Shown one piece after another: positions 1-64,000 of a DNA stretch of 64,000 nucleotides. The stretch lies in contig JAYMGJ010000120.1 of the NCBI GenBank assembly GCA_037178675.1, forward strand, positions 62,001-126,000. The letters run 5' to 3'. Numbering within the stretch: the first letter of the stretch is position 1; every line of letters begins with the position of its first letter. The DNA comes from Scleroderma bovista (Eukaryota; Basidiomycota; Agaricomycetes; Boletales; Sclerodermataceae). The notes below the pieces were generated by a model. That model was not told the origin of the DNA. It did no database searches and saw nothing but the letters and a program-made list of their open reading frames with translations. The position numbers and the translations under genes were made by a program.

Positions 1-429
1 GGGAGTGCGTCAACAGATTCTTGCATCCGCTCTGAATGCGCCCAAGCCTTTTGATTCCACATCGCAAGGGCAGTAACACCTGTGCAATACTCCAAGATTT
101 CGAGTGTCACCTCTGGCATCATGTCGCCAAACATGCAAAGCCTCTTGACAGCACCTCGTGCGAAGGAATGTGGGGATCGTCGCTGGCGAAGACATGTAAC
201 GAAGCGTCGACCTTCTCTGTCACTCCCGAGTATCACTTTTTCGTAAAGCATGGGTTCCATCCTGGTCATTGTCATTCTATCGACTTAATATTTATCTATG
301 ATGATGAAGTACTCACCAGTCATGAACCCATCCACAGACACGCAAGATCATGGCGAGGATATGATTGTTTCCGCCCGAGGCAAGGAGAAGTATCTCTTGT
401 TTAAGCTCAAGCGGAAGTTCCTTTCCCAT
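1..429 (-). CDS. F-box-like protein of the agaricomycete leucine-repeat family, 3' end outside window
   Basis: The gene reads leftwards and runs off the left edge. Exon 1 (429-317) starts MGKELPLELKQEILLLAS, an F-box-like helix. A 55-bp intron (316-262, GTGAGT...CAG) joins in phase to exon 2 (261-1), giving VHDWMEPMLYEKVILGS followed by a leucine-repeat-like stretch (RLCMFGDMMPEVTLEIL, GVTALAMWNQKAWA). Large families of such proteins in mushroom fungi have an N-terminal F-box-like segment and irregular leucine-rich repeats, and are presumed substrate receptors of SCF ubiquitin ligases. That role is inferred from the family. The intact gene at 31902-32784 belongs to the same type. The start is the first ATG before the F-box-like segment. 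Plus-strand ORFs over the same bases are treated as shadows. Confidence 0.62.
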
Positions 430-989
430 GACACGTTCTGGGTACTTTCTATTCTTCTTTGAGTTATAACTGAACATCTCAGACTTCTGAACTCGAGATC
501 AAATGGGCAGCGGCCCGTATATTCCGAACGGATCTTGCAAAGTTGGATGATCAATGTACGTGTGGCTGGTTCAACTTTCTTTTTAACTCTAATTGATATC
601 GGGAACAGTGTGGTTAGTCGGTCCCCATACATCCAAGTTCGGCCCAAGACAGCCCTTGCTAGGTTCGATCTTCGCTTTCGCCGTATGGACCGGGAATAGA
701 GGCTGACATACAATGTACAACATTCCACCCTGATCACCTGCTCATCCTTGGTGTCATACTTCCAACGTTGCACACTCGCCGGTGACGTCGCAGTGGTCCC
801 GACATCTGATTCGAATGAAACACCTCATCGTTGTGTGCTTGTACGTAAGAGTGAACAACCAAAATCTTTTCCAAGAAAGTACAGTACATGTTCTTCTCAT
901 TTACTAAATATTTACTTCCTGTTGCAACTCGCGTCAGTACAATACGACTAGGTTGGCTAGGTATAAGACTTACCTTGGATGATGATCCT

Positions 990-1304
990 TTATGCACCAC
1001 TGATACCATGGCTGCGGTGCAATGCATCGATTGTGTTCACTACATGAACATACAAGTTCATGATCGCAATCGGGTTTAGCTCAAAGAACACGAATATAGC
1101 TTCTGGTGATACGATCGTCATATCATCAAGAGTGTGAACTCCTAGCCATTGTAGAGGCAAGAAGAAGGTTTCTCGCCAATGCCACCCGGGTTCATCGATA
1201 TCGAGGCGATCAAGGAACGCTTCCAGAGCTGGGTATTGGACAAACGGGTATGTGATAATTTCTACGTCGACAAGAATCGTCGGGGCTGATCTATTTGCCA
1301 TCAA
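990..1304 (-). CDS. Unrecognised small ORF, 104 codons
   Basis: This is an uninterrupted minus-strand reading frame with natural-looking composition (LGVHTLDDMTIVSPEAIFVF, FELNPIAIMNLYVHVV). I do not recognise a family. It may be one exon of a longer gene: GT-AG-like sites lie just downstream near 1000-970, but no convincing continuation was found. A competing plus-strand two-exon model (ATG at 1180, second exon near 1425-1568) uses the same bases and cannot be excluded. The rest of 430-2144 shows no supportable gene. Confidence 0.25.
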   Translation of the reverse strand: MMANRSAPTILVDVEIITYPFVQYPALEAFLDRLDIDEPGWHWRETFFLPLQWLGVHTLDDMTIVSPEAIFVFFELNPIAIMNLYVHVVNTIDALHRSHGISGA

Positions 1305-2098
1305 CTTTCTCCAAGATCAGTATCATTCATTTGAGTGCAATAGTTACTGCTTACACCAATAATACTTGTGAAATGCTTTTGTGTGCGTTGATGAGTCTCT
1401 GGACTTCATCCTTCTGTTATGCAGGACATTATCGAAATGTCTGCGGACCATATCCGAATGCAAGCACACTTGGATGAAGATAGTATCCAGATCTCTGGAT
1501 TCCAGAAATTTACACCGAAAGGTAAGGTCAACTTTACACTCGAGATCCCAACTTTGAGGTTGGATTGAACTAAAAACTTCAGGGGTAAGTTATGAAATGA
1601 AGTGAAATAAGGATACGGCCAACTACGCTATACAAATGAAATGAGATTACGGCCGACTAGGTGTCAGCATCTACAATGTGTAGCCGAGCAAAAGTGCTCA
1701 CAATAGTCCCCGTTTGGTTAAGCTTTATCGTAAACCCCGTCCCCATCCAATCAGAGTGCTTCCTGAGTATTCAAAAACTCAGCAAGCGTGTAGCGTAATT
1801 CGACGATTTTGCTGATGCACCTGACGGTCCTGATATATTTTGATGATCGACATAGCGCCACTCCGAGAATGCAGATTACTTAAGAGTTCAGGACACCGTC
1901 GCCGCGCCTTCGATCAGCCTATCCCGGAACCGTGTCTAATTCTGCCTTCAAAGCGATCATGCCGTTCACTGTCCATTAAAGTTTCTCTTGAATTCCGCCG
2001 CACCTGCGCATGCGAGGAATGATCCGTCCGAACCCTGAGCTTTGGAACCGCCGCTCCAACTTTTCATAAGGGCTCATCGGTCCTGGATTCCGTGCAGG
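1305..2098. other. Intergenic stretch with no supported gene
   Basis: The only candidate is the second exon of the alternative plus-strand model near 1425-1568. No RNA gene, repeat array or recognisable transposon fragment was seen here. Confidence 0.4.
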
Positions 2099-2105
2099 TA
2101 TATAT
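2099..2105 (+). promoter_or_regulatory. TATA-like element upstream of the DUF6698-type gene
   Basis: The sequence TATATAT lies about 40 bp before the ATG at 2145. That spacing is short, so it serves this gene only if the 5' UTR is very short. Confidence 0.3.
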
Positions 2106-2144
2106 CACTCTTTAATTCTCAGCAAGACGCGTACTACAACTACC

Positions 2145-3630
2145 ATGGCTACTCCGTTAACAGCCCAGTCCGAACACGACCAGGACATAACTGATGTCGC
2201 CATGAGGCGACAAATCTCTGCACTCCGGGAGGAGGTTGCCATTCTTCGACATCCTCCAAAGCGAACGACGTGAGCTTTGGAATAGATTCCAATGGTCCAA
2301 TGACTTACTTTTGTTACAGAAACCGTTTTATACGGGCTGGGCGTGGCATTCGAAGAGTTGTATCACTCACCGCTCGAGCCCAGGACCTTGTGAACGAATC
2401 CGACCGACGCGTCTGTGTTGAGGACCATGGAAACACAACTAACTGTAAGGAGTAAGCCACCGTCCGGCGACGATTGAGGATCTTGTTCTGACAGCTCGTT
2501 TAAGACAGGACCGCTTGATGAGTGCCTACAGCGAACTGTTGCGCTACCATCCCTTCCTGCGGGGGGTATTCGATTCCCAATCGGACGTTCATCAACTTGC
2601 AGCCATTTGCGATGATGTGAGTTCTTTGGAATACGTTATACCATTTGTATGAGCTACTATTCCCCCACAGCTGGATGAAGGTGCTGATCGAGCTCGTGCC
2701 GAAGACACGAACCACCTCAAGGAGAGAGTGATAGACTGGATCAAGCCACGTTCCACAGACAGTACTGAACTCATGGAGCTTCTTGACCCTGGTATAAAAG
2801 ATGGGCGAGGGTTTGATCACGAACTTACTGGACGTTTACTCTGTCCGGTTGACTACAACTGGGAAGACTCTTCGTAAGTAATTTCCGATCATTCAAGCTT
2901 GTTTGATGAGCCGAATTTTCGATAGCGCACGGGAGGCAATTCGTGATTATCATCCAGATTTCCTCGTCACAGCGCACTCCTGGCCGTCATTCTTGTATGA
3001 AGGTGGAATATATGATGCGAACAATCCCAACAATGGTCTGTTTAAGGGCTCCCTGTTGGTTATGGTTCGTTGACCATCTCTATCATTGTGGTATTTTAAC
3101 TTATGCACACAAAGGCCTTCAAGTCTATCTTCACGTCTCCCAGTTCAACATCCAAGGAGATTCAAAATAAACATAAGAAGAATCAGGAATTTTCCGACCA
3201 TCGCACGCGAGCTCACGTGGCTGCATTGATTGGAATGAAGTCCATCTCACTGCATGCAATTGCCTATATCGCTGTTCAGGTATACTTCCTATCTTCTGTT
3301 AGGAATGGTATGTAGGTACTGACCCTAGTATTCAAGCTTCGTTTTGCCTTGTCGAGCTGTGGAAGCTGGCGGACAATTGATGGGGAATTTGATTACGACG
3401 CCTTTTATAACAACATCATTGATTTTTTCGAGAATACCGAAACCCCGCAAGAGAAAAAATTTATTCGAGACCTACTAATCTGGTGGAACCGGTGAGTCAT
3501 CGCAATCCTAGTTACCATGCCTAACCTCTTCGACAGAGAGGTCTTCACGCGTGAAAGAGTTGCACAATATTGTCCCCCGGATATCCAAAGGTTTTCCGTG
3601 GCTAAATCCTTCCATAAGAAAGGTTTGTGA
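2145..3630 (+). CDS. DUF6698-type basidiomycete protein, function unknown
   Basis: Eight exons join in one frame: 2145-2269, 2320-2444, 2495-2616, 2671-2873, 2926-3064, 3115-3279, 3337-3491 and 3537-3630. The N-terminus is short and probably coiled (MRRQISALREEVAILR), followed by IRRVVSLTARAQDLV. The conserved core contains LLCPVDYNWED, DYHPDFLVTAHSWPSFLYE, NNGLFKGSLLV, AFKSIFTSPSS, ALIGMKSISLHAIAYIAVQ and LRFALSSCGSWRTIDGEF. I recognise this as the DUF6698 family, which is multiplied in Agaricomycetes and has no known function. A diverged paralogue with closely matching exon structure lies at 33652-35190. No stop or frameshift interrupts the exons, so it looks intact. Donor GTTCGT at 3065 is weak but keeps the frame. 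Confidence 0.8.
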
Positions 3631-4090
3631 GCGGAGGGGCTTTCTTATGACGGTGCATAATTTCTGTACTTGTAGTTAAATAGTAGTATACTCTATGACT
3701 CGGAATTTGAGTCACCTGTAAATTACATATAGGATTGGAAGTGCACACTTTTGATATCTGGCTATGCATCATTCATTGTGCCACAGATTACATAAATGTT
3801 ATATGAATGTGTGACATAAGAGATGTGCAAATTCATGCCAAAAAATGCCCATTATGTTCATCTTGTGTCTACATCAGAAGAAGAAGATATATTTACTATG
3901 TCACAATATAGTGAATTTTATGAAGACAATGAGCACAATGACATAGTAGCAATCCATGTACATTGTCTGGCTAGAATACATCTGTGAACCATAAAATACT
4001 CCTTGCTGTACATTCCTAAGCCTATACAGTATTGGATTTATGTATATTAATAGTTATCATGACTGAGCATTGTATCAGATTCAATGAATG

Positions 4091-4817
4091 CATATGTATT
4101 ACCATGCCTATCATAATGTGCTAACTTGCCATTACCTGTAAACTTTGTGTGAAGCTCAAAGCCTTATATGGCCACATATGCCATTATCCAATAGGATGTG
4201 TATTGCCATGCCTATCATAATGGGCTAACTTGCCATTACCTGTAAACTTTGTGTGAAGCTCAAAGCCTTATATGGCCACATATGCCATTATCCAATAGGA
4301 TGTGTATTGCCATGCCTATCATAATGGGCTAACTTGCCATTACCTGTAAACTTTGTGTGAAGCTCAAAGCCTTATATGGCCACATATGCCATTATCCAAT
4401 AGGATGTGTATTGCCATGCCTATCATAATGGGCTAACTTGCCATTACCTGTAAACTTTGTGTGAAGCTCAAAGCCTTATATGGCCACATATGCCATTATC
4501 CAATAGGATGTGTATTGCCATGCCTATCATAATGGGCTAACTTGCCATTACCTGTAAACTTTGTGTGAAGCTCAAAGCCCTATATGGCAACATATGTCAT
4601 TGTCCAATAGGATGTGTATTGCCATGCCTATCATGATGTCCTGACTTGCCATCACCTGTAAATTTTGTGTGAAGCTCAAAGCCTTATACAGCCATATATG
4701 TCATTATTGAATAGCATGTATATTGCCATGCCTATCATGATGGGCTAACTTGCCATCACCTATAATTTTTGTGTCAAGCTCAAAGCCTTATACAACCATA
4801 TATAACATTATCCAACT
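4091..4817. repeat. Satellite of 104-bp units, about seven copies
   Basis: The marker TATTGCC (TATTACC in the first unit) recurs at 4096, 4201, 4305, 4409, 4513, 4617 and 4721, an almost constant 104-bp step. Each unit contains TGCCATGCCTATCATAATG, then GTGTGAAGCTCAAAGCC and a palindrome-rich part (TATATGGCCACATATG). Central units are nearly identical. The last two are diverged (CATCACCTATAATTTTTGTG) and the array ends mid-unit. The pattern fits unequal exchange, with old units at the edge. The array follows the DUF6698-type gene and overlaps no coding frame. Confidence 0.93.
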
Positions 4818-4929
4818 TATGATCAATACAGGGTTCAGCCAATCTGATAAATCATGTCCTTGTTTAAGGACATGAGAAGTGTGATCAAGTGTTATCTGAC
4901 ATAGACTGAATGGGCTTACAGAACTGATA

Positions 4930-5025
4930 GTTTGTGTATTACCATGCTCTATCATAATGTGTTAGGTTACCATTACCTATAAATCTTGTGTGAAGCTTAA
5001 AGCCTTATAAAGACTTATAAGGCCA
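4930..5025. repeat. Diverged outlying unit of the 104-bp satellite
   Basis: The sequence GTGTATTACCATGCTCTATC, then ACCATTACCTATAAATCTTG and GTGTGAAGCTTAAAGCC, repeats the order of motifs of the main array after a gap of about 115 bp of unrelated sequence. Confidence 0.75.
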
Positions 5026-6021
5026 TGCATGACTATCCTCGTCAGATAGTCACGTGTTAGACATGGTACTTATTGCAAAGTGCATATACAGCATTATCGG
5101 AAAAATTCAGTCCCAGTGATGGTATTGGCTGTACAATCAAACGAGAAGAAGCGAGGTCGAGACCCTGTGTCCTCGAGATGTCCCACCGTATTTGAGAGAG
5201 AGATTGGGAGAAGCCGTTCCTGCGGATCCCCGTGGGGGTCATCTGAGCCCCAGAGACTTGGCATTAGTAGCCCATGTGGCAGTACTTCTTCTGCGAATCA
5301 CGAACCAACGGGGGGGGAAGTATCACGAGTGCACCTGTGCAGTCTGATATGGAACCAGTACCGTAATCTAAGCTAGAAAATCATGCTTCTGAGATACAGA
5401 TATAGGAGCCAACTTGTAACATCAAACCCTCCGCTATCAAACAGATTGGTGGTGAGATACAATAAGCATCCCTCAGATTGATGAGCAACTTCTGAAGAGG
5501 GGTTGTGGAACTCCATCACACAAGCACTGCTCCTCGATCGACTTCCCAGCACCTGGACAGCACCGAACTGGCAACTAAATGGATGAAAAAGAACTCACCA
5601 TGTGGGGAACGTGTGTGGGTGTGTACCTTGTATACTTGGCGCCCGCTGTACTTGAAACCGTCAGATCCGTAGATTGCCTCTCCAAGGCACAGCCACCTTG
5701 GACCCACTGGACCCTTGTTCATTTGTGCGCCAACACACGCCCACTCATGTACCTTCATACATTTCTCATTTCTTTTGTGAACCCACACGATAATCATGCG
5801 CGTAGATCAACTTCGGTCCCGCAGTGAGCTAAAACACTGAGCCCCATAATACACCGGGGTAGCGCTGCAACATATGATTGCATGCTAAGAGAATAAAGAA
5901 GGATGACTTGCCAGCATAAACGTGAAGGTGTAACAGATACCCAAGCCAGTAAGGATCCGCCGGCTCTACATGTAGATAAACTACTATCCACCAAGGGGCA
6001 ATCCCCAACTGTCTAGACGAC
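5026..6021. other. Intergenic stretch with no supported gene
   Basis: About 1 kb between the satellite and the lactate dehydrogenase gene. The open frames here (the longest about 98 codons, on both strands) show no recognisable motif or splice-consistent extension. Confidence 0.4.
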
Positions 6022-8180
6022 TTAAAGCTTCGGCTTGAATCGGGCGAGAGACAGCGGCTGATCTGTTCACCAACCGGAAGAGTCAATGTAGAAATAACAA
6101 TTCAGCAGCGAGAACGCACATGTCGAATTGTAAAGGTTATCCGCTGGTGTGACGCCGACATGTGCATGGAGAGCGCTCGCATCGACCAAGTCGGGCGTCA
6201 GCTCGTCGATGGTGCGAACGCCAATGAGACGCATGTTCATCTCCAGTTCATCCTAAATGGAAATCAGAAACCCGCCCCAAGCGAAAAACCAAGCCACACC
6301 CACCCTGAAGATCTGGAATGCCTTCTCGACACCGTCCTGTCCGTACGCACAGAACGAATACATGAACGCGCGCCCGACACCGACAGCGGAAGCACCCAGC
6401 GCGATCGCCTTGAGGACGTCGCTTGCGCGTCTGACACCGCCATCCACGAATACTGCGAACCGTGGGTTCGGCCATGGCCCGCGCATCTTGAGTGCCTCGA
6501 CGATGTCGACGAGGTTCTCAAGCCCGGACCGGGCAGTGTCGAGTTGGCGTCCGCCGTGATTAGAAAGTACGATCCCGGCTAGACCATGATCGTAGGCCAT
6601 CAAGGCATCCTGAGGGGTTGCAACACCCTTGAGGACGATAGCCACTATGATAGGATGTCGATGAAGCATGCCATGACGAGAAAGGGGGAAACTGACTGTT
6701 GGTGATGCTCTTGAACCAGGGAATATCTTTCCATGATAGGGATGGATCAATGAAAGACTGCAACGCCCCGTAAGCGAGTGGAAACGAGCAACCGGGTAAG
6801 CCGAAGTGTTTACCGAAATCGCACGAGCAACACCTTCGTCCTTCTTCACGCCTTGATCGCCTTCCTGGACTTTGGCGACACCGCTCTCGTCGACAAACTT
6901 CATACGCATGTCTTTTTCACGCCGACCGAGCTGTGGGGCATCGACGGTGATGAAGAGAGCCTTGACGCCCCGTTTTTCGGCATGCTGGACGTAGTGCTTT
7001 GTAATTTCCCTGTCGCGGTTCACATAGAGCTGGAGAAAGAGGGTTTGGGCGGGGGCCGCTGCGTCCACGATGTCGTCAAAGGCGCACGAGGCCAGAGTCG
7101 GAATCTGACATATGTGGAGGTGTGAGCCAAAAACGGGTGAACACAATGGGCTTTCCAAATAGAGCAAGAAACCCCTATGCATACTGACCATTTGGATGAC
7201 ACCGTGTTTGCCGGCGGCACGGGTCAAATTGAGCTCGCCATCAGGGTGTCCCAGTTTGCCGAGCGCGGTGGCCGACTGCCAATCATTGCCACCGCATCAG
7301 TGTTTCAGTGGTACATACCCCGCAAGGATTAGTGGAGAAGTTTAATAAAGGCGTGCCAGTGGCGAGGTGGATAGAATGACACACGTACGATGTAGACAGG
7401 AAGCGATGATGTGTAGCCCAAGATGGACACGGACCAGTTGACGGTGGAAACGTCTCGAAGGACACGCGGACGGAACCAAACCCTAGAGTGGGTCAAGTAT
7501 TGTTTCAGCTATGCGGGGAAATGAGCTTGCCTCTGATAGGCTGCGCGATTCTCCCGAATGGTGATCTCGTCATCGGATGCAGAAGAGTAGTACGCCCATG
7601 CTTTGGGAGGGAGAATGGCTTTGGCAACGGCCTGATACCATGACCATCAGAGGTCAGGTGGTCTGATCTTTGGGGAGACTGACCTCAAAGTCGTGCAAGT
7701 TGACGATTTCGTCGAGGGACGGGCGGGCAGCCATCAGCTCTTGGCGTCTCTTCTCTTCTTGGGTGAGCACCTTTTCCATCCGAACGACTGTCTTGGGATC
7801 AACTGGACCCAGACTGCGTGCGCATGGTGAGCAGCGTGCCAAGTGACCTGTACAGATGGACACTGACTGGTTTTCTTTTGGAAGATGCGTGGTAATTGCA
7901 TCTGGTGGGTGAATCGGGTCATATGCTTCACTTGTAGGTTGTGAGGAACAAATCGCCAAGGGGGAAGCTGGGACCTACGTTGCATCTTTCCCCGCATATT
8001 TGAGGATGATCTTGCTTCCACCGGGGTGTTCTAGACGCGTTAGTGAGTGTGCACGCGTGTGGTATGAAGGTGTGTACCTGGCAGGAAATCTGTTACATCG
8101 TACACCTTTCCATGTACGATGATCCAGCAACTCTTTGCGCTGGCATGCTCTGCAACTGTCTGAGCGGAGATCAACGACAT
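6022..8180 (-). CDS. FMN-dependent L-lactate dehydrogenase, cytochrome b2 type (copy 1)
   Basis: The protein has an N-terminal cytochrome b5-like heme domain and an FMN alpha-hydroxyacid dehydrogenase domain. Exon 1 (8180-8078) gives MSLISAQTVAEHASAKS and KVYDVTDFLP. Exon 2 (8030-7979) supplies [17 protein letters not shown] with one heme-ligand His, and exon 3 gives [10 protein letters not shown] with the second. The flavin domain shows [45 protein letters not shown], the catalytic His and Arg in SNHGGRQLD, and [12 protein letters not shown]. The last small exon, ending at 6022, gives YQPLSLARFKPKL. The family oxidises L-lactate to pyruvate. In yeast electrons pass to cytochrome c in the mitochondrial intermembrane space. 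Here the predicted start leads straight into the b5 domain with no obvious targeting peptide, so location is uncertain. Roughly ten exons. A relative of the gene at 11376-13939. Confidence 0.88.
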
Positions 8181-8806
8181 GTTCGACTGGGAGAGACACA
8201 CACCTGTGGTTTTCTACATGGGCGGAGAGCAATAGGGGCACACGACGGGTGTTAGACCGGGCAATGGTCCCCTCTATCGCCCTTCCTCGGAACTGAGTTC
8301 GACACTCTCCTCCGCAGATGCGAGAGGGAGATTTGCACCGACCAAATAAGGCAGTGCTCAATGTCCGCTCAATAGCCCCCGTGTCCACGTGCACCGCTGA
8401 CTAAGCTGAGTTCGTGTACTACGTGACCCTGAAACATCCCCAAATATGCCTCAGCTTCAGTCTTCCCGTCCCGGCGATTTACCATCAGAGGCCATGTCTT
8501 TCGAGCCCAGTCTGACACAGGCGGCCGCTGCCAATCTCGCGCTGCACGGCGCGCAAGGTCCAAGTCATCCATTAAGGTTGCCCACTTGCCTTGCACGGCT
8601 ACGTAACACGGATTTACTCGACCCTTTCGAGGTGTCCGCCTACTGCGTCGGTAGGCTTCTGATCCGAAGCACCAGGTACGCAAAAAGGAAACAAATCCCC
8701 TCACCCGACCGTACAAATACTCGACCCCGGCAGCCATTCCATTCCAACACACTGGCCCTCGAACCAACATCCTCTTCTTTAATTACCCCCTTGTGTATAA
8801 ACCACC
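8181..8806. promoter_or_regulatory. Shared upstream region of divergent dehydrogenase and lyase genes
   Basis: This 626-bp spacer separates the ATG at 8180 (minus) from the ATG at 8807 (plus), so it must contain both promoters. A long minus-strand frame (8770-8369) has no recognisable motif and I treat it as chance. I saw no specific operator. Confidence 0.5.
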
Positions 8807-10284
8807 ATGCCGTTCTTACTTAGCGTACTTTCCTCCTTCCTCAGGGTGACCCCTGGACTCGACTACTACTTCAAGAAGCCAGACTCGACGGACGCACCTG
8901 TCCCTCCTGTCGTCTTTGCACATCGCCGTCCTCTCCTCACTCCTACTTCATCTTCCGACTCCCTTTCCTCCTCCACCGACTCCCTTTCTTCCACCGACAC
9001 ACTTGAATCCAAGGGTGCCCAACTCATCCCCGCTCCGGAGCGTTCTCTCACTCCAGGTGTATACTACAACTCCCGCTTCGACCCGGAGAACTTCCGCCAT
9101 GGTCCCCTTTCATACGACCCCGCAACTCGTCTCCGCCAAATGCTTGCTCGCCCAGGCATTGTCGTACGTGTCCACATTTTCTTCCGCCCAATGTAAATAA
9201 CAATCCATATACTAGGTCGCCCCCGGCATCTGTGATGGCATTAGTGCCCGATGTGCATTAGAAGCTGGCTTCGACTGCTTGTACCAGTCTGGCGCAGCAA
9301 CCACCGCTTCTCGTCTTGGAATGCCCGACCTCGCTATTGCCACCCTCAACGACTTTGTCCAGTCCGCTCAAATGGTCTGCGGGCTCAACCCCGTTACCCC
9401 CGTTATCGCGGACGCCGACACTGGGTACGGCATTTATATCCACTCTTTCTTCGTTCGGTTTCTCATCCCATGTTACAGCTTCGGTGGCACCGCGATGGTT
9501 GCTCGTACGGTGTACCAGTACATCCGTGCCGGCGTTGCAGCCATGCACATCGAGGACCAGGTCCAGACAAAGCGCTGTGGACACCTCATGGGCAAACAGG
9601 TTGTCTCGCGGGAAGAATTCCTTACCCGCATTCGGGCTGCTGTTCTTGCCCGTGATTCCATCCCAGGGGGCTCCAACTTCGTAAGTGCACTTTCCCACCA
9701 CGGTTTACATTCTTGTTCACCCCCGGTTTGCATCTCAAAGGTCATCATTGGGCGAACTGACTCTGCCCAAGTACTCGGTATGGATGAGGCTATCACGCGG
9801 CTCAAACTGGCCGCAGACGCCGGGGCCGATGTCTGTTTCATTGAGGGCGTCAAGACGGCGAGTCTTCTTACGAAGACCATCGAGGCGCTCAGCCCAAAAC
9901 CAGTCCTCGTCAACGTTATCTCCGGCGGTCTTACCCCCTCCTTCACGTGCAAGGAGGCAGAAGCACTTGGTGCTAAAATTATCAGTGAGTCTTGTCGTTG
10001 CAACCAACAACATCGTTGTTCATAAGGCCTCGTAGTCTTTTCGCTTGTTTCATGTGTCGCTGCTGTCCACGGTATTCGGGCTGCTATGCAGTCCCTCAAA
10101 AAGACGGGCACAGACTTTACGTCGGCCCAGGGCATGGATCCCAAAGCATTCTTCCAAGTCATGGGTGCGTTTGATTTTTTCTGCAGTCCACTCGTTTTTT
10201 TTTCTCTGACAACCGTCTACAGGCCTCGATGATGTGACAAGTCTAGACGCACGGGCAGGCGGAAAAGCCTTTGACGTCGTCTAG
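8807..10284 (+). CDS. Isocitrate lyase/PEP mutase superfamily enzyme
   Basis: Exon 1 (8807-9163) encodes an N-terminal extension with a Ser-rich stretch, then MLARPGIV. Exon 2 begins at 9216 (VAPGICDGISARCALEAGFD) and later exons give VIADADTGFGGTAMVARTV, MHIEDQVQTKRCGHLMGKQV and IIGRTDSAQVLGMDEAI. The metal-binding Asp/Glu residues and the KRCGH catalytic-cysteine motif are visible. The C-terminus is GLDDVTSLDARAGGKAFDVV. The superfamily makes or breaks C-C or P-C bonds next to a carboxylate (isocitrate, methylisocitrate, dimethylmalate lyases, oxaloacetate hydrolase, PEP mutase). The substrate cannot be fixed from motifs alone. An oxaloacetate hydrolase or methylisocitrate-type lyase is plausible. 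The Ser/Thr-rich N-terminus is longer than the usual catalytic fold. The gene lies between two lactate dehydrogenase paralogues. Confidence 0.85.
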
Positions 10285-11375
10285 ACTCTAGAGTGCCCAA
10301 GCCTTGCTATTTCATTGTTAATTTCATTTTGCTCTCATACTCGCATTCCTCTCTTTTTTTCGTTCCATACTCCTCACTTACCTTGCCGACAGCGGCAAGG
10401 TTGTAACACTACGAAACATTACATGGTATCACTGGGTTGCTATCGCCCCTAGAACACTCTTTTTAGTCCTGCTTACAGTAATTTTCCTGCAATGCTTATA
10501 TCTCCTCATCCCTTGAAATCAAGAAATTTGTCTTTCATGGTGTCTCTGTATGTAAAAATTTCGCACAAGGCTGATAGTAGTGTACGTTACCCTTTAGAAG
10601 CAATTTAGCCACAGGCACTTTTGTTGAAAGCCGGCGACGGCGCCCATTTATCGAGCGCGACACAGCCTGGACCGACCCTTCAAAAATCTACTAGTACTTG
10701 CGCCAGAATTCAGTGGCCCAAAAAATAGAAATACAATGACGTCATTGTTCAAATATTCTGTTCGGTTCCAGAATTTGCATGAGACTGAGTTCGCCGATCA
10801 GGTACAAATTGGGGCGAGTGTTTTTTTGAACTTTTTGTCGTCGGGAAACTACTATTCCTCATTCAAATAAGTTCGCGGCGGCCAAAGTTTGATGACAGAT
10901 CCTAAGTAGTCGCCACCAACGAGGAGTGACGTGATAGACCTAGTAATTTATAGAAAATGGTGACTGCCACCGGTGGCGGCTGCAGGCCAAAAACATGCAA
11001 CCATGGTCCGTTTTCTTGTTCCATGAGGGTGAGATTGGAGCAGCCTTGCAGCCCACCAGGACACTGCAAATGACGGGCTCTCCAACTGCTCCCACATCGT
11101 GCAAATTATAATGCATTCCTAAGTCTTCATTATGTATTTACGCCAATGAAAAGACATCGGCGGGTGGTCCGGTCCGGTATCCGGCCCGCGAGTCTTCCAC
11201 GTGTCACTTGGGAGTCACACGCGTCTGCTGTCCTCGACATCGCGTTCGTCAACGCACACTAAGAATTGAAACGAAGTCGTTTCCCTACTCTAACGACTTA
11301 GTCTTTTTGCAGGCTTTCACCCGGGGCGCCGATATCCGACGTACACGGGAGGGAACGTAGAACAGTGCCGGGAAG
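10285..11375. other. Intergenic stretch with no supported gene
   Basis: About 1.1 kb covering the 3' region of the lyase gene and the promoter region of dehydrogenase copy 2. No coding motif, repeat array or RNA gene was seen. Confidence 0.5.
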
Positions 11376-13939
11376 ATGGACGGGAGCGGGAAGAGGCTAC
11401 TCACGGCTGAGGAAGTCGCTGCACATAACTCCCGCGAGAGTTGCTGGATCGTCGTCCATGGTATGTTTGTGTCTTCTGAGTCACGTGTTTTACGGTTCTT
11501 GTTCCTCAGGAAGGACAAGTTGTAACTCACTCGCACACCCTAGGGAACGTATACGATGTGACAGAGTTCCTCGATGGTGCGTCCGTTCTCTTCCTTGCTT
11601 TCACCCGCGCCGATAATAGTTGCGCACAGAGCACCCTGGTAGGCCCACATGACTAAGGATGGCAAGGGACGAGCTTAGCAACGAATAGGCGGAAGCAAGA
11701 TTATCCTAAAGTATGCTGGAAAAGACGCAACGTACGTTGCTTGGCGTATATCCGTGGTGGTGCCGCGGCACGACTGAATAAGCGTAGCCAAGAGTACGAC
11801 CCGATACATCCTCCAGACGCCATCACGACGAATCTCAGGCCGGATAAACAGTCCGTACTCGTTCTTCACTTCTCTATGATCTGCTCCCCGACTGAGTCAA
11901 CACCGCAGCCTTGGACCCATTGATCCGTGCACCGTGCAGGATTCCGTCTCGGACGGACAGCTAAGCGAGCAAGAGCAGGCAAGGCTCGCACGTATTGCAG
12001 CACGTCCGCGGCTTTCGGAGATATTGAGCTTGCATGATTTCGAGGTGCGTGTATGACACGCCTTTTCTCTCCCTCATACTACATATGATTGATTCACCGA
12101 TGTCCGCGTGAAGGCGGTGGCGAGACAAGTGATGCCCGAGAAAGCGTGGGCATACTATTCGTCGGCTGCAGATGATGAGATTACGCATCGAGAGAACCAC
12201 GCTGCGTTTCATAGGTACGTATGCAGGGTTGAGCTGGATGGTGGTAAGTGGTGCGGTCCTTGATTGCCTTTCGATAGGATTTGGTTCCGTCCGCGGATCT
12301 TGAGGGATGTCACGAAAGTGGATTGGTCAACGACGATATTAGGACACAAGTCCAGCATGCCGGTGTATATCGTATGTTCCCAGCGACGTCGGCTGTATGG
12401 ACCACCGACGTTTAACGTATCCGGTAGACCGCAACGGCACTAGGAAAGCTTGGTCATCCAGATGGCGAACTCAACCTCACTCGGGCCGCCGCAAAACACG
12501 GAATCATCCAAATGGTAACAATCCCTGCCATTGTTTACTACGAATGACATCTGACAGACGAATCACTTGGCCGGGTATTAGATCCCTACGCTCGCGTCAT
12601 GTTCATTCGACGAGATTGTTGATGCTGCCGAACCGGGCCAAGATCTCTTCTTCCAGCTGTACGTGAACAAAGACCGGTCTATTACGAAGCGGATTGTCCA
12701 GCATGCAGAGGCGCGGGGGATCAAAGGTCTTTTCATCACCGTGGATGCCCCACAGCTTGGAAGACGCGAGAAAGACATGAGACAAAAGTTTGAAGCGGCA
12801 GACCCCTCTGAAGTGAGCAAAGCAAAACAGGGGGGTGTAGACAGGACACAAGGCGCAGCCAGGGCAATAAGTGTGAGTCTTTGCGCTCTGCTGCTTATCA
12901 TTTGACTATGTAGACATGGGGCATGTCAAGCTCATTGTGCTTGGATCTGTCATAGTCATTCATTGATCCTAGTTTGAACTGGGCGGATTTAGAATGGTTT
13001 AGAAGTATCACGAAAAGTATCATGTCGAGTTTTCGGTGGGTTGAAGTCTGGACTAATCACAGTCCTATGCAGTGCCTATAATTCTGAAAGGTGTACAGTG
13101 TTGGGAGGTCGGCACATTAGTTCTCTCCTCTGCCAATTTCTTTGGTTGACATTTACTAACAAGGATGCACTGGAAGCGTACGATCGTGGCCTAAACGGTG
13201 TCGTCCTGTCCAATCATGGAGGGCGCCAACTCGACTTTGCTCGATCTGGCATCGAAGTACTTGTCGAGGTTGCCGCGAAACTCAAAGAGAAGCGCGGAGT
13301 CAGTCTCCCCATCGACACATTTCAGGTATTCGTAGACGGGGGCGTGCGCCGGGCCACAGACGTCATCAAAGCTATCGCACTCGGAGCCACCGCCGGTGAG
13401 TACGGTCTCTCCTGCGTCTGATGTCCCTGCATTCCCACATTATTGTTATAGTTGGGATTGGTCGTCCCTTTTTGTATGCCTATTCCTCGTACGGAGCAGA
13501 AGGTGTTGATAAGGCTCTGCAGATACTACACGTGTGTTGTGTTCTTTCACCACTTATTCAACAGACGGGGACTGATCTCTGACATTGCATCATGCTTAAG
13601 GACGAATTTGAGATGAACATGCGACTCCTCGGCTCCCGCACGATCAGGGAGATCGTCCCGGAGATGGTAGACGCCTCTAATATCCACATACACACGGTCC
13701 CTGTTCCGATCGATAACCTTTATGAAGGCAACTGTGCGTCATTCCGTTTAGTTTTTTTTTCTCACTTCCATTCTGCCCATGCGTGCCTGCGCACACGGTT
13801 TCCGTCCCGTATTATTTTTTCCCCATTCTTTTTCATTAAATCATGTAGAGGCGGCCGGCTAAACCTAACCAACCTCATGTATTTTTTAGATGAAAAGCTT
13901 CTCGGCGCCCACCTTGGAGAGGTTAAACCCAAGTTGTAG
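11376..13939 (+). CDS. FMN-dependent L-lactate dehydrogenase, cytochrome b2 type (copy 2)
   Basis: Same architecture as the gene at 6022-8180, transcribed the other way. Early exons are 11376-11460, 11544-11576, 11630-11638 (9 nt), 11689-11731 and one from 11788. They give [26 protein letters not shown], then [19 protein letters not shown] and [13 protein letters not shown]. The flavin domain shows [59 protein letters not shown] and [12 protein letters not shown], and the protein ends [13 protein letters not shown]. Both heme-ligand His residues and the catalytic His/Arg are present, so it looks functional. Without the 9-nt microexon the first heme ligand would be lost. One intron needs a GTCGGC donor near 13109 to keep GVQCWEDALEAYD in frame. 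No targeting peptide is obvious. Confidence 0.87.
11630..11638 (+). other. Nine-nucleotide microexon of dehydrogenase copy 2
   Basis: AGCACCCTG is bounded by CACAG upstream (53-nt intron 11577-11629, GTGCGT start) and GTAGGC downstream (50-nt intron 11639-11688, branch-like TGACTAAG, TAG end). Joined to GATG and GCGGAAGC it reads Asp-Glu-His-Pro-Gly-Gly-Ser, the conserved heme-binding motif. In copy 1 the first of these introns is at the equivalent place, but the second intron is absent. Confidence 0.85.
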
Positions 13940-16823
13940 CATCCGTTTATCCCAGGGATCTAGAATCCTGCGTGGCTTGGCTGGGTATTGGCAATATTAC
14001 TCCCGCCGCACGTGGAGGTGTGGTCACAGCGGTCTATCTATCTACCGTATTGCTGTGTCTTTTGTCGTAGATTACCGGTGATTCGTATCTTATCTCTGAT
14101 CAAACAATCAACTACTAGAGCGGCGCTGAATCGAATGTACGGCATGAGCGATGATGCTTGTCAGCTGTATCCACTTGGAGCTGTGGTGATTCACTATTGT
14201 CTCTCTGAAACCGCGAACACGACCTTATAATTGAGCATGTCGAGGCGGCCGTGGAGAGTAGTTCGCGGGAAGGGGATACATAATGTGGCAACGATGTATA
14301 TGGGCCTGAGATTATGATCCGGTGCGCTTCCACGTAATGCAAGCAAGCCACGTTTTGGTTGCAGAACAAGAGGAACCCCTAAAATGGATGGTCAGACAAT
14401 TGACTGACAACCAACTCGTGCAGAGTGTATGTACATACTACCGATCCACAAAGCTGGGCACATTCCGCTGCATGCATATGGGCTGGAACACTGTTGGCAG
14501 CGCGGGAAAACCCACCTGAAATTGCGCTGTCCAACTTATCAACGCTCAACCTGAGATCGCAGCGGAAGTGAACAACTGAACTCACTTCCGCCGGGCATTA
14601 ATCGGTACCGATTTAAGGGATTGAGGGCAAATGAAGGCTCGTGCAAGAGCCTGGAAATTAAACAGAGGTCGTAATCCCTTAGGTGGAAAAAAGTGGCCCA
14701 ACTTATCGCAGTTGGACGGCCAATCTGCCACAGGATATTGGACTTCTCGTGCATGACGAATATGGTGCAGTAGGACCGGGCACGACCCACATACATACCG
14801 GGATGGCCCCATAGTCTGGGTCTTGATGGCATCATAATCGCCACAGGCCACCAAAGACAAAGGCAAGTAGTAGTCCATTACTGTCTGTTGCTGTATGCGT
14901 TCATTAGTAAGGAACCGACGCGGTGATATCAAGTTGGATATATTGCCTGGTATCTCCCGCGAGAACTTGTCATAACTTTAGCTCTGCTCTCGTCGGCCGC
15001 CATCTATCGCCACCACTGGCGCACGACGCCACCCAGCCGCCAATCAGAAAGCCACCAACGCTGTGGTACGTGGCACGTCGGATTGTTCGGGTTGAAAAGT
15101 ATCGCGTAACCAGTGGTTGCGGAGGAAAAATAGCCAGGCAGGTTCCTTCGGGTCTGGGGTGTCGTTAACGTTAATGAGGTAGGGATGGAATGCGGTCATT
15201 TGATTGGCATATGATAAGCGACGTTGGGAGAAGTTCGTATACTTGAAGGGCTGAGTGCAGCCACAAATACAGGGTTCAGAAGGGGCGGTCAGCTTACCCA
15301 CTGGCTTGTATATTAGGCCCGGGAAATTCAGTGTGCTTGAGTGTGACATGGGTGAGCTCAAGTTAGGACAGTGGCGCCAGAATACATAACGTCCGGAGGG
15401 GTCTGACCCGCGAGGCTCATTTCACCAGGGTCCCAAGGTTTAGAGAAGGGGATGAGATTCTTGCACATTAGAAGCGATCCAGCGCTATAAACACGACTTT
15501 GGTAGAATAACTAAGCGGGACTGCTTGGTTCAATATCCGAACACGAACCTGAGGGATCCCTGTGAACAAGTCGGAAGACACGTAGACAGGTATTTGGTCG
15601 CGTCAAACCCGAGTAACTGGCCCATCAAGACAATTTGCAAGCTTCAGAACCAAATGGTACCTCGTGATGAAGTACGTGTCTTGCCAGAATCGTGGCTGGG
15701 TGTATGTAGGTCTGATCCCACGAAGGTGCAGGAAAGGGCATCTCCAGAGAGGGGTCGGAATTCAGATCATGACGACCGTCAGACCCAGTGCTGCTTGGTT
15801 AACAATGAATCAAGAACACATCCTTGAACTTACATACACCTCGTCGTCGCCTCTCGGCTGTTTTCGAGCCCGCTCCGGCACTCCCACTTATCCTTGAAGA
15901 GGATCCCCCTCACTCTACCTATAAGCAGAGCCGAATACGACGGGTACCTCTTAGAGGTACATAGTACTGTGGAGCTTGAAGACTTACCGACAACGTCCCT
16001 GCGCCCACAGCGGAATTCTGCGCAACCCTGCGCACCCCGCCTGGAATTCACAGATTTACAATGATTGTCATTCACATCGCTAGCCAAGATCACCAAGATG
16101 CAATTATTACGAGATTCACAAATCCACTGACCTCCGTCTGATATTACTCGTAGTATGAGCGGTGCGTCTCTGCCATTCCATAGCAGTACTGGCGTCGACG
16201 AGTACTGACTCTTCAATAGCGTGTACTCCAGAGTTCAGAGCTATCCTTCTTCATTCCGTATCGCGGGAAGGCTCCTTAAAGGGTCCGACATTACCCAACT
16301 CCCAATCATGGGTAGTAACATGTAGATATCATGGGACCCTCTAGCCAAGGCGTCACGGCTGGAAATGCCAAAGGGTGCACGTCAAAACGTAGTCTCCCCC
16401 ACGCAGACCTGGCAGGGCAGACCCATTGAACGAGAGGGAGAATAGTCGTTCCGCCAATAATAGTATGAGTGACATAGAGGTAAGAGAAGAGTCACAGGCT
16501 CTGAAACCTCGAGCTCGTGTCAAGAACTCTATCTATATGATATTCCAAACTGAACCAAGTCGGGGGACATGCAGCACACACCAAGACCTACTAGAGACGT
16601 CATATCTACCCTCGCATCACCAGGGCTGTTCAGCTTCATACCACAACAAGTAAATCCAGCACTCTTCAAGGCCGAACAGAGCTCACCAGAAGAAGATGCA
16701 AACTGCCTGAGTCTGCTATGTAAGTCCCTAAATGAGCTGTGCATCAAAGAAGTTCTTGGTGCACATTGAAGTGTCTAAATGCATGAAATAGGTTGAAGCG
16801 GACAACAAGGACAACAAGGTGCC
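13940..16823. other. Gene-poor stretch of 2.9 kb
   Basis: There are several short frames on both strands (for example 14932-14582 minus and 16216-15830 minus). None shows a family motif, and I could not link them through convincing splice sites. It could hold a decayed multi-exon gene on the minus strand around 15.4-16.2 kb, where GT-AG-like sites are frequent, but this is not supported enough to call. Confidence 0.35.
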
Positions 16824-17630
16824 TTACCGGACGACCTTGCCGACTGCCTTGCATGATCCAGCGCCTCCTTCTCCCCACTTGACGACCCAGCGACCAACCA
16901 CTTCATTCTTCGCATTGAGAGTTTCCGCCACTGTCTCAACTTGGCCAGGAGCACCTGCTTTGGCTGCCATCACGGGCTCTTCGCTCGAGGAAGGTAACTG
17001 TATCTCTTCTGCAAGTTCCCATTTTGCGAATGGGCGTCTTGTCTCGACGAGAAAGTCTGCATCATATACGCGCGTGGTGAGTCTTCTCAGCGTCAGAGTA
17101 AGCGTGGTCATTTCGATGCCTTCGATGCCGCCGTTCTCGGCTGGCGTGAGACGACGAAGGTCGACAACGTATGGATAGCCTGACCAGCCCACCAAGGCGG
17201 TTGATACGCCGCTCGTGGTCAGAGCAGTAGTGGCGAGGGCGATGCGTGCTGATATGGGAAGTGAGGATTCAACGATGAAAATGAATGGGGTCATAATGCA
17301 TGAGAGGGCAAGAGAAGATAACGAGAAGATTTTGAGGCGACGGAAGGTCTGAGCCAGGGGACCATGGTAAGCTACTTGGTGAGGGGAGTCGCTTTGTGTA
17401 GGCTGTTGAGTTGCAGGTGAAGAAGTGGATATGCACCGGGATGGGAAAGACTGTATTGGCAGTGCAGTACTAGTATAACTGCTTGGTATTCGGTCCTTTA
17501 GATGTCGTTGAGGTATCTGGCTCGAAAGCTGCCGGACGTGGATAACACTGCTGGTGCCGGACAAGGCCCGGTACAGGAGCGTCCGCCGACATAGAGCTTG
17601 ACTCAAGGCCAGCGTCATTGTGATAGGCAA
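16824..17630 (-). CDS. Mitochondrial membrane protein, TMEM70/TMEM186-like
   Basis: A single exon of 268 codons. The N-terminus is rich in Arg, Ser and Leu with few acidic residues, typical of a mitochondrial targeting sequence. The core has YHGPLAQTFRRLKIFSLSS, a hydrophobic segment (LALSCIMTPFIFIV), a second one (IALATTALTTSGVSTALVG) and then YPYVVDLRR. That order of one amphipathic motif and two membrane spans matches the TMEM70/TMEM186/TMEM223 group, whose animal members assist assembly of respiratory complexes. The exact role in fungi is uncertain. The stop directly follows KAVGKVVR. The triplet context (CGG TAAGG) could also be a splice donor, so a short extra exon is possible. It is divergently paired with the dynactin gene. 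Confidence 0.72.
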   Translation of the reverse strand: MPITMTLALSQALCRRTLLYRALSGTSSVIHVRQLSSQIPQRHLKDRIPSSYTSTALPIQSFPSRCISTSSPATQQPTQSDSPHQVAYHGPLAQTFRRLKIFSLSSLALSCIMTPFIFIVESSLPISARIALATTALTTSGVSTALVGWSGYPYVVDLRRLTPAENGGIEGIEMTTLTLTLRRLTTRVYDADFLVETRRPFAKWELAEEIQLPSSSEEPVMAAKAGAPGQVETVAETLNAKNEVVGRWVVKWGEGGAGSCKAVGKVVR

Positions 17631-17712
17631 CTTCGAAGTTGGTCGGTCGTCCGTGTTCCACCTTGGATAGTGATTGTCTCCGAGTTGACGCGTTTCTTCG
17701 GCAACTCGCCAA
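17631..17712. promoter_or_regulatory. Compact bidirectional promoter region
   Basis: Only 82 bp separate the start codons of the TMEM70/186-like gene (minus) and the dynactin p25 gene (plus). The two genes must share promoter sequence, or their promoters overlap the neighbouring coding region. Confidence 0.5.
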
Positions 17713-18477
17713 ATGGACGCACCAATTTACTACTCGAAAGCAGAGTTCATTGAAACAGTGAGGACTATCTATTTGTATCCATGAACGATACAAGACACAT
17801 ATAAAGGACACAGGCAACAAAGTCTCGCGCAGAGCTACGATAGCTGGTCCACAGAACATCATCTTGGGAGGAAAGACCATCATCTCCAGCGGTGCAATCA
17901 TCCGAGGAGACCTCAGACGAACAGGACCAGGACATGCCGTGGTTATATCGCTGGGCAGATACTGTCTCGTTGGGGAGGGGTGCGTCATGAGGTATGCTGG
18001 TCTTCGGAATCTAGTGCCTGAACTTGCTTACATTCGCGATCGTGAGGCCACCATACAAAACCTACCGCGGCAACTTCAACTATTACCCTATGAAAATTGG
18101 GGACTACGTTCACATTGGCGCGAATAGCGTCATCGAGGCAGCAACCATAGGCAATCATGTTGTCATTGGAAAGAATTGTATCATCGTGGGTGATCTCTCT
18201 TACCTCGCCCACAACGCCTTCACATCTTGTCAGGGGAAATTCACAATCATCAAAGACTGTGCACAAGTAGCCGACAATACTGTCATACCACCAAACACCG
18301 TTGTTCCCGCTCTTGCACTCTTCTCTGGGTCACCAGGTTAGCGTTGAGTTCCTCCCTGGTGTGGTATTCACAAATTTAACAGGACGTTTCGTCGAGGACC
18401 TTCCTGAGTCGACGCAGGAATTGGTGGAATCCCAGACGAAGCAGTACTATACCCGCTTCCAGCCGCTGGACCGGTGA
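17713..18477 (+). CDS. Dynactin subunit p25 (DCTN5-like)
   Basis: Five exons give MDAPIYYSKAEFIET, then DTGNKVSRRATIAGPQNI, GGKTIISSGAIIRGDLRRT, GRYCLVGEGCVMRPPYKTY, YYPMKIGDYVHIGANSVIEA, GNHVVIGKNCIIGKFTIIKD and NTVIPPNTVVPALALFSGSP. The repeated hexapeptides are those of a left-handed beta-helix, and the order matches the p25 subunit of the dynactin pointed-end complex, which adapts dynein to cargo. The first intron must end at AAAG before GACACAGGC to keep the frame. The protein ends TRFQPLDR. Length and motif order are normal, with no sign of damage. Confidence 0.92.
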
Positions 18478-19286
18478 CTTGCAAGTCAACTCCACATCCG
18501 TGGGCACGATTCTAGCTGGGTCTTATTCGGCGTTGTTCGGAATGAATTCTGACGTGACGACTGGTCCAAATATGATCGGCTTGGCTGCATGAATTTTACC
18601 TTGGGAGCAGCAGGTTGTATTCTGTGTATTTTTACGCTAACATCGTGGCAACGCTTGGGCCACTATGGCAATGGTTATTCTAGTTGCTGCTATGAATGGG
18701 ATCACTTAGAAATCACAACTTCGCCTGGGATAGTGGTGACTCAGGCAAGTTTCTGGTTCGACATCCCTCAGTGCTCACCTAAAATACAAACACTCCGAAC
18801 CAAGTGAAGGCACCCTGATCGGATAATATATTGGGGCAGTGTGCAGCTTATTTGTTACGTTTCACTGTATCCAGTTGGATCCATCATTGTTATCATCCCT
18901 TTACGCAGGGAATGTTTCTTTCTCCAGGGCAGTGCAACAAATCACCACTGCTTGTGCAACTCGGGCCATGAATGTGTTTTGCAGAGCAAAGAAGGGACAT
19001 CCTTTGCGATCCTGAGTCCAACCTTGCCAGTCTGTTCGTTGTGTTCGCTCTTGATACGGTTCCAGATAGGTGACGCCTGGCCGCCACTGCTTCTTAATTG
19101 TCTTCTCGGAGATAGGATGACCCAGTACGCATGAGAAGAATATTATGCCCGTTCTCGAGACAGCTCCGTCTGCTGAGATGAAGGTTTACAAGTACATAAC
19201 ATAACACAAGTAACATAGCGTAGGTCCATATAATCGTATAGTAGCACAATAATGATACAGTTAACTTATTGATACATACCCATAGC
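18478..19286. other. Intergenic stretch with no supported gene
   Basis: About 0.8 kb between convergent genes (p25 and the unknown minus-strand gene). Only short, motif-free frames are present. Confidence 0.45.
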
Positions 19287-20814
19287 TCAGTAGGACATGG
19301 AAGGAGTTTGTGCAAACCACCAGGCCATCCGGACTGTGGTGCTTTTTGGTAGGACGACCTTTACTCGTTTCAACGTTGCATACGAACTGTTCATGCTTCC
19401 AGAAAAGGTCCATCGTTGTCTTGAACTCACAGTGGAACGAACAAAGAGGTCTCGAAGGGCATTCCAACTGGCTGACAAGTCAGTTTCGCGGTTAGTCGTG
19501 GGCCGTTCTGGGACATTTAGCTGCGCCTGCAAAACATGTAACTCCGAGAACAAAACAAGTACAGGAAATGTCGGAACTCACAAGTTTCTCGGTGATCCTG
19601 TCGAGATAGGAAACCAGGGGGGTCAATTCTCCTATCACCGCTTCCAACCTGGACGCCAGTGCGGCGCCGATCTCTTCTTTGGGTGCATATGAGGGTACAC
19701 GTCGCGACAAAACGCGCCGAGTTTGACGGGAATCTTTCCATTGTGACCCTTTTGCCGCCAGGCGTTGATGTATCATTCGCAAGTCGAACAGAAGTTGTCT
19801 GATGCGCTGGTGAGCAGCTGAATACTCGAGAAGTAGGTTAGAAGCGGTCCGATGATACACAGCCAGAACGCGGGCTTCTTGATCTTTTCTCAGGCAGGGA
19901 GAGTCGAATGAGGAAGATGTACTGAGATGGTCAAGTTCATTGAGCGCGTGCGTAAACTGGAATATGTGTGAACAGTTGGGAGAATAAAACAGTGAGATAA
20001 CCTACTGTCTTTCCGATTAATCCTCCCGGGGTGAAATCGATAAGAGGCGTTTGCGAGTCTGTGAAGTTTATCCCCAAATCTGTTCTTTCCGTGCCTGAAT
20101 ATAAATTCTTGCGTTGTCCAGTGAACTGGGTCTCTAGCAGAAGCGCCTTCATACTAACATTTATCAGCCCCTTGTAATAGCCTGGGTGCATGATCTGTAC
20201 TCACTCGACTTGGTATTCGTCCAAAAGAACATGGAGATGAGCAGTGAATCCTGCAGTCAACGTTACTGCAGAACTCGCGTGCATGATATGGTCTGAGACA
20301 AATTGCAAGACTGCGGCAGCTTTTTGGGTGGTTTCGGTCGACTTGTAGGAATCTGTCCACGTATGGCAGGAGGTAGGCATGGATAGAAACAGAGAGGGGA
20401 TACGCTCTGTCGCTTTTGACGCAGATATAATAAGCTGCAATTGACAGATGTAAAGCACCTAAAACTCGACACTTTACAAGGGGCTCTGGATACTAGATGC
20501 GAACATACCAAATCGATGACCACCCTTATGGAAAGAAAAATGGCGACAAGAATAGAAAAGCGTTTGGCAGCCTCGACACACCAATGAAGAATATTCCGGG
20601 TATACACTTGATCGCCATGCGCTGCGGTGCATCGTCGATTGCGTCGAGAGGGCAGGTAATATAGGACTTGGCTAGATTTGTATGTCCGAAGTCGGCGGAG
20701 ACAGTTGCATGCACCACATAAACATTGTAGATCTACAGACGGTGCCAGAGGACCTGAACGGGGTGACTGCCTTTGGGGTGGGGTTCGCATTGTCATGACA
20801 TGGGTAGAAGGCAT
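19287..20814 (-). CDS. Unknown protein with one N-terminal membrane segment
   Basis: Five exons join in frame from 20814 leftwards. Exon 1 begins MPSTHVMTMRTPPQRQSP and ends in a hydrophobic span (FSILVAIFLSIRVVIDL). Later exons give SYKSTETTQKAAAVLQFVSD, LTAGFTAHLHVLLDEYQVE, NLYSGTERTDLGINFTDSQ, HRTASNLLLEYSAAHQRIR and EEIGAALASRLEAVIGELTP, and the last contains ETDLSASWNALRDLF. Introns are 45-60 nt with GTATGT, GTGAGT and GTAGGT donors. The C-terminal half is helical and Leu/Arg-rich. I recognise no family. It could be a fungal-specific single-pass membrane protein. The exact 3' end is uncertain because a possible GTGAGT donor lies near 19437. Confidence 0.55.
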
Positions 20815-21398
20815 GAGAAACGACTAACAGGATCTGAGCCAGCCAGTCCCGCAGGGGTTATAGGATAGTCTAACGCGCAACAGACGGTTCTTCGAAGGGG
20901 GGATTTATGCATTTTGCGATGATACTACCAATGACGGGATCAGAGTTTAGGAGACAAAAGGCTCTGAGCCGTGATGGACGGAAGCATCTCGCTACTGTGT
21001 GCTTATTGTGATGCTATGGGGATGCGAGCGCGCACTGTGTCGCACTGAGCAGTGAGCATGATGACGACGAGGTGGCAGACAATAATCGCTTACGGCATGA
21101 TACCGTCGATGGCTGTAATGCGGTAACAAACAAACTTCAAACCACTACGTACCATCCTCACACCAAATTGAAGCCGTTTGATTTGATAGTTTCCGCTGCC
21201 ACAGCCAACGCCTCAATTTCGCATTTCTTTGCATACCTTTCTAACGCCGCATACAAAGTTATGTCAATGAACTGCTGGAACTTCTACCGTCCGTCAAACC
21301 AATGCAAACCAGCCGGAACAGCAGGTGGGTTGCGGGGGGTTGAGCGAGGGACGAAAACTTCAAGAGCCGACTTCGGACAGGGCTGGAGGATAACTCCT
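20815..21398. other. Spacer before the duplicated BTB segment
   Basis: The frame beginning at 21072 (plus) crosses into the duplicated segment and has no recognisable motif. I treat it as non-coding. Confidence 0.4.
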
Positions 21399-23565
21399 GC
21401 GAGGCGGGCTTTGACTGAGGTTTGGACCGGTCGCAGCGCTTCGCCCTTCGCCTGTGTTTTCGCAATTCATAAGTCACAATGTAGTGGACTCCACCTGATC
21501 AGCACTCATGTGTGTATAAATCATCTTATGAAAACGAGTGCAATAATATCAGGATTCACTTGACAAAAATGCAGACTTGTCTGGGTCTTGGCTAAAACAT
21601 TGCGGCGATTATATACCCGTCTCATATCTGATAATAGAGTCAGTTTACTCAAATGAATGCCGTCTGATACAGGTGTCCGCACTGTTCTCCCGAGTACCTG
21701 GATCCGACCGAGTGATTGTTCCTCCCATAACTTGGTAAAGTCGAACAGTTTAAGCGCTATGTCCTTAACTTTCTTCTGACCTCAGAGTCTCAGACGTCAG
21801 AAGAAATGACGATCCTGCAGCATTTCATACACGAGATGAACTGGTGTATGCGAACTGTACAGTCCGCAAAGGATGGCCTGGTTGGGCTTCTCGGTGGTGT
21901 TTTTTTCTGAATATAAACCGTTAAAGACTGAAGAACAAGTGATATATGCATGTCTTGCCTGCAAGAAAGTAACACATAATAGATTTGAACATTTTGTTTT
22001 TATGCTGGGATACCAGTACGGACCGTAATAGCGGGGCTGATGAAAGAAAAGGGAGACAGGAGATACAGAGGGAGATGTGGAAGAGGCCTCTTAAACGTTA
22101 TCTTCCGAATTCCGCTTAGTGGCTCCGAAGATGGACAGATATAACTTGCAGGGAGACTGATAACCCAGAAAAGAGTAACAATCTGATTCCAGTGCTCCAC
22201 CACTAGATAGTAGTCACTTGGGGTGATGAAGGGATTTAATTCCTTCGAAGAATCAAGGCCAGGACCGAACGTGAGGTCCTAAGGACCCTCAACGATCGTT
22301 TAGTACATATGGCAAGTATTTGTATTTCTCGCGACGAAGACGGAGAACGGAGAAAGTAAAGTAGTGGCACATACATGTTTCGATCATACATCGATGCAAG
22401 ACGACAGAGATCTTATAAGATGGGTTATCGCATAGGCAAGGGAACAGATGGAAGTAAGGGCTATAGCACGACACCAGTATCAGCGAATGAAGCAGTATAC
22501 GGAAGCCATCACTCACAAGTATCCAAGGTACGACTCATTCAAATAATATCATCACCTAGTGATCGCCAACCCCTTCAATAACCAAACTCAGACTCCAAAC
22601 CGAGATTCCACCTTAGTCCTGTTTCAAAACGACCTCTACGTTCGTCACTCTGCACGTTTCTGTGGTGAATAAAATGAAGATGATTGTATGAATGTAATCA
22701 CCGTCTCATCGGGTAGCTGAAAAATTCTCTTGATCGTGTGGGTGAAATCAACCGTGCCTACATCCCGAGGCCCTGATAAGAGGTATTGGATTGCAGGTTC
22801 CCCCCGACCATACTTAGGCCTCGTGCCTAAAGTTAGACTTTCACGCACTGCCGCTACCTTCAGGGCTACATCTAAGCCAAGGAGATCAACATCTTTGATG
22901 CCAATGGGTTCAGGTCGTTTGGCCAACTCGTCTAACCCAGGGACTAGCCACCCTTTGATGTCGTGTTGGAAAGCCAGCGCAACCTTCTCTACTGGGCTCT
23001 TCTTCACCAAATAGTATGGCACCTTTTTGACGGAATTCTTGTGAACATCATCGAACTCCCACATTCGGGCCAGCTTGACGACTGAAAGCCACTCATCAGG
23101 GCTCTTCGGTAGATTTTTCTGGGGCCCAAAAGTGCTGCAAGACAATATAGAATTTTGAGTAGGAAGACTACATGGCCCACTAACCTTGTGAAAAGAACTC
23201 CAAGTAGCAGCCTAAATTCTTGCGCCTTTATACCGGGAAGGAATATAGGGTTTTCATTAGTCGAACCCTCCAAAAGCTCGCCCTTTGGAACGGGGAGCGA
23301 AAACATGTCCCGAAAGACTCGAGACTGCGATTCAAGGGTATTTCGGGGCACTCTGAATAAACAATCTTCTACCTGTGAGTGGAGTGTAAGAGAAGTTGGC
23401 TCCAACTTGATCACAAAATTGCAAGAACATTGAGGGTCACAAAAGTCATGTAGAATTCATCATCCAAATTCTCTTGAGCATCTCCCTTCATTATCTGGTT
23501 GTCGAGAAGTTGGCCTTAAGCTTCAAGTTGGCTGGACGTCACGTAGAAAATGTTGAAGTCTCTGA
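21399..23565. repeat. Segmental duplication, copy 1 (matches 54907-57112)
   Basis: Both copies open with GCGAGGCGGGCTTTGACTG and GGTTTGGACCGGTCGCA, share the 3' flank (for example ACATTGCGGCGATTATATAC), the whole BTB gene, and close near CACGTAG and GAAGTCTCTGGA-like sequence. They differ by scattered substitutions and small indels, so the duplication is neither recent nor ancient. Sequence outside these limits is unrelated. Confidence 0.88.
22645..23491 (-). CDS. BTB/POZ-domain protein, copy 1
   Basis: The start MKGDAQENLDDEFYMTFVTLN is followed by an intron and VEDCLFRVPRNTLESQSRV, FRDMFSLPVPKGELLEGS and IKAQEFRLLLGVLFT: the BTB/POZ fold as found in large agaricomycete families. The last exon has LPKSPDEWLSVVKLARMWEF, PVEKVALAFQHDIKGW and LALKV-like helices. 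BTB proteins homo-oligomerise and often serve as Cullin-3 adaptors. For this fungal group no function is established. It ends SFYSPQKRAE. The frame is open in all exons. The paralogue at 56189-57010 is very similar but ends earlier (ETVIAFI). Confidence 0.75.
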
Positions 23566-24110
23566 TAACTGGCACCACTGAAACCACAGGCGCCCGATAT
23601 GTATTACGGTGTTGAGTCAAAAGTTGTCTTGATGGTACGAGTCGAGAATGGACTATGATGGATTCGAGTAGACTATATTTATGTTCGAACAACCAACAAA
23701 TGTACATAGTTATCGCACATCTATAATACTGACAGTCACTCCATATAAGCTTCTCTAGCCATATCAGATCAATGTAATTTTTTGTTCTAATGGCCATCAG
23801 CTCTAAAATGATACTCCAGGTATCAGGCCTTATATTTGTAGTAGAGTAATCCTCTAGATTCTGATGTCTCGACATTACCTTACAAATGACTGCGTAATTC
23901 GTCTCACCGTGATAATCATGTGCGCCATATATCATACTCCAGCAGCAAATTACATTTTTTCCCGAGGGAAGGCAGACATTATGTCTGATCAACTTTGTTC
24001 TCAGCTGCAGGCTATATTGGTTTCGTGAACTGTTATCCCTACCTCAGAAAAGACGGGTCATATGTATTTAGGCTTACTCATAGCATGGCAAACACAATGC
24101 ATTGCGAATA
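23566..24110. other. AT-rich spacer between BTB segment and Plavaka element
   Basis: A minus-strand frame of 158 codons (23992-23516) spans it and overlaps the end of the duplicated segment. Its codon composition and lack of motifs argue against a gene, but it is the only sizable frame here. Confidence 0.35.
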
Positions 24111-27100
24111 CTAATAGTAACTATTGTCCTCGTCCACTTCCGAATCGCTGGAGACATTTCCCAGGTCCAAATCCTCCTCAGTGTCGTCGTCGTCGTCGTC
24201 ATCCAAACTGTACCCAGCCCCCGAGTGCTCCCTGACCTCATCCAGGATGTCGGACTCCTTGCTTTCTCTATAAGCTTCGACATCAACTTCGTTGTCCTCG
24301 GTAATGCTTAGTGCTGGTACTTGACCCAAGTTGACTGCACTATGGCCCACGCCTATACCTGCAAAACGGGCAAACATATCACGGTCCGCAAAGCTTTGAG
24401 GGTCATCATTGAATTTCTTTAGTGTATAACTTTTGTGAGGTGAACTGGCACAGCTCGACACTAGACAAGAGTCACAAATGACTCAGTACTTCTGTGCAAA
24501 CAGAGACTGCATTTAACTAACCTAGACAAGAGTCACAAATGACTACATAGGTCAGTATCATAGTAAATGAATGTGTAGAGTAGCCTTACCTCAGTACTTC
24601 TGTGCAAACAGAGACTGAGGTACGAAACGAAAGAAAAACATCCTATAAAGAACGACCGTGATTATGTAAGGAATGCTTGGCGTGTCCATACTAAGTATAA
24701 GGGAAAAAATGGTACTGTAGGGACCAGGAATTTCAACAATAACAGTAAATGCGAGTAGCTTACATATTCACATAGAACGCTCTCCAATCATCAATTTCCC
24801 CTGGTCGCCTGGAAAGTGATGGCCCACGAGGCATTAGGAGATCTGTGCGGCCATCAACAAACGCAGGTATGATATGACAACCCCGGATAACCAGCAAGGG
24901 GTCCAAGAAACCAAATGTGTCATTACTATCTGGGACGAACCCGATCTTTGGAAGATGGGCCTGTTTAAAGCCCCATCGATGGTCTGGATCCACTCCAAGC
25001 CACCGTACCCAGAGAACTTCCATACTTCGCTTTGGCTGACTTACGCCTCCCGGACAGAAGTGGACCTGGATGTGGAAAGCACGCAGGACCTGTGCATACC
25101 AGAATGGATGCGCGGTGGGACTAGTTTCCCTTGACAGTGTCATAATGACACTGTTGTTGGAGCCAGGTCGTATCACATCTTGATCGCGGCGAATATCGTA
25201 GGTAGTGTAGTTAACCCGGAAGATCTTTGACTCGACCATTTGATGGTTTGTTAAGCGAAGACCGTTCCGATCCTCAGGTGAGAAAGATCGTTCATCCCCA
25301 TCGTAGTCCAGTCCAAGTAGCCTCGAGAGGAGATGGTTTTTGAGTTTCTGCACAAAATCTGGCTGCCAACCCCATCTCAGAAGCAAAATTCAGGAAACTA
25401 GCAGAAGTCTATACCTTCATGGCAGGATCTTCATGGTACGTTCCAATGAGGTCTGCTAAGTTGAACGTATTGTCATGTCTTGGAATATCCGTCATGACAT
25501 GATGGATCTCTGGATCGGCATCGCTTGGATCAGCATCACTAACTTCAGGGTTCAGGCATTCGCGCTGCCACCTGAGGACTGTATGCCGCCGCTCCTGCGT
25601 AGCGAATTGGTTGACCACATTTTTTTTGTTTGATTGCGAATAAAACCTCTTGACGATTTGATGAGCACGTTCACCCTATGTTTTATATGAATGTCAGCCA
25701 CATAGTATAACAACGCAGAGAGTACACACTCACGATTTGGGTGGTGTAGGAATCCGTCGTTCCAAACATCCTTATGGTTCCAACGTAGTCGCCCAGCGCA
25801 TGGAACTTGTAAGTATTGATGTTGAACGTCTTACACTGAGGTGCTGAACGTGATGGCTTCGTTTGCTGGCCAGATTGGAGTTCGGCTACTTCCCGCCTTT
25901 GTCGCTGAGCAGCTTCGTTGGGTAGTTCAACAGCTTGAAAAGCTACACACGTGCAGCTCTGAAACCTTCAGATTTGGGCAGAAAGTCGTCGCAAAGACTG
26001 CCCCAGTAATTCAAGGGATGTGTCAGTGTGAAGGCACAGCTTTGCCAGAGCGTGCCATTCGCACAGGCGGAAGAGGAGTACTTGAACAATTGTATCATGC
26101 GTTTCTGGTAGCAAGCCTTCAAATGCAGGCATTGCACACTAGACATTGTGTGGATCAGTTTATGTGGCAGCAGAAATAAGCGGTTGCAAAAGATACCTGG
26201 AGCATGTCTTCGAAATGTCGGGCAGCACACTGCGTAGTGTCAGCGACGTTTGACGGAAATTGACGGATGGTGGAAAGCCCAAAAGATGGAGTATTAGCAA
26301 ATCTAAGAGATGCGTGAAAACATTAGTAGTTACGTGGTACGGCGCTCACAAATTACACTCACCATTCATTCAGAGTATTCACAAGACTGGGATCTATTGC
26401 ATGAATGAGGCGTATCAGGTGTCTGAGGACTGTCTTGGCCACTCCAAGCTCAAACTCGTGTAGTAGATCCACCACGAGCACAGGGAATATGTTGAAACCG
26501 AACTGTCCAAGGCACTCGGCAAAGGAGTTCTAGACAAAGAACCAATTGAGCAACAGGTCGGAAATTGATGGTGCAAAAAAGGCGCACCACAGTTGGTATG
26601 AGCGACTTGGCCCCTAAGAGACGCTCTACTGCCACTCCTTTCAACGGCATGCCCAGCTGGTAGATAGCTCGCCTTGCCTCATCAATCTTGTTCCGTAAGT
26701 ATGTCCGCGCCAAGGTCAGTCTGGCTGACAGGTCGGTCAGAATCCCAAGTTGGTGAAAGTCCGATTTCAGGATTAAACACCGTGGGCACGGGCAGTTTCC
26801 TTTGTCCCGTAAAGTGCCTAAGATGACCCTGTAATATTGCGTTAGTTCACACTGGGATCAGCATCTAAGCGTGATGCCTCTGTATGAGCATTGAACCCAT
26901 CCAGTTCAAGGACGTTGAAATCCTCTGCTTGGATGACCTCGTGCACAAGGCGATTGACTTCTGCAGAAGACTTTTGAACACTTCCTGTTAATCTCCAGTT
27001 CATCAGCCGCCAGATTGACATGTTGGCCCAAGGCCAGGGTGGTGCATGGTTGTCTCTGAGTGGACTCGGACATTCCTGCCTCACTGCTGGGTCATGCGCG

Positions 27101-27783
27101 AGTTGTTCAAGTGCTGAGCGAGTGAAATTGGACAAGTCCTTGGCAGAGAGGAAAGCATCCGGGTCATGAGATGGGCGGTGGCGATACTCGCGAGCAATAC
27201 CAAAGAGATTAAAATGAGTGCGGAAAGAATCGAATACATGGAGAATAACCCGTCTGATGATAGACGGCTGCTCAGCAGCCATGGGGGGAACAGGTACCGG
27301 AGGAGTGGGTAGGATGTCACGGAACCTGGCAGGCAAACGACGTGCACGAGGGGGAAGTATTTCATTTGGTGGGTCCGGTCCTATGATTGGGCTGGAGGCG
27401 GGAGATCCAAGTCCAACAGGGTTCACCAGATCCAATGGAGGATCACCCAAGGATGGACGTGCTACGCGCACACTAGTGCCTGCAGAAGTAGCTTCAGTAG
27501 TCTCCATGTACTGCGCTTGTGAATTAGACAACATTACTTGACCGCAACAACGGACACTCACCTCGCCACCATGACTTGGATTGGTTGAAGCATGACAATC
27601 CGGATCCAATCTCAGACGCTTCCTGGGTGGTTCTCCATTTGCCACAGGTTGGGTACTCGATCTTCCAGTATGAGAACGGAGCTGGTGTTGGTAGGATGGA
27701 CAAGAAGTACGGTGCTGGGCCAGGTACCGTGGGACTGTAAAGGTACGATTACAATGAGTTGAACACTTGAAAGTTGTTGACAT
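24111..27783 (-). mobile_element. Plavaka (CACTA-group) transposon, internally deleted
   Basis: The transposase gene reads leftwards from the ATG at 27783. An N-terminal zinc-finger-like motif (CSTHCNRTFTVPRYLAQH) is followed by RRLPARFRDILPTPP, DSFRTHFNLFGIAREYRHRP, VHEVIQAEDFNVLELDGF and ASRLDADPSVN. The reading then jumps to LGTLRDKGNCPCPRCL, YLRNKIDEARRAIYQLG, VDLLHEFELGVAKTVLRHL, FRLCEWHALAKLCLHTD, KFHALGDYVGTIRMFGTTD, a PGEIDDWRAFYVN stretch and FADRDMFARFAGIGVGH. The C-terminus is acidic (YSLDDDDDDDTEEDLDL). From knowledge of the family, a few hundred residues normally lie between the parts meeting at 26820-26845. They are missing here, so the copy cannot encode a normal transposase. 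Terminal inverted repeats were not identified. Confidence 0.82.
24461..24617 (-). repeat. Tandem pair: a 49-bp sequence with and without a 47-bp intron
   Basis: Copy A (24461-24509) is continuous. Copy B (24522-24617) is the same sequence interrupted at 24543-24589. On the minus strand the interruption starts GTAAGG, contains the branch-site-like ACTGAC and ends TGTAG. Removing it restores copy A base for base. The two copies are separated by 12 bp and lie in the Plavaka gene between its last two coding segments. Confidence 0.88.
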
Positions 27784-28035
27784 CAGTAGCCATGAGCCAA
27801 GAAATACGATGATGGTGAGGCCTATGGACTTCATGGAAGGCGACAAGCTCAAGTCACAGCAGGCTGGCGGGAATCTGCTTGACAAGGGTTCTGGGAACGC
27901 CATGTTAGGAAGGCGCAGGCCACGGACTGAAGGGCGACGAGGTCACCGGTGTCATCTGTGTCACTGCCGTCACCTAGCTCCGTGACGATTGTGATGCCGT
28001 ATGCCGTTTACTTGAGTGGGCACGCCGGGGAGGGG

Positions 28036-31000
28036 TCACTCTATCGACGTGTTTGTAACACTTCTAAAACCGTTCTGATACGCATGGGACGCGAGCTCGG
28101 ACGTATTGAAGGCGTGCTGAGTGGGACAGATGACCAAGCCCAAGACGGCGATCACAAATACAGCACAAGCGCATATGAACCAGATATGATCATGTTCAGA
28201 GCGAGCTTCTCGCGCCAGGCCTGACGCACGTCTTGTCGTTTCATACACCCAAACCACTTCAGGAAAGGAGACGGAATCCACCAGGTGAGTAGCCAGCACA
28301 ACAGGACCCATCGTCTTCTTGCCGATGTCTCCCTCACCGTCTCTATCGTCTCGCCTTCCAGAATTTCACCCGGCAGCGTCTCCTTGGGTACGTGTCCCTC
28401 CTTATCCGCAGTCTGAAACATATTCCTAGAGGGCGCGTACGATTCGGTACCGTAGTTAGAATTGGAATCGTCCCGATCGCTCGTTAGACGGCTGCGGTAA
28501 TCGAAATCGTCGCTCCGCATGGACTTGTCTTCGTCTACATCGTCCTCGTATTCGCGGTGGAAAGACGATCCCCGACCGACAAGTGGTGCTTGGTCACCGT
28601 ATGTGTTCCCAAATCCAGCATCTTCACCTCTAGCGACTGAAGGAGATAGATATGGCGCATAAGGATCGCCGGCGTTACCCTGGCGTACGTCTAGCCCGGC
28701 TTCGACCTCGGCATCACGTAGGCGGTGTAGAGACAGTCCTGTCTCTAGGTGTGTAGATTGGTAGTACTGATACTGGACTCTTACCTTAGCTATGTAGGCT
28801 TGTACTTAGCTTACTAAGCAACTTCCCTCTTTCCTCTGTATATGTTTGATCTCAGTCCTGGAGTGACTGAACACCTCTACTCTCCCTACTTCCTCTAGTT
28901 TCCCCAGTCCCTGGGAGCTCTGCCAGACCTCCAGAAGCCCCTGGGTCGAGCGTGCCTCACCTGAGGCAGCAGCAACACCCAACCCCCCCCTACAGCGGTT
29001 GCGCTTCTGCTCGTCGACGTCTGCTGTGCGTAGGCAGTCCTCCAGCGCGTGGAATGCCACCTGGGACATGAACACCTGTGTACCGTCATAATCACCACCG
29101 TTGCAAACTCAGTGACAATATCGCTCACCTTGAACTGACCTACGACCACATCTGCCTTGCCAAGCCCCAATGCCGACCTTGCATGTGCAATCCCGTCTCT
29201 CTGCTCCCTCTCCTCCGGTATAAAAACACCCTCCGCACTCAGAGGGGTACGGTACCTCCTCCAAAATTCCCCAATCTCGACGCCCACTTCCCATATTCTT
29301 CCCCTAGCACCTGCACTCCCACCACCACATCGCGCCACAACGGCCCCCAGACCCGCACTCCTCACCTGCACCTTGACAGCGCGCCCCTCGAGCTGGTTGG
29401 GCAGACGCGCATCATTGGGATTTATGCAGAATATTATGCAGAATATATACCACGGCTGCGTCTCGGACAGTGTGTCGAACAACGTATCGAGTGCAGCGCG
29501 GAACTCGCCTGCGACACACGGTGCTCCCGCTCCACTCCCACCTGCACCGCTGGTACCGCCGTCGCCGTGCTGAGCTGCATCTTCGTCGTCCCGATCTTCC
29601 TCAGCGATTGTGGCTGTGGCGGTGTCGCGCCCCACGGGCATCCGTCTCACGGTGCCCTTGCGCCGAGTAGAGGGCGCGCGCATAGGTTTGACAGGTTGCT
29701 GTGCCGCTACGATGGTATCCTCACTCTTGGGATGTGCTTGCGTTGCGATGGCTTTGCCCAAGAAGAGACCTTTAACGAATGGGTTGATGGATCCTGCGCC
29801 TTCCATTGCGTCGGTGCCTGTGCCCAGCCCCGCACCAGCAGCAGACACAGGGGCAGAGGCGGATGCAGAGGCGGAAGTCCCCCGAAGGAGAGCCACAAAG
29901 TCCAGATTGAGGGCATTGAGGTTGCGTTCCAAGAACCCCTCCGACGAATATGTAACAGGCCCGTTGAAGTGATTAACTGTAAACGTAGCGTATCCAGATC
30001 GATCCATTGCACCGAGCTTGAATGAAGAATGGTTTCCCCATCTCTTTCTGAACGCCTCAATCATCGTATGGTCCGTCTTTTTATGCGATCGACGGGCCTG
30101 GTCATCCATGATATGAATGAGTCCACCAGGTTTGTTCTGAAGAAGGCGAATACATTCCGAATTGTCGAAGTAGGGGATGGGGGGGACGAGTGAGGCTATG
30201 CCTTCGCTTTTGTATTCGTCCACGTGTGCCTCAAATAGGCGGCGCTGGATAAAATGATGCAAACGCTCGTTTGCAAAGTTAATGCAGAATTGGTCGAGTG
30301 AGTTGGGGCGACCGGTCATGTTTTGTGGACCAGGAAGATCGAAGAGTCCGATAAAGGTATCGAGTCTCTGCAAAGACGCTGGTTGATATGTTCGTTAAGC
30401 CAAGCGAACAAAAGAGAATATAAGGTCTTAGCGAGGTCGTCACGATTATCAGAAGCTCCATCAGGATCGAGAAATACGGTGCAGAGCTCCTTCTTGACCA
30501 ATTTAGTCTTGTAGGAGAGGGCGTTCTCGAGTGCGGAAGGCTGAACGCCAAGGAAATCCGCTACAAGAGCCAGAATATCTGTGTTACGTATGACCGCAGC
30601 GTCAACGTCGCGAGAACGGTCGATCGTGAATTCAAGGTTGCCGAGGTGGAGGATGGCGGCGATGAGTCGACACATCTGCGCAACGTGCCACTTTGAGAGG
30701 CCGATGGTTTTCAGAGCGACTTTTCTGAACGTTTCAATGACGAACTCTGCAGCGGGTACTTGGCTAGCGAGTTTGGATCCTTTTTTGCCTGGATTGGAGA
30801 CGGAGAGTTCCAGAAGCGATTTGATGGCGAGACGCCGGTTTTCGGATTTGCCGCTTGCAGTTTCTCCGCTGTCATGGTGCATTAAGCATGTTAACGTGGA
30901 GTGCATCTACGATGTACGCACCTAAACAGCATAGACTAGTCCTGCCTAGTCCGTCTCATGTGGTAGTACGCATTGTTCGCCAGCTGACGGATGTGTGGCG

Positions 31001-31142
31001 GCAGAGGGACCCTCCCTGGAGTGGTGTCTCTATACTCTGCTGCATACTCGTGCAAGACCGGATCTGTATTTGATGAAACATATTTGTGCGGGTTTACTAC
31101 AGCGAGTGCGGATCGCAAGCTTGATGGCGGAAAAATGTCGCC
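28036..31142 (-). pseudogene. Chitin synthase with myosin-motor domain (class V type), truncated and frameshifted
   Basis: Reading leftwards from about 31140, the myosin-like head begins inside the domain (LAVVNPHKYVSSNTDPVLHE, LPPHIRQLANNAYYHMRRT), then the P-loop GETASGKSENRR, IAAILHLGNLEFTIDRSRD, FIGLFDLPGPQNMTGRPN, INFANERLHHFIQRRLFE, a Gly/Ala-rich insert, CINPNDARLPNQLEGRAVK and VGQFKVFMSQVAFHALEDC. The linker and first membrane region follow (LLCWLLTWWIPSPFLKWFG, IAVLGLVICPTQHAF). Two extra bases near 28190 shift the frame, a solo LTR (28726-28994) splits the linker, the first part of the motor is missing, and everything after the first membrane region, including the whole glycosyltransferase domain, is absent. 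The family makes cell-wall chitin at growing tips. This copy cannot. Confidence 0.85.
28726..28994. mobile_element. Solo LTR inserted in the chitin synthase pseudogene
   Basis: A 269-bp block starts TGTAG and ends CTACA (TG...CA termini) and is flanked on both sides by GCGG (28722-28725 and 28995-28998), a 4-bp target duplication. Removing it restores the chitin synthase linker frame (EQKRNR joined to LRDAEVEAGLD). It contains a TATA-like TGTATATG near 28840. No internal retrotransposon sequence is present, which fits recombination between two LTRs. Confidence 0.8.
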
Positions 31143-31901
31143 TGGCCGGGCGGAGGGGTGAATGAGCACAAACAGTGTTAAGTAACGGGTGTTGCGCCTT
31201 TCCACCTGATTGCTATGCAGAGTCGTTCATCTGCGAGATTACCTACGAAGGGAAGCATGTAAGTCCCACAGCCACTTATAACGGTAAATGGTGGGGGACT
31301 CACCAAATAAAAAGAATATCCATCTAGTTGATCTCTTTCAGCTGGAACATACCCTGCGCGACGATCAACTACGATTTGTTCGAATAGGTATCGTCGCAGA
31401 TGACCTTGCTGGGAACGTGGTGACGAACAGACATCCCATGCAGTGGGAAAACGCACCTTCAGCCGTCGAAGAACAAGTACTGCCAAGGTAGCCAAAGGGT
31501 GTAGTTGGGTGTGGTGGAGGGCATAGCGATAAGGTATGGAAGCTTGATGATGGAGCCAGACGAGGGTGGCGGCAGCTCCGGGCAAGCGAACAAATGGGTG
31601 ACAATGCTGAGCACTGAGTACTGAGCGCTGCGCAGCGATGAGGGGAAGGAGAAACCATGTGGTCACGTGCATGACCTTTGTGCCCTCATTCCTACCACTG
31701 CACACTGCAACGATGTGATTTCCCATCTTCCACTTTTGCTTTTGCATCTGGTTTCACTAAAAATTCCCTGTAGGCTTACATTGCAACACTCGATTTACTG
31801 CATAGTATAGATAGGCTTGTTCAACGGCGTTCAACGGCTACTCTCAAGGCAGGTAACTCCATGTCGACAGGATTCTCAAACGGTTTGGCTGGTACGTTTT
31901 T
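31143..31901. other. Spacer upstream of the chitin synthase remnant
   Basis: Expected N-terminal motor sequence of the chitin synthase is not found here. A minus-strand frame (31747-31178) has no recognisable motif. A T-rich stretch with a TTTTTTAG end precedes the F-box-like gene stop. Confidence 0.4.
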
Positions 31902-32784
31902 TTAGCGGGGTGCGGCATTGTATTGGACTAATGACATACCTTCTACCTTCTTCCTCCAGTTAACCAGCTCCTCAGCATATTCCCAAAACCCCCCATAAAC
32001 CAAGTAGGGCGAATATAGGACTGAATTCAAGCAGACGATGCGACGGTCATTCAACCTTTCTCTCTGGAGGTTGTCTATCAGATCATCATATCTCTCGTAT
32101 TCACTCCTCCACAACACGAGGACTTTTAGGTTGATAGACGTCAAAATTTCGCGGAGCAAATTAAAATCTGACCGAGATGTACTCCAGGGAACCGAAAGAT
32201 GGGTAAGCTGGATTAGCCTCGTGAGCCCAACAGGGAAACCCATCCAAGATGACCAGGCGTTGGTGAGGTGCAAGTGGGTGATGCGGTGGGCAACCCGTAA
32301 GTTGGGCAAGTATGAACGCTGATTGTGGAAGATGCCTGACAAGTCCATTGACAGGGAGGTCAAAGGAAGAGCATCCAGGGGCTCGATGAAGGGATTCTTC
32401 GTGCCTAGGTGATGGAAAATGACACGCAGAGTGAGATCAGTAATTCCTTTACAGAGGTGCAGGATTTGTGTGGCGTGGGTGTCTCGTACTGCCACCCCAA
32501 TATAGAGTGTTCTAACTGCAGAAATAGCAAACTGCGGGCGGTACTCCAATGAAGTGATGAAACATTGGGCTGCAGAATCAGTGCGAAAGATGGCCGAGTG
32601 GTAAACAATCTTTTGCACCCTAACAAAAACCATTTAGCTCTGCAGCAGAAAGTCAATATAGAACTCACCAGACTAGAACCCGGCGAGCAACAAGTAAATA
32701 GCGGTGGGGCCGCGAATGCTCTGCGGCCGCGATAAGAAAGATCTCGCGCTCAAGTTCGTCAGGAAGACGACTGAATACTGGCAT
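31902..32784 (-). CDS. F-box-like leucine-repeat protein
   Basis: Two exons. Exon 1 starts MPVFSRLPDELEREIFLIAA, a typical F-box start, and ends RYLLVARRVLVW. A GTGAGT...GTTAG intron joins to VQKIVYHSAIFRTDS in phase. Irregular leucine repeats follow (LHLCKGITDLTL, LDALPLTSLSMDLSGIF, VAHRITHLHLTNAWSSWMGF, LTRLIQLTHLSVPWSTSRSD). The protein ends EGMSLVQYNAAPR. The family is numerous in mushroom fungi and presumably supplies SCF ubiquitin-ligase receptors, a role inferred from the F-box. I chose the ATG at 32784 because the F-box starts there. An in-frame ATG at 32910 would add an unusual 42-residue leader. Confidence 0.75.
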
Positions 32785-33651
32785 TGGAATGAACTTTCGG
32801 GGGTTTCGTTCGGTGAGTCCAAATATTCCTTCTTTTAATTCAGGTCCTGCAGCCAAGCTCACGAAGATACATGTACAGTGGTGCAAGGTTTTTTTCATTG
32901 TATTCGGCACGTCAACATGATCGGAAACTCTCTACTTCGGGCTACCTGTCAGGGAGAGTGGACCGTTGATGGGACAAATCGGTATGTTTTCCTATCCAAG
33001 CTACTTTGAACTTTGTTAAGAACGAAGACCCTTTGTTGGGGACCTTGAGCAGTGCTACGGATTGAGTTCCAACCACGATGAACCTGATCTGTGGGTCGAT
33101 TCTAACTGCATAAAGGTCCACCTTTGCCAGACATGAAGATTTTTCAGATTGCCGCCATCCAAATCTTCGAGCCAGAGCCAAATGTGACCTCTGGAGTGCT
33201 GATTAGAAATCACGCTTCACACAGAAGTGAAAAGCAGTCTCATCGCGCCCACTGTTTGCTCACTAGCTTTGTGTTTACATTCAATTATTGATCCCTACCA
33301 GGCGGTGCGCGGTGTAGTCCAGACATGAGGTCCTTGGGTGTTCCAAGGATGGAACTTAGCCTATGCATGGTGTGTACAGCATATCAGGAACAATGATCTT
33401 TCTTCGCTAATGGATTTTTATCGCTCCACAGCAATCCAAACTTGCCCTAGTGAAGTACGTAGCCTTTCATTCCATTCTTCGACTAAACTAACAACATTTG
33501 ATCGGAAATTCGGATATTATGATCACCATTAGTCAAAGACGTGATCCACACCTCCGTCTCAATGGATCTGATCCGGTTTTGGTTAATAAGGTAAAAACTG
33601 CAGACTTGACTGATCCCCAACATTTGCAGTCATTCCATATCTCTATCATCA
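32785..33651. other. Divergent intergenic region
   Basis: About 0.87 kb between the F-box-like gene and the second DUF6698-type gene. No coding motif or repeat array was seen. Confidence 0.45.
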
Positions 33652-35190
33652 ATGGCACATGCAGGTGTTCACCGGGCTTCTGAGCCTGAAGCCAGTTACC
33701 AACAGCGGATCGCTACCTTGGAATCCGAACTTGCAACCCTTCATCAAGCAGATGTTGATCGTGAAGCGTGAGTTTTTCGGTCCTCATAGAAGATTTCGAA
33801 AGTTAAATTTCTACTGCAGCACTACTCAGCGCTACCGCAAGCTTGGACGAATGATACGAAGGGTGGTAACACTTGTAGATAATGTCAGTGACTTAGTCAC
33901 TGAGGCTGATCGCCGCAACCAGCCCATGGATCACAGCGCCCGCGGGGAAACACTCACTAGTAGTTCTGATGAGTAAGTCATGTATTTAAAATGACAACAC
34001 TACCAGTTGACTTCGTAAACAGAGAGAACCGCTTATATAAATGCTACCAAGAGCTGTTACGCTGGATTCCACAGCTTCGCCCAGTATTTGCACACAGTAA
34101 TGGTGTGCGCTTGGACAAGATCTTCAAAGCGGTGGGGCTAAAGTCAAATTAGTTTTCAAATTTGGCTAATGTGACTACAGCTTCTTGTTGGCGCAGATGG
34201 TGCACGTGGTGACGATGCCTCACGGCTGAAGACCGCTGTTGTTGGCTGGCTGATGGCACAGACACCCCCTCCTGAGCCAGAGTTACTTCCGTATGACAAA
34301 TCCGGGAGAGGATTTTATAACGACGCTACCGGTAGGCTCCTATGTCCAGTTGACTATGATTGGGACAATCCTCGGTAGGGCACTTGATTTGATTACCGCA
34401 CATTGCTAACTTCAGCATGCTTCGGTCTCAGGCACAGGCAAAATGTTCGGGATTTCCATCCTGACTTTCTCGTTACTGCCAATTCATGGCCGATTTTCCT
34501 TTATGCAAACGGCAGGTACAATCCCAACTTTCCAAACCATGGCCTTTTTAAGGGGGAGCTCCTTGTCAAGGTAAGCTTAGCGTCTCATTGCTTCACAATT
34601 TGACTGATGACTTTGCAGGCGTTCAAGTACATCTTCACCTCTCCATCGTCTGCTGATCTCACAGCGGATGATTTAAATTCTGAGTTCCTCCTAGCACAGC
34701 CCAGGAGGCATCGTCGCAATGAGCGACGCACGCGTACCAATGTAGCCACTCTACTCGGGATGAAGACCGTAGCCCCACGAGCAATCGCATATATTGCTGT
34801 ACAGGTGAGCATTTTTGCCGCTGTTGCCATACAACTCATCACCAATCTGTCAGCTCTACTTTGCATTGGCGAGCTGTGGCTCATGGTGCATTGTTGACAT
34901 GTTCTTCGACTACCATCAATTCTACAAGAATATCGTCGCCTTCTTCGAGGACACTGCAGATACGGAGGCAGAAGAATTCATCAAGGAGTTGGTGTTGTGG
35001 TGGAACCGGTCAGTAACTACAGCATTCATCGCAGAGAGGACTCATTCAATTTCACAGGCAAGTGTTTGGCCCAGCAAGTATGGTCACTTACGCCCCCCAA
35101 GCTGCTGACAATATGTCAGTGGCGGCTTCATTCAAGAAACGCCGGACAGCCAATATCAGCAGCAACACTTCCATGCGACACCCCTTGTAA
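33652..35190 (+). CDS. DUF6698-type basidiomycete protein, second copy
   Basis: Exons at 33652-33767, 33820-33972, 34023-34131, 34181-34374, 34432-34570, 34619-34804, 34854-35008 and 35058-35190 join in one frame. The N-terminus is coiled (YQQRIATLESELATLHQ), then RKLGRMIRRVVTLVDNVSD, QELLRWIPQLRPVFAHS, a core with LLCPVDYDWDNPR, DFHPDFLVTANSWPIFLYA, NHGLFKGELLVKAFKYIFTS, NVATLLGMKTVAPRAIAYIA and VDMFFDYHQFYKNIVAFFED, and a tail VFGPASMVTYAPQAADN. The last intron must run 35009-35057 (GTCAGT...ACAG) to reach this family-like tail. Function is unknown. It is more similar to the gene at 2145-3630 in motif order than in sequence, so the duplication is old. It ends about 1.1 kb before the KDZ element. 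Confidence 0.78.
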
Positions 35191-36283
35191 TGATAGTAAT
35201 GATATGATTCAGCCGGTTGTAAGACTAGTAGTACCATTTGAAATGAAAGATTGTCACTGTTTGATTAGCACGTCATCCAGCCTAAAAGCTATGCATTCGC
35301 CATTGTGATTCAGTATCAATACAGGCATGGGTGATGAGCACTCGTGAATCTCGTCATGACAACAATCTTGGGAAACTCGAGCAACTACGATCGTTGCGCA
35401 TCATTGACAGAAAGATGGGACTGATGTAGCGGAAATATCAGAATTACATATGGCTTCCAAACTTGCACCGTGTAGTGATTACAGAGGGATGAAAATCATA
35501 ATTTTGCTTGTTTCCTAGCTACATCTACAAGACAGTCATTCCAATGAATGGCCATGTTGCTGACCATGGCATACCACGAGGAACAGTGATCATCATTTCG
35601 GGAAATAATAAGTCACATCATGCATACTGGAGTCTGCAAGGTCCACATTGACGACCTTGATTGTCATGACTTAGTATATTTGTTGGAGTACTAAATATAT
35701 GACAGCTCGTCACATCTGTAGAAAGTATATAATAGAAAATCGGGAAGATACTACTGCTCGGGAATTTACCATCAGATGGCATTGTGACTAATGCATCTTT
35801 ATGAGAGAATACCTAACATAGACCTACCATGATATTCTAATATCGGACACGTCCTAAACACGCCTTGCATGATTCCAATTACAGTTATTCGAGACGATTA
35901 TAAGGGGTATATAAACCTATGTCACAAACTTGTTAAACCTGTGGTGTGGATGGCAAAGACTAGGTCGATGAATTTCCTTTTTCGTGATTGTCTGGTAGAA
36001 TGCAACTGACACTGTCAATTTGGGTAGGTCACCATATTGTGACAGCTCGATTGGACTGGCTGGCCTAGTAGGGGCTGGATCTGAGATTAGAAGGCATGAT
36101 AATGGCCTCCAATGGAGAAAAGCAGTGTGCTGTGTACTTCGAGTGGTCAATTTCAAAACATTTATCAAAGGTATGGTATTTGCAAAACTACCAATGAGCA
36201 GTCTGTTCCACTCCATTTGGAAGAACACACTGTAAGCCGAGCCCATGCACCTGGGTAGGCCGTGTTATACGGTCAGCGGACGA
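35191..36283. other. Left flank of the KDZ element
   Basis: Mostly without recognisable features. The stretch 36148-36236 closely matches 57269-57372 near the right flank region (ATTTCAAAACATTTATC, AGGTATGGTATTTGCAAAAC, GCAGTCTGTTCCACTCCATT). The similarity stops abruptly at CTGTAAG, 30-50 bp before the inverted terminal repeat. Confidence 0.6.
36260..36266. repeat. Candidate target-site duplication, left
   Basis: CCGTGTT lies just outside the left inverted repeat and recurs at 54800-54806 just outside the right one, in the same orientation. Seven matching bases are suggestive but not conclusive. Confidence 0.4.
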
Positions 36284-36303
36284 TGACAATCGGCCGTGCT
36301 ACA
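36284..36303 (+). repeat. Left terminal inverted repeat core
   Basis: TGACAATCGGCCGTGCTACA is identical to the reverse complement of 54769-54788. Outwards a weaker match continues (CGGACGA against CGGACAGACGAAGC). Confidence 0.88.
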
Positions 36304-36370
36304 CGGGCTGGCGGAAGTGAGGCTTATGACTAGAGCTTTGCCGTATCACAGGGGTCAGCCCCCGACAGCA

Positions 36371-36387
36371 TTGTCACCAAGTGACAA
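36371..36387. repeat. Subterminal palindrome
   Basis: TTGTCACCAAGTGACAA is a perfect hairpin with 7-bp arms and a 3-nt loop. The half-site TTGTCACCAAGT recurs in inverted orientation at 54655-54666 near the right end, a similar distance from the terminus (about 90 and 120 bp). It is a candidate transposase-binding site. Confidence 0.6.
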
Positions 36388-36589
36388 CGGTGGGCCCATG
36401 GCTCTGTTGTCATCACGGGGTAGGGTGAAAGTCTTAAGCCGGACAAATGGGTGTCGTCATGAAAATACTCGGGCTGAGAGGAGTAGCATACCAATAGAAT
36501 AAGTGAGCCAGTACACAATGGAGGCAGTGGGGTGAAATCTGACGGCAGCAATAACACCATAGTGAGCCGGTCAATCAGCATTGCGGCAT

Positions 36590-36725
36590 GGTCAACAGTG
36601 CGGCAAAGTCAACACTCCGGCATGTTCAACGAGATGATGTGCCGCTGATATGCAGTGCCGCTGATATGTGGTGCCGCTGATATGTGGTGCCGACGATATG
36701 TGGTGCCGGGTGTTATGTGTCGGCC
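36590..36725. repeat. Left subterminal TGCCG-type repeats
   Basis: Short units such as CGGCAAAGTCAACACTC and GTGCCGCTGATATGTG recur about every 17-19 bp, turning from CGGCA to TGCCG orientation in the middle. They resemble the arrays at 40.5-41.5, 50.1-50.4 and 53.5-53.9 kb. Confidence 0.75.
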
Positions 36726-36816
36726 GCATCTATTGCTGCATCAATTTAGTGCCGACGGTTCCTCGTGCCGGATCTTGGCCTAACGGTAGTTACTTAACAC
36801 TATATGCACGGCGATA

Positions 36817-37375
36817 CATCTATATAGAGGACATAGTATCTAGGGCCTAATGGGTATACAGGGAGATCAACTTTGTGGCCCAACGCACTCAATGGGACAC
36901 CTATCCACATGCCTTCCCAACTATATAGTTGTTCCCACATTGAGGGCTTGTTTAATCCTCTGGGACACCCCATTCATGGCTTGTCACTTTAAAATGTACT
37001 TGCAAGGTTTGCCTGCATAGCTAGATAACACCTCTGCTAGGGCCTGCCCAATGCTATGGGATACCATGGCCATTGCCTGTCAGACTGAGCTGGGCGCACT
37101 GACTATAAATGACGCTGTCTCCAGGGCTTGCCCAGAGTTATGGGACACCACACCTGTGGCTAGCACCCCTTAAATGTACAGTCTCTGCACAGCCCATTGG
37201 AATGCAAGGGACAATAGTTCCATGGCCCTTTGGTAAGAAAGGGACTCTGTTGTTACAGCCTGATCAAAGCCCGAAACACACTATTCCTCTGGCCTGCCAA
37301 CAGAAATGGCAAACCATATTTAGGGCCTGATGCAAAGCACGGGACACTGGCACTGCAGCCCTCCTACTCACTCCT
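36817..37375 (+). repeat. Long direct repeat inside the KDZ element, left copy
   Basis: It matches 53937-54458 in the same orientation with moderate divergence. Shared blocks include GAGGGCTTG, CTCTGGGACACC, CCTGTCACTTTGAAGTGTAC-like sequence, GTAGATAACACC-like sequence, CAGCCCATTGGAA and GGGACACTGG. Copies in the same orientation are unusual inside an element with inverted ends. Confidence 0.75.
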
Positions 37376-38032
37376 ATTTGTTGGGCTCTATAATAGAATA
37401 GAGAACACTATATCCAGGGCCTCCTGCTCTTATAGATGATACGGCACCTGGGGCTGTTATGTAATCATGGGACACCATCATATGGGGCTTGACACATTGT
37501 GTGACACCACTTTAGCGGCGTGCCTTGGGAACTGCAGGAGGCGGGGCCTACTCTGCTACTTCTAGCCCCTTGGCCGCAATTCCATGGCTACCCTGCTGCT
37601 TTGGCCGCCATGCTGCTAACAGTCCTTCGGCAGCAGCGGCTATCCCTGGTTCTCTGGCCGCATTGCTGTGGCATACCTTTCTTTTGCCGTGATACCGCGG
37701 CTGTACTTGTCATAGTGGAGGCCACCACTGCCGCCCGGCCATGATTGGTTACAGCCATCACAGCCACAAACTTGACGACCGGCATAAGGTATCAACTTGC
37801 AGCACCCATTGTATTGGAAGATGCGGACGACACCTCCACCCAGACATGTGCTATTCCCATTCATGCCGATGTGTTCCCTGTGTGATTTCTGCCTCATTGT
37901 TAACCTGGCCGGGTGTTGCAGCCGCAGCTCAGACTTTGGCCGGCAACATTATATCACATGTGTCGCTTTGGCCGATATTTGATTAACCAATTATTGTTGT
38001 GATGAACATATATGTAGGTATTCATACAATGT
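37376..38032. other. Non-coding part of the KDZ element
   Basis: Rich in GCCGC and GGCCGC words. No gene could be supported. The frames present on both strands are motif-free. Confidence 0.45.
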
Positions 38033-38817
38033 TTACCTACCACCCAAAGACTCCTCCCATTTCTGCCTCAATGCATTTGGTGCACGGGTTAGCATCTCAA
38101 TGTCCTCCATCCTTTTTGCACAATGCTGCATCACCTCTATATGATATTTGAGGGCATTGTCCGAGCTCCGCAACATATTGTCGCAGAAGTACCGTGCATT
38201 TGACAAGGCCTCGTCGGAGGTATACCCAACGGTGAGTAGAATGGTGACCTTTCTATCAGCAACCTTGGAAAAGCTTTAGTATCTAACACAACACGAATAA
38301 GGGAGCATACCAGGTCCGGCGGAAAGAATGCCTCTGCCTCCGATACCATGTCCCGCAGCAGCCGCATGCTGTACCCTGCTGTACATGGGCCGTGGCCATT
38401 TACCCACCACGAGTTTGCCACTTGAAGCGTACTTGGAACCTGGACTTCGGCGGCCTTCGCATGATAGACGTTCAACTGCCGCATTGCCGCATACAGTCTT
38501 GCCGGCGGCAGATCTTCTAGTACGACCATTCTGTGCACCCTGCTCGCCATCATTGGCAATATCATCTTCGCACCCATAGCCTGGCATGCGGCAAGCACAC
38601 GTTCTAAATTTGCCTGGGGGCTCATGAGTGTGTTAATCAAATGTAATCATTCTCCACTTACCACTTCCGTTTGTACGTTTGCATACCATTCAGCTGTGGC
38701 CAGCATCCCCTCAGGCTGTTGTTGAACCGCGTGCACCATCCGTCGAAAGCGGACTCCAACGTATTGCAATACCATGGACAGTTTGCAGGTTTCACGCAGT
38801 TCGGATGTGGTATTCAT
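38033..38817 (-). CDS. KDZ-element gene of unknown function
   Basis: Four exons or so join in frame from 38817: MNTTSELRETCKLSMVLQYV, RRMVHAVQQQPEGMLATAEW, ANLERVLAACQAMGAKMILP, LPPARLYAAMRQLNVYHAKA, VANSWWVNGHGPCTAGYSMR, VSEAEAFFPPDL, then ILLTVGYTSDEALSNARYF and HCAKRMEDIEMLTRAPN, ending EESLGGR. It is predicted to be helical and about 200 residues long. I recognise no family. It lies between the left subterminal repeats and the TET/JBP gene, divergent from the latter with a spacer of about 275 bp, so the two could be co-regulated. The composition (many GCCGGC words) matches the rest of the element, which suggests a resident rather than a passenger gene. Confidence 0.62.
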
Positions 38818-39092
38818 GATTGATGGTGTGATGGCCGATTCGCCCTAAGCCTTATAACATTCAGGTAATCAATGTTCTCACGGTCCACATGTCACCTGAT
38901 GCATAATTACCACATTGTGCAACCGGGCATGTGTTGTTTCGCACCGGCCAATTGCCGATCAGCCTTGTTTAGTGGATCTAGCCGAGAATGGAATGTGTTG
39001 CATTGCCGTTTGCAAACAGATGTCCGCAGGATGCCGCACATCCCCCACTAAAATTTTTACTCCCCACATTGTCAAAAGTCGTCCTGTTTCCA

Positions 39093-40357
39093 ATGGCCGG
39101 TGCAAATGCCGTGCCATCCAACTATACTTTGTCTGACATCATGGCATCATATATGCGGCGCCGCTTCCTGAATGAAGCATTCCCAGACTTAAATTCCCCC
39201 ACCCCGGAAACACTTCTGTCCCTGCCGGTGGACGCAACTGTAGCCATGAACCAAATTGTATCCACCATCACACAGGCATACCATAATCGGAGTGAGCCAA
39301 TTCTTTTATAGTTCTATTATCCCTTGCTTGATATCCGCTGAAGTTTCGTGCGGCATTGACTTGATTAGGTTGTCTGAAAGCCTCGGACCAATGCAATCCG
39401 GAACAAATGAGCAACAGGAGATTAGGGTCCTCTGTAGACATCCTTCCTCTTTGACTGGGACCCTTTCCCGGCCCACCATTATTCTGGGAGAAGGTGACAC
39501 AATTGCATTGTGGTATCTTCCCGGAGCTCTAGCTCCCTGCATCCAAGTATGGTATCATTCCACTCTCATTGTCCACTGTTGAGGCCTTTGTTTCTAGGAG
39601 CACATCGCGGCATCCATCGATTCACTTGCAGATCCACTGGAAGAGAGTATTACTAATCAATCATGGCGTACAACACACCAGTATTTCAAGGATGACGTGG
39701 ATATTTTCGGGTGCTTGGAATTCTCTCCGGCACAGCACATGCTCGGCCATTCTGTGAGTACCTTCCTTCTTTTGATGATGCACTTGTTTGATCTTCTGCT
39801 AGACCCCCAATGACATTCCGGGGGTGTCCAAGGCTTTGGCCGGTCCTACCGGCTATCAATGGAGCAAGGATATATGTCTTCCGTCGGCAATACTTTCAGG
39901 TGTTCTTTCTATTATCCATCCACCTCTATACCATGCCGGCCACCTTGCCATGCAACACTTGACTGACTGGGCGACCGGCCATGATCCCGGAATGCTGGCG
40001 GCACTTGAAAATTGGTCCACTGTCTTCACCAATATCTCGCTAATTGTCAATCGAAGTACCCCCCTCCACAGGGACCCACACTCTCGAGCAGATTGGTATG
40101 ACATGCTAGTCAGTGTCGGTAATTATGATGATTGTGCACTGCACATTCCCAGTCTTGGGATTCAGGTATTGTACAATCCTGGCACTGTCGTTGCATTTTC
40201 CGGCCGGCTCTTTCGGCACGGCGTCAACGAGGTTGACGGAGCGAGGTGCTGTTTGGCGTATTATATGAGGGATAATATTCACCATTGGTTGAGGGTGCCA
40301 CGGCCTCTTGATTGGGTGACGCCAGATAATGTCCGCAATGCACTGGTGAAGCATTGA
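39093..40357 (+). CDS. TET/JBP-family 2-oxoglutarate/Fe(II) DNA dioxygenase
   Basis: Exons 39093-39291, 39344-39546, 39598-39753 and 39803-40357 join in frame. The C-terminal domain is a double-stranded beta-helix: the iron-binding H-x-D is in STPLHRDPHSRADWYDM (His near 40067, Asp near 40073), LGIQVLYNPGTVVAFSGR forms core strands, the distal iron-binding His is in RLFRHGVNE (near 40217), and the Arg that grips 2-oxoglutarate is in GARCCLAYYMRDNIHH (near 40244). All key residues are present. The motif order matches fungal TET/JBP proteins, which oxidise 5-methylcytosine in DNA. The N-terminal third (MAGANAVPSNYTLSDIMAS) is unassigned. An in-frame ATG at 38988 is a possible earlier start. Location inside a KDZ transposon supports the family call. 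Confidence 0.86.
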
Positions 40358-40439
40358 ATAATTAGCTTCCTGATATGATTGTTTGTTGTACTAAAATGTA
40401 ATTCTGATGGTATGTAGTCCAAATTTGTTGCCGATGGGA

Positions 40440-40613
40440 TGTAGTGCCGCTCGGCGAGCCCAAAGTCGATTCTGGCATGATCACAATGATCCGGCTTGGT
40501 CAAGTGTAAACATTCAACAGGGCGGCACATTCATCATTCCGGCATAGTCAACACTTTCCGGCAGATTCAACAGTTCGGCACAATTATAATTCTGGCAGCG
40601 TGAACTAATCTAG
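40440..40613. other. Start of the TGCCG/CGGCA-rich spacer
   Basis: Contains GTGCCGCTCGGCG, GGCACATTCATCATTCCGGC and CGGCAGATTCAACAGTTCGG, single irregular units leading into the inverted repeat. Confidence 0.55.
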
Positions 40614-40810
40614 CATCAATCATGCTGTTGTGTAGTGGCATGTCAGGATGCTTCCGGCAATGTGTGCCACAATGATGATAGTGCTGAATTGTTGATTGTG
40701 CCGAACTGTTGACTGTGCCAGAATGATGAATGTGCTGAATGGTTGATTGTGCCACAGGGTTGACTCTGCCACAATGTTGAGCCAGAACGGTGATTGTGCC
40801 GGAGGGTTGA

Positions 40811-40958
40811 TTGTGCCGCAGTGTTGACTCTGCCGTAATGTTGACAGGCCAGCACAATCAATACTCCGGCACAATCAACCTTGCGGCACAGTCAACACTC
40901 CGGCAGGATCCACATCCCGGCAGTCAACAGGCCGGCACAATCAACACTCCGTCGGCAC
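40811..40958 (+). repeat. 148-bp direct duplication, first copy
   Basis: Nearly identical to 41078-41225 (one difference noticed, AGCACAATC against AGTACAATC). It starts TTGTGCCGCAGTGTTGACTC and ends ACACTCCGTCGGCAC. Near identity points to a recent event inside the array. Confidence 0.92.
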
Positions 40959-41077
40959 AATCAACCCTTCGGCACCATCATTAGTCTGGCCCAGTCAACA
41001 CTCCGGCACCATTACCAGTCCGGCACAGTCATCATTCCAGCACAGTCCTACCTCAGAGCGTGCTCGACCTGGACAGC

Positions 41078-41225
41078 TTGTGCCGCAGTGTTGACTCTGC
41101 CGTAATGTTGACAGGCCAGTACAATCAATACTCCGGCACAATCAACCTTGCGGCACAGTCAACACTCCGGCAGGATCCACATCCCGGCAGTCAACAGGCC
41201 GGCACAATCAACACTCCGTCGGCAC
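41078..41225 (+). repeat. 148-bp direct duplication, second copy
   Basis: See 40811-40958. The copies are 267 bp apart start to start. Confidence 0.92.
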
Positions 41226-41791
41226 CATCATTAGTCTGGCCCAGTCAACACTCCGGCACACTCAACCCTCCGGCACAGGCAACATTGCGGCCGAGCCAAC
41301 ACTGCGGCACAATCATCATTTCGGCACAATCACCATTCTGGCTCAACATTGCGGCAGAGTCAGCCCTCCGGCACAATCAACCGTTCGGCACAATCATCAT
41401 TCCGGCACAGTCAACATTCCGGCACAATCAACAATTTGGCACCATCATCATTGCGGCACACGCTGCTGGAAACATCCTGACACGCCGCTACACAACAGCA
41501 TGATTGATGCAGTGAACTATGGCACATATGTTATAGCTAGCTGTTGCACCGGCACACAATGGTTTCTAGCTGCGGTAGTTGATTGTTATCAATGCCAGCA
41601 GTCGTGGAACTACGAGGACCATGGCCGGTAGGCCCATGTTTGCACATCTTCCCTTGGCAGATTTATATTTACATATTGGCCGAAGGGTGTTCATGCATGG
41701 CATTCAATTGCTGCTGGTGCATGGCTTTGCCATTGCGGCTACCAGCGAATCTATGTGCCACTGTCCATGACCCTCCCATTCCATCATCCAT

Positions 41792-44700
41792 TCATTCCAA
41801 GGTATGCACCCCATAAATACCTTGCAGTTGCACCTTGTTTTTTCCACTAACAGCCACTTGATGATCCGTTTCAAATATGTCCTCTTTGCATACCATATAG
41901 CGGTATTTGATGCCGATGGTCAATGCCAATCATACACAACCAAGTCTACCATACATTTGACATTGCTTTGCTGCATAGCATGCTCTCCCCATCTCTCCGC
42001 TCATATTAGCCTCCTCCTTCTGATCTCTCCAAAGTGTTTCCCTATACGAAAGAAATTGTCTTGTCCACGTGGCTTCACATGTCAATAGTTTTACCTCTTC
42101 GTCCCACCTGTCTCGCAATGCTTTCGCCCTCAACCAATGCACCCGGTAAACTATACATGTCAGCTGGTGTTAACATGAGGAGCAATCATCTTACATTCAG
42201 ACATCCAATCATTGACTTCTGTATCCCGCGGCACATCCATTGTCCAAAACCAGGCCAAAGTGTCATCCCTATGACCCCTTGCATTTGGGTCGGCAATGGT
42301 TGCACTGATCTTTAGGTCTTCTTTCCTCAACATTTTGTATCGGTTCAATGTGTTGCCGCTTGCATTCAATGCTATCATTTGTTTCCGGCACCGACGATAT
42401 ATTGCCGCATGCCGCTGCACTTTCACATCGGCACTACCCACCTTCCCCCAGGCCCTCGTAGTCATATTGTATGTCCCGGCATGTCTGACATCGGTCCGGA
42501 AGATGACTGCCTTGTGTGCCAGCGAAACCCTTAGTTCATGTAGAGCATCGTTGGCCTGACCTTCCCTCAATCGTAACTCCTGATCCACCATGGTTAAAAG
42601 CCCCAACCTATCGGCTTGCTGCATCCCCAGGTACGACGGCAAGGGCAGTACCACAGCATCCGAGTAGTTGGGATCTTGTGGGTGGAATGTGTCTGAAAAT
42701 ACATCTTCACCATCACCTTCATCGATGTCCGTTGTGGAAATGAGATTATCCGAGATGTCCTCATTCCAATCTTCGCCTAGAAATTGGGAAGCTGATTCAC
42801 AGAGCCGATCAATTTGCATCTGCAGGCGGTCCTGCCGGCGGGCAATAGACAACCTTTGTGTTTCCGTTGCCCTTGCATGAATGTGGCGGACATCTATGGC
42901 CAAAATAATTTGTGATTCTTCGGCTTTCAATACCCTTGCCATCCATGTTGCTGCCCCACGCATACGACCATCCGGTCCCTGATTACTTATAATATCCATT
43001 TCGATCGACTTAGTTGTTTGAGCTGTCATTATAATACATCAAATTCGTTTGAAATCAGCCAAGCAAGTAAATACCTTTTTCCAGCTGCACCTCAAATATG
43101 TCCATTGATTTTGGATCAGTAACCCTATTCTCCAAAGCCGATTTCTCTTGCTGTGCCCAAAGCTCATGCAACTCGACCGGAACCCTTGTATCAAGCTCCG
43201 CAAATGCTCCTTCCGCGGACATCAGTGCCTCTTGAGCATTCTTCAATTTTCTTTTCAGGGCGATGGCTGTGCAATATGTCGTTGGCATACTTCACCCAAA
43301 ATCTGCAAGATATTGTGATACCACTCACGCATCCGCACCATCTTTAAGAAGTTGTTGTCATTCATTTGAAAATCAAGCAGCTCCTGTCTATGCGGCGTTG
43401 CCATTCCGCGGGCCGATGGCGAAATGATGTTAAGAGAGGACCAGAGAGTCTCCATAATTTCACCATCGACGCGGCCTACACCAGAAATGAAATTGGGAGC
43501 ATATCGGGTGAAACATTCTGCCTTGTGACCATGTACATGCCAGAGCCCAATGCTAGGTTGAATCCATAGCCCACATGGTAAGGATATAAAATTGTTTGCT
43601 TCTAGCCGGCGCTTTAGGTTTTTGCTGTATTGGCAATTGATGTCATAAAAGGTTATGACTTTTTGTTGCGGATCCATCCCATGTTGCACGGCATGTGCCA
43701 GAGCATAATCCATATTTACCTGCCTATCTTCCTGTTAGGGTGGAATGCATGCAACATGTCGGCACATACTGCTCTCCCTTCTGAAAGTCAACCATTGCAT
43801 GGGGTACAAAGCATCCATGCCGCGCACATGCACACCCGCCAATTCCAGTAGATGCCAGCTGATTTCTTTTAGCATTTGCCTGGTTTACTGCTCGATGGTT
43901 GCTACAGTCAGATTTCTGTGAATTCCATTACAATGCTGAACCGTATTGTAAACATGTGCAATCACAAACCTCGACCCGGTTCAATGTTCCGGCCAGATAA
44001 TCCTTATATTGCGGCATTGTAACCATGAATCCCATTCCGTCCATGAGCCAAACTTCATTAGCTGAATTCTTTGGCCGCATATGCTCGGCCTTGAAGTTTC
44101 CATCCATCACGATGGTCCTAGAATATTTCCACCTATATCATGCAGCTGCTCAATAAGTACAAGTAAAAATAAAACATTACTTACTCCGAGAGGTCTACAT
44201 CTTCACTGGATGGAATGTTTACTCCTGGTTGTGGGCATGCCGGACAGAACAGCACCAATTCCCCCCTCTTGGGATCAGGAGATCCTGGATGAAAACCTTG
44301 CCATTTCAACAGCTTTAACAGCCTCCACATCCTCGACACCCTGAGTAGCTCTCTGTATCTGTTCTTGGATCAGTGTTGGTGGTGTCATCGGGTCCTTAAT
44401 ATCATGCTTTGAACTCACCGGTACAAGGCCAGGAAATGCATTGGATGTGACTCGCCGAAGCTTGCTGTAATAATTCATGGCAGAGGTGCCGCACTCCACA
44501 TTATCCATAATGAAGTCATCCAATACTTGGAAGGTGAATACAGTCCTAGGTTCCTTTGTAGTTGCCGGGAAGAGTCCTGCTTTGACCAACTGCAAATGCG
44601 AAGCTCCTGCATCTGGACAGTTACAATACCTCACATCGCAAAAATGTACCCCAGATGTATGCACTACAGTTAGGCAAGACCTGTCCGTTCCTCCAGAAAG

Positions 44701-45452
44701 ATGATGTGGTCTTGGTTGGTCCTGAATATCCTCCCATTCATCCTCAACATCACCAGCAATGTCCTCACCATCCATCCCGCCATTCGGACACGGATCCCCA
44801 CCATGGCCGAGGTGTACCACCAACCCAGCCTTCTAAATGAGTTGTTGCTGTATGCCACGTAGAATTGATGACTCACCAGTCGTAACGATGATTCCTCAAA
44901 GAATGTACCGTTCCATTGGTCCACCCGGTGGAAGGGCCGCAACTTGTGTTCCTTTCTGCAACAGGAACTGCAGAGCAAGGGCCGGTGGATGCATTCGGCG
45001 CATCTGTACGTGCCATCTCCTTGACACAACATGCAGACCCTTGGGTGAGGGGGTGCCTCCATGTCCAGAAGGACCTGGAGGTACCTCTGCTTGTATGGCA
45101 ACCATGCCAATAAGTAACTGTCCTATTATGCCTTCAGGAGGACATGGCAAGTGCAGGATCGGAATAAATCACACACCTGATTCTTTGACACACCTGTTCT
45201 CTTTCGGGGTGGAAGATCATCCATGGAAATGTATGGCTGGCCATCATCTGGAAACAGTTGGGATTGTTCTAATCCTATAGATGCTGACTGGGTCGGAGTG
45301 TCATTTGAAGGAGCTTTTCCATGACGGGCCTTCTTTCGGGGCGTTGCCTTCACCATCTTATCAATAGATCCCCTCCTTGATTTGAATGCCTGCCATGTTA
45401 CATGAACCACCGGAGTAGAGCTACCAGCAGGTTGTATCTTGGACTTTGCCAT
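41792..45452 (-). CDS. KDZ (Kyakuja-Dileera-Zisupton) transposase with cysteine-rich CxC2-like domain
   Basis: The gene starts MAKSKIQPAGSSTPV. After a basic N-terminal part comes a cysteine cluster (RVCMLCQGDGTYRCAECIH, LLCSSCCRKEHKLRPFHRV), then LVVHLGHGGDPCPNG, VHFCDVRYCNCPDAGASHL, GLFPATTKEPRTVFTFQVLD and LVLFCPACPQPGVNIPS. Catalytic-core motifs are VMDGNFKAEHMRPKN (Asp near 44100), ITFYDINCQYSKNLKRRL (Asp near 43644), GLWHVHGHKAECFTRYAPNF and GRVDGEIMETLWSSLN (Glu near 43452-43461), fitting an RNase H-like DDE enzyme. The C-terminal part has LYRVHWLRAK-type sequence (HWLRAKALRDRWDEEVKLL) and a proposed last exon ending YGVHTLE. More than ten exons. No stop interrupts the chain I could follow. 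The enzyme would cut and paste the element by its inverted ends. A start at 45497 is possible. Confidence 0.85.
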
Positions 45453-45873
45453 GAGTGGTATCTGATGAGGAAATCCCTGCACAAAGTCTTTCCACATTGT
45501 ATCTCACTGAAGCCTCATTGAAACAGCATGGACAGTGATCGGAAAGGGATCTTTGGATCTGCCGATTTGGATCTAGCTTTTGTAATATGGACTTGAAGAT
45601 CAGGCACCAATGCAAAAATCCCATATATGGTGGCCGCTACTGAATTAGATCCTAAGTTAAAGTCCGGAAATAGCTTGTTAGCTGCCGAACAACATAGCCG
45701 GCCCCAGAAGTAGCTAGCTCACCAATGGATTTTCCAAAAGAGGTCGGCGTGGAGGAATTGAACACTAATTGACATGGGAGAAACAATAGCTCGGGAATCC
45801 TTCAACAAAGTGTCCGGGACTTCTCTAGCACAGCACCACTCAAAAAAGTATCTAAGTCTACTCAACATACAGC

Positions 45874-48267
45874 ATGGCCCGCAGTCGTTCATCCAGCAGA
45901 TCTATGGAGAATCCTGATACAGAAGATGAGCAAGACCATTCTTCTGACTCGTCGGGCACAGAGGCACCACAAAATGTGGTAAAAACAAAACTCCGGGATG
46001 ATGAGGTCGAGGTCCTTGAGGAAGCCTTGGAAGACTGGAAGGCAGCTGACAGCAACCAAAGGAAAGGTATGAAGAATGCCATGAAGGCAAAAATCAAAAA
46101 TCTCCCTGCCAATAGCACACTCAAAGGACACGAATGGGAGAAGAAAAAAAAAGTGCGCCCCATTTCCATAACTTCACATGGACTACTGATGCATCAGTGA
46201 TATCAGGCAATTAAAAATTGGTTGTATAACCACAGCCGAGCCCGTGCCCGAAAGGCCCTAGTAAAGTATGGACGTAGGTGGACTGCCAGATCAGTCGTAA
46301 TGAAGTCGAAGAAAAAAGAAATCGAAGCCGAATTCGAACGGGCCGGAATTGCCCAAGGAAGCACAGGCATGATTAAAGGCTACCAAAAGGCGGTAGGATG
46401 CATCATGGGGAAGCTCACCCAGGAGGAAAGGGATGCTGCGGCAAAGCAGGCTGATGAATGGAACGAGGAGCAGCCGCCGGCAGAGGTCCAGGCCGAGTAA
46501 GTTTGACATGTTATCTCGACAATTATTCATCTGCAAACAGAATGGCCGAGACAAAAGGCCGACAATATGTCAAACAGTTTGCGCAGGAAATGTGGCGGCA
46601 GTGTGGGATGCGGGTGGTTGTGATGGCGGCATGGAAGGGCCGGAATGGTCAGCCCATGATGGGAATGTATGTCACTTCTCACTTGTGGTATTTGTATACT
46701 CACATTCACAGGCATGACTTTAATTCGGCATTGGGACAAGGGAAGACCTTTGCCGATTGGGATGACATCAAGCACCACTGGGATGCCTATGCACAGCAGG
46801 CCATAGGAGGGGAAGAACACGATGATAGCGATGAAGATGCCGGACCGACGCTCTGCCGGAAGAAAGGGCAGAAGAGGCCGCAAACTGTTTTACCAACAAT
46901 GGAAGATGGCACACCAATGATTCCGATCATCCTCGATATGCAAGCATTGGAGAGAAAGGATGTTATGAGGACCTTTGTGACATGGCATTATCGTAAGTTC
47001 TTCCTTGTAAATAGACGGAGAATTGACCCCTTGCCGCAGGCAAGGCATGCGGCAAGCCAAGTGCCAGTGTTCCTTGGGCTGCCATACATGCAAAGACCGG
47101 TATCTACATTTCATCTGTGTACCTGCCGCGGCATTGGGAGTTCAAAGAGCCGACCCGGCTCACAAATCAGGAAGTTACAAAGGTACTGGAATTCTGGCGC
47201 GATAGGCAAGTGACAGATCCGGAAGATGTACTGACATTTCACAAATGGAGAGATATGGATGGTGGATTACAAGATCCAGTATCAGATTGTGAGGACTCAG
47301 TGGCCGGAATGATAAGTGCAGCAAAGCCGCCCCTGAAAGGTTAGCTCTGAATACTTTTATCAACTTGTTTTGACTGGTTCAAAGAACCTGCGGCACGAGA
47401 TGTGGAACTCGCAAGCAGTCGGAAGAGGCGGCGCACAATTGGTATGGATCTTTCAACCATGTTATGCAACCATTGACATGCATAAAAGAAGAGGCCCCAG
47501 AGGAGAGGGAGTCCAGTGCAACAAACAAAAACCAATGCCGGTCAAACCAGGATGATGGTACGCCCCATCCGTATTCCAAGCATTTGATCCTCCTACATTT
47601 GGAACATCCCTGTCAGCAAGCCATACAACGCCCATTGAACAGCCTGGTCAGTTCCTTTGAATATTTTTGTTGTCAGAATATGAAGTTTATATATAGAGGA
47701 TGACTCAGATGGACATAATGCTAAGGAAAATGGTGCGTGGGGCTTGGTTTTGTTATGCCGGTGGGACCATCTTGACGAAGAGCATCAGCGGCACTGACGG
47801 CACGGCAGCCGGCCGAACCTAAACAGCAAGGTGGGTATTGGTCTCAATTACTTGGAAATGGCACGTATTCTCATATAAGAAAAAGCACATATGGATCCCG
47901 GCAACGTCAATGCTAATGGACCGATGAAGCCAAAGCCCCGGGTTAAAAAGAACACAGCCGATGCGCCGGTGGAATGTAAGTTTGCCTATTTCAATATCCA
48001 TTTGAGCAATTCCGACAAATGATAGTTGGTGAATTAACTATGCATTCCATTGGCAACACAAATGGGATGGAGGGTGGTCGATCAGGGGATGATGATGCCA
48101 CACACTCTGGAGGCAAGGGGAAGCGGGCTGCCAGCACACGCCGGATTGCCAGGGCTCAACATGTCAATGCCGTTGCCGGGCCTAGTCAACCGGAACGGCA
48201 AAGAAGGCGGCCAAAGCGGCCCGATGCCGATGTCCCTACGCCCAGCCCAAAGAGACGCCGCAAATAA
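45874..48267 (+). CDS. KDZ-element gene, large nuclear-type protein of unknown function
   Basis: The start MARSRSSSRSMENPDTEDEQ is acidic and Ser-rich. Following exons give VEVLEEALEDWKAADSNQRK, NWLYNHSRARARKALVKYG, KKKEIEAEFERAGIAQGSTG, LTQEERDAAAKQADEWNEEQ, YVKQFAQEMWRQCGMRVVV, HDFNSALGQGKTFADWDD, WDAYAQQAIGGEEHDDSDED, IYISSVYLPRHWEFKEPTRL and WYAPSVFQAFDPPTFGTSL. The last exon has basic clusters (ERQRRRPKRP, SPKRRRK) that look like nuclear localisation signals. Similar proteins recur in mushroom genomes, with no known function. It is divergent from the transposase (spacer about 420 bp), so the two may share control. Exons between 47344 and 48019 are the least certain. Confidence 0.62.
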
Positions 48268-48347
48268 TATACTTGTAGAATAATGCTATTGTCAAATCTG
48301 CCATGTCTTGTGCCGAAAGATTTTATTGCCGCACTACTGTAACAAAA

Positions 48348-49567
48348 CTACAGCTTGGAGGGATCTAATACTACCACATCCTCAGGGTGATCGGACTCAA
48401 TTATGTCACCATTCTCGCCAAGTCGGGCTGACCTAGCCAACATATCCCGCACATTTGCCAACATCGCTCTCCGGCACATTTCCGATCTCCACAACCTGGC
48501 GGTGTCGAGCAACGTGTTTGCGTAATGAATGTAGGCCGCGATCATAGGGTGATCAAGGCCGGCATCGAGTGGGAGTAGGTCGGGCAAGTTCCTAGGAGGG
48601 ACGGATGTAGCAACTTGCCTTGCAGAGGCCACTAGATGACAACTGATCAACTGATACTATGGATCAAGCCCAAGAGAGACTTACATGAAAGCGCATCACT
48701 CTGGAATGGATCCAAATGCTCATGCAATGCATTAATCCTGTCCACCATCTCAAAATATTCCACTGGATGATTGTTAAATACACATAATTCCTGCAGTAAT
48801 ACTGACTTACCATCCTCTGCATGCACGTGTTCCCGGAATCGTGCATGCGATCCAGATACAGCCTCAGGAGATGATTCTGCCTCCATTGGGGAGGTGGGAA
48901 TCCGCTGGCTTGATGCCGGGCTAGATAGCGATGCCGGGCTCGATGGCGATGCCGGGAGCGATGGCGATGCCGGGCTGGATGGTGATGCCGGGCTGGACGG
49001 TGATGCCGGGACTGAGGATGCCGGCATTGATGGGGATGACGTCCCAATACGTGGCACGTGCACTGGAGAGGGCGGGATCCATGCGGCCATCGTGGGGGAT
49101 GGCGACGGTGGCATCCATGCTTGCGGTTGGGTGCCTTGGGATGATGGCCGAACCGATGGGGTAGCTGGCATTGCTGCCGGGGGTGGCATTGATGCCTGCG
49201 ACCGAATGGTGAGGGTAGACGGCACATTGGATGAACTGGCAGCGATTGGAGGCGACGGTGGCATCCAAGCCTGGGATCTAGTCGTGGGGGTTGCTGCACG
49301 CATCTCGTGTGCTGAGGGGCCAGGGAGGTTGATCGGAGCTGATTGCGAGGGGGCCGGTAACTGATTGTTTGCCGCTGTTGCTTGTCTGTTGCTGTCCCCA
49401 GACATTGCATCGTTGTTCCTCACAGACACATTTGTTTCACCTGTGCGCATCCCGTGGCGTGGGGGAGAGGGTGGCATCCAGTCCATGCTTGATGGCAGGC
49501 GTTCATCGACAATGGATGGAGGCGGGTGCCACACTGGCAGTGCAGGAATGGCTGATAACGATGTCAT
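48348..49567 (-). CDS. KDZ-element gene, Pro/Ser-rich low-complexity protein
   Basis: The first exon starts MTSLSAIPALPVWHPPPSIV. It contains several WMPPSPP motifs and a run of about eight ASPSSP-type hexapeptides near 48900-49010, encoded by an 18-bp tandem repeat (GATGCCGGGCTGGATGGT and variants). A structured tail follows (SVLLQELCVFNNHPVEYFEM, VDRINALHEHLDPFQSDALS), then after a GTAAGT intron VASARQVATSVPPRNLPDLL and YIHYANTLLDTARLWRSEMC, ending VVVLDPSKL. No family recognised. The disordered N-terminus with a short helical C-terminus could be a scaffold or DNA-binding accessory protein, but that is a guess. It is convergent with the gene ending at 48267, with an 80-bp gap. Confidence 0.6.
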
Positions 49568-50062
49568 GCAGATCAGCTCAGAGGAGAGAAATTACTCACT
49601 CAATTTCCGCGGACTTGCGCTATCAAATCTGACAGACTTAGGTGGCATAGCGGTAGCAAAGATGCAAGTTGACAAGATGGAATTGACGTGGAATGGAAAT
49701 CACAATTGAATGATTATATAATAATGGTTTCCATATATAGTTCATTTATCTCACCACTGGAAAGATTTGCTGATAGTGTGTTGTGCCAAAGGTATCGGCA
49801 AGTGCCGATGTTATACAAGTGCTGATGGTATTACAAATGTATGTCCTGCCGCTGGGGTGTGTGCCGATTGTCTACCGTATGCATGTTCCAATGGAATGCT
49901 GTGCTGATTACAGTATGTTACCTCAATCAACACCTAATGCCGCCATCCACGGCAATTATAGATACTCTTGCTATTTATGTATATCGGTAACATCGAAGAA
50001 TTACTGCAAAGGTAAATCTTGCATTTGCCGGCGAAAGATTGGGATAGTATCATGTACATAGT
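49568..50062. other. Non-coding part of the KDZ element
   Basis: Probable promoter region of the Pro/Ser-rich gene followed by scattered TGCCG words. The paired text TGCCGCCATCCACGGCAATTATAG (in two parts) recurs as a similar block at 50472-50495. Confidence 0.4.
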
Positions 50063-50405
50063 GCCAATAGTGTGCTGTGTCACAAGTGTGATGTGCCGAT
50101 AGTATGTAGTGCCGATATAGTGCCGATAGTATGTTGTGCCGTATGGTGCGATGGTATGTGTGCCGATGGTATGTTGTGCCGATGGTATGTTGTGCCGATG
50201 GTATGTTGTGCCGATGGTATGTTGTGCCGATGGTATGTTGTGCCGATGTTGCTGTGCCGATAGTGTCTTGTGCGAATGGTTTGCAAGTGCCAATGTTATG
50301 CAAGTGCTGATCACTGTTGCAGCGGCATGGATGTAATGCCGCCGGTGGTTGTGCCGATTGTATGCCGATTGTATGTGCCGATGCAGTGCCGAGTGTATGT
50401 TCTCC
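50063..50405 (+). repeat. Array of 16-bp TGCCG units
   Basis: The unit GTGCCGATGGTATGTT is repeated exactly head to tail at about 50160-50240, with degenerate units on both sides (GTGCCGATAGTATGTA, GTGCCGATTGTATGCC). It belongs to the same motif family as the other arrays of the element but in one orientation only. Confidence 0.88.
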
Positions 50406-50783
50406 CTTGTATGTTCTGCTGATTGTGTTGTGCCAGTGGATTAAAAGTATGTTGCTCCTTCCAATACTTGATGCCGCCATACATGGCAATTATAGTTACA
50501 TCTGTAGGACATATCTAGCCTGCTCTTGGTATTCATGTATATCAGTAACGTTGAAAAGTTACTCCACAGGTAAATTTGGGATGTGCCGGCGACATATTGG
50601 CAATGCATTCATGGCTGTGGTTGAGACCATTACTGGCATGTCTCTGACAGAGTTCTCAGGCTGTGTCAATGATTCACAAGGACAACTCTACATGCATAAA
50701 TATACTTTACAATGTGATGTATATGGTATACATGGAATAGGAAGCGGAAATTGTACAAAAGACGTAGGTATGATAAAAGAAAA

Positions 50784-52750
50784 TTAGTCCGTTTCCATTT
50801 GCACACCGGCATCATGCCCGGCATCGGCATCGGAACTCCCAATCTCCATATCGGATGCCGGCCCAACATCTCCATCTTCCGGCGGGCTGACCTCGATTGC
50901 CGGAATATTGCCGGTCTCTATGGTTGCGGCCACTTCATCACAAATCGCTGTCAACAACACAATCTTGTGATCAGTAGCACATGGCTTGGTAATTGACAGA
51001 CTTACCTTTTGGTGGGGCCCAGTCGTAGCTATCACCAGTTGGCTTGCTGGCACCCCTTTCATCGACCAAGCCTGGAGTTGCCACCTCCAGACTTGAGGCA
51101 TTGTTGCGCAGCGCAACCTGCATACCATGGGTGCCGGTCGGCTCGCTCGAGCCATGTCGGGACGGATTGTTGGACGATGCCATTTCTTCCAGCATTGTGG
51201 TAGGCGCTAGTGCCAACGGGCTTGGCGGACTGGGGTGAGCGCACTGCGAGACCTCGGGACATGTTGAGTCAGATGCCGGCTGTGTCGGTGCGAATGCCTG
51301 CCGCGATGCCGGACGTTGAAGGTGGGATGGTGTTGGGAACAGCTGTTCCCGCATCGCTTCAACCACCTGCCGTAAGCTGGCGACTTCTCCGAGCGCGACG
51401 GCCAATCTTGCATTCGCTTCGTCCACCTTTCGTTCCGTTTCGGCCTGCTTTTCCCTCAAACGGACAACCTCCTCCTCGAGATCTTGTACATTCGACGTAT
51501 TCGTACTGTCTCCCGGTGTTGTGGGAGGGTTCGTGCCACTGCCGGCGGCCGTTGACGATGGACTTGCCGTCCTCGATGTCTTCCCTAGCCATGCTGGAGT
51601 ATTGATCAGTACCCCATCAAAAACTGGATGGAATATCGATAGAAATAATATTAAATTGTTCGAATAATGAACGACTTACTTGGTTTCCTGGGCGGATTGG
51701 CCGCTGCTGGTGCCGGGGTCTGACGTTGGCTTTTTGCACGCTGTGACCTTCCTCGGTTGAGCGTTGAGGGCGCAGATGGTGAACGCCGACGCGGTGCAGG
51801 TTTCCTCGGTGCTTGTGAACGCGACCTTGACCTCGCTCTGACTGCCGTCATCATACTGCATGCAATCTTGCTGCAGCAACATTGCCAGCAAGCACGGCCT
51901 GGGTTCGCTGCACACCGTCGATCTCGCTGTACGCACTTGATGCAGCGATCCTTGTCATCCACCCACTCATAGCCTGCGTCTGGTGTCTGCATGTCGCGAA
52001 CGTTTGGCCTTGGTCGCTTTGGCCGTGGTTGCGATGAGGCTTCTTCATCATCACCGTCGCTGTTGATCGTTGCGACGGATTGGGCACGCTTCCTCGGCTT
52101 GCGACTGCGACTGCGGCCCCTAGGCACCTCATCATCCTCGATGGCACGGCTTCCTTCTGGCACTGCTTGTGAGTCCTCAGTTTCACTGGGCTCACCTACT
52201 TGGCCACGACTGCCGTGCACCTCTGTCTCCTTTACCCCCGATGGTCCTGCCACTGCATTGTTCCCCGACGGCTCTACCGCTCTCCTCTTTCCCTTGTCCA
52301 CCTTCTTCTGCGGCTTGCCTAGTTGGAACCAGGGATGGTCCCGGATATCGTGGTCCGTGGCGTTAACGATGTCCGGGAAGTGAGGCCACTTCCCTGTCGA
52401 CAGGATCACCTCTGGCGCCTCCATAAACTGGTCGGCAGCAACGATGATAGTCGGTATAATGAATCCTGCAGGTAACTCCTGCAGGACATTCTCGACCCGG
52501 CGCTATCATATCCTAATCAGTGAGTTGATTGATTGCAGATAAATTTGCCACGCACCACCTGGGCCCAGATAGTTGACACTGCTTCCGACCATACACCCTT
52601 CTCCCGTGTGCTTCTCAAGCCATCAATCCGGCCTTGAATTATTTCAGCGGCCTGGGCGACGACTTCTTCTGCAGTGAGGGACGTAGCCGTTGACACGTCC
52701 TCTTGAACGGATGAGGCGGAGACGAACTGAGAACCTTCTGAAGTTTCCAT
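50784..52750 (-). CDS. KDZ-element gene, cysteine-cluster and coiled-coil protein
   Basis: Exon 1 starts METSEGSQFVSASSVQEDV and contains VAQAAEIIQGRIDGLRSTRE. Exon 2 gives RRVENVLQELPAGFIIPTI, FMEAPEVILSTGKWPHFPD, then a basic, Ser/Arg-rich region (PRGRSRSRKPRKRAQS) and a cysteine cluster (CIKCVQRDRRCAANPGRAC, then WQCCCSKIACS) that resembles a zinc-binding DNA-contact module. The third part has a coiled coil (LEEEVVRLREKQAETERKVD, ARLAVALGEVASLRQVVEAM), and the last exon is acidic, ending GHDAGVQMETD. Order: helical N-terminus, basic linker, zinc cluster, coiled coil, acidic tail. This looks like a dimeric nuclear regulator, by inference. Similar C-x2-C-x6-C clusters occur in proteins of many mushroom-fungus transposons. 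No exact family named. Confidence 0.65.
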
Positions 52751-53520
52751 ATAGACTGTAAGGATGTGGAAATGGTAAAGCAGTGGTTGAGAGGAAGAAC
52801 TGGGTCCGATTGCCGTGCGGCCTGAAGGATGTTCAACGTATTATATAAGCATTTCACACCACAACATGTTTGCATTGTGGTCGCACACCAAAGTGGACTA
52901 AATCAAATATAGGTTAATAATTCAGCCACAAGTCCGACCAATCATTGTCCTGACAATTCGGCTAATGAACCACACTGCCGCATTTCATATTGCATGATGG
53001 CCGCGTTTCTATTGCTTGTGATTGGCTGTCACAGTGCATTGTCCCATCACAATAATAAGGGATCTCGGATCGGCATTATGATTTGCCTTATTTTGGAGTG
53101 TGTCTCTCGGGGAACAATCGATGCGGCATGTATTAACACAGCCGCAGCTTGAGAAAGGGATCAATGCCGCATGTCAGTCATTGCGGTACGGCCATCATTA
53201 ATTTAATGTTATCATTGCGGTACTTATTCGCACAGCCACCAGCCTGGCTGCCACCGGCCAGTATGTCAGTGGCAAATGCCGGTGTCCACAACCGTGCCGA
53301 CACTGCCACACGGCACGGTCATTCCCATATTGCCGCACATGCAAGCATGATGGCCGCACGGCTATTACTGCAGCACGTTTGTGATTCTCGGCAAGGTATT
53401 GCGGCACCTGCGCGATAGCTGCACAGCCATTACCAGTATTTATGTTGTGCCGTTCTTGTAATGCCGCAATTCTATTATGCCGATGGTAGATTGCTGATGA
53501 CATGTTGTGCCGCTGCTGTC
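52751..53520. other. Non-coding part of the KDZ element
   Basis: Upstream region of the cysteine-cluster gene followed by scattered TGCCGCA and TGCGGCA words about every 30-60 bp (53.0-53.5 kb). No gene supported. Confidence 0.45.
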
Positions 53521-53537
53521 GTCGGTTCAAATCCGAC
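53521..53537 (+). other. tRNA T-arm-like hairpin
   Basis: GTCGGTTCAAATCCGAC forms a 5-bp stem with a 7-nt TTCAAAT loop, the form of a tRNA T-arm with a B-box-like core. It is followed by ATTGCCC, and GCAAT at 53466-53470 could pair with ATTGC as part of an acceptor stem. The 50 nt between do not give convincing D and anticodon arms, so I do not call a tRNA gene. It may be a tRNA-derived remnant or chance. Confidence 0.35.
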
Positions 53538-53552
53538 ATTGCCCGAAAAACA

Positions 53553-53870
53553 ATTCTGCCGACAGTCGTGTTCTGCCGACAGCCTTGTTCTGCCGACAAC
53601 CTTGTTCTGCCGACAGTGTGTTCTGCCGACAGCCTTGTTCTGCCGCCAGCGTTGTTCTGCCGACAACCTTGTTCTGCCGACAGTGTGTTCTGCCGACAGC
53701 CTTGTTCTGCCGACAGTGTGTTCTGCCGACAGCCTTGTTCTGCCGACAGTGTGTTCTGCCGACAGTGTGTTCTGCCGACAGCCTTGTTCTGCCGACAGCA
53801 TTGTTCTGCCGACAACATGTTCTGCTGACAGCCTTGTTCTGCCGACAGTGTGTTCTGCCAATGCCATGTA
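53553..53870 (+). repeat. Minisatellite of 16-17 bp TTCTGCCGACA units
   Basis: About 18 head-to-tail units: TTCTGCCGACAGCCTTG (17 bp) alternates irregularly with TTCTGCCGACAGTGTG (16 bp). The alternation of unit lengths shifts the reading frame, so it is not coding. It lies near the right end of the KDZ element. Confidence 0.92.
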
Positions 53871-53936
53871 GTGCCGATTGTGTCGTGCCACACCTGGCTT
53901 ACCGCTACTTTAGAGAAGACCAGATGCCCGGCCCTA

Positions 53937-54458
53937 CATTTATACAAGGGATATAGTTCTAAGGGCCTGCTGTGTATATTGGGAGGCCAAACATTATGGC
54001 CGATCATACTGAAGGGGAAGCATATCAGCTGGCCTTCCCATCTAGCTAGGTGTCCCCAGAAGGAGGGCTTGCTTAATGCTCTGGGACACCGCATTCATAG
54101 CCTGTCACTTTGAAGTGTACTGCAAGGCCCTCCCATATAGGTAGATAACACCTTTCTGAGGGCCCACCTAATGCTATGGGACATTGTACCTATTGTTGCC
54201 ATGTGCCCTGCACATAATAGATGAAACTGGCTCCAGGGCCTACTCATAGTCATGGGACACCAATCCCATGGCTGGGTATTCTTAAAGGTACACCATGCAT
54301 GCAGCCCATTGGAAAGCACGGGATGCTGTTTCTTTGGCTGGCCCTGCAACAAGAAAGGGACACCAAAGGTACAGCCCAATGCAAAGCACAGGACACCAAT
54401 ACCACAGCCAAATGCAAAGCATGGGACACTGGTACAGAGGCCCTTCTATTGACTCCCG
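53937..54458 (+). repeat. Long direct repeat inside the KDZ element, right copy
   Basis: Partner of 36817-37375 in the same orientation. See that entry for shared blocks. After it both sides continue with GCCGCA-rich sequence. Confidence 0.75.
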
Positions 54459-54768
54459 TCCACAGGCTAGCCGCATTGCAGCACTTACTACCGTCCTTTT
54501 GCCGAAATGCTGCGGCAAGCCCCCTGCAATCCTCGGCCTGAATCTGCGGCATATAGTCCTCTGGCCGCATGCCGCAGCTCCCTTGCCGCATTAGGTCCTA
54601 TTGCCACAGGCCATATCCTGATCTAGTGTACTAGTGTGTCAGCCCACCAATATTACTTGGTGACAACCTTTCCATGAGCCACCAATATGGCATGGTGAAA
54701 CACCTTACCATTAGCCCACTCGTATGACATGGGGATGCACCATGGCTGGGCCCTATCTCAGCTGGTCA

Positions 54769-54788
54769 TGTAGCACGGCCGATTGTCA
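54769..54788 (-). repeat. Right terminal inverted repeat core
   Basis: The reverse complement is TGACAATCGGCCGTGCTACA, identical over 20 bp to 36284-36303. Confidence 0.88.
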
Positions 54789-54799
54789 GCTTCGTCTGT

Positions 54800-54806
54800 C
54801 CGTGTT
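54800..54806. repeat. Candidate target-site duplication, right
   Basis: CCGTGTT, matching 36260-36266 in the same orientation. The distances from the inverted-repeat cores (17 bp left, 11 bp right) differ, which weakens the case. Confidence 0.4.
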
Positions 54807-54834
54807 GTATGGGACAATGCAGGTGCATTATGTG

Positions 54835-54901
54835 GATCCTTATCCGAGGGGACGGACAGCAAATTCATAACGAAGGTCCATAGGCTGTTCCCGCTGAAAG
54901 A
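54835..54901 (-). pseudogene. Fragment of the alpha/beta-hydrolase gene
   Basis: These 67 bp match 57800-57866 almost exactly and translate to [20 protein letters not shown], a piece of the C-terminal part of the hydrolase encoded at 57672-60971. It joins directly to the duplicated BTB segment, so it marks a rearrangement breakpoint. Confidence 0.8.
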
Positions 54902-54906
54902 AATCT

Positions 54907-57112
54907 GCGAGGCGGGCTTTGACTGGGGTTTGGACCGGTCGCAACGCTCCACCTTCGCCTGTGTTTTCGCAATTCATAAGCCACAATGTAGTGGACTCCA
55001 CCTGGTCAGTACTATGAGAAATCATCTTATGAAAACGAGTGCAATAGTATCAGGATTCACTTGATAAAAATGCAGACTCGCCTGGGCCTTGACTAAAACA
55101 TTGCGGCGATTATATACCCGTCTCATGATGACTTCGACGATCCAGAAATCTTCAAAGTGAAATGGTATTTTCTCTATTATCTGATAATAGGGTCAGTTTT
55201 CTCAACTGAATGCCGTCTGATACAGGTATCCGCACTGTTCTCCTGATACCTGCATTCGACCAAGTGATTGTTCCTCCCATAACTTGGTGAAGTCGAACAG
55301 TTTATGTAAGCATGTCTCAGACGTTAGAAAAAATGACGATCTGCGCTGCTTGTCGACTAACAGTGAGTCGGTAGCCTTCAGATCTTTCCATTGCAACATT
55401 TTATACACGAGATGAACTGGTGTATGCGGACTGTACAGTCCGCGGAGAATGGCCTGGTTGGGCTACTCGATGATTTTTTTCTGAATATAAATCGTTGGAA
55501 ACTAAAGAACAAGTGATATATGCCTGTTTTGCCTGCAAGAAAGTGACGCACAATAGATTTGAACAATTTGTTCTTTGTTCGTTTATGCTGCGATACCAGT
55601 ACGGACCGTAATAGCGGGGCTGATGAAAGAGAAGGGAGACAGGAGATACAGAAGGAGACGTGGGAGGGGCCTCTTGAATCTTATCTTCCAAATGACTCCG
55701 ACTTTGAAGAAGATATAACTTGCAGGGAGGCTGCTGATGATCCAGAAAAGAGCATCAATCTGATTCCATATTTGACACATCTAGACAGTCATGAAGAGAT
55801 CTAATTCCCCGCGAAGAATCAAGGCCAGGACCGAACGTGAGGAAGGACCCAAGGAAATTTCAACAATTGTTTGACACACGAACATGGATAACGGAGAACC
55901 CGAGGTTAGGGCCTAAGTAGTGGCACATACATGTTTCGATTATACATCAATGCAACACGACACAGATGTTATTATCGCATAGGCAGGAAGAACAGATGGA
56001 GATAAGGGCTACAGCACCCAGTATCAGCAAACGAAGTATACAGGAGCCATCACTCACAATTATCCAAGGTACGACTCATTCAAAAATCCCATCTCTAAAA
56101 GATGGTACTGTTGCCGAAACTGACTCCGAACGACCTCCACATTCGCCACCCTGTACGTTTTTGTGGTGGTGAATAAAATGGAAGATGCTTATATGAATGC
56201 AATCACCGTCTCATCGGGTAGCTGAAAAACTTGCTTGACCGTATGGGTAAAATCAATTGTGCTTACATCCCGAGGCCCTGATAAGAGGCAGGCACTTGCA
56301 GGTTCCCCCCGACGATGTTTAAGTGCGCAAGGCCTCGCGTCTAAAGTCAGACTTTCACGCACTGCCGCCACCTTCAGGGCTACATCTAAGCCAAGGAGAT
56401 CAACATCTTTGATGCCAATGGGTTCGGGTCGTTTGGCTAACTCGTCTAGCCCAGGGACTAGCCACTCTTTGATGTCGTGTTGGAAAGCCAGTGCAACCTT
56501 CTCCACTGGGCTCTTCTTCACCGAATGGTATGGCACCATTTTGACGGAACTCTTGTGAACATCATCGAACTCCCACATTCGGGCCAGCTTGATGACTGAA
56601 AGCCACTCATTAGGGTTCTTCGGTAGATTTTTCTGGGGTCCAAATGAGCTGCAAGACAATATATAATCTTCGGGTATGGCGGACTACATAGCCCACTAAC
56701 CTTGTAAAAAGGACTCCGAGTAGCAGCCTGAATTCTTGCGCTTTTATGCCGGAAAGGCATATAGGCTTTTCATTTGTTGAACCCTCCAAAAGCTCGCTCT
56801 TGGGAACGGGGAGCGAAAACATGTCCCGAAAAATTTGAGACTGCGATTCAAGAGTACTTCGGGGCACTCTGAATAAACAATCTTCTACCTGCAGTGAGTG
56901 GAGTGTAAGAGAGGTGGTTGACTCCAACTTGATCGCAAAATTGCAAGAACATTGAGGGTTACGAGAGTCATGTAGAATTCATCGTCCTTCTCTTGAGCAT
57001 CTCTCTTCATCATCTTGTTGTCCAGAAATTCCATGCAGAATGAATTATCAAGGTTGGCCTTAAGCTTCAAGTCGGCTGGACCTCACGTAGCGAATGTCGA
57101 AGTCTCTGGAGT
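54907..57112. repeat. Segmental duplication, copy 2 (matches 21399-23565)
   Basis: Same orientation as copy 1. It has small insertions relative to copy 1 (for example around 55115-55170 and 57030-57055). It is flanked on the left by the hydrolase fragment and on the right, after 0.6 kb, by the complete hydrolase gene. Confidence 0.88.
56189..57010 (-). CDS. BTB/POZ-domain protein, copy 2
   Basis: The start MKRDAQEKDDEFYMTLVTLN is followed by VEDCLFRVPRSTLESQSQI, FRDMFSLPVPKSELLEGS, IKAQEFRLLLGVLFTR, then LPKNPNEWLSVIKLARMWEF and FQHDIKEWLVPGLDELAKR. It parallels the gene at 22645-23491 in exon layout and ends earlier at LPDETVIAFI. All exons are open, so both copies may be expressed. The family forms BTB dimers. 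Possible ubiquitin-ligase adaptor or signalling roles are not established for this group. Conserved reading frames in both copies despite many substitutions argue for selection on protein sequence. Confidence 0.73.
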
Positions 57113-57671
57113 GAATGTCAAAGATTGGGAAGAGGTGGGGCAAGTTGGTTGGGCCTCGTGTTGCACATGCCAAAGCCTGCGTGCGGCTTCGAGGCATGAT
57201 ATCCAATGGCCTTGAATTGTGGCGAACTCATGGTCCAAGTGATGATGACAATTGCTGTGCGCGTGAGCTTGGGTGGTAGTCAATTTCAAAACATTTATCG
57301 AAGGTATGGTATTTGCAAAACTACCTGAGGAACATGAGCAGTCTGTTCCACTCCATTTAGAAGGACATGCTGTAAGACACCTTTTGGGCTCTCTTAGACG
57401 CTCGTTAGACAATGAAGGCCCACTGAATCAAGTACAAGAGACCGTTAAGCAGCTGTTCTTGCTTGTTGCTTGTGCAAACTTGAAGTACTTGAAACTAGAA
57501 ATTGCATCCAAAGCGTCAGAATACATTTTATCTCTAGAAGTACCATTAGAACACAAAGAAACCAGCTGAGAGTGGGATGTAGTACGCCATCAACTTCTGT
57601 CATATACCGATCGATATAGGGTGGGTATGAGTTGCCTAGCAGCGCGGAAAACGAGATCAAGGTCATCCAAG
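57113..57671 (+). other. Possible gene remnant between BTB copy 2 and the hydrolase gene
   Basis: A plus-strand frame (57273-57569) reads VVNFKTFIEGMVFAKLPEE, HLLGSLRRSLDNEGPLNQV and LFLLVACANLKYLKLEIASK, protein-like with a leucine-repeat flavour, possibly the tail of an F-box-like gene. Its first part is duplicated at 36148-36236 next to the KDZ element. No start exon was found. Confidence 0.35.
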
Positions 57672-60600
57672 CTACTCGGCAGGTTTGTCAGGCGTTGAGG
57701 ATTTAATACGAGGGCGGAAGATGGGTAAGAAAGATTTACTCTTCCTCAACTTAGGTGGCTCGTCAACGTCTTCCAGAGCTTCCGAGTCGGAATGGTGATG
57801 ATCCTTATCGGAGGGGACGGACAGCAAATTCACAACGAAGGTCCATAGGCTGTTCCCGCTGAAAGAGATATCATCCTGTAAGACCGCTTGATCCGCGATA
57901 CGAGCAAGCCTTCGAGCTTCGTGCGTGTCCCGTCGTGAAGCGATACAGCTAGGCGGCGGGTTCTCGTCGTCATCCAGTGCCCATGCCCACCCCCCACTTC
58001 TTGAAACATCCAAGTTTTCTTTGGATGCGCTCCTTTTGTTCTTCCCGTCACGGAGCTCCCGAAGGTGTAGGATAACCTTGGAGTGATCCTTCTTCGCAAG
58101 CTTCATAATACGTCTCCGATGTGCTTCCACTGCTTCTATTTCCTTCGCAAACTTCTGATCAAAGACGCCCTTCCATTCTATATAACGCCTGATGACGTTC
58201 TCAGATGGGACGCCGATGACGTCTGCGGGAACAAGAAAGGCGGGCAATTCTTCTTTAGGTTCGAGTGGCCTGATTTCACCACGCGTGGAAACACGCTCGC
58301 GGATCATGCCTTCTTTCCAAGAATCGCTCTGTCGAATACAAACTTACATATCAACCATTAAGAGTGTTTCCCAAGGGCACGCACCTCCGAAACAGAATAC
58401 ACACTCGCTTCACCTGCAAAGCGGACCTCACGCTGAGAAGGTTCTATCAAGGTGTGTCGATGTGATAGACCTTCAGGGTCCAGCGTTTCAGGAGGGGACG
58501 GACGCTTCCCAACCTTCATGATCGTTGAAGACGGAGACGCTCGCAGAGACCTCATTCTAAAGAATCCAGCACGAGTATTTGCTGAAGATACTGGTATCGA
58601 GGAACCCAGGGAATCAGGGATAGTGGTCGAGCCATTCTGCTCCTCTCCTGTGTGAAGAGTTGGATTGTTTTCAGACAACCCCCCAGAAAGTTGTATTTCA
58701 GGAGAACACGCTGGCGGTTCTTCCTGCGCGGGACTGTTTAATGCAAAATGCGAGGGCGACGTCACAAGGGCCGGTGATTTGGGTTGGCTGGGAAGCGGTA
58801 TGCCAGTGACATGCCTGATAAAGTTTGCTATAGCACGGTAGCAGAATTTACCGGGTGTCGTGAAACCAAAAAGGACAGGTAGTACATGTGCTGTATCTAG
58901 TTGCCAGTGAATATGGGGAGAAACAAGTCACAGCGTATACGCACCATCGTAGACTTGCAAGTGAATAGGAGTGGGGCCGTGACGTTGTTCTATGTCGACT
59001 AACGGTGGATACATGGAACGGGATCTGTCTGTCAGCGGGAACTGTGCCGGCGCGGTAGCTTTGTGGGCACTTCATGAAAGTTAGCTCAACAAGATTCGCC
59101 TAGCGTGGTAACAACCTACCAGTAAATGATTTCGTCCCTCAGAGCCTCTTTTTCGCTCGCGATAAACAGGAGAGGGGGCAGCCCACCCAAGTATGACAGG
59201 ACAGGACTAACAAGGGGATGAGAAACTAAGCTATTTGGGGTATAGAATTGAAGTTGATGTTCTACAGATAGCATTTCGCCTGACTCCGTTTCAAGCCGTA
59301 TGGTTTGATCTGTGTTGTTATCCACGGAGGAGGGGAAAGCGATGGCACCAACTTTAATAGGCATGCCTGGAGCTTTACTATCTTCGTGATCGTTATAGCT
59401 GGGTATCGAATCCGTTATAGAGATTACATCGTCACTCTTGTCTCCTTTGCCATTCAAGTGTACCAGCCGACGGATCCGCTGGCGAAGTCTGGTATGAGCC
59501 TTGCGTGTCGCCTCGTGTGACGGGGGTGGCCATAGAGGGCTAGGCTTCTGGAACGAAAGTCCATACGGAGGGAAAACATCCTGTAGAGAATAATGATATC
59601 CAATGAGTTACTCTAGCAAGGCGAAACTTACTGTTTCAGCATTGGTATGGAGGCTGGGAAATGAGTGGGTCAAATCGCACCAGGGAGAGATCAAGACTCC
59701 CCCGGCAGGTAACGGTAACCCAACGTCGCGCAAAACTTGCAAAAGAGCTAGCGTCAAACCACCACCAGCGGAGTCTCCTGCAACAACCAGATAAGCTGGA
59801 TTGACTGGCTTATGAGACGCCCCAGCAGGAGGTCTAATAAGGTACAAATCTAACAACATTATCCACGTTCATGCGTCAGGTTAAACCACCACTTGTCATG
59901 ACATACTTACACGCTGCGAGGAGATCATGGAGCGCGCATGGAAAGGGATACTGAGGAGCCAGGCGGTAGTTAATGGCTGATCTCAAAGCGTCAGTGATAG
60001 AAGTGGTCTTCAAACAAGTTACCTACCAAATACACGTCCATTGATTTTTCTAGCATGACGCTGGATACTGTATCTGGCGAACATATTTTCTTTCCGTCAT
60101 GTCATCTTTAAACAGAAAGACGATACCTCTCTTGGTCAACGCTCCCAAAATAGTAACCTCCTGAACACGGGTCAACACGGCCCAAGGACGAACTTCACGC
60201 TGCATACCACCATGAGTGTAAAGGATGCATCGCATCTCATCCATCTCCTGATGGTAGGTATTGCTTGAGTCCGGGGTTGAGGGTTGTGCGTCAGCGGCGG
60301 TATCCGAGTTGTGTGGCACCGAGGTAGTAGTAGAGGTATTGTTCTTCGACTGCGACGACTTGTTACGCTTCTTCGCTTCCTGCCAGTCTTTCCTCGCAGT
60401 CATCCATTCCGCGTCGATGCTACGGCATGACACGTGAGACGTTCGTAAAGACAATTTGGAGAGCTGGAATACCCAGGGATACCGCGCACTTGCCACCACT
60501 TGGTGCCACCCACTATATGCTTTGCGTGTTCTTCGCCGCCGAGCGCTTGGATAAGGTATGGCGCAGCTTCATCGCAGCAGGACACTGGGATAAGGACCTC

Positions 60601-60971
60601 AATAGTATGAACCCAAGGAGGAGATGGTGTGCGAGTATTGGAAAATGCTTGAAGTTCTTCGACTGTATGGCTATATGAACCCGTTAGTACTGGTCACTGC
60701 GTGAAAGAAGCGAATACTAACAAGGACGCTACTTTGAAGAATTTCTAAAGACAGTCACGAAATCTGCCATCCTGTCTACTGGTGTATCCTATGGACGTAC
60801 CTTGATTATGTTAAAAGCTTCGTCGTACAGCAGTTCATCCTGCATCAATTGATTTACGGCCTTCTCCTGCTTATTTTTCTTCTTGACACGTGTAAAATAA
60901 TGGCGCACGAGCGTTTCGAGGACAACAGGTGCTAGCTGGAGACCAGCCTGACGTGTGAGAGAGTTGGGCAT
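57672..60971 (-). CDS. Alpha/beta-hydrolase (fold-3 lipase/esterase family)
   Basis: The start [20 protein letters not shown] is followed by [52 protein letters not shown] and a charged linker. Short exons then give the oxyanion motif [40 protein letters not shown], the nucleophile motif [19 protein letters not shown] (Ser near 59772), [35 protein letters not shown] and the catalytic His in [15 protein letters not shown] long, likely disordered C-terminal extension follows ([59 protein letters not shown]). The triad is complete. The family includes hormone-sensitive-lipase-like esterases. Substrate unknown. About ten exons. The 67-bp fragment at 54835 derives from it or its ancestor. Confidence 0.85.
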
Positions 60972-61470
60972 CTTGCAGAACGCGCGGTCGCCAACGTTGG
61001 ATAGCCCAAATACCTACAGGAAGCGCTAATCGTGCTGCAGTCACGTTTTGATGAAGAAACGTTGCCGCTGCAAGTGCATGAGAAACCGGAGAGGGTAGGC
61101 TTGATTCGCTGTGCACTGGTTCGCCAGATGGCAGGCCTCCTGAGAAATGAATGTATCATAGTATTATCGGCTCACGTGACTCATCATCAACTCCAGCGGG
61201 TGGTCAGCAAAGTCTCCGCGACTCGACCTGCCAACGAGAAGGAAGATAGTCGCTCCTTCAGAGTCATGGACAGGACTATTAGCTACAGAAAGACAAGATA
61301 TGCTTCGCAGGTGGCAGTTCCACAGGTCGCAAAGTCCCTTGTCATTTTGGCGCCTGGGTCTCAAGCAGCACCTTACTAGGCATTGAGCCTCATGGTGCGT
61401 GGACAATGGACATAAGCCCGCAGCCCTACGGCGCCTCCCTGGTGATTCATCTCACTTGCTCCCCCCAAGC

Positions 61471-62631
61471 ATGCCAAGCGACCTGACTGGAAAGATACGC
61501 AAGGTAGACAAGGATGCCTTCGCCCATGGCAGTTCCACGGAAATCTGGAAAGGCGAATGGAAAAACCCGCCTCCCCGCGGTGGATATAGATGGGTGAGCT
61601 TTCTCCCAGACTTTGCACGAAACATATACCGATGGTAGTTAGCTTGCGATCAAAGTAATTAGGACAGCCCTTCCGCCTCCCCGTGTGAAGGAGTTAGGTC
61701 TTGTGCGCTATAATTCACAGACAACCGCACGTCACTGACTTAGCACTGCAGAAACTGACGAGGGAGGCTCGTCTATGGGCAGCTTTGAATAATCCCAACG
61801 TTGTCCCATTGCTAGGCATAGTGTACGATCTGGTATTCCCGGGTGGTGTCCCGTCTCTTGTATCACCCTATTATCAAAACGGCAATTTGAAGTCATTTAT
61901 GATGCGCAACCGGACCCAGCTCTTGTACCCGCAAATGTTGGACATGGTAGGTTTTAACTGCTATCGTGTACAGTACACAATGTCTTATGGTACATTCATT
62001 TTAGACTTATCAGTTTGCGAGCGGACTCAAGTATTTGCACCAATCTAACATAGTCCATGGTGATCTGAAGCCTGTAAGCGCTTGAACCTCATTAATTTGT
62101 GTAACGATTCCGAGTTTCCACCTTGTCTTCAGGACAATATTATGATCAGTGACGGGGGTGAAGTCGTCATCTCCGACTTCGGCTTGTCACGTATATTAGA
62201 CGCCGCAGGTTTCACAACGAAGAACTTTTATGGCTCAGTTCGGTACACCGCCCCCGAACTTCTCGGTTTCGCTGGACCTTCAGGCTCTAGTCAACCCATT
62301 CGAACGACAGTGGATGCAGATATATGGGCCTTTGCCATCACATCTACAGAGGTATAGTCGTCCACCACGACATTCGGTGTTACTCACGGTCATACTTTAG
62401 ATTTTCTCCTTAAAACTACCATACCATAACATGAGCGACGCTTCCGTACTAGTATATGTCACGAAGAAGAATGGGAAGCTAAACAGAGAAGATTATAGGC
62501 AGGAAATTCAATCGGACAGCTTATGGTCCCTGTTCGATCGCTGTTGGGAGAAGGAGCTTCACAAACGACCTCGCATGGATCGGGTCAAAGCTTTTTTAAG
62601 CGAAAAGAGGAATAAATACCGTGCTCGATGA
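61471..62631 (+). CDS. Protein kinase-domain protein
   Basis: The start MPSDLTGKIRKVDKDAFAHG continues GSSTEIWKGEW (a short glycine-loop region), then LAIKVIRTALPPPRV with the ATP-binding Lys, LTREARLWAALNNPNVVPLL, LVSPYYQNGNLKSFM, the catalytic loop IVHGDLKPDNIMIS, VVISDFGLSRILD, YGSVRYTAPELLGF, DADIWAFAITSTEIFSLKLP and WEKELHKRPRMDRVKAFLSE. The catalytic loop has HGD in place of HRD, as in many fungal tyrosine-kinase-like proteins, but retains Asp, Lys and Asn, and DFG is intact, so activity is likely. Six exons. An in-frame ATG at 61399 could extend the N-terminus. Such kinase-only proteins are multiplied in mushroom fungi. No partner is known. Confidence 0.8.
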
Positions 62632-62658
62632 CGGGCCTTGTGTAGTACACTCAATTGT

Positions 62659-64000
62659 CTATAATTTAGCTTGGCCACAAATGGTGTATCCCTGTTCCTC
62701 AATCAGACGCTTCGCAAGATCGCCCAAGACAGGAAACAGGCGGGTATAAGTGGGTGCTTGCTCCGAACTTGCCTGGCGTCGTGCGAATCGAGCAGCAACA
62801 CCCTGGGCGATGATGGCGGACTATAATTGCATCGAAGATAGTATAAATGGGTTCTGATTAAGCACTCACTCGGAAAAGCATCCAGCTACGAACGAAGGTC
62901 ATCTCCTTGATTGGAAATGGTTGGCCTGTCAAGTGACAGTATGTTCGTTCCAGTTCCTCCAATGGAAGTGGCACATCTTCGGTCGTATTTTTGAATGCGG
63001 TAAGGTAATACAAGCCTTGATGAACGAATGAATTCGCCGGGAGGTAATTGGGATCAATCGACCAAGGTTGGGTAAAATTGGCAAAGTCTGCGAGCTGGTT
63101 TCTGTCATAAGTTGGTCCAGACAGGTTCAGAGCACTGGTACCTACCGGGCTCCCGAGAGTACATAGTTCCCAATCCAGAATACCTATGACTCTATTTTCC
63201 GTGGGATGGAATATTAAATTGTCCATCTTGTAATCGCCGTGCACGATGCGTAGACCAGTTTTCTTCTCATCCGGTAAATTGCTCTTGTACCACGCCACTA
63301 GTTCATGATAATGGGGTATCTCTCCTGTGGGTTTTCCACTTTCCACGTCTACAGCCTGTGCCTGCGCCTCTGAGACGCGGGTAAGAGACCTGATTTGTCG
63401 CGGGAAGTAGTCAGTCGTTGGACCAAAATTACCGAGACCGATGTCAAAGGGATTCACGGAGGCCAAAGCTGCAAGCGCACGAACGGCTGAAAGCCAGCTG
63501 TAGGGGAGCTCATTGGTCATGATGAACACGAGGGGTAGACTACGCCTTTCTCACCATTCCCGACGAATCTCCGGTGCAACATCCGGCATTTTTGGATGGG
63601 TGAATAGTCTGCCCTCCAGGTACTCCATAATGTAAAAGGGGGTTCCAATGATGGAATTATCTTCGCACAACGCGAACGGGGTGGGGACGGGAACGACGTG
63701 GTGTGGCATCGTGGTGGGGTTCACATTATGCTTGTGTAGAGCACTCAACATGCGGAACTCCCGTTCGACCTGGTGGGCGGTCGAGGACAGTAGCTGCCCG
63801 GCCGGTTTCTTGCGCAAGACGAATCGTTTTTGTCTAAGCAAGGGTTGCCATGATCTCAACTAATACATACGGCGGGACTACTTACCGAGCATCAGTCAAG
63901 AAGTATGTAGGGTTAGACTACAAGGGTTGTCAGCTACGTCTTAGACTTGAGTGGGTAGTTGGCGCACCTGCCCAAACTAATAGCTAGCGTCAGGTGAAAC
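62659..64000 (-). CDS. Phosphotransferase-fold protein (APH family, ACAD10/11-like), 5' end outside window
   Basis: Reading leftwards from the right edge: FGQ, then [91 protein letters not shown], the catalytic motif [17 protein letters not shown], the metal-binding Asp in [15 protein letters not shown], and a tail [20 protein letters not shown] ending CGQAKL. This is the aminoglycoside phosphotransferase/choline kinase fold in the form found in ACAD10/11 and its fungal relatives. A hydroxyacyl-CoA kinase role is possible by analogy. The candidate 9-nt exon at 63968-63976 is noted separately. The start codon is not in the window. Confidence 0.82.
63968..63976 (-). other. Candidate 9-nt microexon of the APH-family gene
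   Basis: On the minus strand TTTGGGCAG (Phe-Gly-Gln) is preceded by GACGCTAGCTATTAG and followed by GTGCGCC. The codon before it in frame is TAG, so if FGQ belongs to the protein the exon must start exactly there. The family motif GQSNPTY supports its inclusion. Confidence 0.5.

What the first reader, a model, noticed from the sequence alone, without database searches (positions are those of the whole stretch)
36284..54788. Apparently complete 18.5-kb KDZ transposon that carries its own TET/JBP demethylation-type enzyme and four unknown genes
The sequence shows matching inverted ends, an uninterrupted KDZ transposase with DDE-type motifs and a TET/JBP dioxygenase with all iron and 2-oxoglutarate ligands. 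Four further genes have open spliced frames, and structured repeat arrays lie between the genes. That TET/JBP genes ride on KDZ elements in mushroom fungi is established. A single intact unit with defined ends, full cargo and repeat architecture lets the system be read as one machine. I infer that the dioxygenase counters cytosine methylation of the element, keeping transposase genes active or ends competent.
Basis: partly seen in the sequence, partly recalled or inferred. Interest (0 to 1): 0.92.

Follow-up and report, generated by a model that had tools for sequence, protein, structure and literature searches.

The report
Mushroom jumping gene carrying demethylation enzyme
This is one copy of a large, multi-copy fungal jumping gene of a known kind that carries a DNA-demethylation-type enzyme and several other genes of its own; that much is established biology, but its conserved gene set and its arrays of CGG-containing repeats suggest a testable way it could aim that enzyme at itself.

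Summary
Copies put the borders at 36239 and 54834; the 20-bp inverted repeats lie 45-46 bp inside. The genome (51.8 Mb) holds 135 left and 105 right ends. All 14 listed end pairs spaced 18.2-20.6 kb contain TET, gene D and gene F on the expected strands; most short pairs (3.3-7.5 kb) have none. Three other copies show a 7-bp target-site duplication; the window copy does not. It is a KDZ DNA transposon with a CcTET-like dioxygenase, most like the Kyakuja lineage described in 2025. TET is undisrupted in 9 of 9 copies read, transposase in 5. A, TET, transposase and D recur in two sister loci under strong purifying selection; distant E homologues lie near other KDZ cores. D resembles HMG and GTF2I/NRF1 DNA-binding folds (weak matches); F has Zn2Cys6-type cysteine spacing. 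CpG C-to-T scars suggest the copies are methylated, but no segment is spared and a Gypsy family is scarred too, so anti-silencing stays an inference. New here: family-specific CGG-cored arrays beside two candidate DNA-binding genes, suggesting self-targeting as in plant VANDAL/VANC.

The parts
36239..54834 (+). whole element by copy comparison (18,596 bp)
   Evidence: shared/unshared border in copies at other sites; 135 left and 105 right end matches
36239..36255 (+). left terminus GAGCCCATGCACCTGGG; shares ATGCACCTG with the reverse complement of the right terminus
54819..54834 (+). right terminus GCAGGTGCATTATGTG
54769..54788 (-). right copy of the 20-bp sub-terminal inverted repeat
36744..37211 (+). 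sub-terminal direct repeat, left copy (71% over 473 columns)
53866..54323 (+). sub-terminal direct repeat, right copy
36560..36720 (.). array 1, CGG-cored units of 16-17 bp
38033..38817 (-). gene A, 211 aa, exons 38662-38817, 38311-38613, 38033-38209; no Pfam family; homologues beside TET in two sister loci
39093..40357 (+). TET/JBP dioxygenase, 370 aa, exons 39093-39291, 39344-39546, 39598-39753, 39803-40357; H275, D277, H325, R334, D286
40390..41470 (.). array 2, CGGCACAATCAACATTC-type 17-bp units; 231-bp inverted arms at 40613-40843 and 41280-41510
41930..45452 (-). KDZ transposase with CxC2 cysteine cluster, 959 aa, 11 modelled exons
45874..48283 (+). gene D, 600 aa in my model, 12 modelled exons (C-terminal exons uncertain); homologues' models resemble HMG and GTF2I/NRF1 folds
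48348..49648 (-). gene E, 383 aa, Pro/Ser-rich with a conserved C-terminus
49791..50420 (.). array 3, TGTGCCGATGGTATGT 16-bp units
50784..52750 (-). gene F, 599 aa, exons 52556-52750, 51680-52502, 51006-51623, 50784-50947; cysteines C252-x2-C-x6-C-x7-C-x2-C-x6-C280, then a stretch with weak matches to coiled-coil families
53554..53859 (.). array 4, TTCTGCCGACAGCCTTG 17-bp units

Best explanation
A TET-bearing KDZ (Kyakuja-like) DNA transposon. Shown: ends fixed by copies, 7-bp duplications at some copies, recurrent gene content, long-term purifying selection on A, TET, transposase and D. Inferred: the transposase cuts and pastes the element (and short derivatives sharing its ends); TET oxidises 5-methylcytosine laid on the element by the host so that its genes can be expressed in a short window after insertion or in the germ line; D and F are DNA-binding partners that read the CGG-cored arrays and bring transcription, TET or transposase to the element's own DNA. 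In the long run each copy is still methylated and decays by CpG mutation.
For: KDZ/CxC2/TET domains; CcTET relation; ends and copies; 7-bp duplication in C216, C375 and short C47; all 14 listed pairs of 18.2-20.6 kb contain TET, D and F hits on the expected strands, and 27 of 65 close TET places have D and F on the expected side and distance; TET undisrupted in 9 of 9 copies; A, TET, transposase and D homologues together in two sister loci with pN 0.22-0.46 and pS 0.73-0.90; E homologues 5.6-6.9 kb from a KDZ core on the same strand at 9 of 12 listed distant hits; arrays; CpG decay footprint.
Against: No methylation, expression or binding data. No spared segment in the CpG footprint; a Gypsy family is scarred too, and less so by the non-CpG measure. 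Within-family selection is weak: ratios 0.62 (TET), 0.66 (transposase), 0.79 (D), 0.75 (F), p 0.026-0.044 uncorrected; A (0.85) and E (0.76) not significant. Window copy lacks a target-site duplication. CGGC enrichment also sits in exons, which binding arrays do not predict.
Confidence: 0.6

Rival explanations
1. The TET acts on the whole genome without aim, or its oxidised bases are a repressive mark that damps the element; it is not an anti-silencing device of its own element.
For: Passages of PMC8889193 report similar oxidised-methylcytosine enrichment in retrotransposons and DNA transposons of Laccaria and Coprinopsis, preferential association with non-expressed genes, and suggest suppression; Kojima 2025 also speculates on untargeted action. 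Gypsy loci carry CpG scars as KDZ copies do.
Against: The TET genes sit inside this element and its sisters: of 65 close places, 46 have a listed left end 2-7 kb upstream; TET is kept under long-term selection together with the transposase.
Confidence: 0.3
2. TET protects element DNA from C-to-T mutation.
For: Suggested in print for rust fungi (Kojima 2025).
Against: Singleton CpG C>T at 432 of 1,284 CpG bases in KDZ copies, 22-fold over non-CpG, against 8.0 and 9.6-fold in Gypsy; CpG-transition/transversion ratio 65 against 84 and 34. CpG observed/expected is 0.69 in the window element, 0.87-0.88 in its flanks and 0.98-1.02 in four Gypsy loci (composition only).
Confidence: 0.07
3. The window copy is a recombinant or an assembly mis-join of two near-identical copies, so it cannot be read as one machine.
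For: No target-site duplication at 6 of 8 long copies with both ends read, the window's included; pairwise differences among copies only 0.29-4.2%; reciprocal partners not found.
Against: All nine long copies are collinear apart from indels and one rearranged stretch in C375, so gene content would be unchanged whichever halves were joined; two long copies have perfect 7-bp duplications.
Confidence: 0.4
4. The arrays are neutral minisatellite growth in CGGC-rich DNA, with no binding role.
For: GCCG/CGGC is also enriched outside arrays, 18.1/kb in exons and 16.9/kb in other intergenic DNA against 5.2/kb in flanks; array units differ between families.
Against: CGGCA/TGCCG is the top 5-mer of intergenic DNA (130 in 7,351 bases, 11.7-fold over flanks); four arrays with different units keep the core mostly at 16-17 bp steps, and short C47 has its own 17-bp CGGC array.
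Confidence: 0.4

Closest known systems
TET+ Kyakuja transposons of Agaricomycetes (Kojima 2025, PMC12730594)
   Same: KDZ transposase, AG-type TET with the Asp (D286) and Ser/Gly positions named there, 7-bp duplication, right terminus TG; reported there from Boletales among five orders
   Different: left terminus here reads GA not CA; 20-bp sub-terminal inverted repeats although Kyakuja-1/-2_LB are said to have no TIRs; in the parts read (1-5 of 7) I saw no A, D, E, F genes or arrays described for Kyakuja; its supplement was not read
KDZ/TET association (Iyer et al. 2014 PNAS; recalled, not read here)
   Same: KDZ elements with TET and, as I recall the abstract, further proteins including a divergent HMG domain; D may be that protein
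CcTET of Coprinopsis cinerea (7vpn, 8jkk)
   Same: dioxygenase core aligned, residues 164-332 of my query to 235-407, E 6.2e-30
   Different: activity of the window protein untested; N-terminal half weakly alike
VANDAL21/VANC anti-silencing of Arabidopsis (PMC5735166, abstract and section 9)
   Same: motif-bearing tandem repeats that differ between related elements, beside element-borne genes
   Different: a plant element (MuDR type, by the Kojima text); no dioxygenase recalled for VANC; no binding or demethylation shown here

Membership tests
KDZ superfamily DNA transposon | KDZ transposase domain | tested here: met
   PF18758 E 7.8e-42, profile 5-217 of 217
KDZ superfamily DNA transposon | associated cysteine cluster (CxC1/CxC2 type) | tested here: met
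   CxC2 E 3.7e-25
KDZ superfamily DNA transposon | DNA copies with fixed ends and target-site duplication | tested here: met
   for the family: C216 GTCCCTC, C375 GCCAATC, short C47 CGGGAAG; absent at the window copy and 5 other long copies of 8
Kyakuja lineage | 7-bp duplication | tested here: met
   the same three copies
Kyakuja lineage | 5'-CA..TG-3' termini | tested here: not met
   right end TG, left end GA; candidate ends of two sister loci read CACATAATGTACCTA (pattern matches, not fixed by copies). Filed as Kyakuja-like, not as a member
Kyakuja lineage | position in the transposase tree | not tested
   no named Kyakuja, Dileera or Zisupton reference sequences were fetched
AG-type TET/JBP dioxygenase | HxD...H iron ligands, 2-oxoglutarate Arg, AG-type Asp | tested here: met
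   H275, D277, H325, R334, D286 kept in 9 of 9 copies; roles by alignment to CcTET and Kojima text; the Arg role is recalled
AG-type TET/JBP dioxygenase | oxidation of 5mC | not testable with these tools
   no assay
Zn2Cys6 protein (gene F) | six-Cys spacing C-x2-C-x6-C-x(5-12)-C-x2-C-x(6-8)-C | tested here: met
   residues 252-280, all six Cys in 9 of 9 copies; spacing rule recalled
Zn2Cys6 protein (gene F) | match to the family profile | tested here: not met
   no Pfam family for the 75-aa piece up to E 10, no PDB match up to E 10. Not filed as a member
HMG-box / GTF2I-like protein (gene D) | fold and profile match | tested here: inconclusive
VANC-type sequence-specific anti-silencing | TE protein binds its own repeats and removes methylation | not testable with these tools
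   only architecture compared

The most novel reading that the evidence does not exclude
The element is a self-addressing demethylation system: its own DNA-binding proteins (D, an HMG plus GTF2I/NRF1-like protein kept across families, and F, with Zn2Cys6 spacing, found so far only in this family, in Scleroderma citrinum and in one unnamed protein) read CGG-cored arrays of 16-17 bp period and bring the element's TET to its own DNA. Because the CGG core contains a CpG, binding could itself be methylation-sensitive, making a positive feedback loop. Sister families with different array units would carry matching readers, as VANC and its motifs co-evolve in VANDAL elements.
Probability: 0.18. Interest if true: 0.85.

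Novelty: new member of a known kind. Interest (0 to 1): 0.52.

Why it matters
TET genes on KDZ elements are known, but their role is only argued from association. This genome gives a young family with many near-identical copies, fixed ends, short derivatives and sister families, so each step can be tested: which genes are kept together for long (A, TET, transposase, D, and E by position), whether methylation hits the element, and whether arrays and DNA-binding genes change together. If the arrays address the TET, it would be a fungal counterpart of VANC that uses an enzyme, and a source of sequence-directed demethylation tools.

Tried and rejected
TET as shield against mutation: no support. 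A first Gypsy comparison gave a ratio of 4.1, but minus-strand loci had not been turned; one search replaces it. From the capped list I first thought that D was specific to this family; one search showed it in two sister loci. HMG for D was first only recalled; the P0001 model (pLDDT 58) gave no Foldseek match at E<=0.001, then VIA listed HMG boxes (its four highest rows, over residues 1-81, are unrelated proteins). D models are low confidence (58 and 49). Profile search of D against PDB: only Apolipoprotein L1, E 0.23-0.28. Context-dependent loss as the cause of the CCG-rich remaining CpGs: singleton loss by 5' base nearly flat (0.31-0.39), though in shared changes ACG is lost about twice as fast as the rest. 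Reciprocal TSD partners: none. Gene A homologues: 11 metagenome or ENA proteins, no names. F homologues: 3. GTF2I with transposons in fungi: no relevant title among the 8 of 12 papers listed. PMC2447501 held none of the words sought.

Limits of counts: D's 291 variable changes are inflated by a rearranged stretch in C375 that was kept; searches left out C375 45600-46600 and C270 40500-41100. still held a non-homologous tail of C150 past 54787; stop at 54780. 'Undisrupted' means no stop, frameshift or lost splice site; missense changes were not scored (C375's TET, for instance, has Gln beside the ligand His). Lists are capped. A first attempt at the six reading frames used wrong start coordinates for A, D and F; one search replaces it.
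Full report
What was given and what holds. The window lies at G000:C120:62001-126000 of a 51.8-Mb assembly of 850 contigs. The closest relatives of genes D and F are from Scleroderma citrinum, and D has many from Pisolithus, so I infer a fungus near Sclerodermataceae (Boletales, recalled placement); no name was given.

Borders. Copies at other sites share sequence further out. The left edge is GAGCCCATGCACCTGGG from 36239, the right edge GCAGGTGCATTATGTG to 54834; beyond these the flanks differ. The two end patterns, with up to 2 mismatches, occur 135 and 105 times in the genome and 0 times when read backwards. The element is therefore 18,596 bp. A 7-bp duplication fits two long copies (C216 GTCCCTC, C375 GCCAATC) and a short one (C47 CGGGAAG). 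It is missing at 6 of the 8 long copies whose two ends I read, the window copy among them; C150 was left out because its right end carries extra DNA. Exact patterns for the reciprocal partners of the window copy found nothing. Recombination, decay or a mis-join remain open.

Census. Of the first 100 listed left ends (of 135) and 100 right ends (of 105), 39 pair on one strand within 32 kb. All 14 pairs of 18.2-20.6 kb contain TET, D and F hits on the expected strands; two other pairs (15.6 and 26.5 kb) do as well. Of 17 pairs of 3.3-7.5 kb, 15 have none of the three and 2 have TET only; the hit lists are lower bounds. That script did not score gene order within pairs; order is seen in the nine copies aligned, and 27 of 65 close TET places have D and F on the expected side and distance. 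The short copy read in full (C47, 4.68 kb) shares 392 bp at the left end (91%) and 250 bp at the right end (90%) with the window element, and tblastn finds none of the six proteins in it.

Genes. A dynamic-programming model (short GT-AG introns, codon usage trained on the longer frames) gives A (-), TET (+), transposase (-), D (+), E (-), F (-); coordinates in 'parts'. Since the model was chosen to be open in this window, openness alone is not independent evidence; conservation across copies is. Of nine long copies, undisrupted by stop, frameshift or lost splice site: TET 9, A 8 (one of them with an in-frame 18-bp deletion), transposase 5, D 6, E 6, F 6; all six genes in 3 (window, C556, C150). 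TET is also one of the shorter genes, so 0 disruptions may be luck.

Selection. Among the copies, non-synonymous changes fall slightly short of a spectrum- and CpG-matched null: ratio 0.62 for TET (p 0.044), 0.66 transposase (0.026), 0.79 D (0.039), 0.75 F (0.030), 0.76 E (0.14), 0.85 A (0.36), uncorrected. Between families the signal is strong. Two sister KDZ loci, C127 (L050) and C441 (L051), carry A, TET, transposase and D homologues. Synonymous sites are near saturation (pS 0.73-0.90) while pN is 0.28 for TET, 0.22-0.28 for transposase, 0.34-0.38 for D and 0.40-0.46 for A. The divergent A/TET pair is inverted as a unit in L051, and the two lie in tandem in L050 (read coordinates). E homologues of 31-39% identity lie 5.6-6.9 kb from a KDZ core on the same strand at 9 of 12 listed distant hits. 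F was found only in this family, in Scleroderma citrinum and in one unnamed protein; the sister stretches that I hold end at D, and F evolves fast, so absence elsewhere is not shown.

Arrays. CGGCA/TGCCG is the most enriched 5-mer of the intergenic DNA: 130 in 7,351 bases, 11.7-fold over the window flanks; 214 in the whole element against a mean of 44 and a maximum of 58 in 50 first-order Markov draws. The arrays have different units but keep the core mostly at 16-17 bp steps. C47 has its own 17-bp array with a CGGC core, 65 copies. The two sister loci have other units: 30 bp with ACCGG in L050, 25 bp with CCGG in L051. A warning: GCCG/CGGC is also raised in exons (18.1/kb) and in intergenic DNA outside arrays (16.9/kb), against 5.2/kb in flanks and 1.6/kb in introns, so part of the signal may be composition.

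Methylation footprint. Changes private to one copy: CpG C>T at 432 of 1,284 CpG bases, non-CpG C>T at 116 of 7,718, a 22-fold difference (a looser count gives 465/1,610 and 79/7,635). No 5' base is favoured strongly, unlike the TCG pattern that Kojima cites for rusts. This fits slow deamination of methylated CpG. It runs through all 11 segments at 0.23-0.34 per CpG base. In 17 loci of one Gypsy family, CpG C>T is 94/264 against 50/1,122 (8-fold; 9.6-fold in a subset of 7), and the CpG-transition/transversion ratio is 84 (34 in the subset) against 65 for KDZ. So the element is probably methylated, and nothing shows that its TET lessens the long-term damage.

How it most likely works, and how sure. 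Shown: a mobile KDZ unit with recurrent gene content and a conserved core. From established families: a KDZ transposase moves such elements; CcTET oxidises 5mC (Kojima text). Inferred: the oxidation helps expression or end use during a brief active phase. Boldest: D and F address the enzyme to the arrays. The nearest model is VANC of VANDAL elements, whose target motifs form tandem repeats that vary between related elements (PMC5735166 abstract and section 9).

Novelty. TET+ Kyakuja, including ones from Boletales, were published in December 2025 (PMC12730594; parts 1-5 of 7 and passages read; supplements not read). So this is a new member of a known kind. I saw no print report of CGG arrays or of the A/E genes on KDZ elements in the library searches; these sought KDZ, Kyakuja, TET/JBP, HMG and GTF2I terms, not arrays as such, and were judged from listings except for the papers named. 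Most subscription papers are not held.

Noticed in passing
36239-54834; L050, L051, L029: CpGs that survive in KDZ elements are mostly preceded by C: NCG/(NCG+NTG) is 0.49 for C but 0.20 for A in the element, 0.40 and 0.39 in the left flank; the same tilt in both sister loci and weaker in Gypsy. Present loss rates by context do not explain it fully.
   Followed up: partly
window 4095-4815: 104-bp tandem repeat, 6.9 copies, 94% alike, outside the element.
   Followed up: no
window 36744-37211 and 53866-54323: Sub-terminal direct repeat of about 470 bp, 71% alike, in the same orientation near both ends.
   Followed up: no
window 40613-40843 and 41280-41510: 231-bp inverted arms, 88% complementary, inside array 2 between TET and transposase; could form a hairpin transcript.
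   Followed up: no
G000 genome-wide: 42 listed places with a TET 53-65% identical, beside 65 close ones (82% or more): several TET-bearing families seem to coexist in one genome.
   Followed up: partly
P0030 (339 aa, sources jgi and ena): A relative of F in which several Arg read Trp, Gln or His, as CpG decay would give, while all six Cys of the cluster remain.
   Followed up: no
L050 6484-7050, minus strand: The sister TET has Gln where the 2-oxoglutarate Arg is expected (GDQCC for GARCC), so that copy may be inactive.
   Followed up: no
window 6253-7227 and 28895-30906: Host-type genes beside the element: FMN-dependent dehydrogenase and a myosin motor.
   Followed up: no
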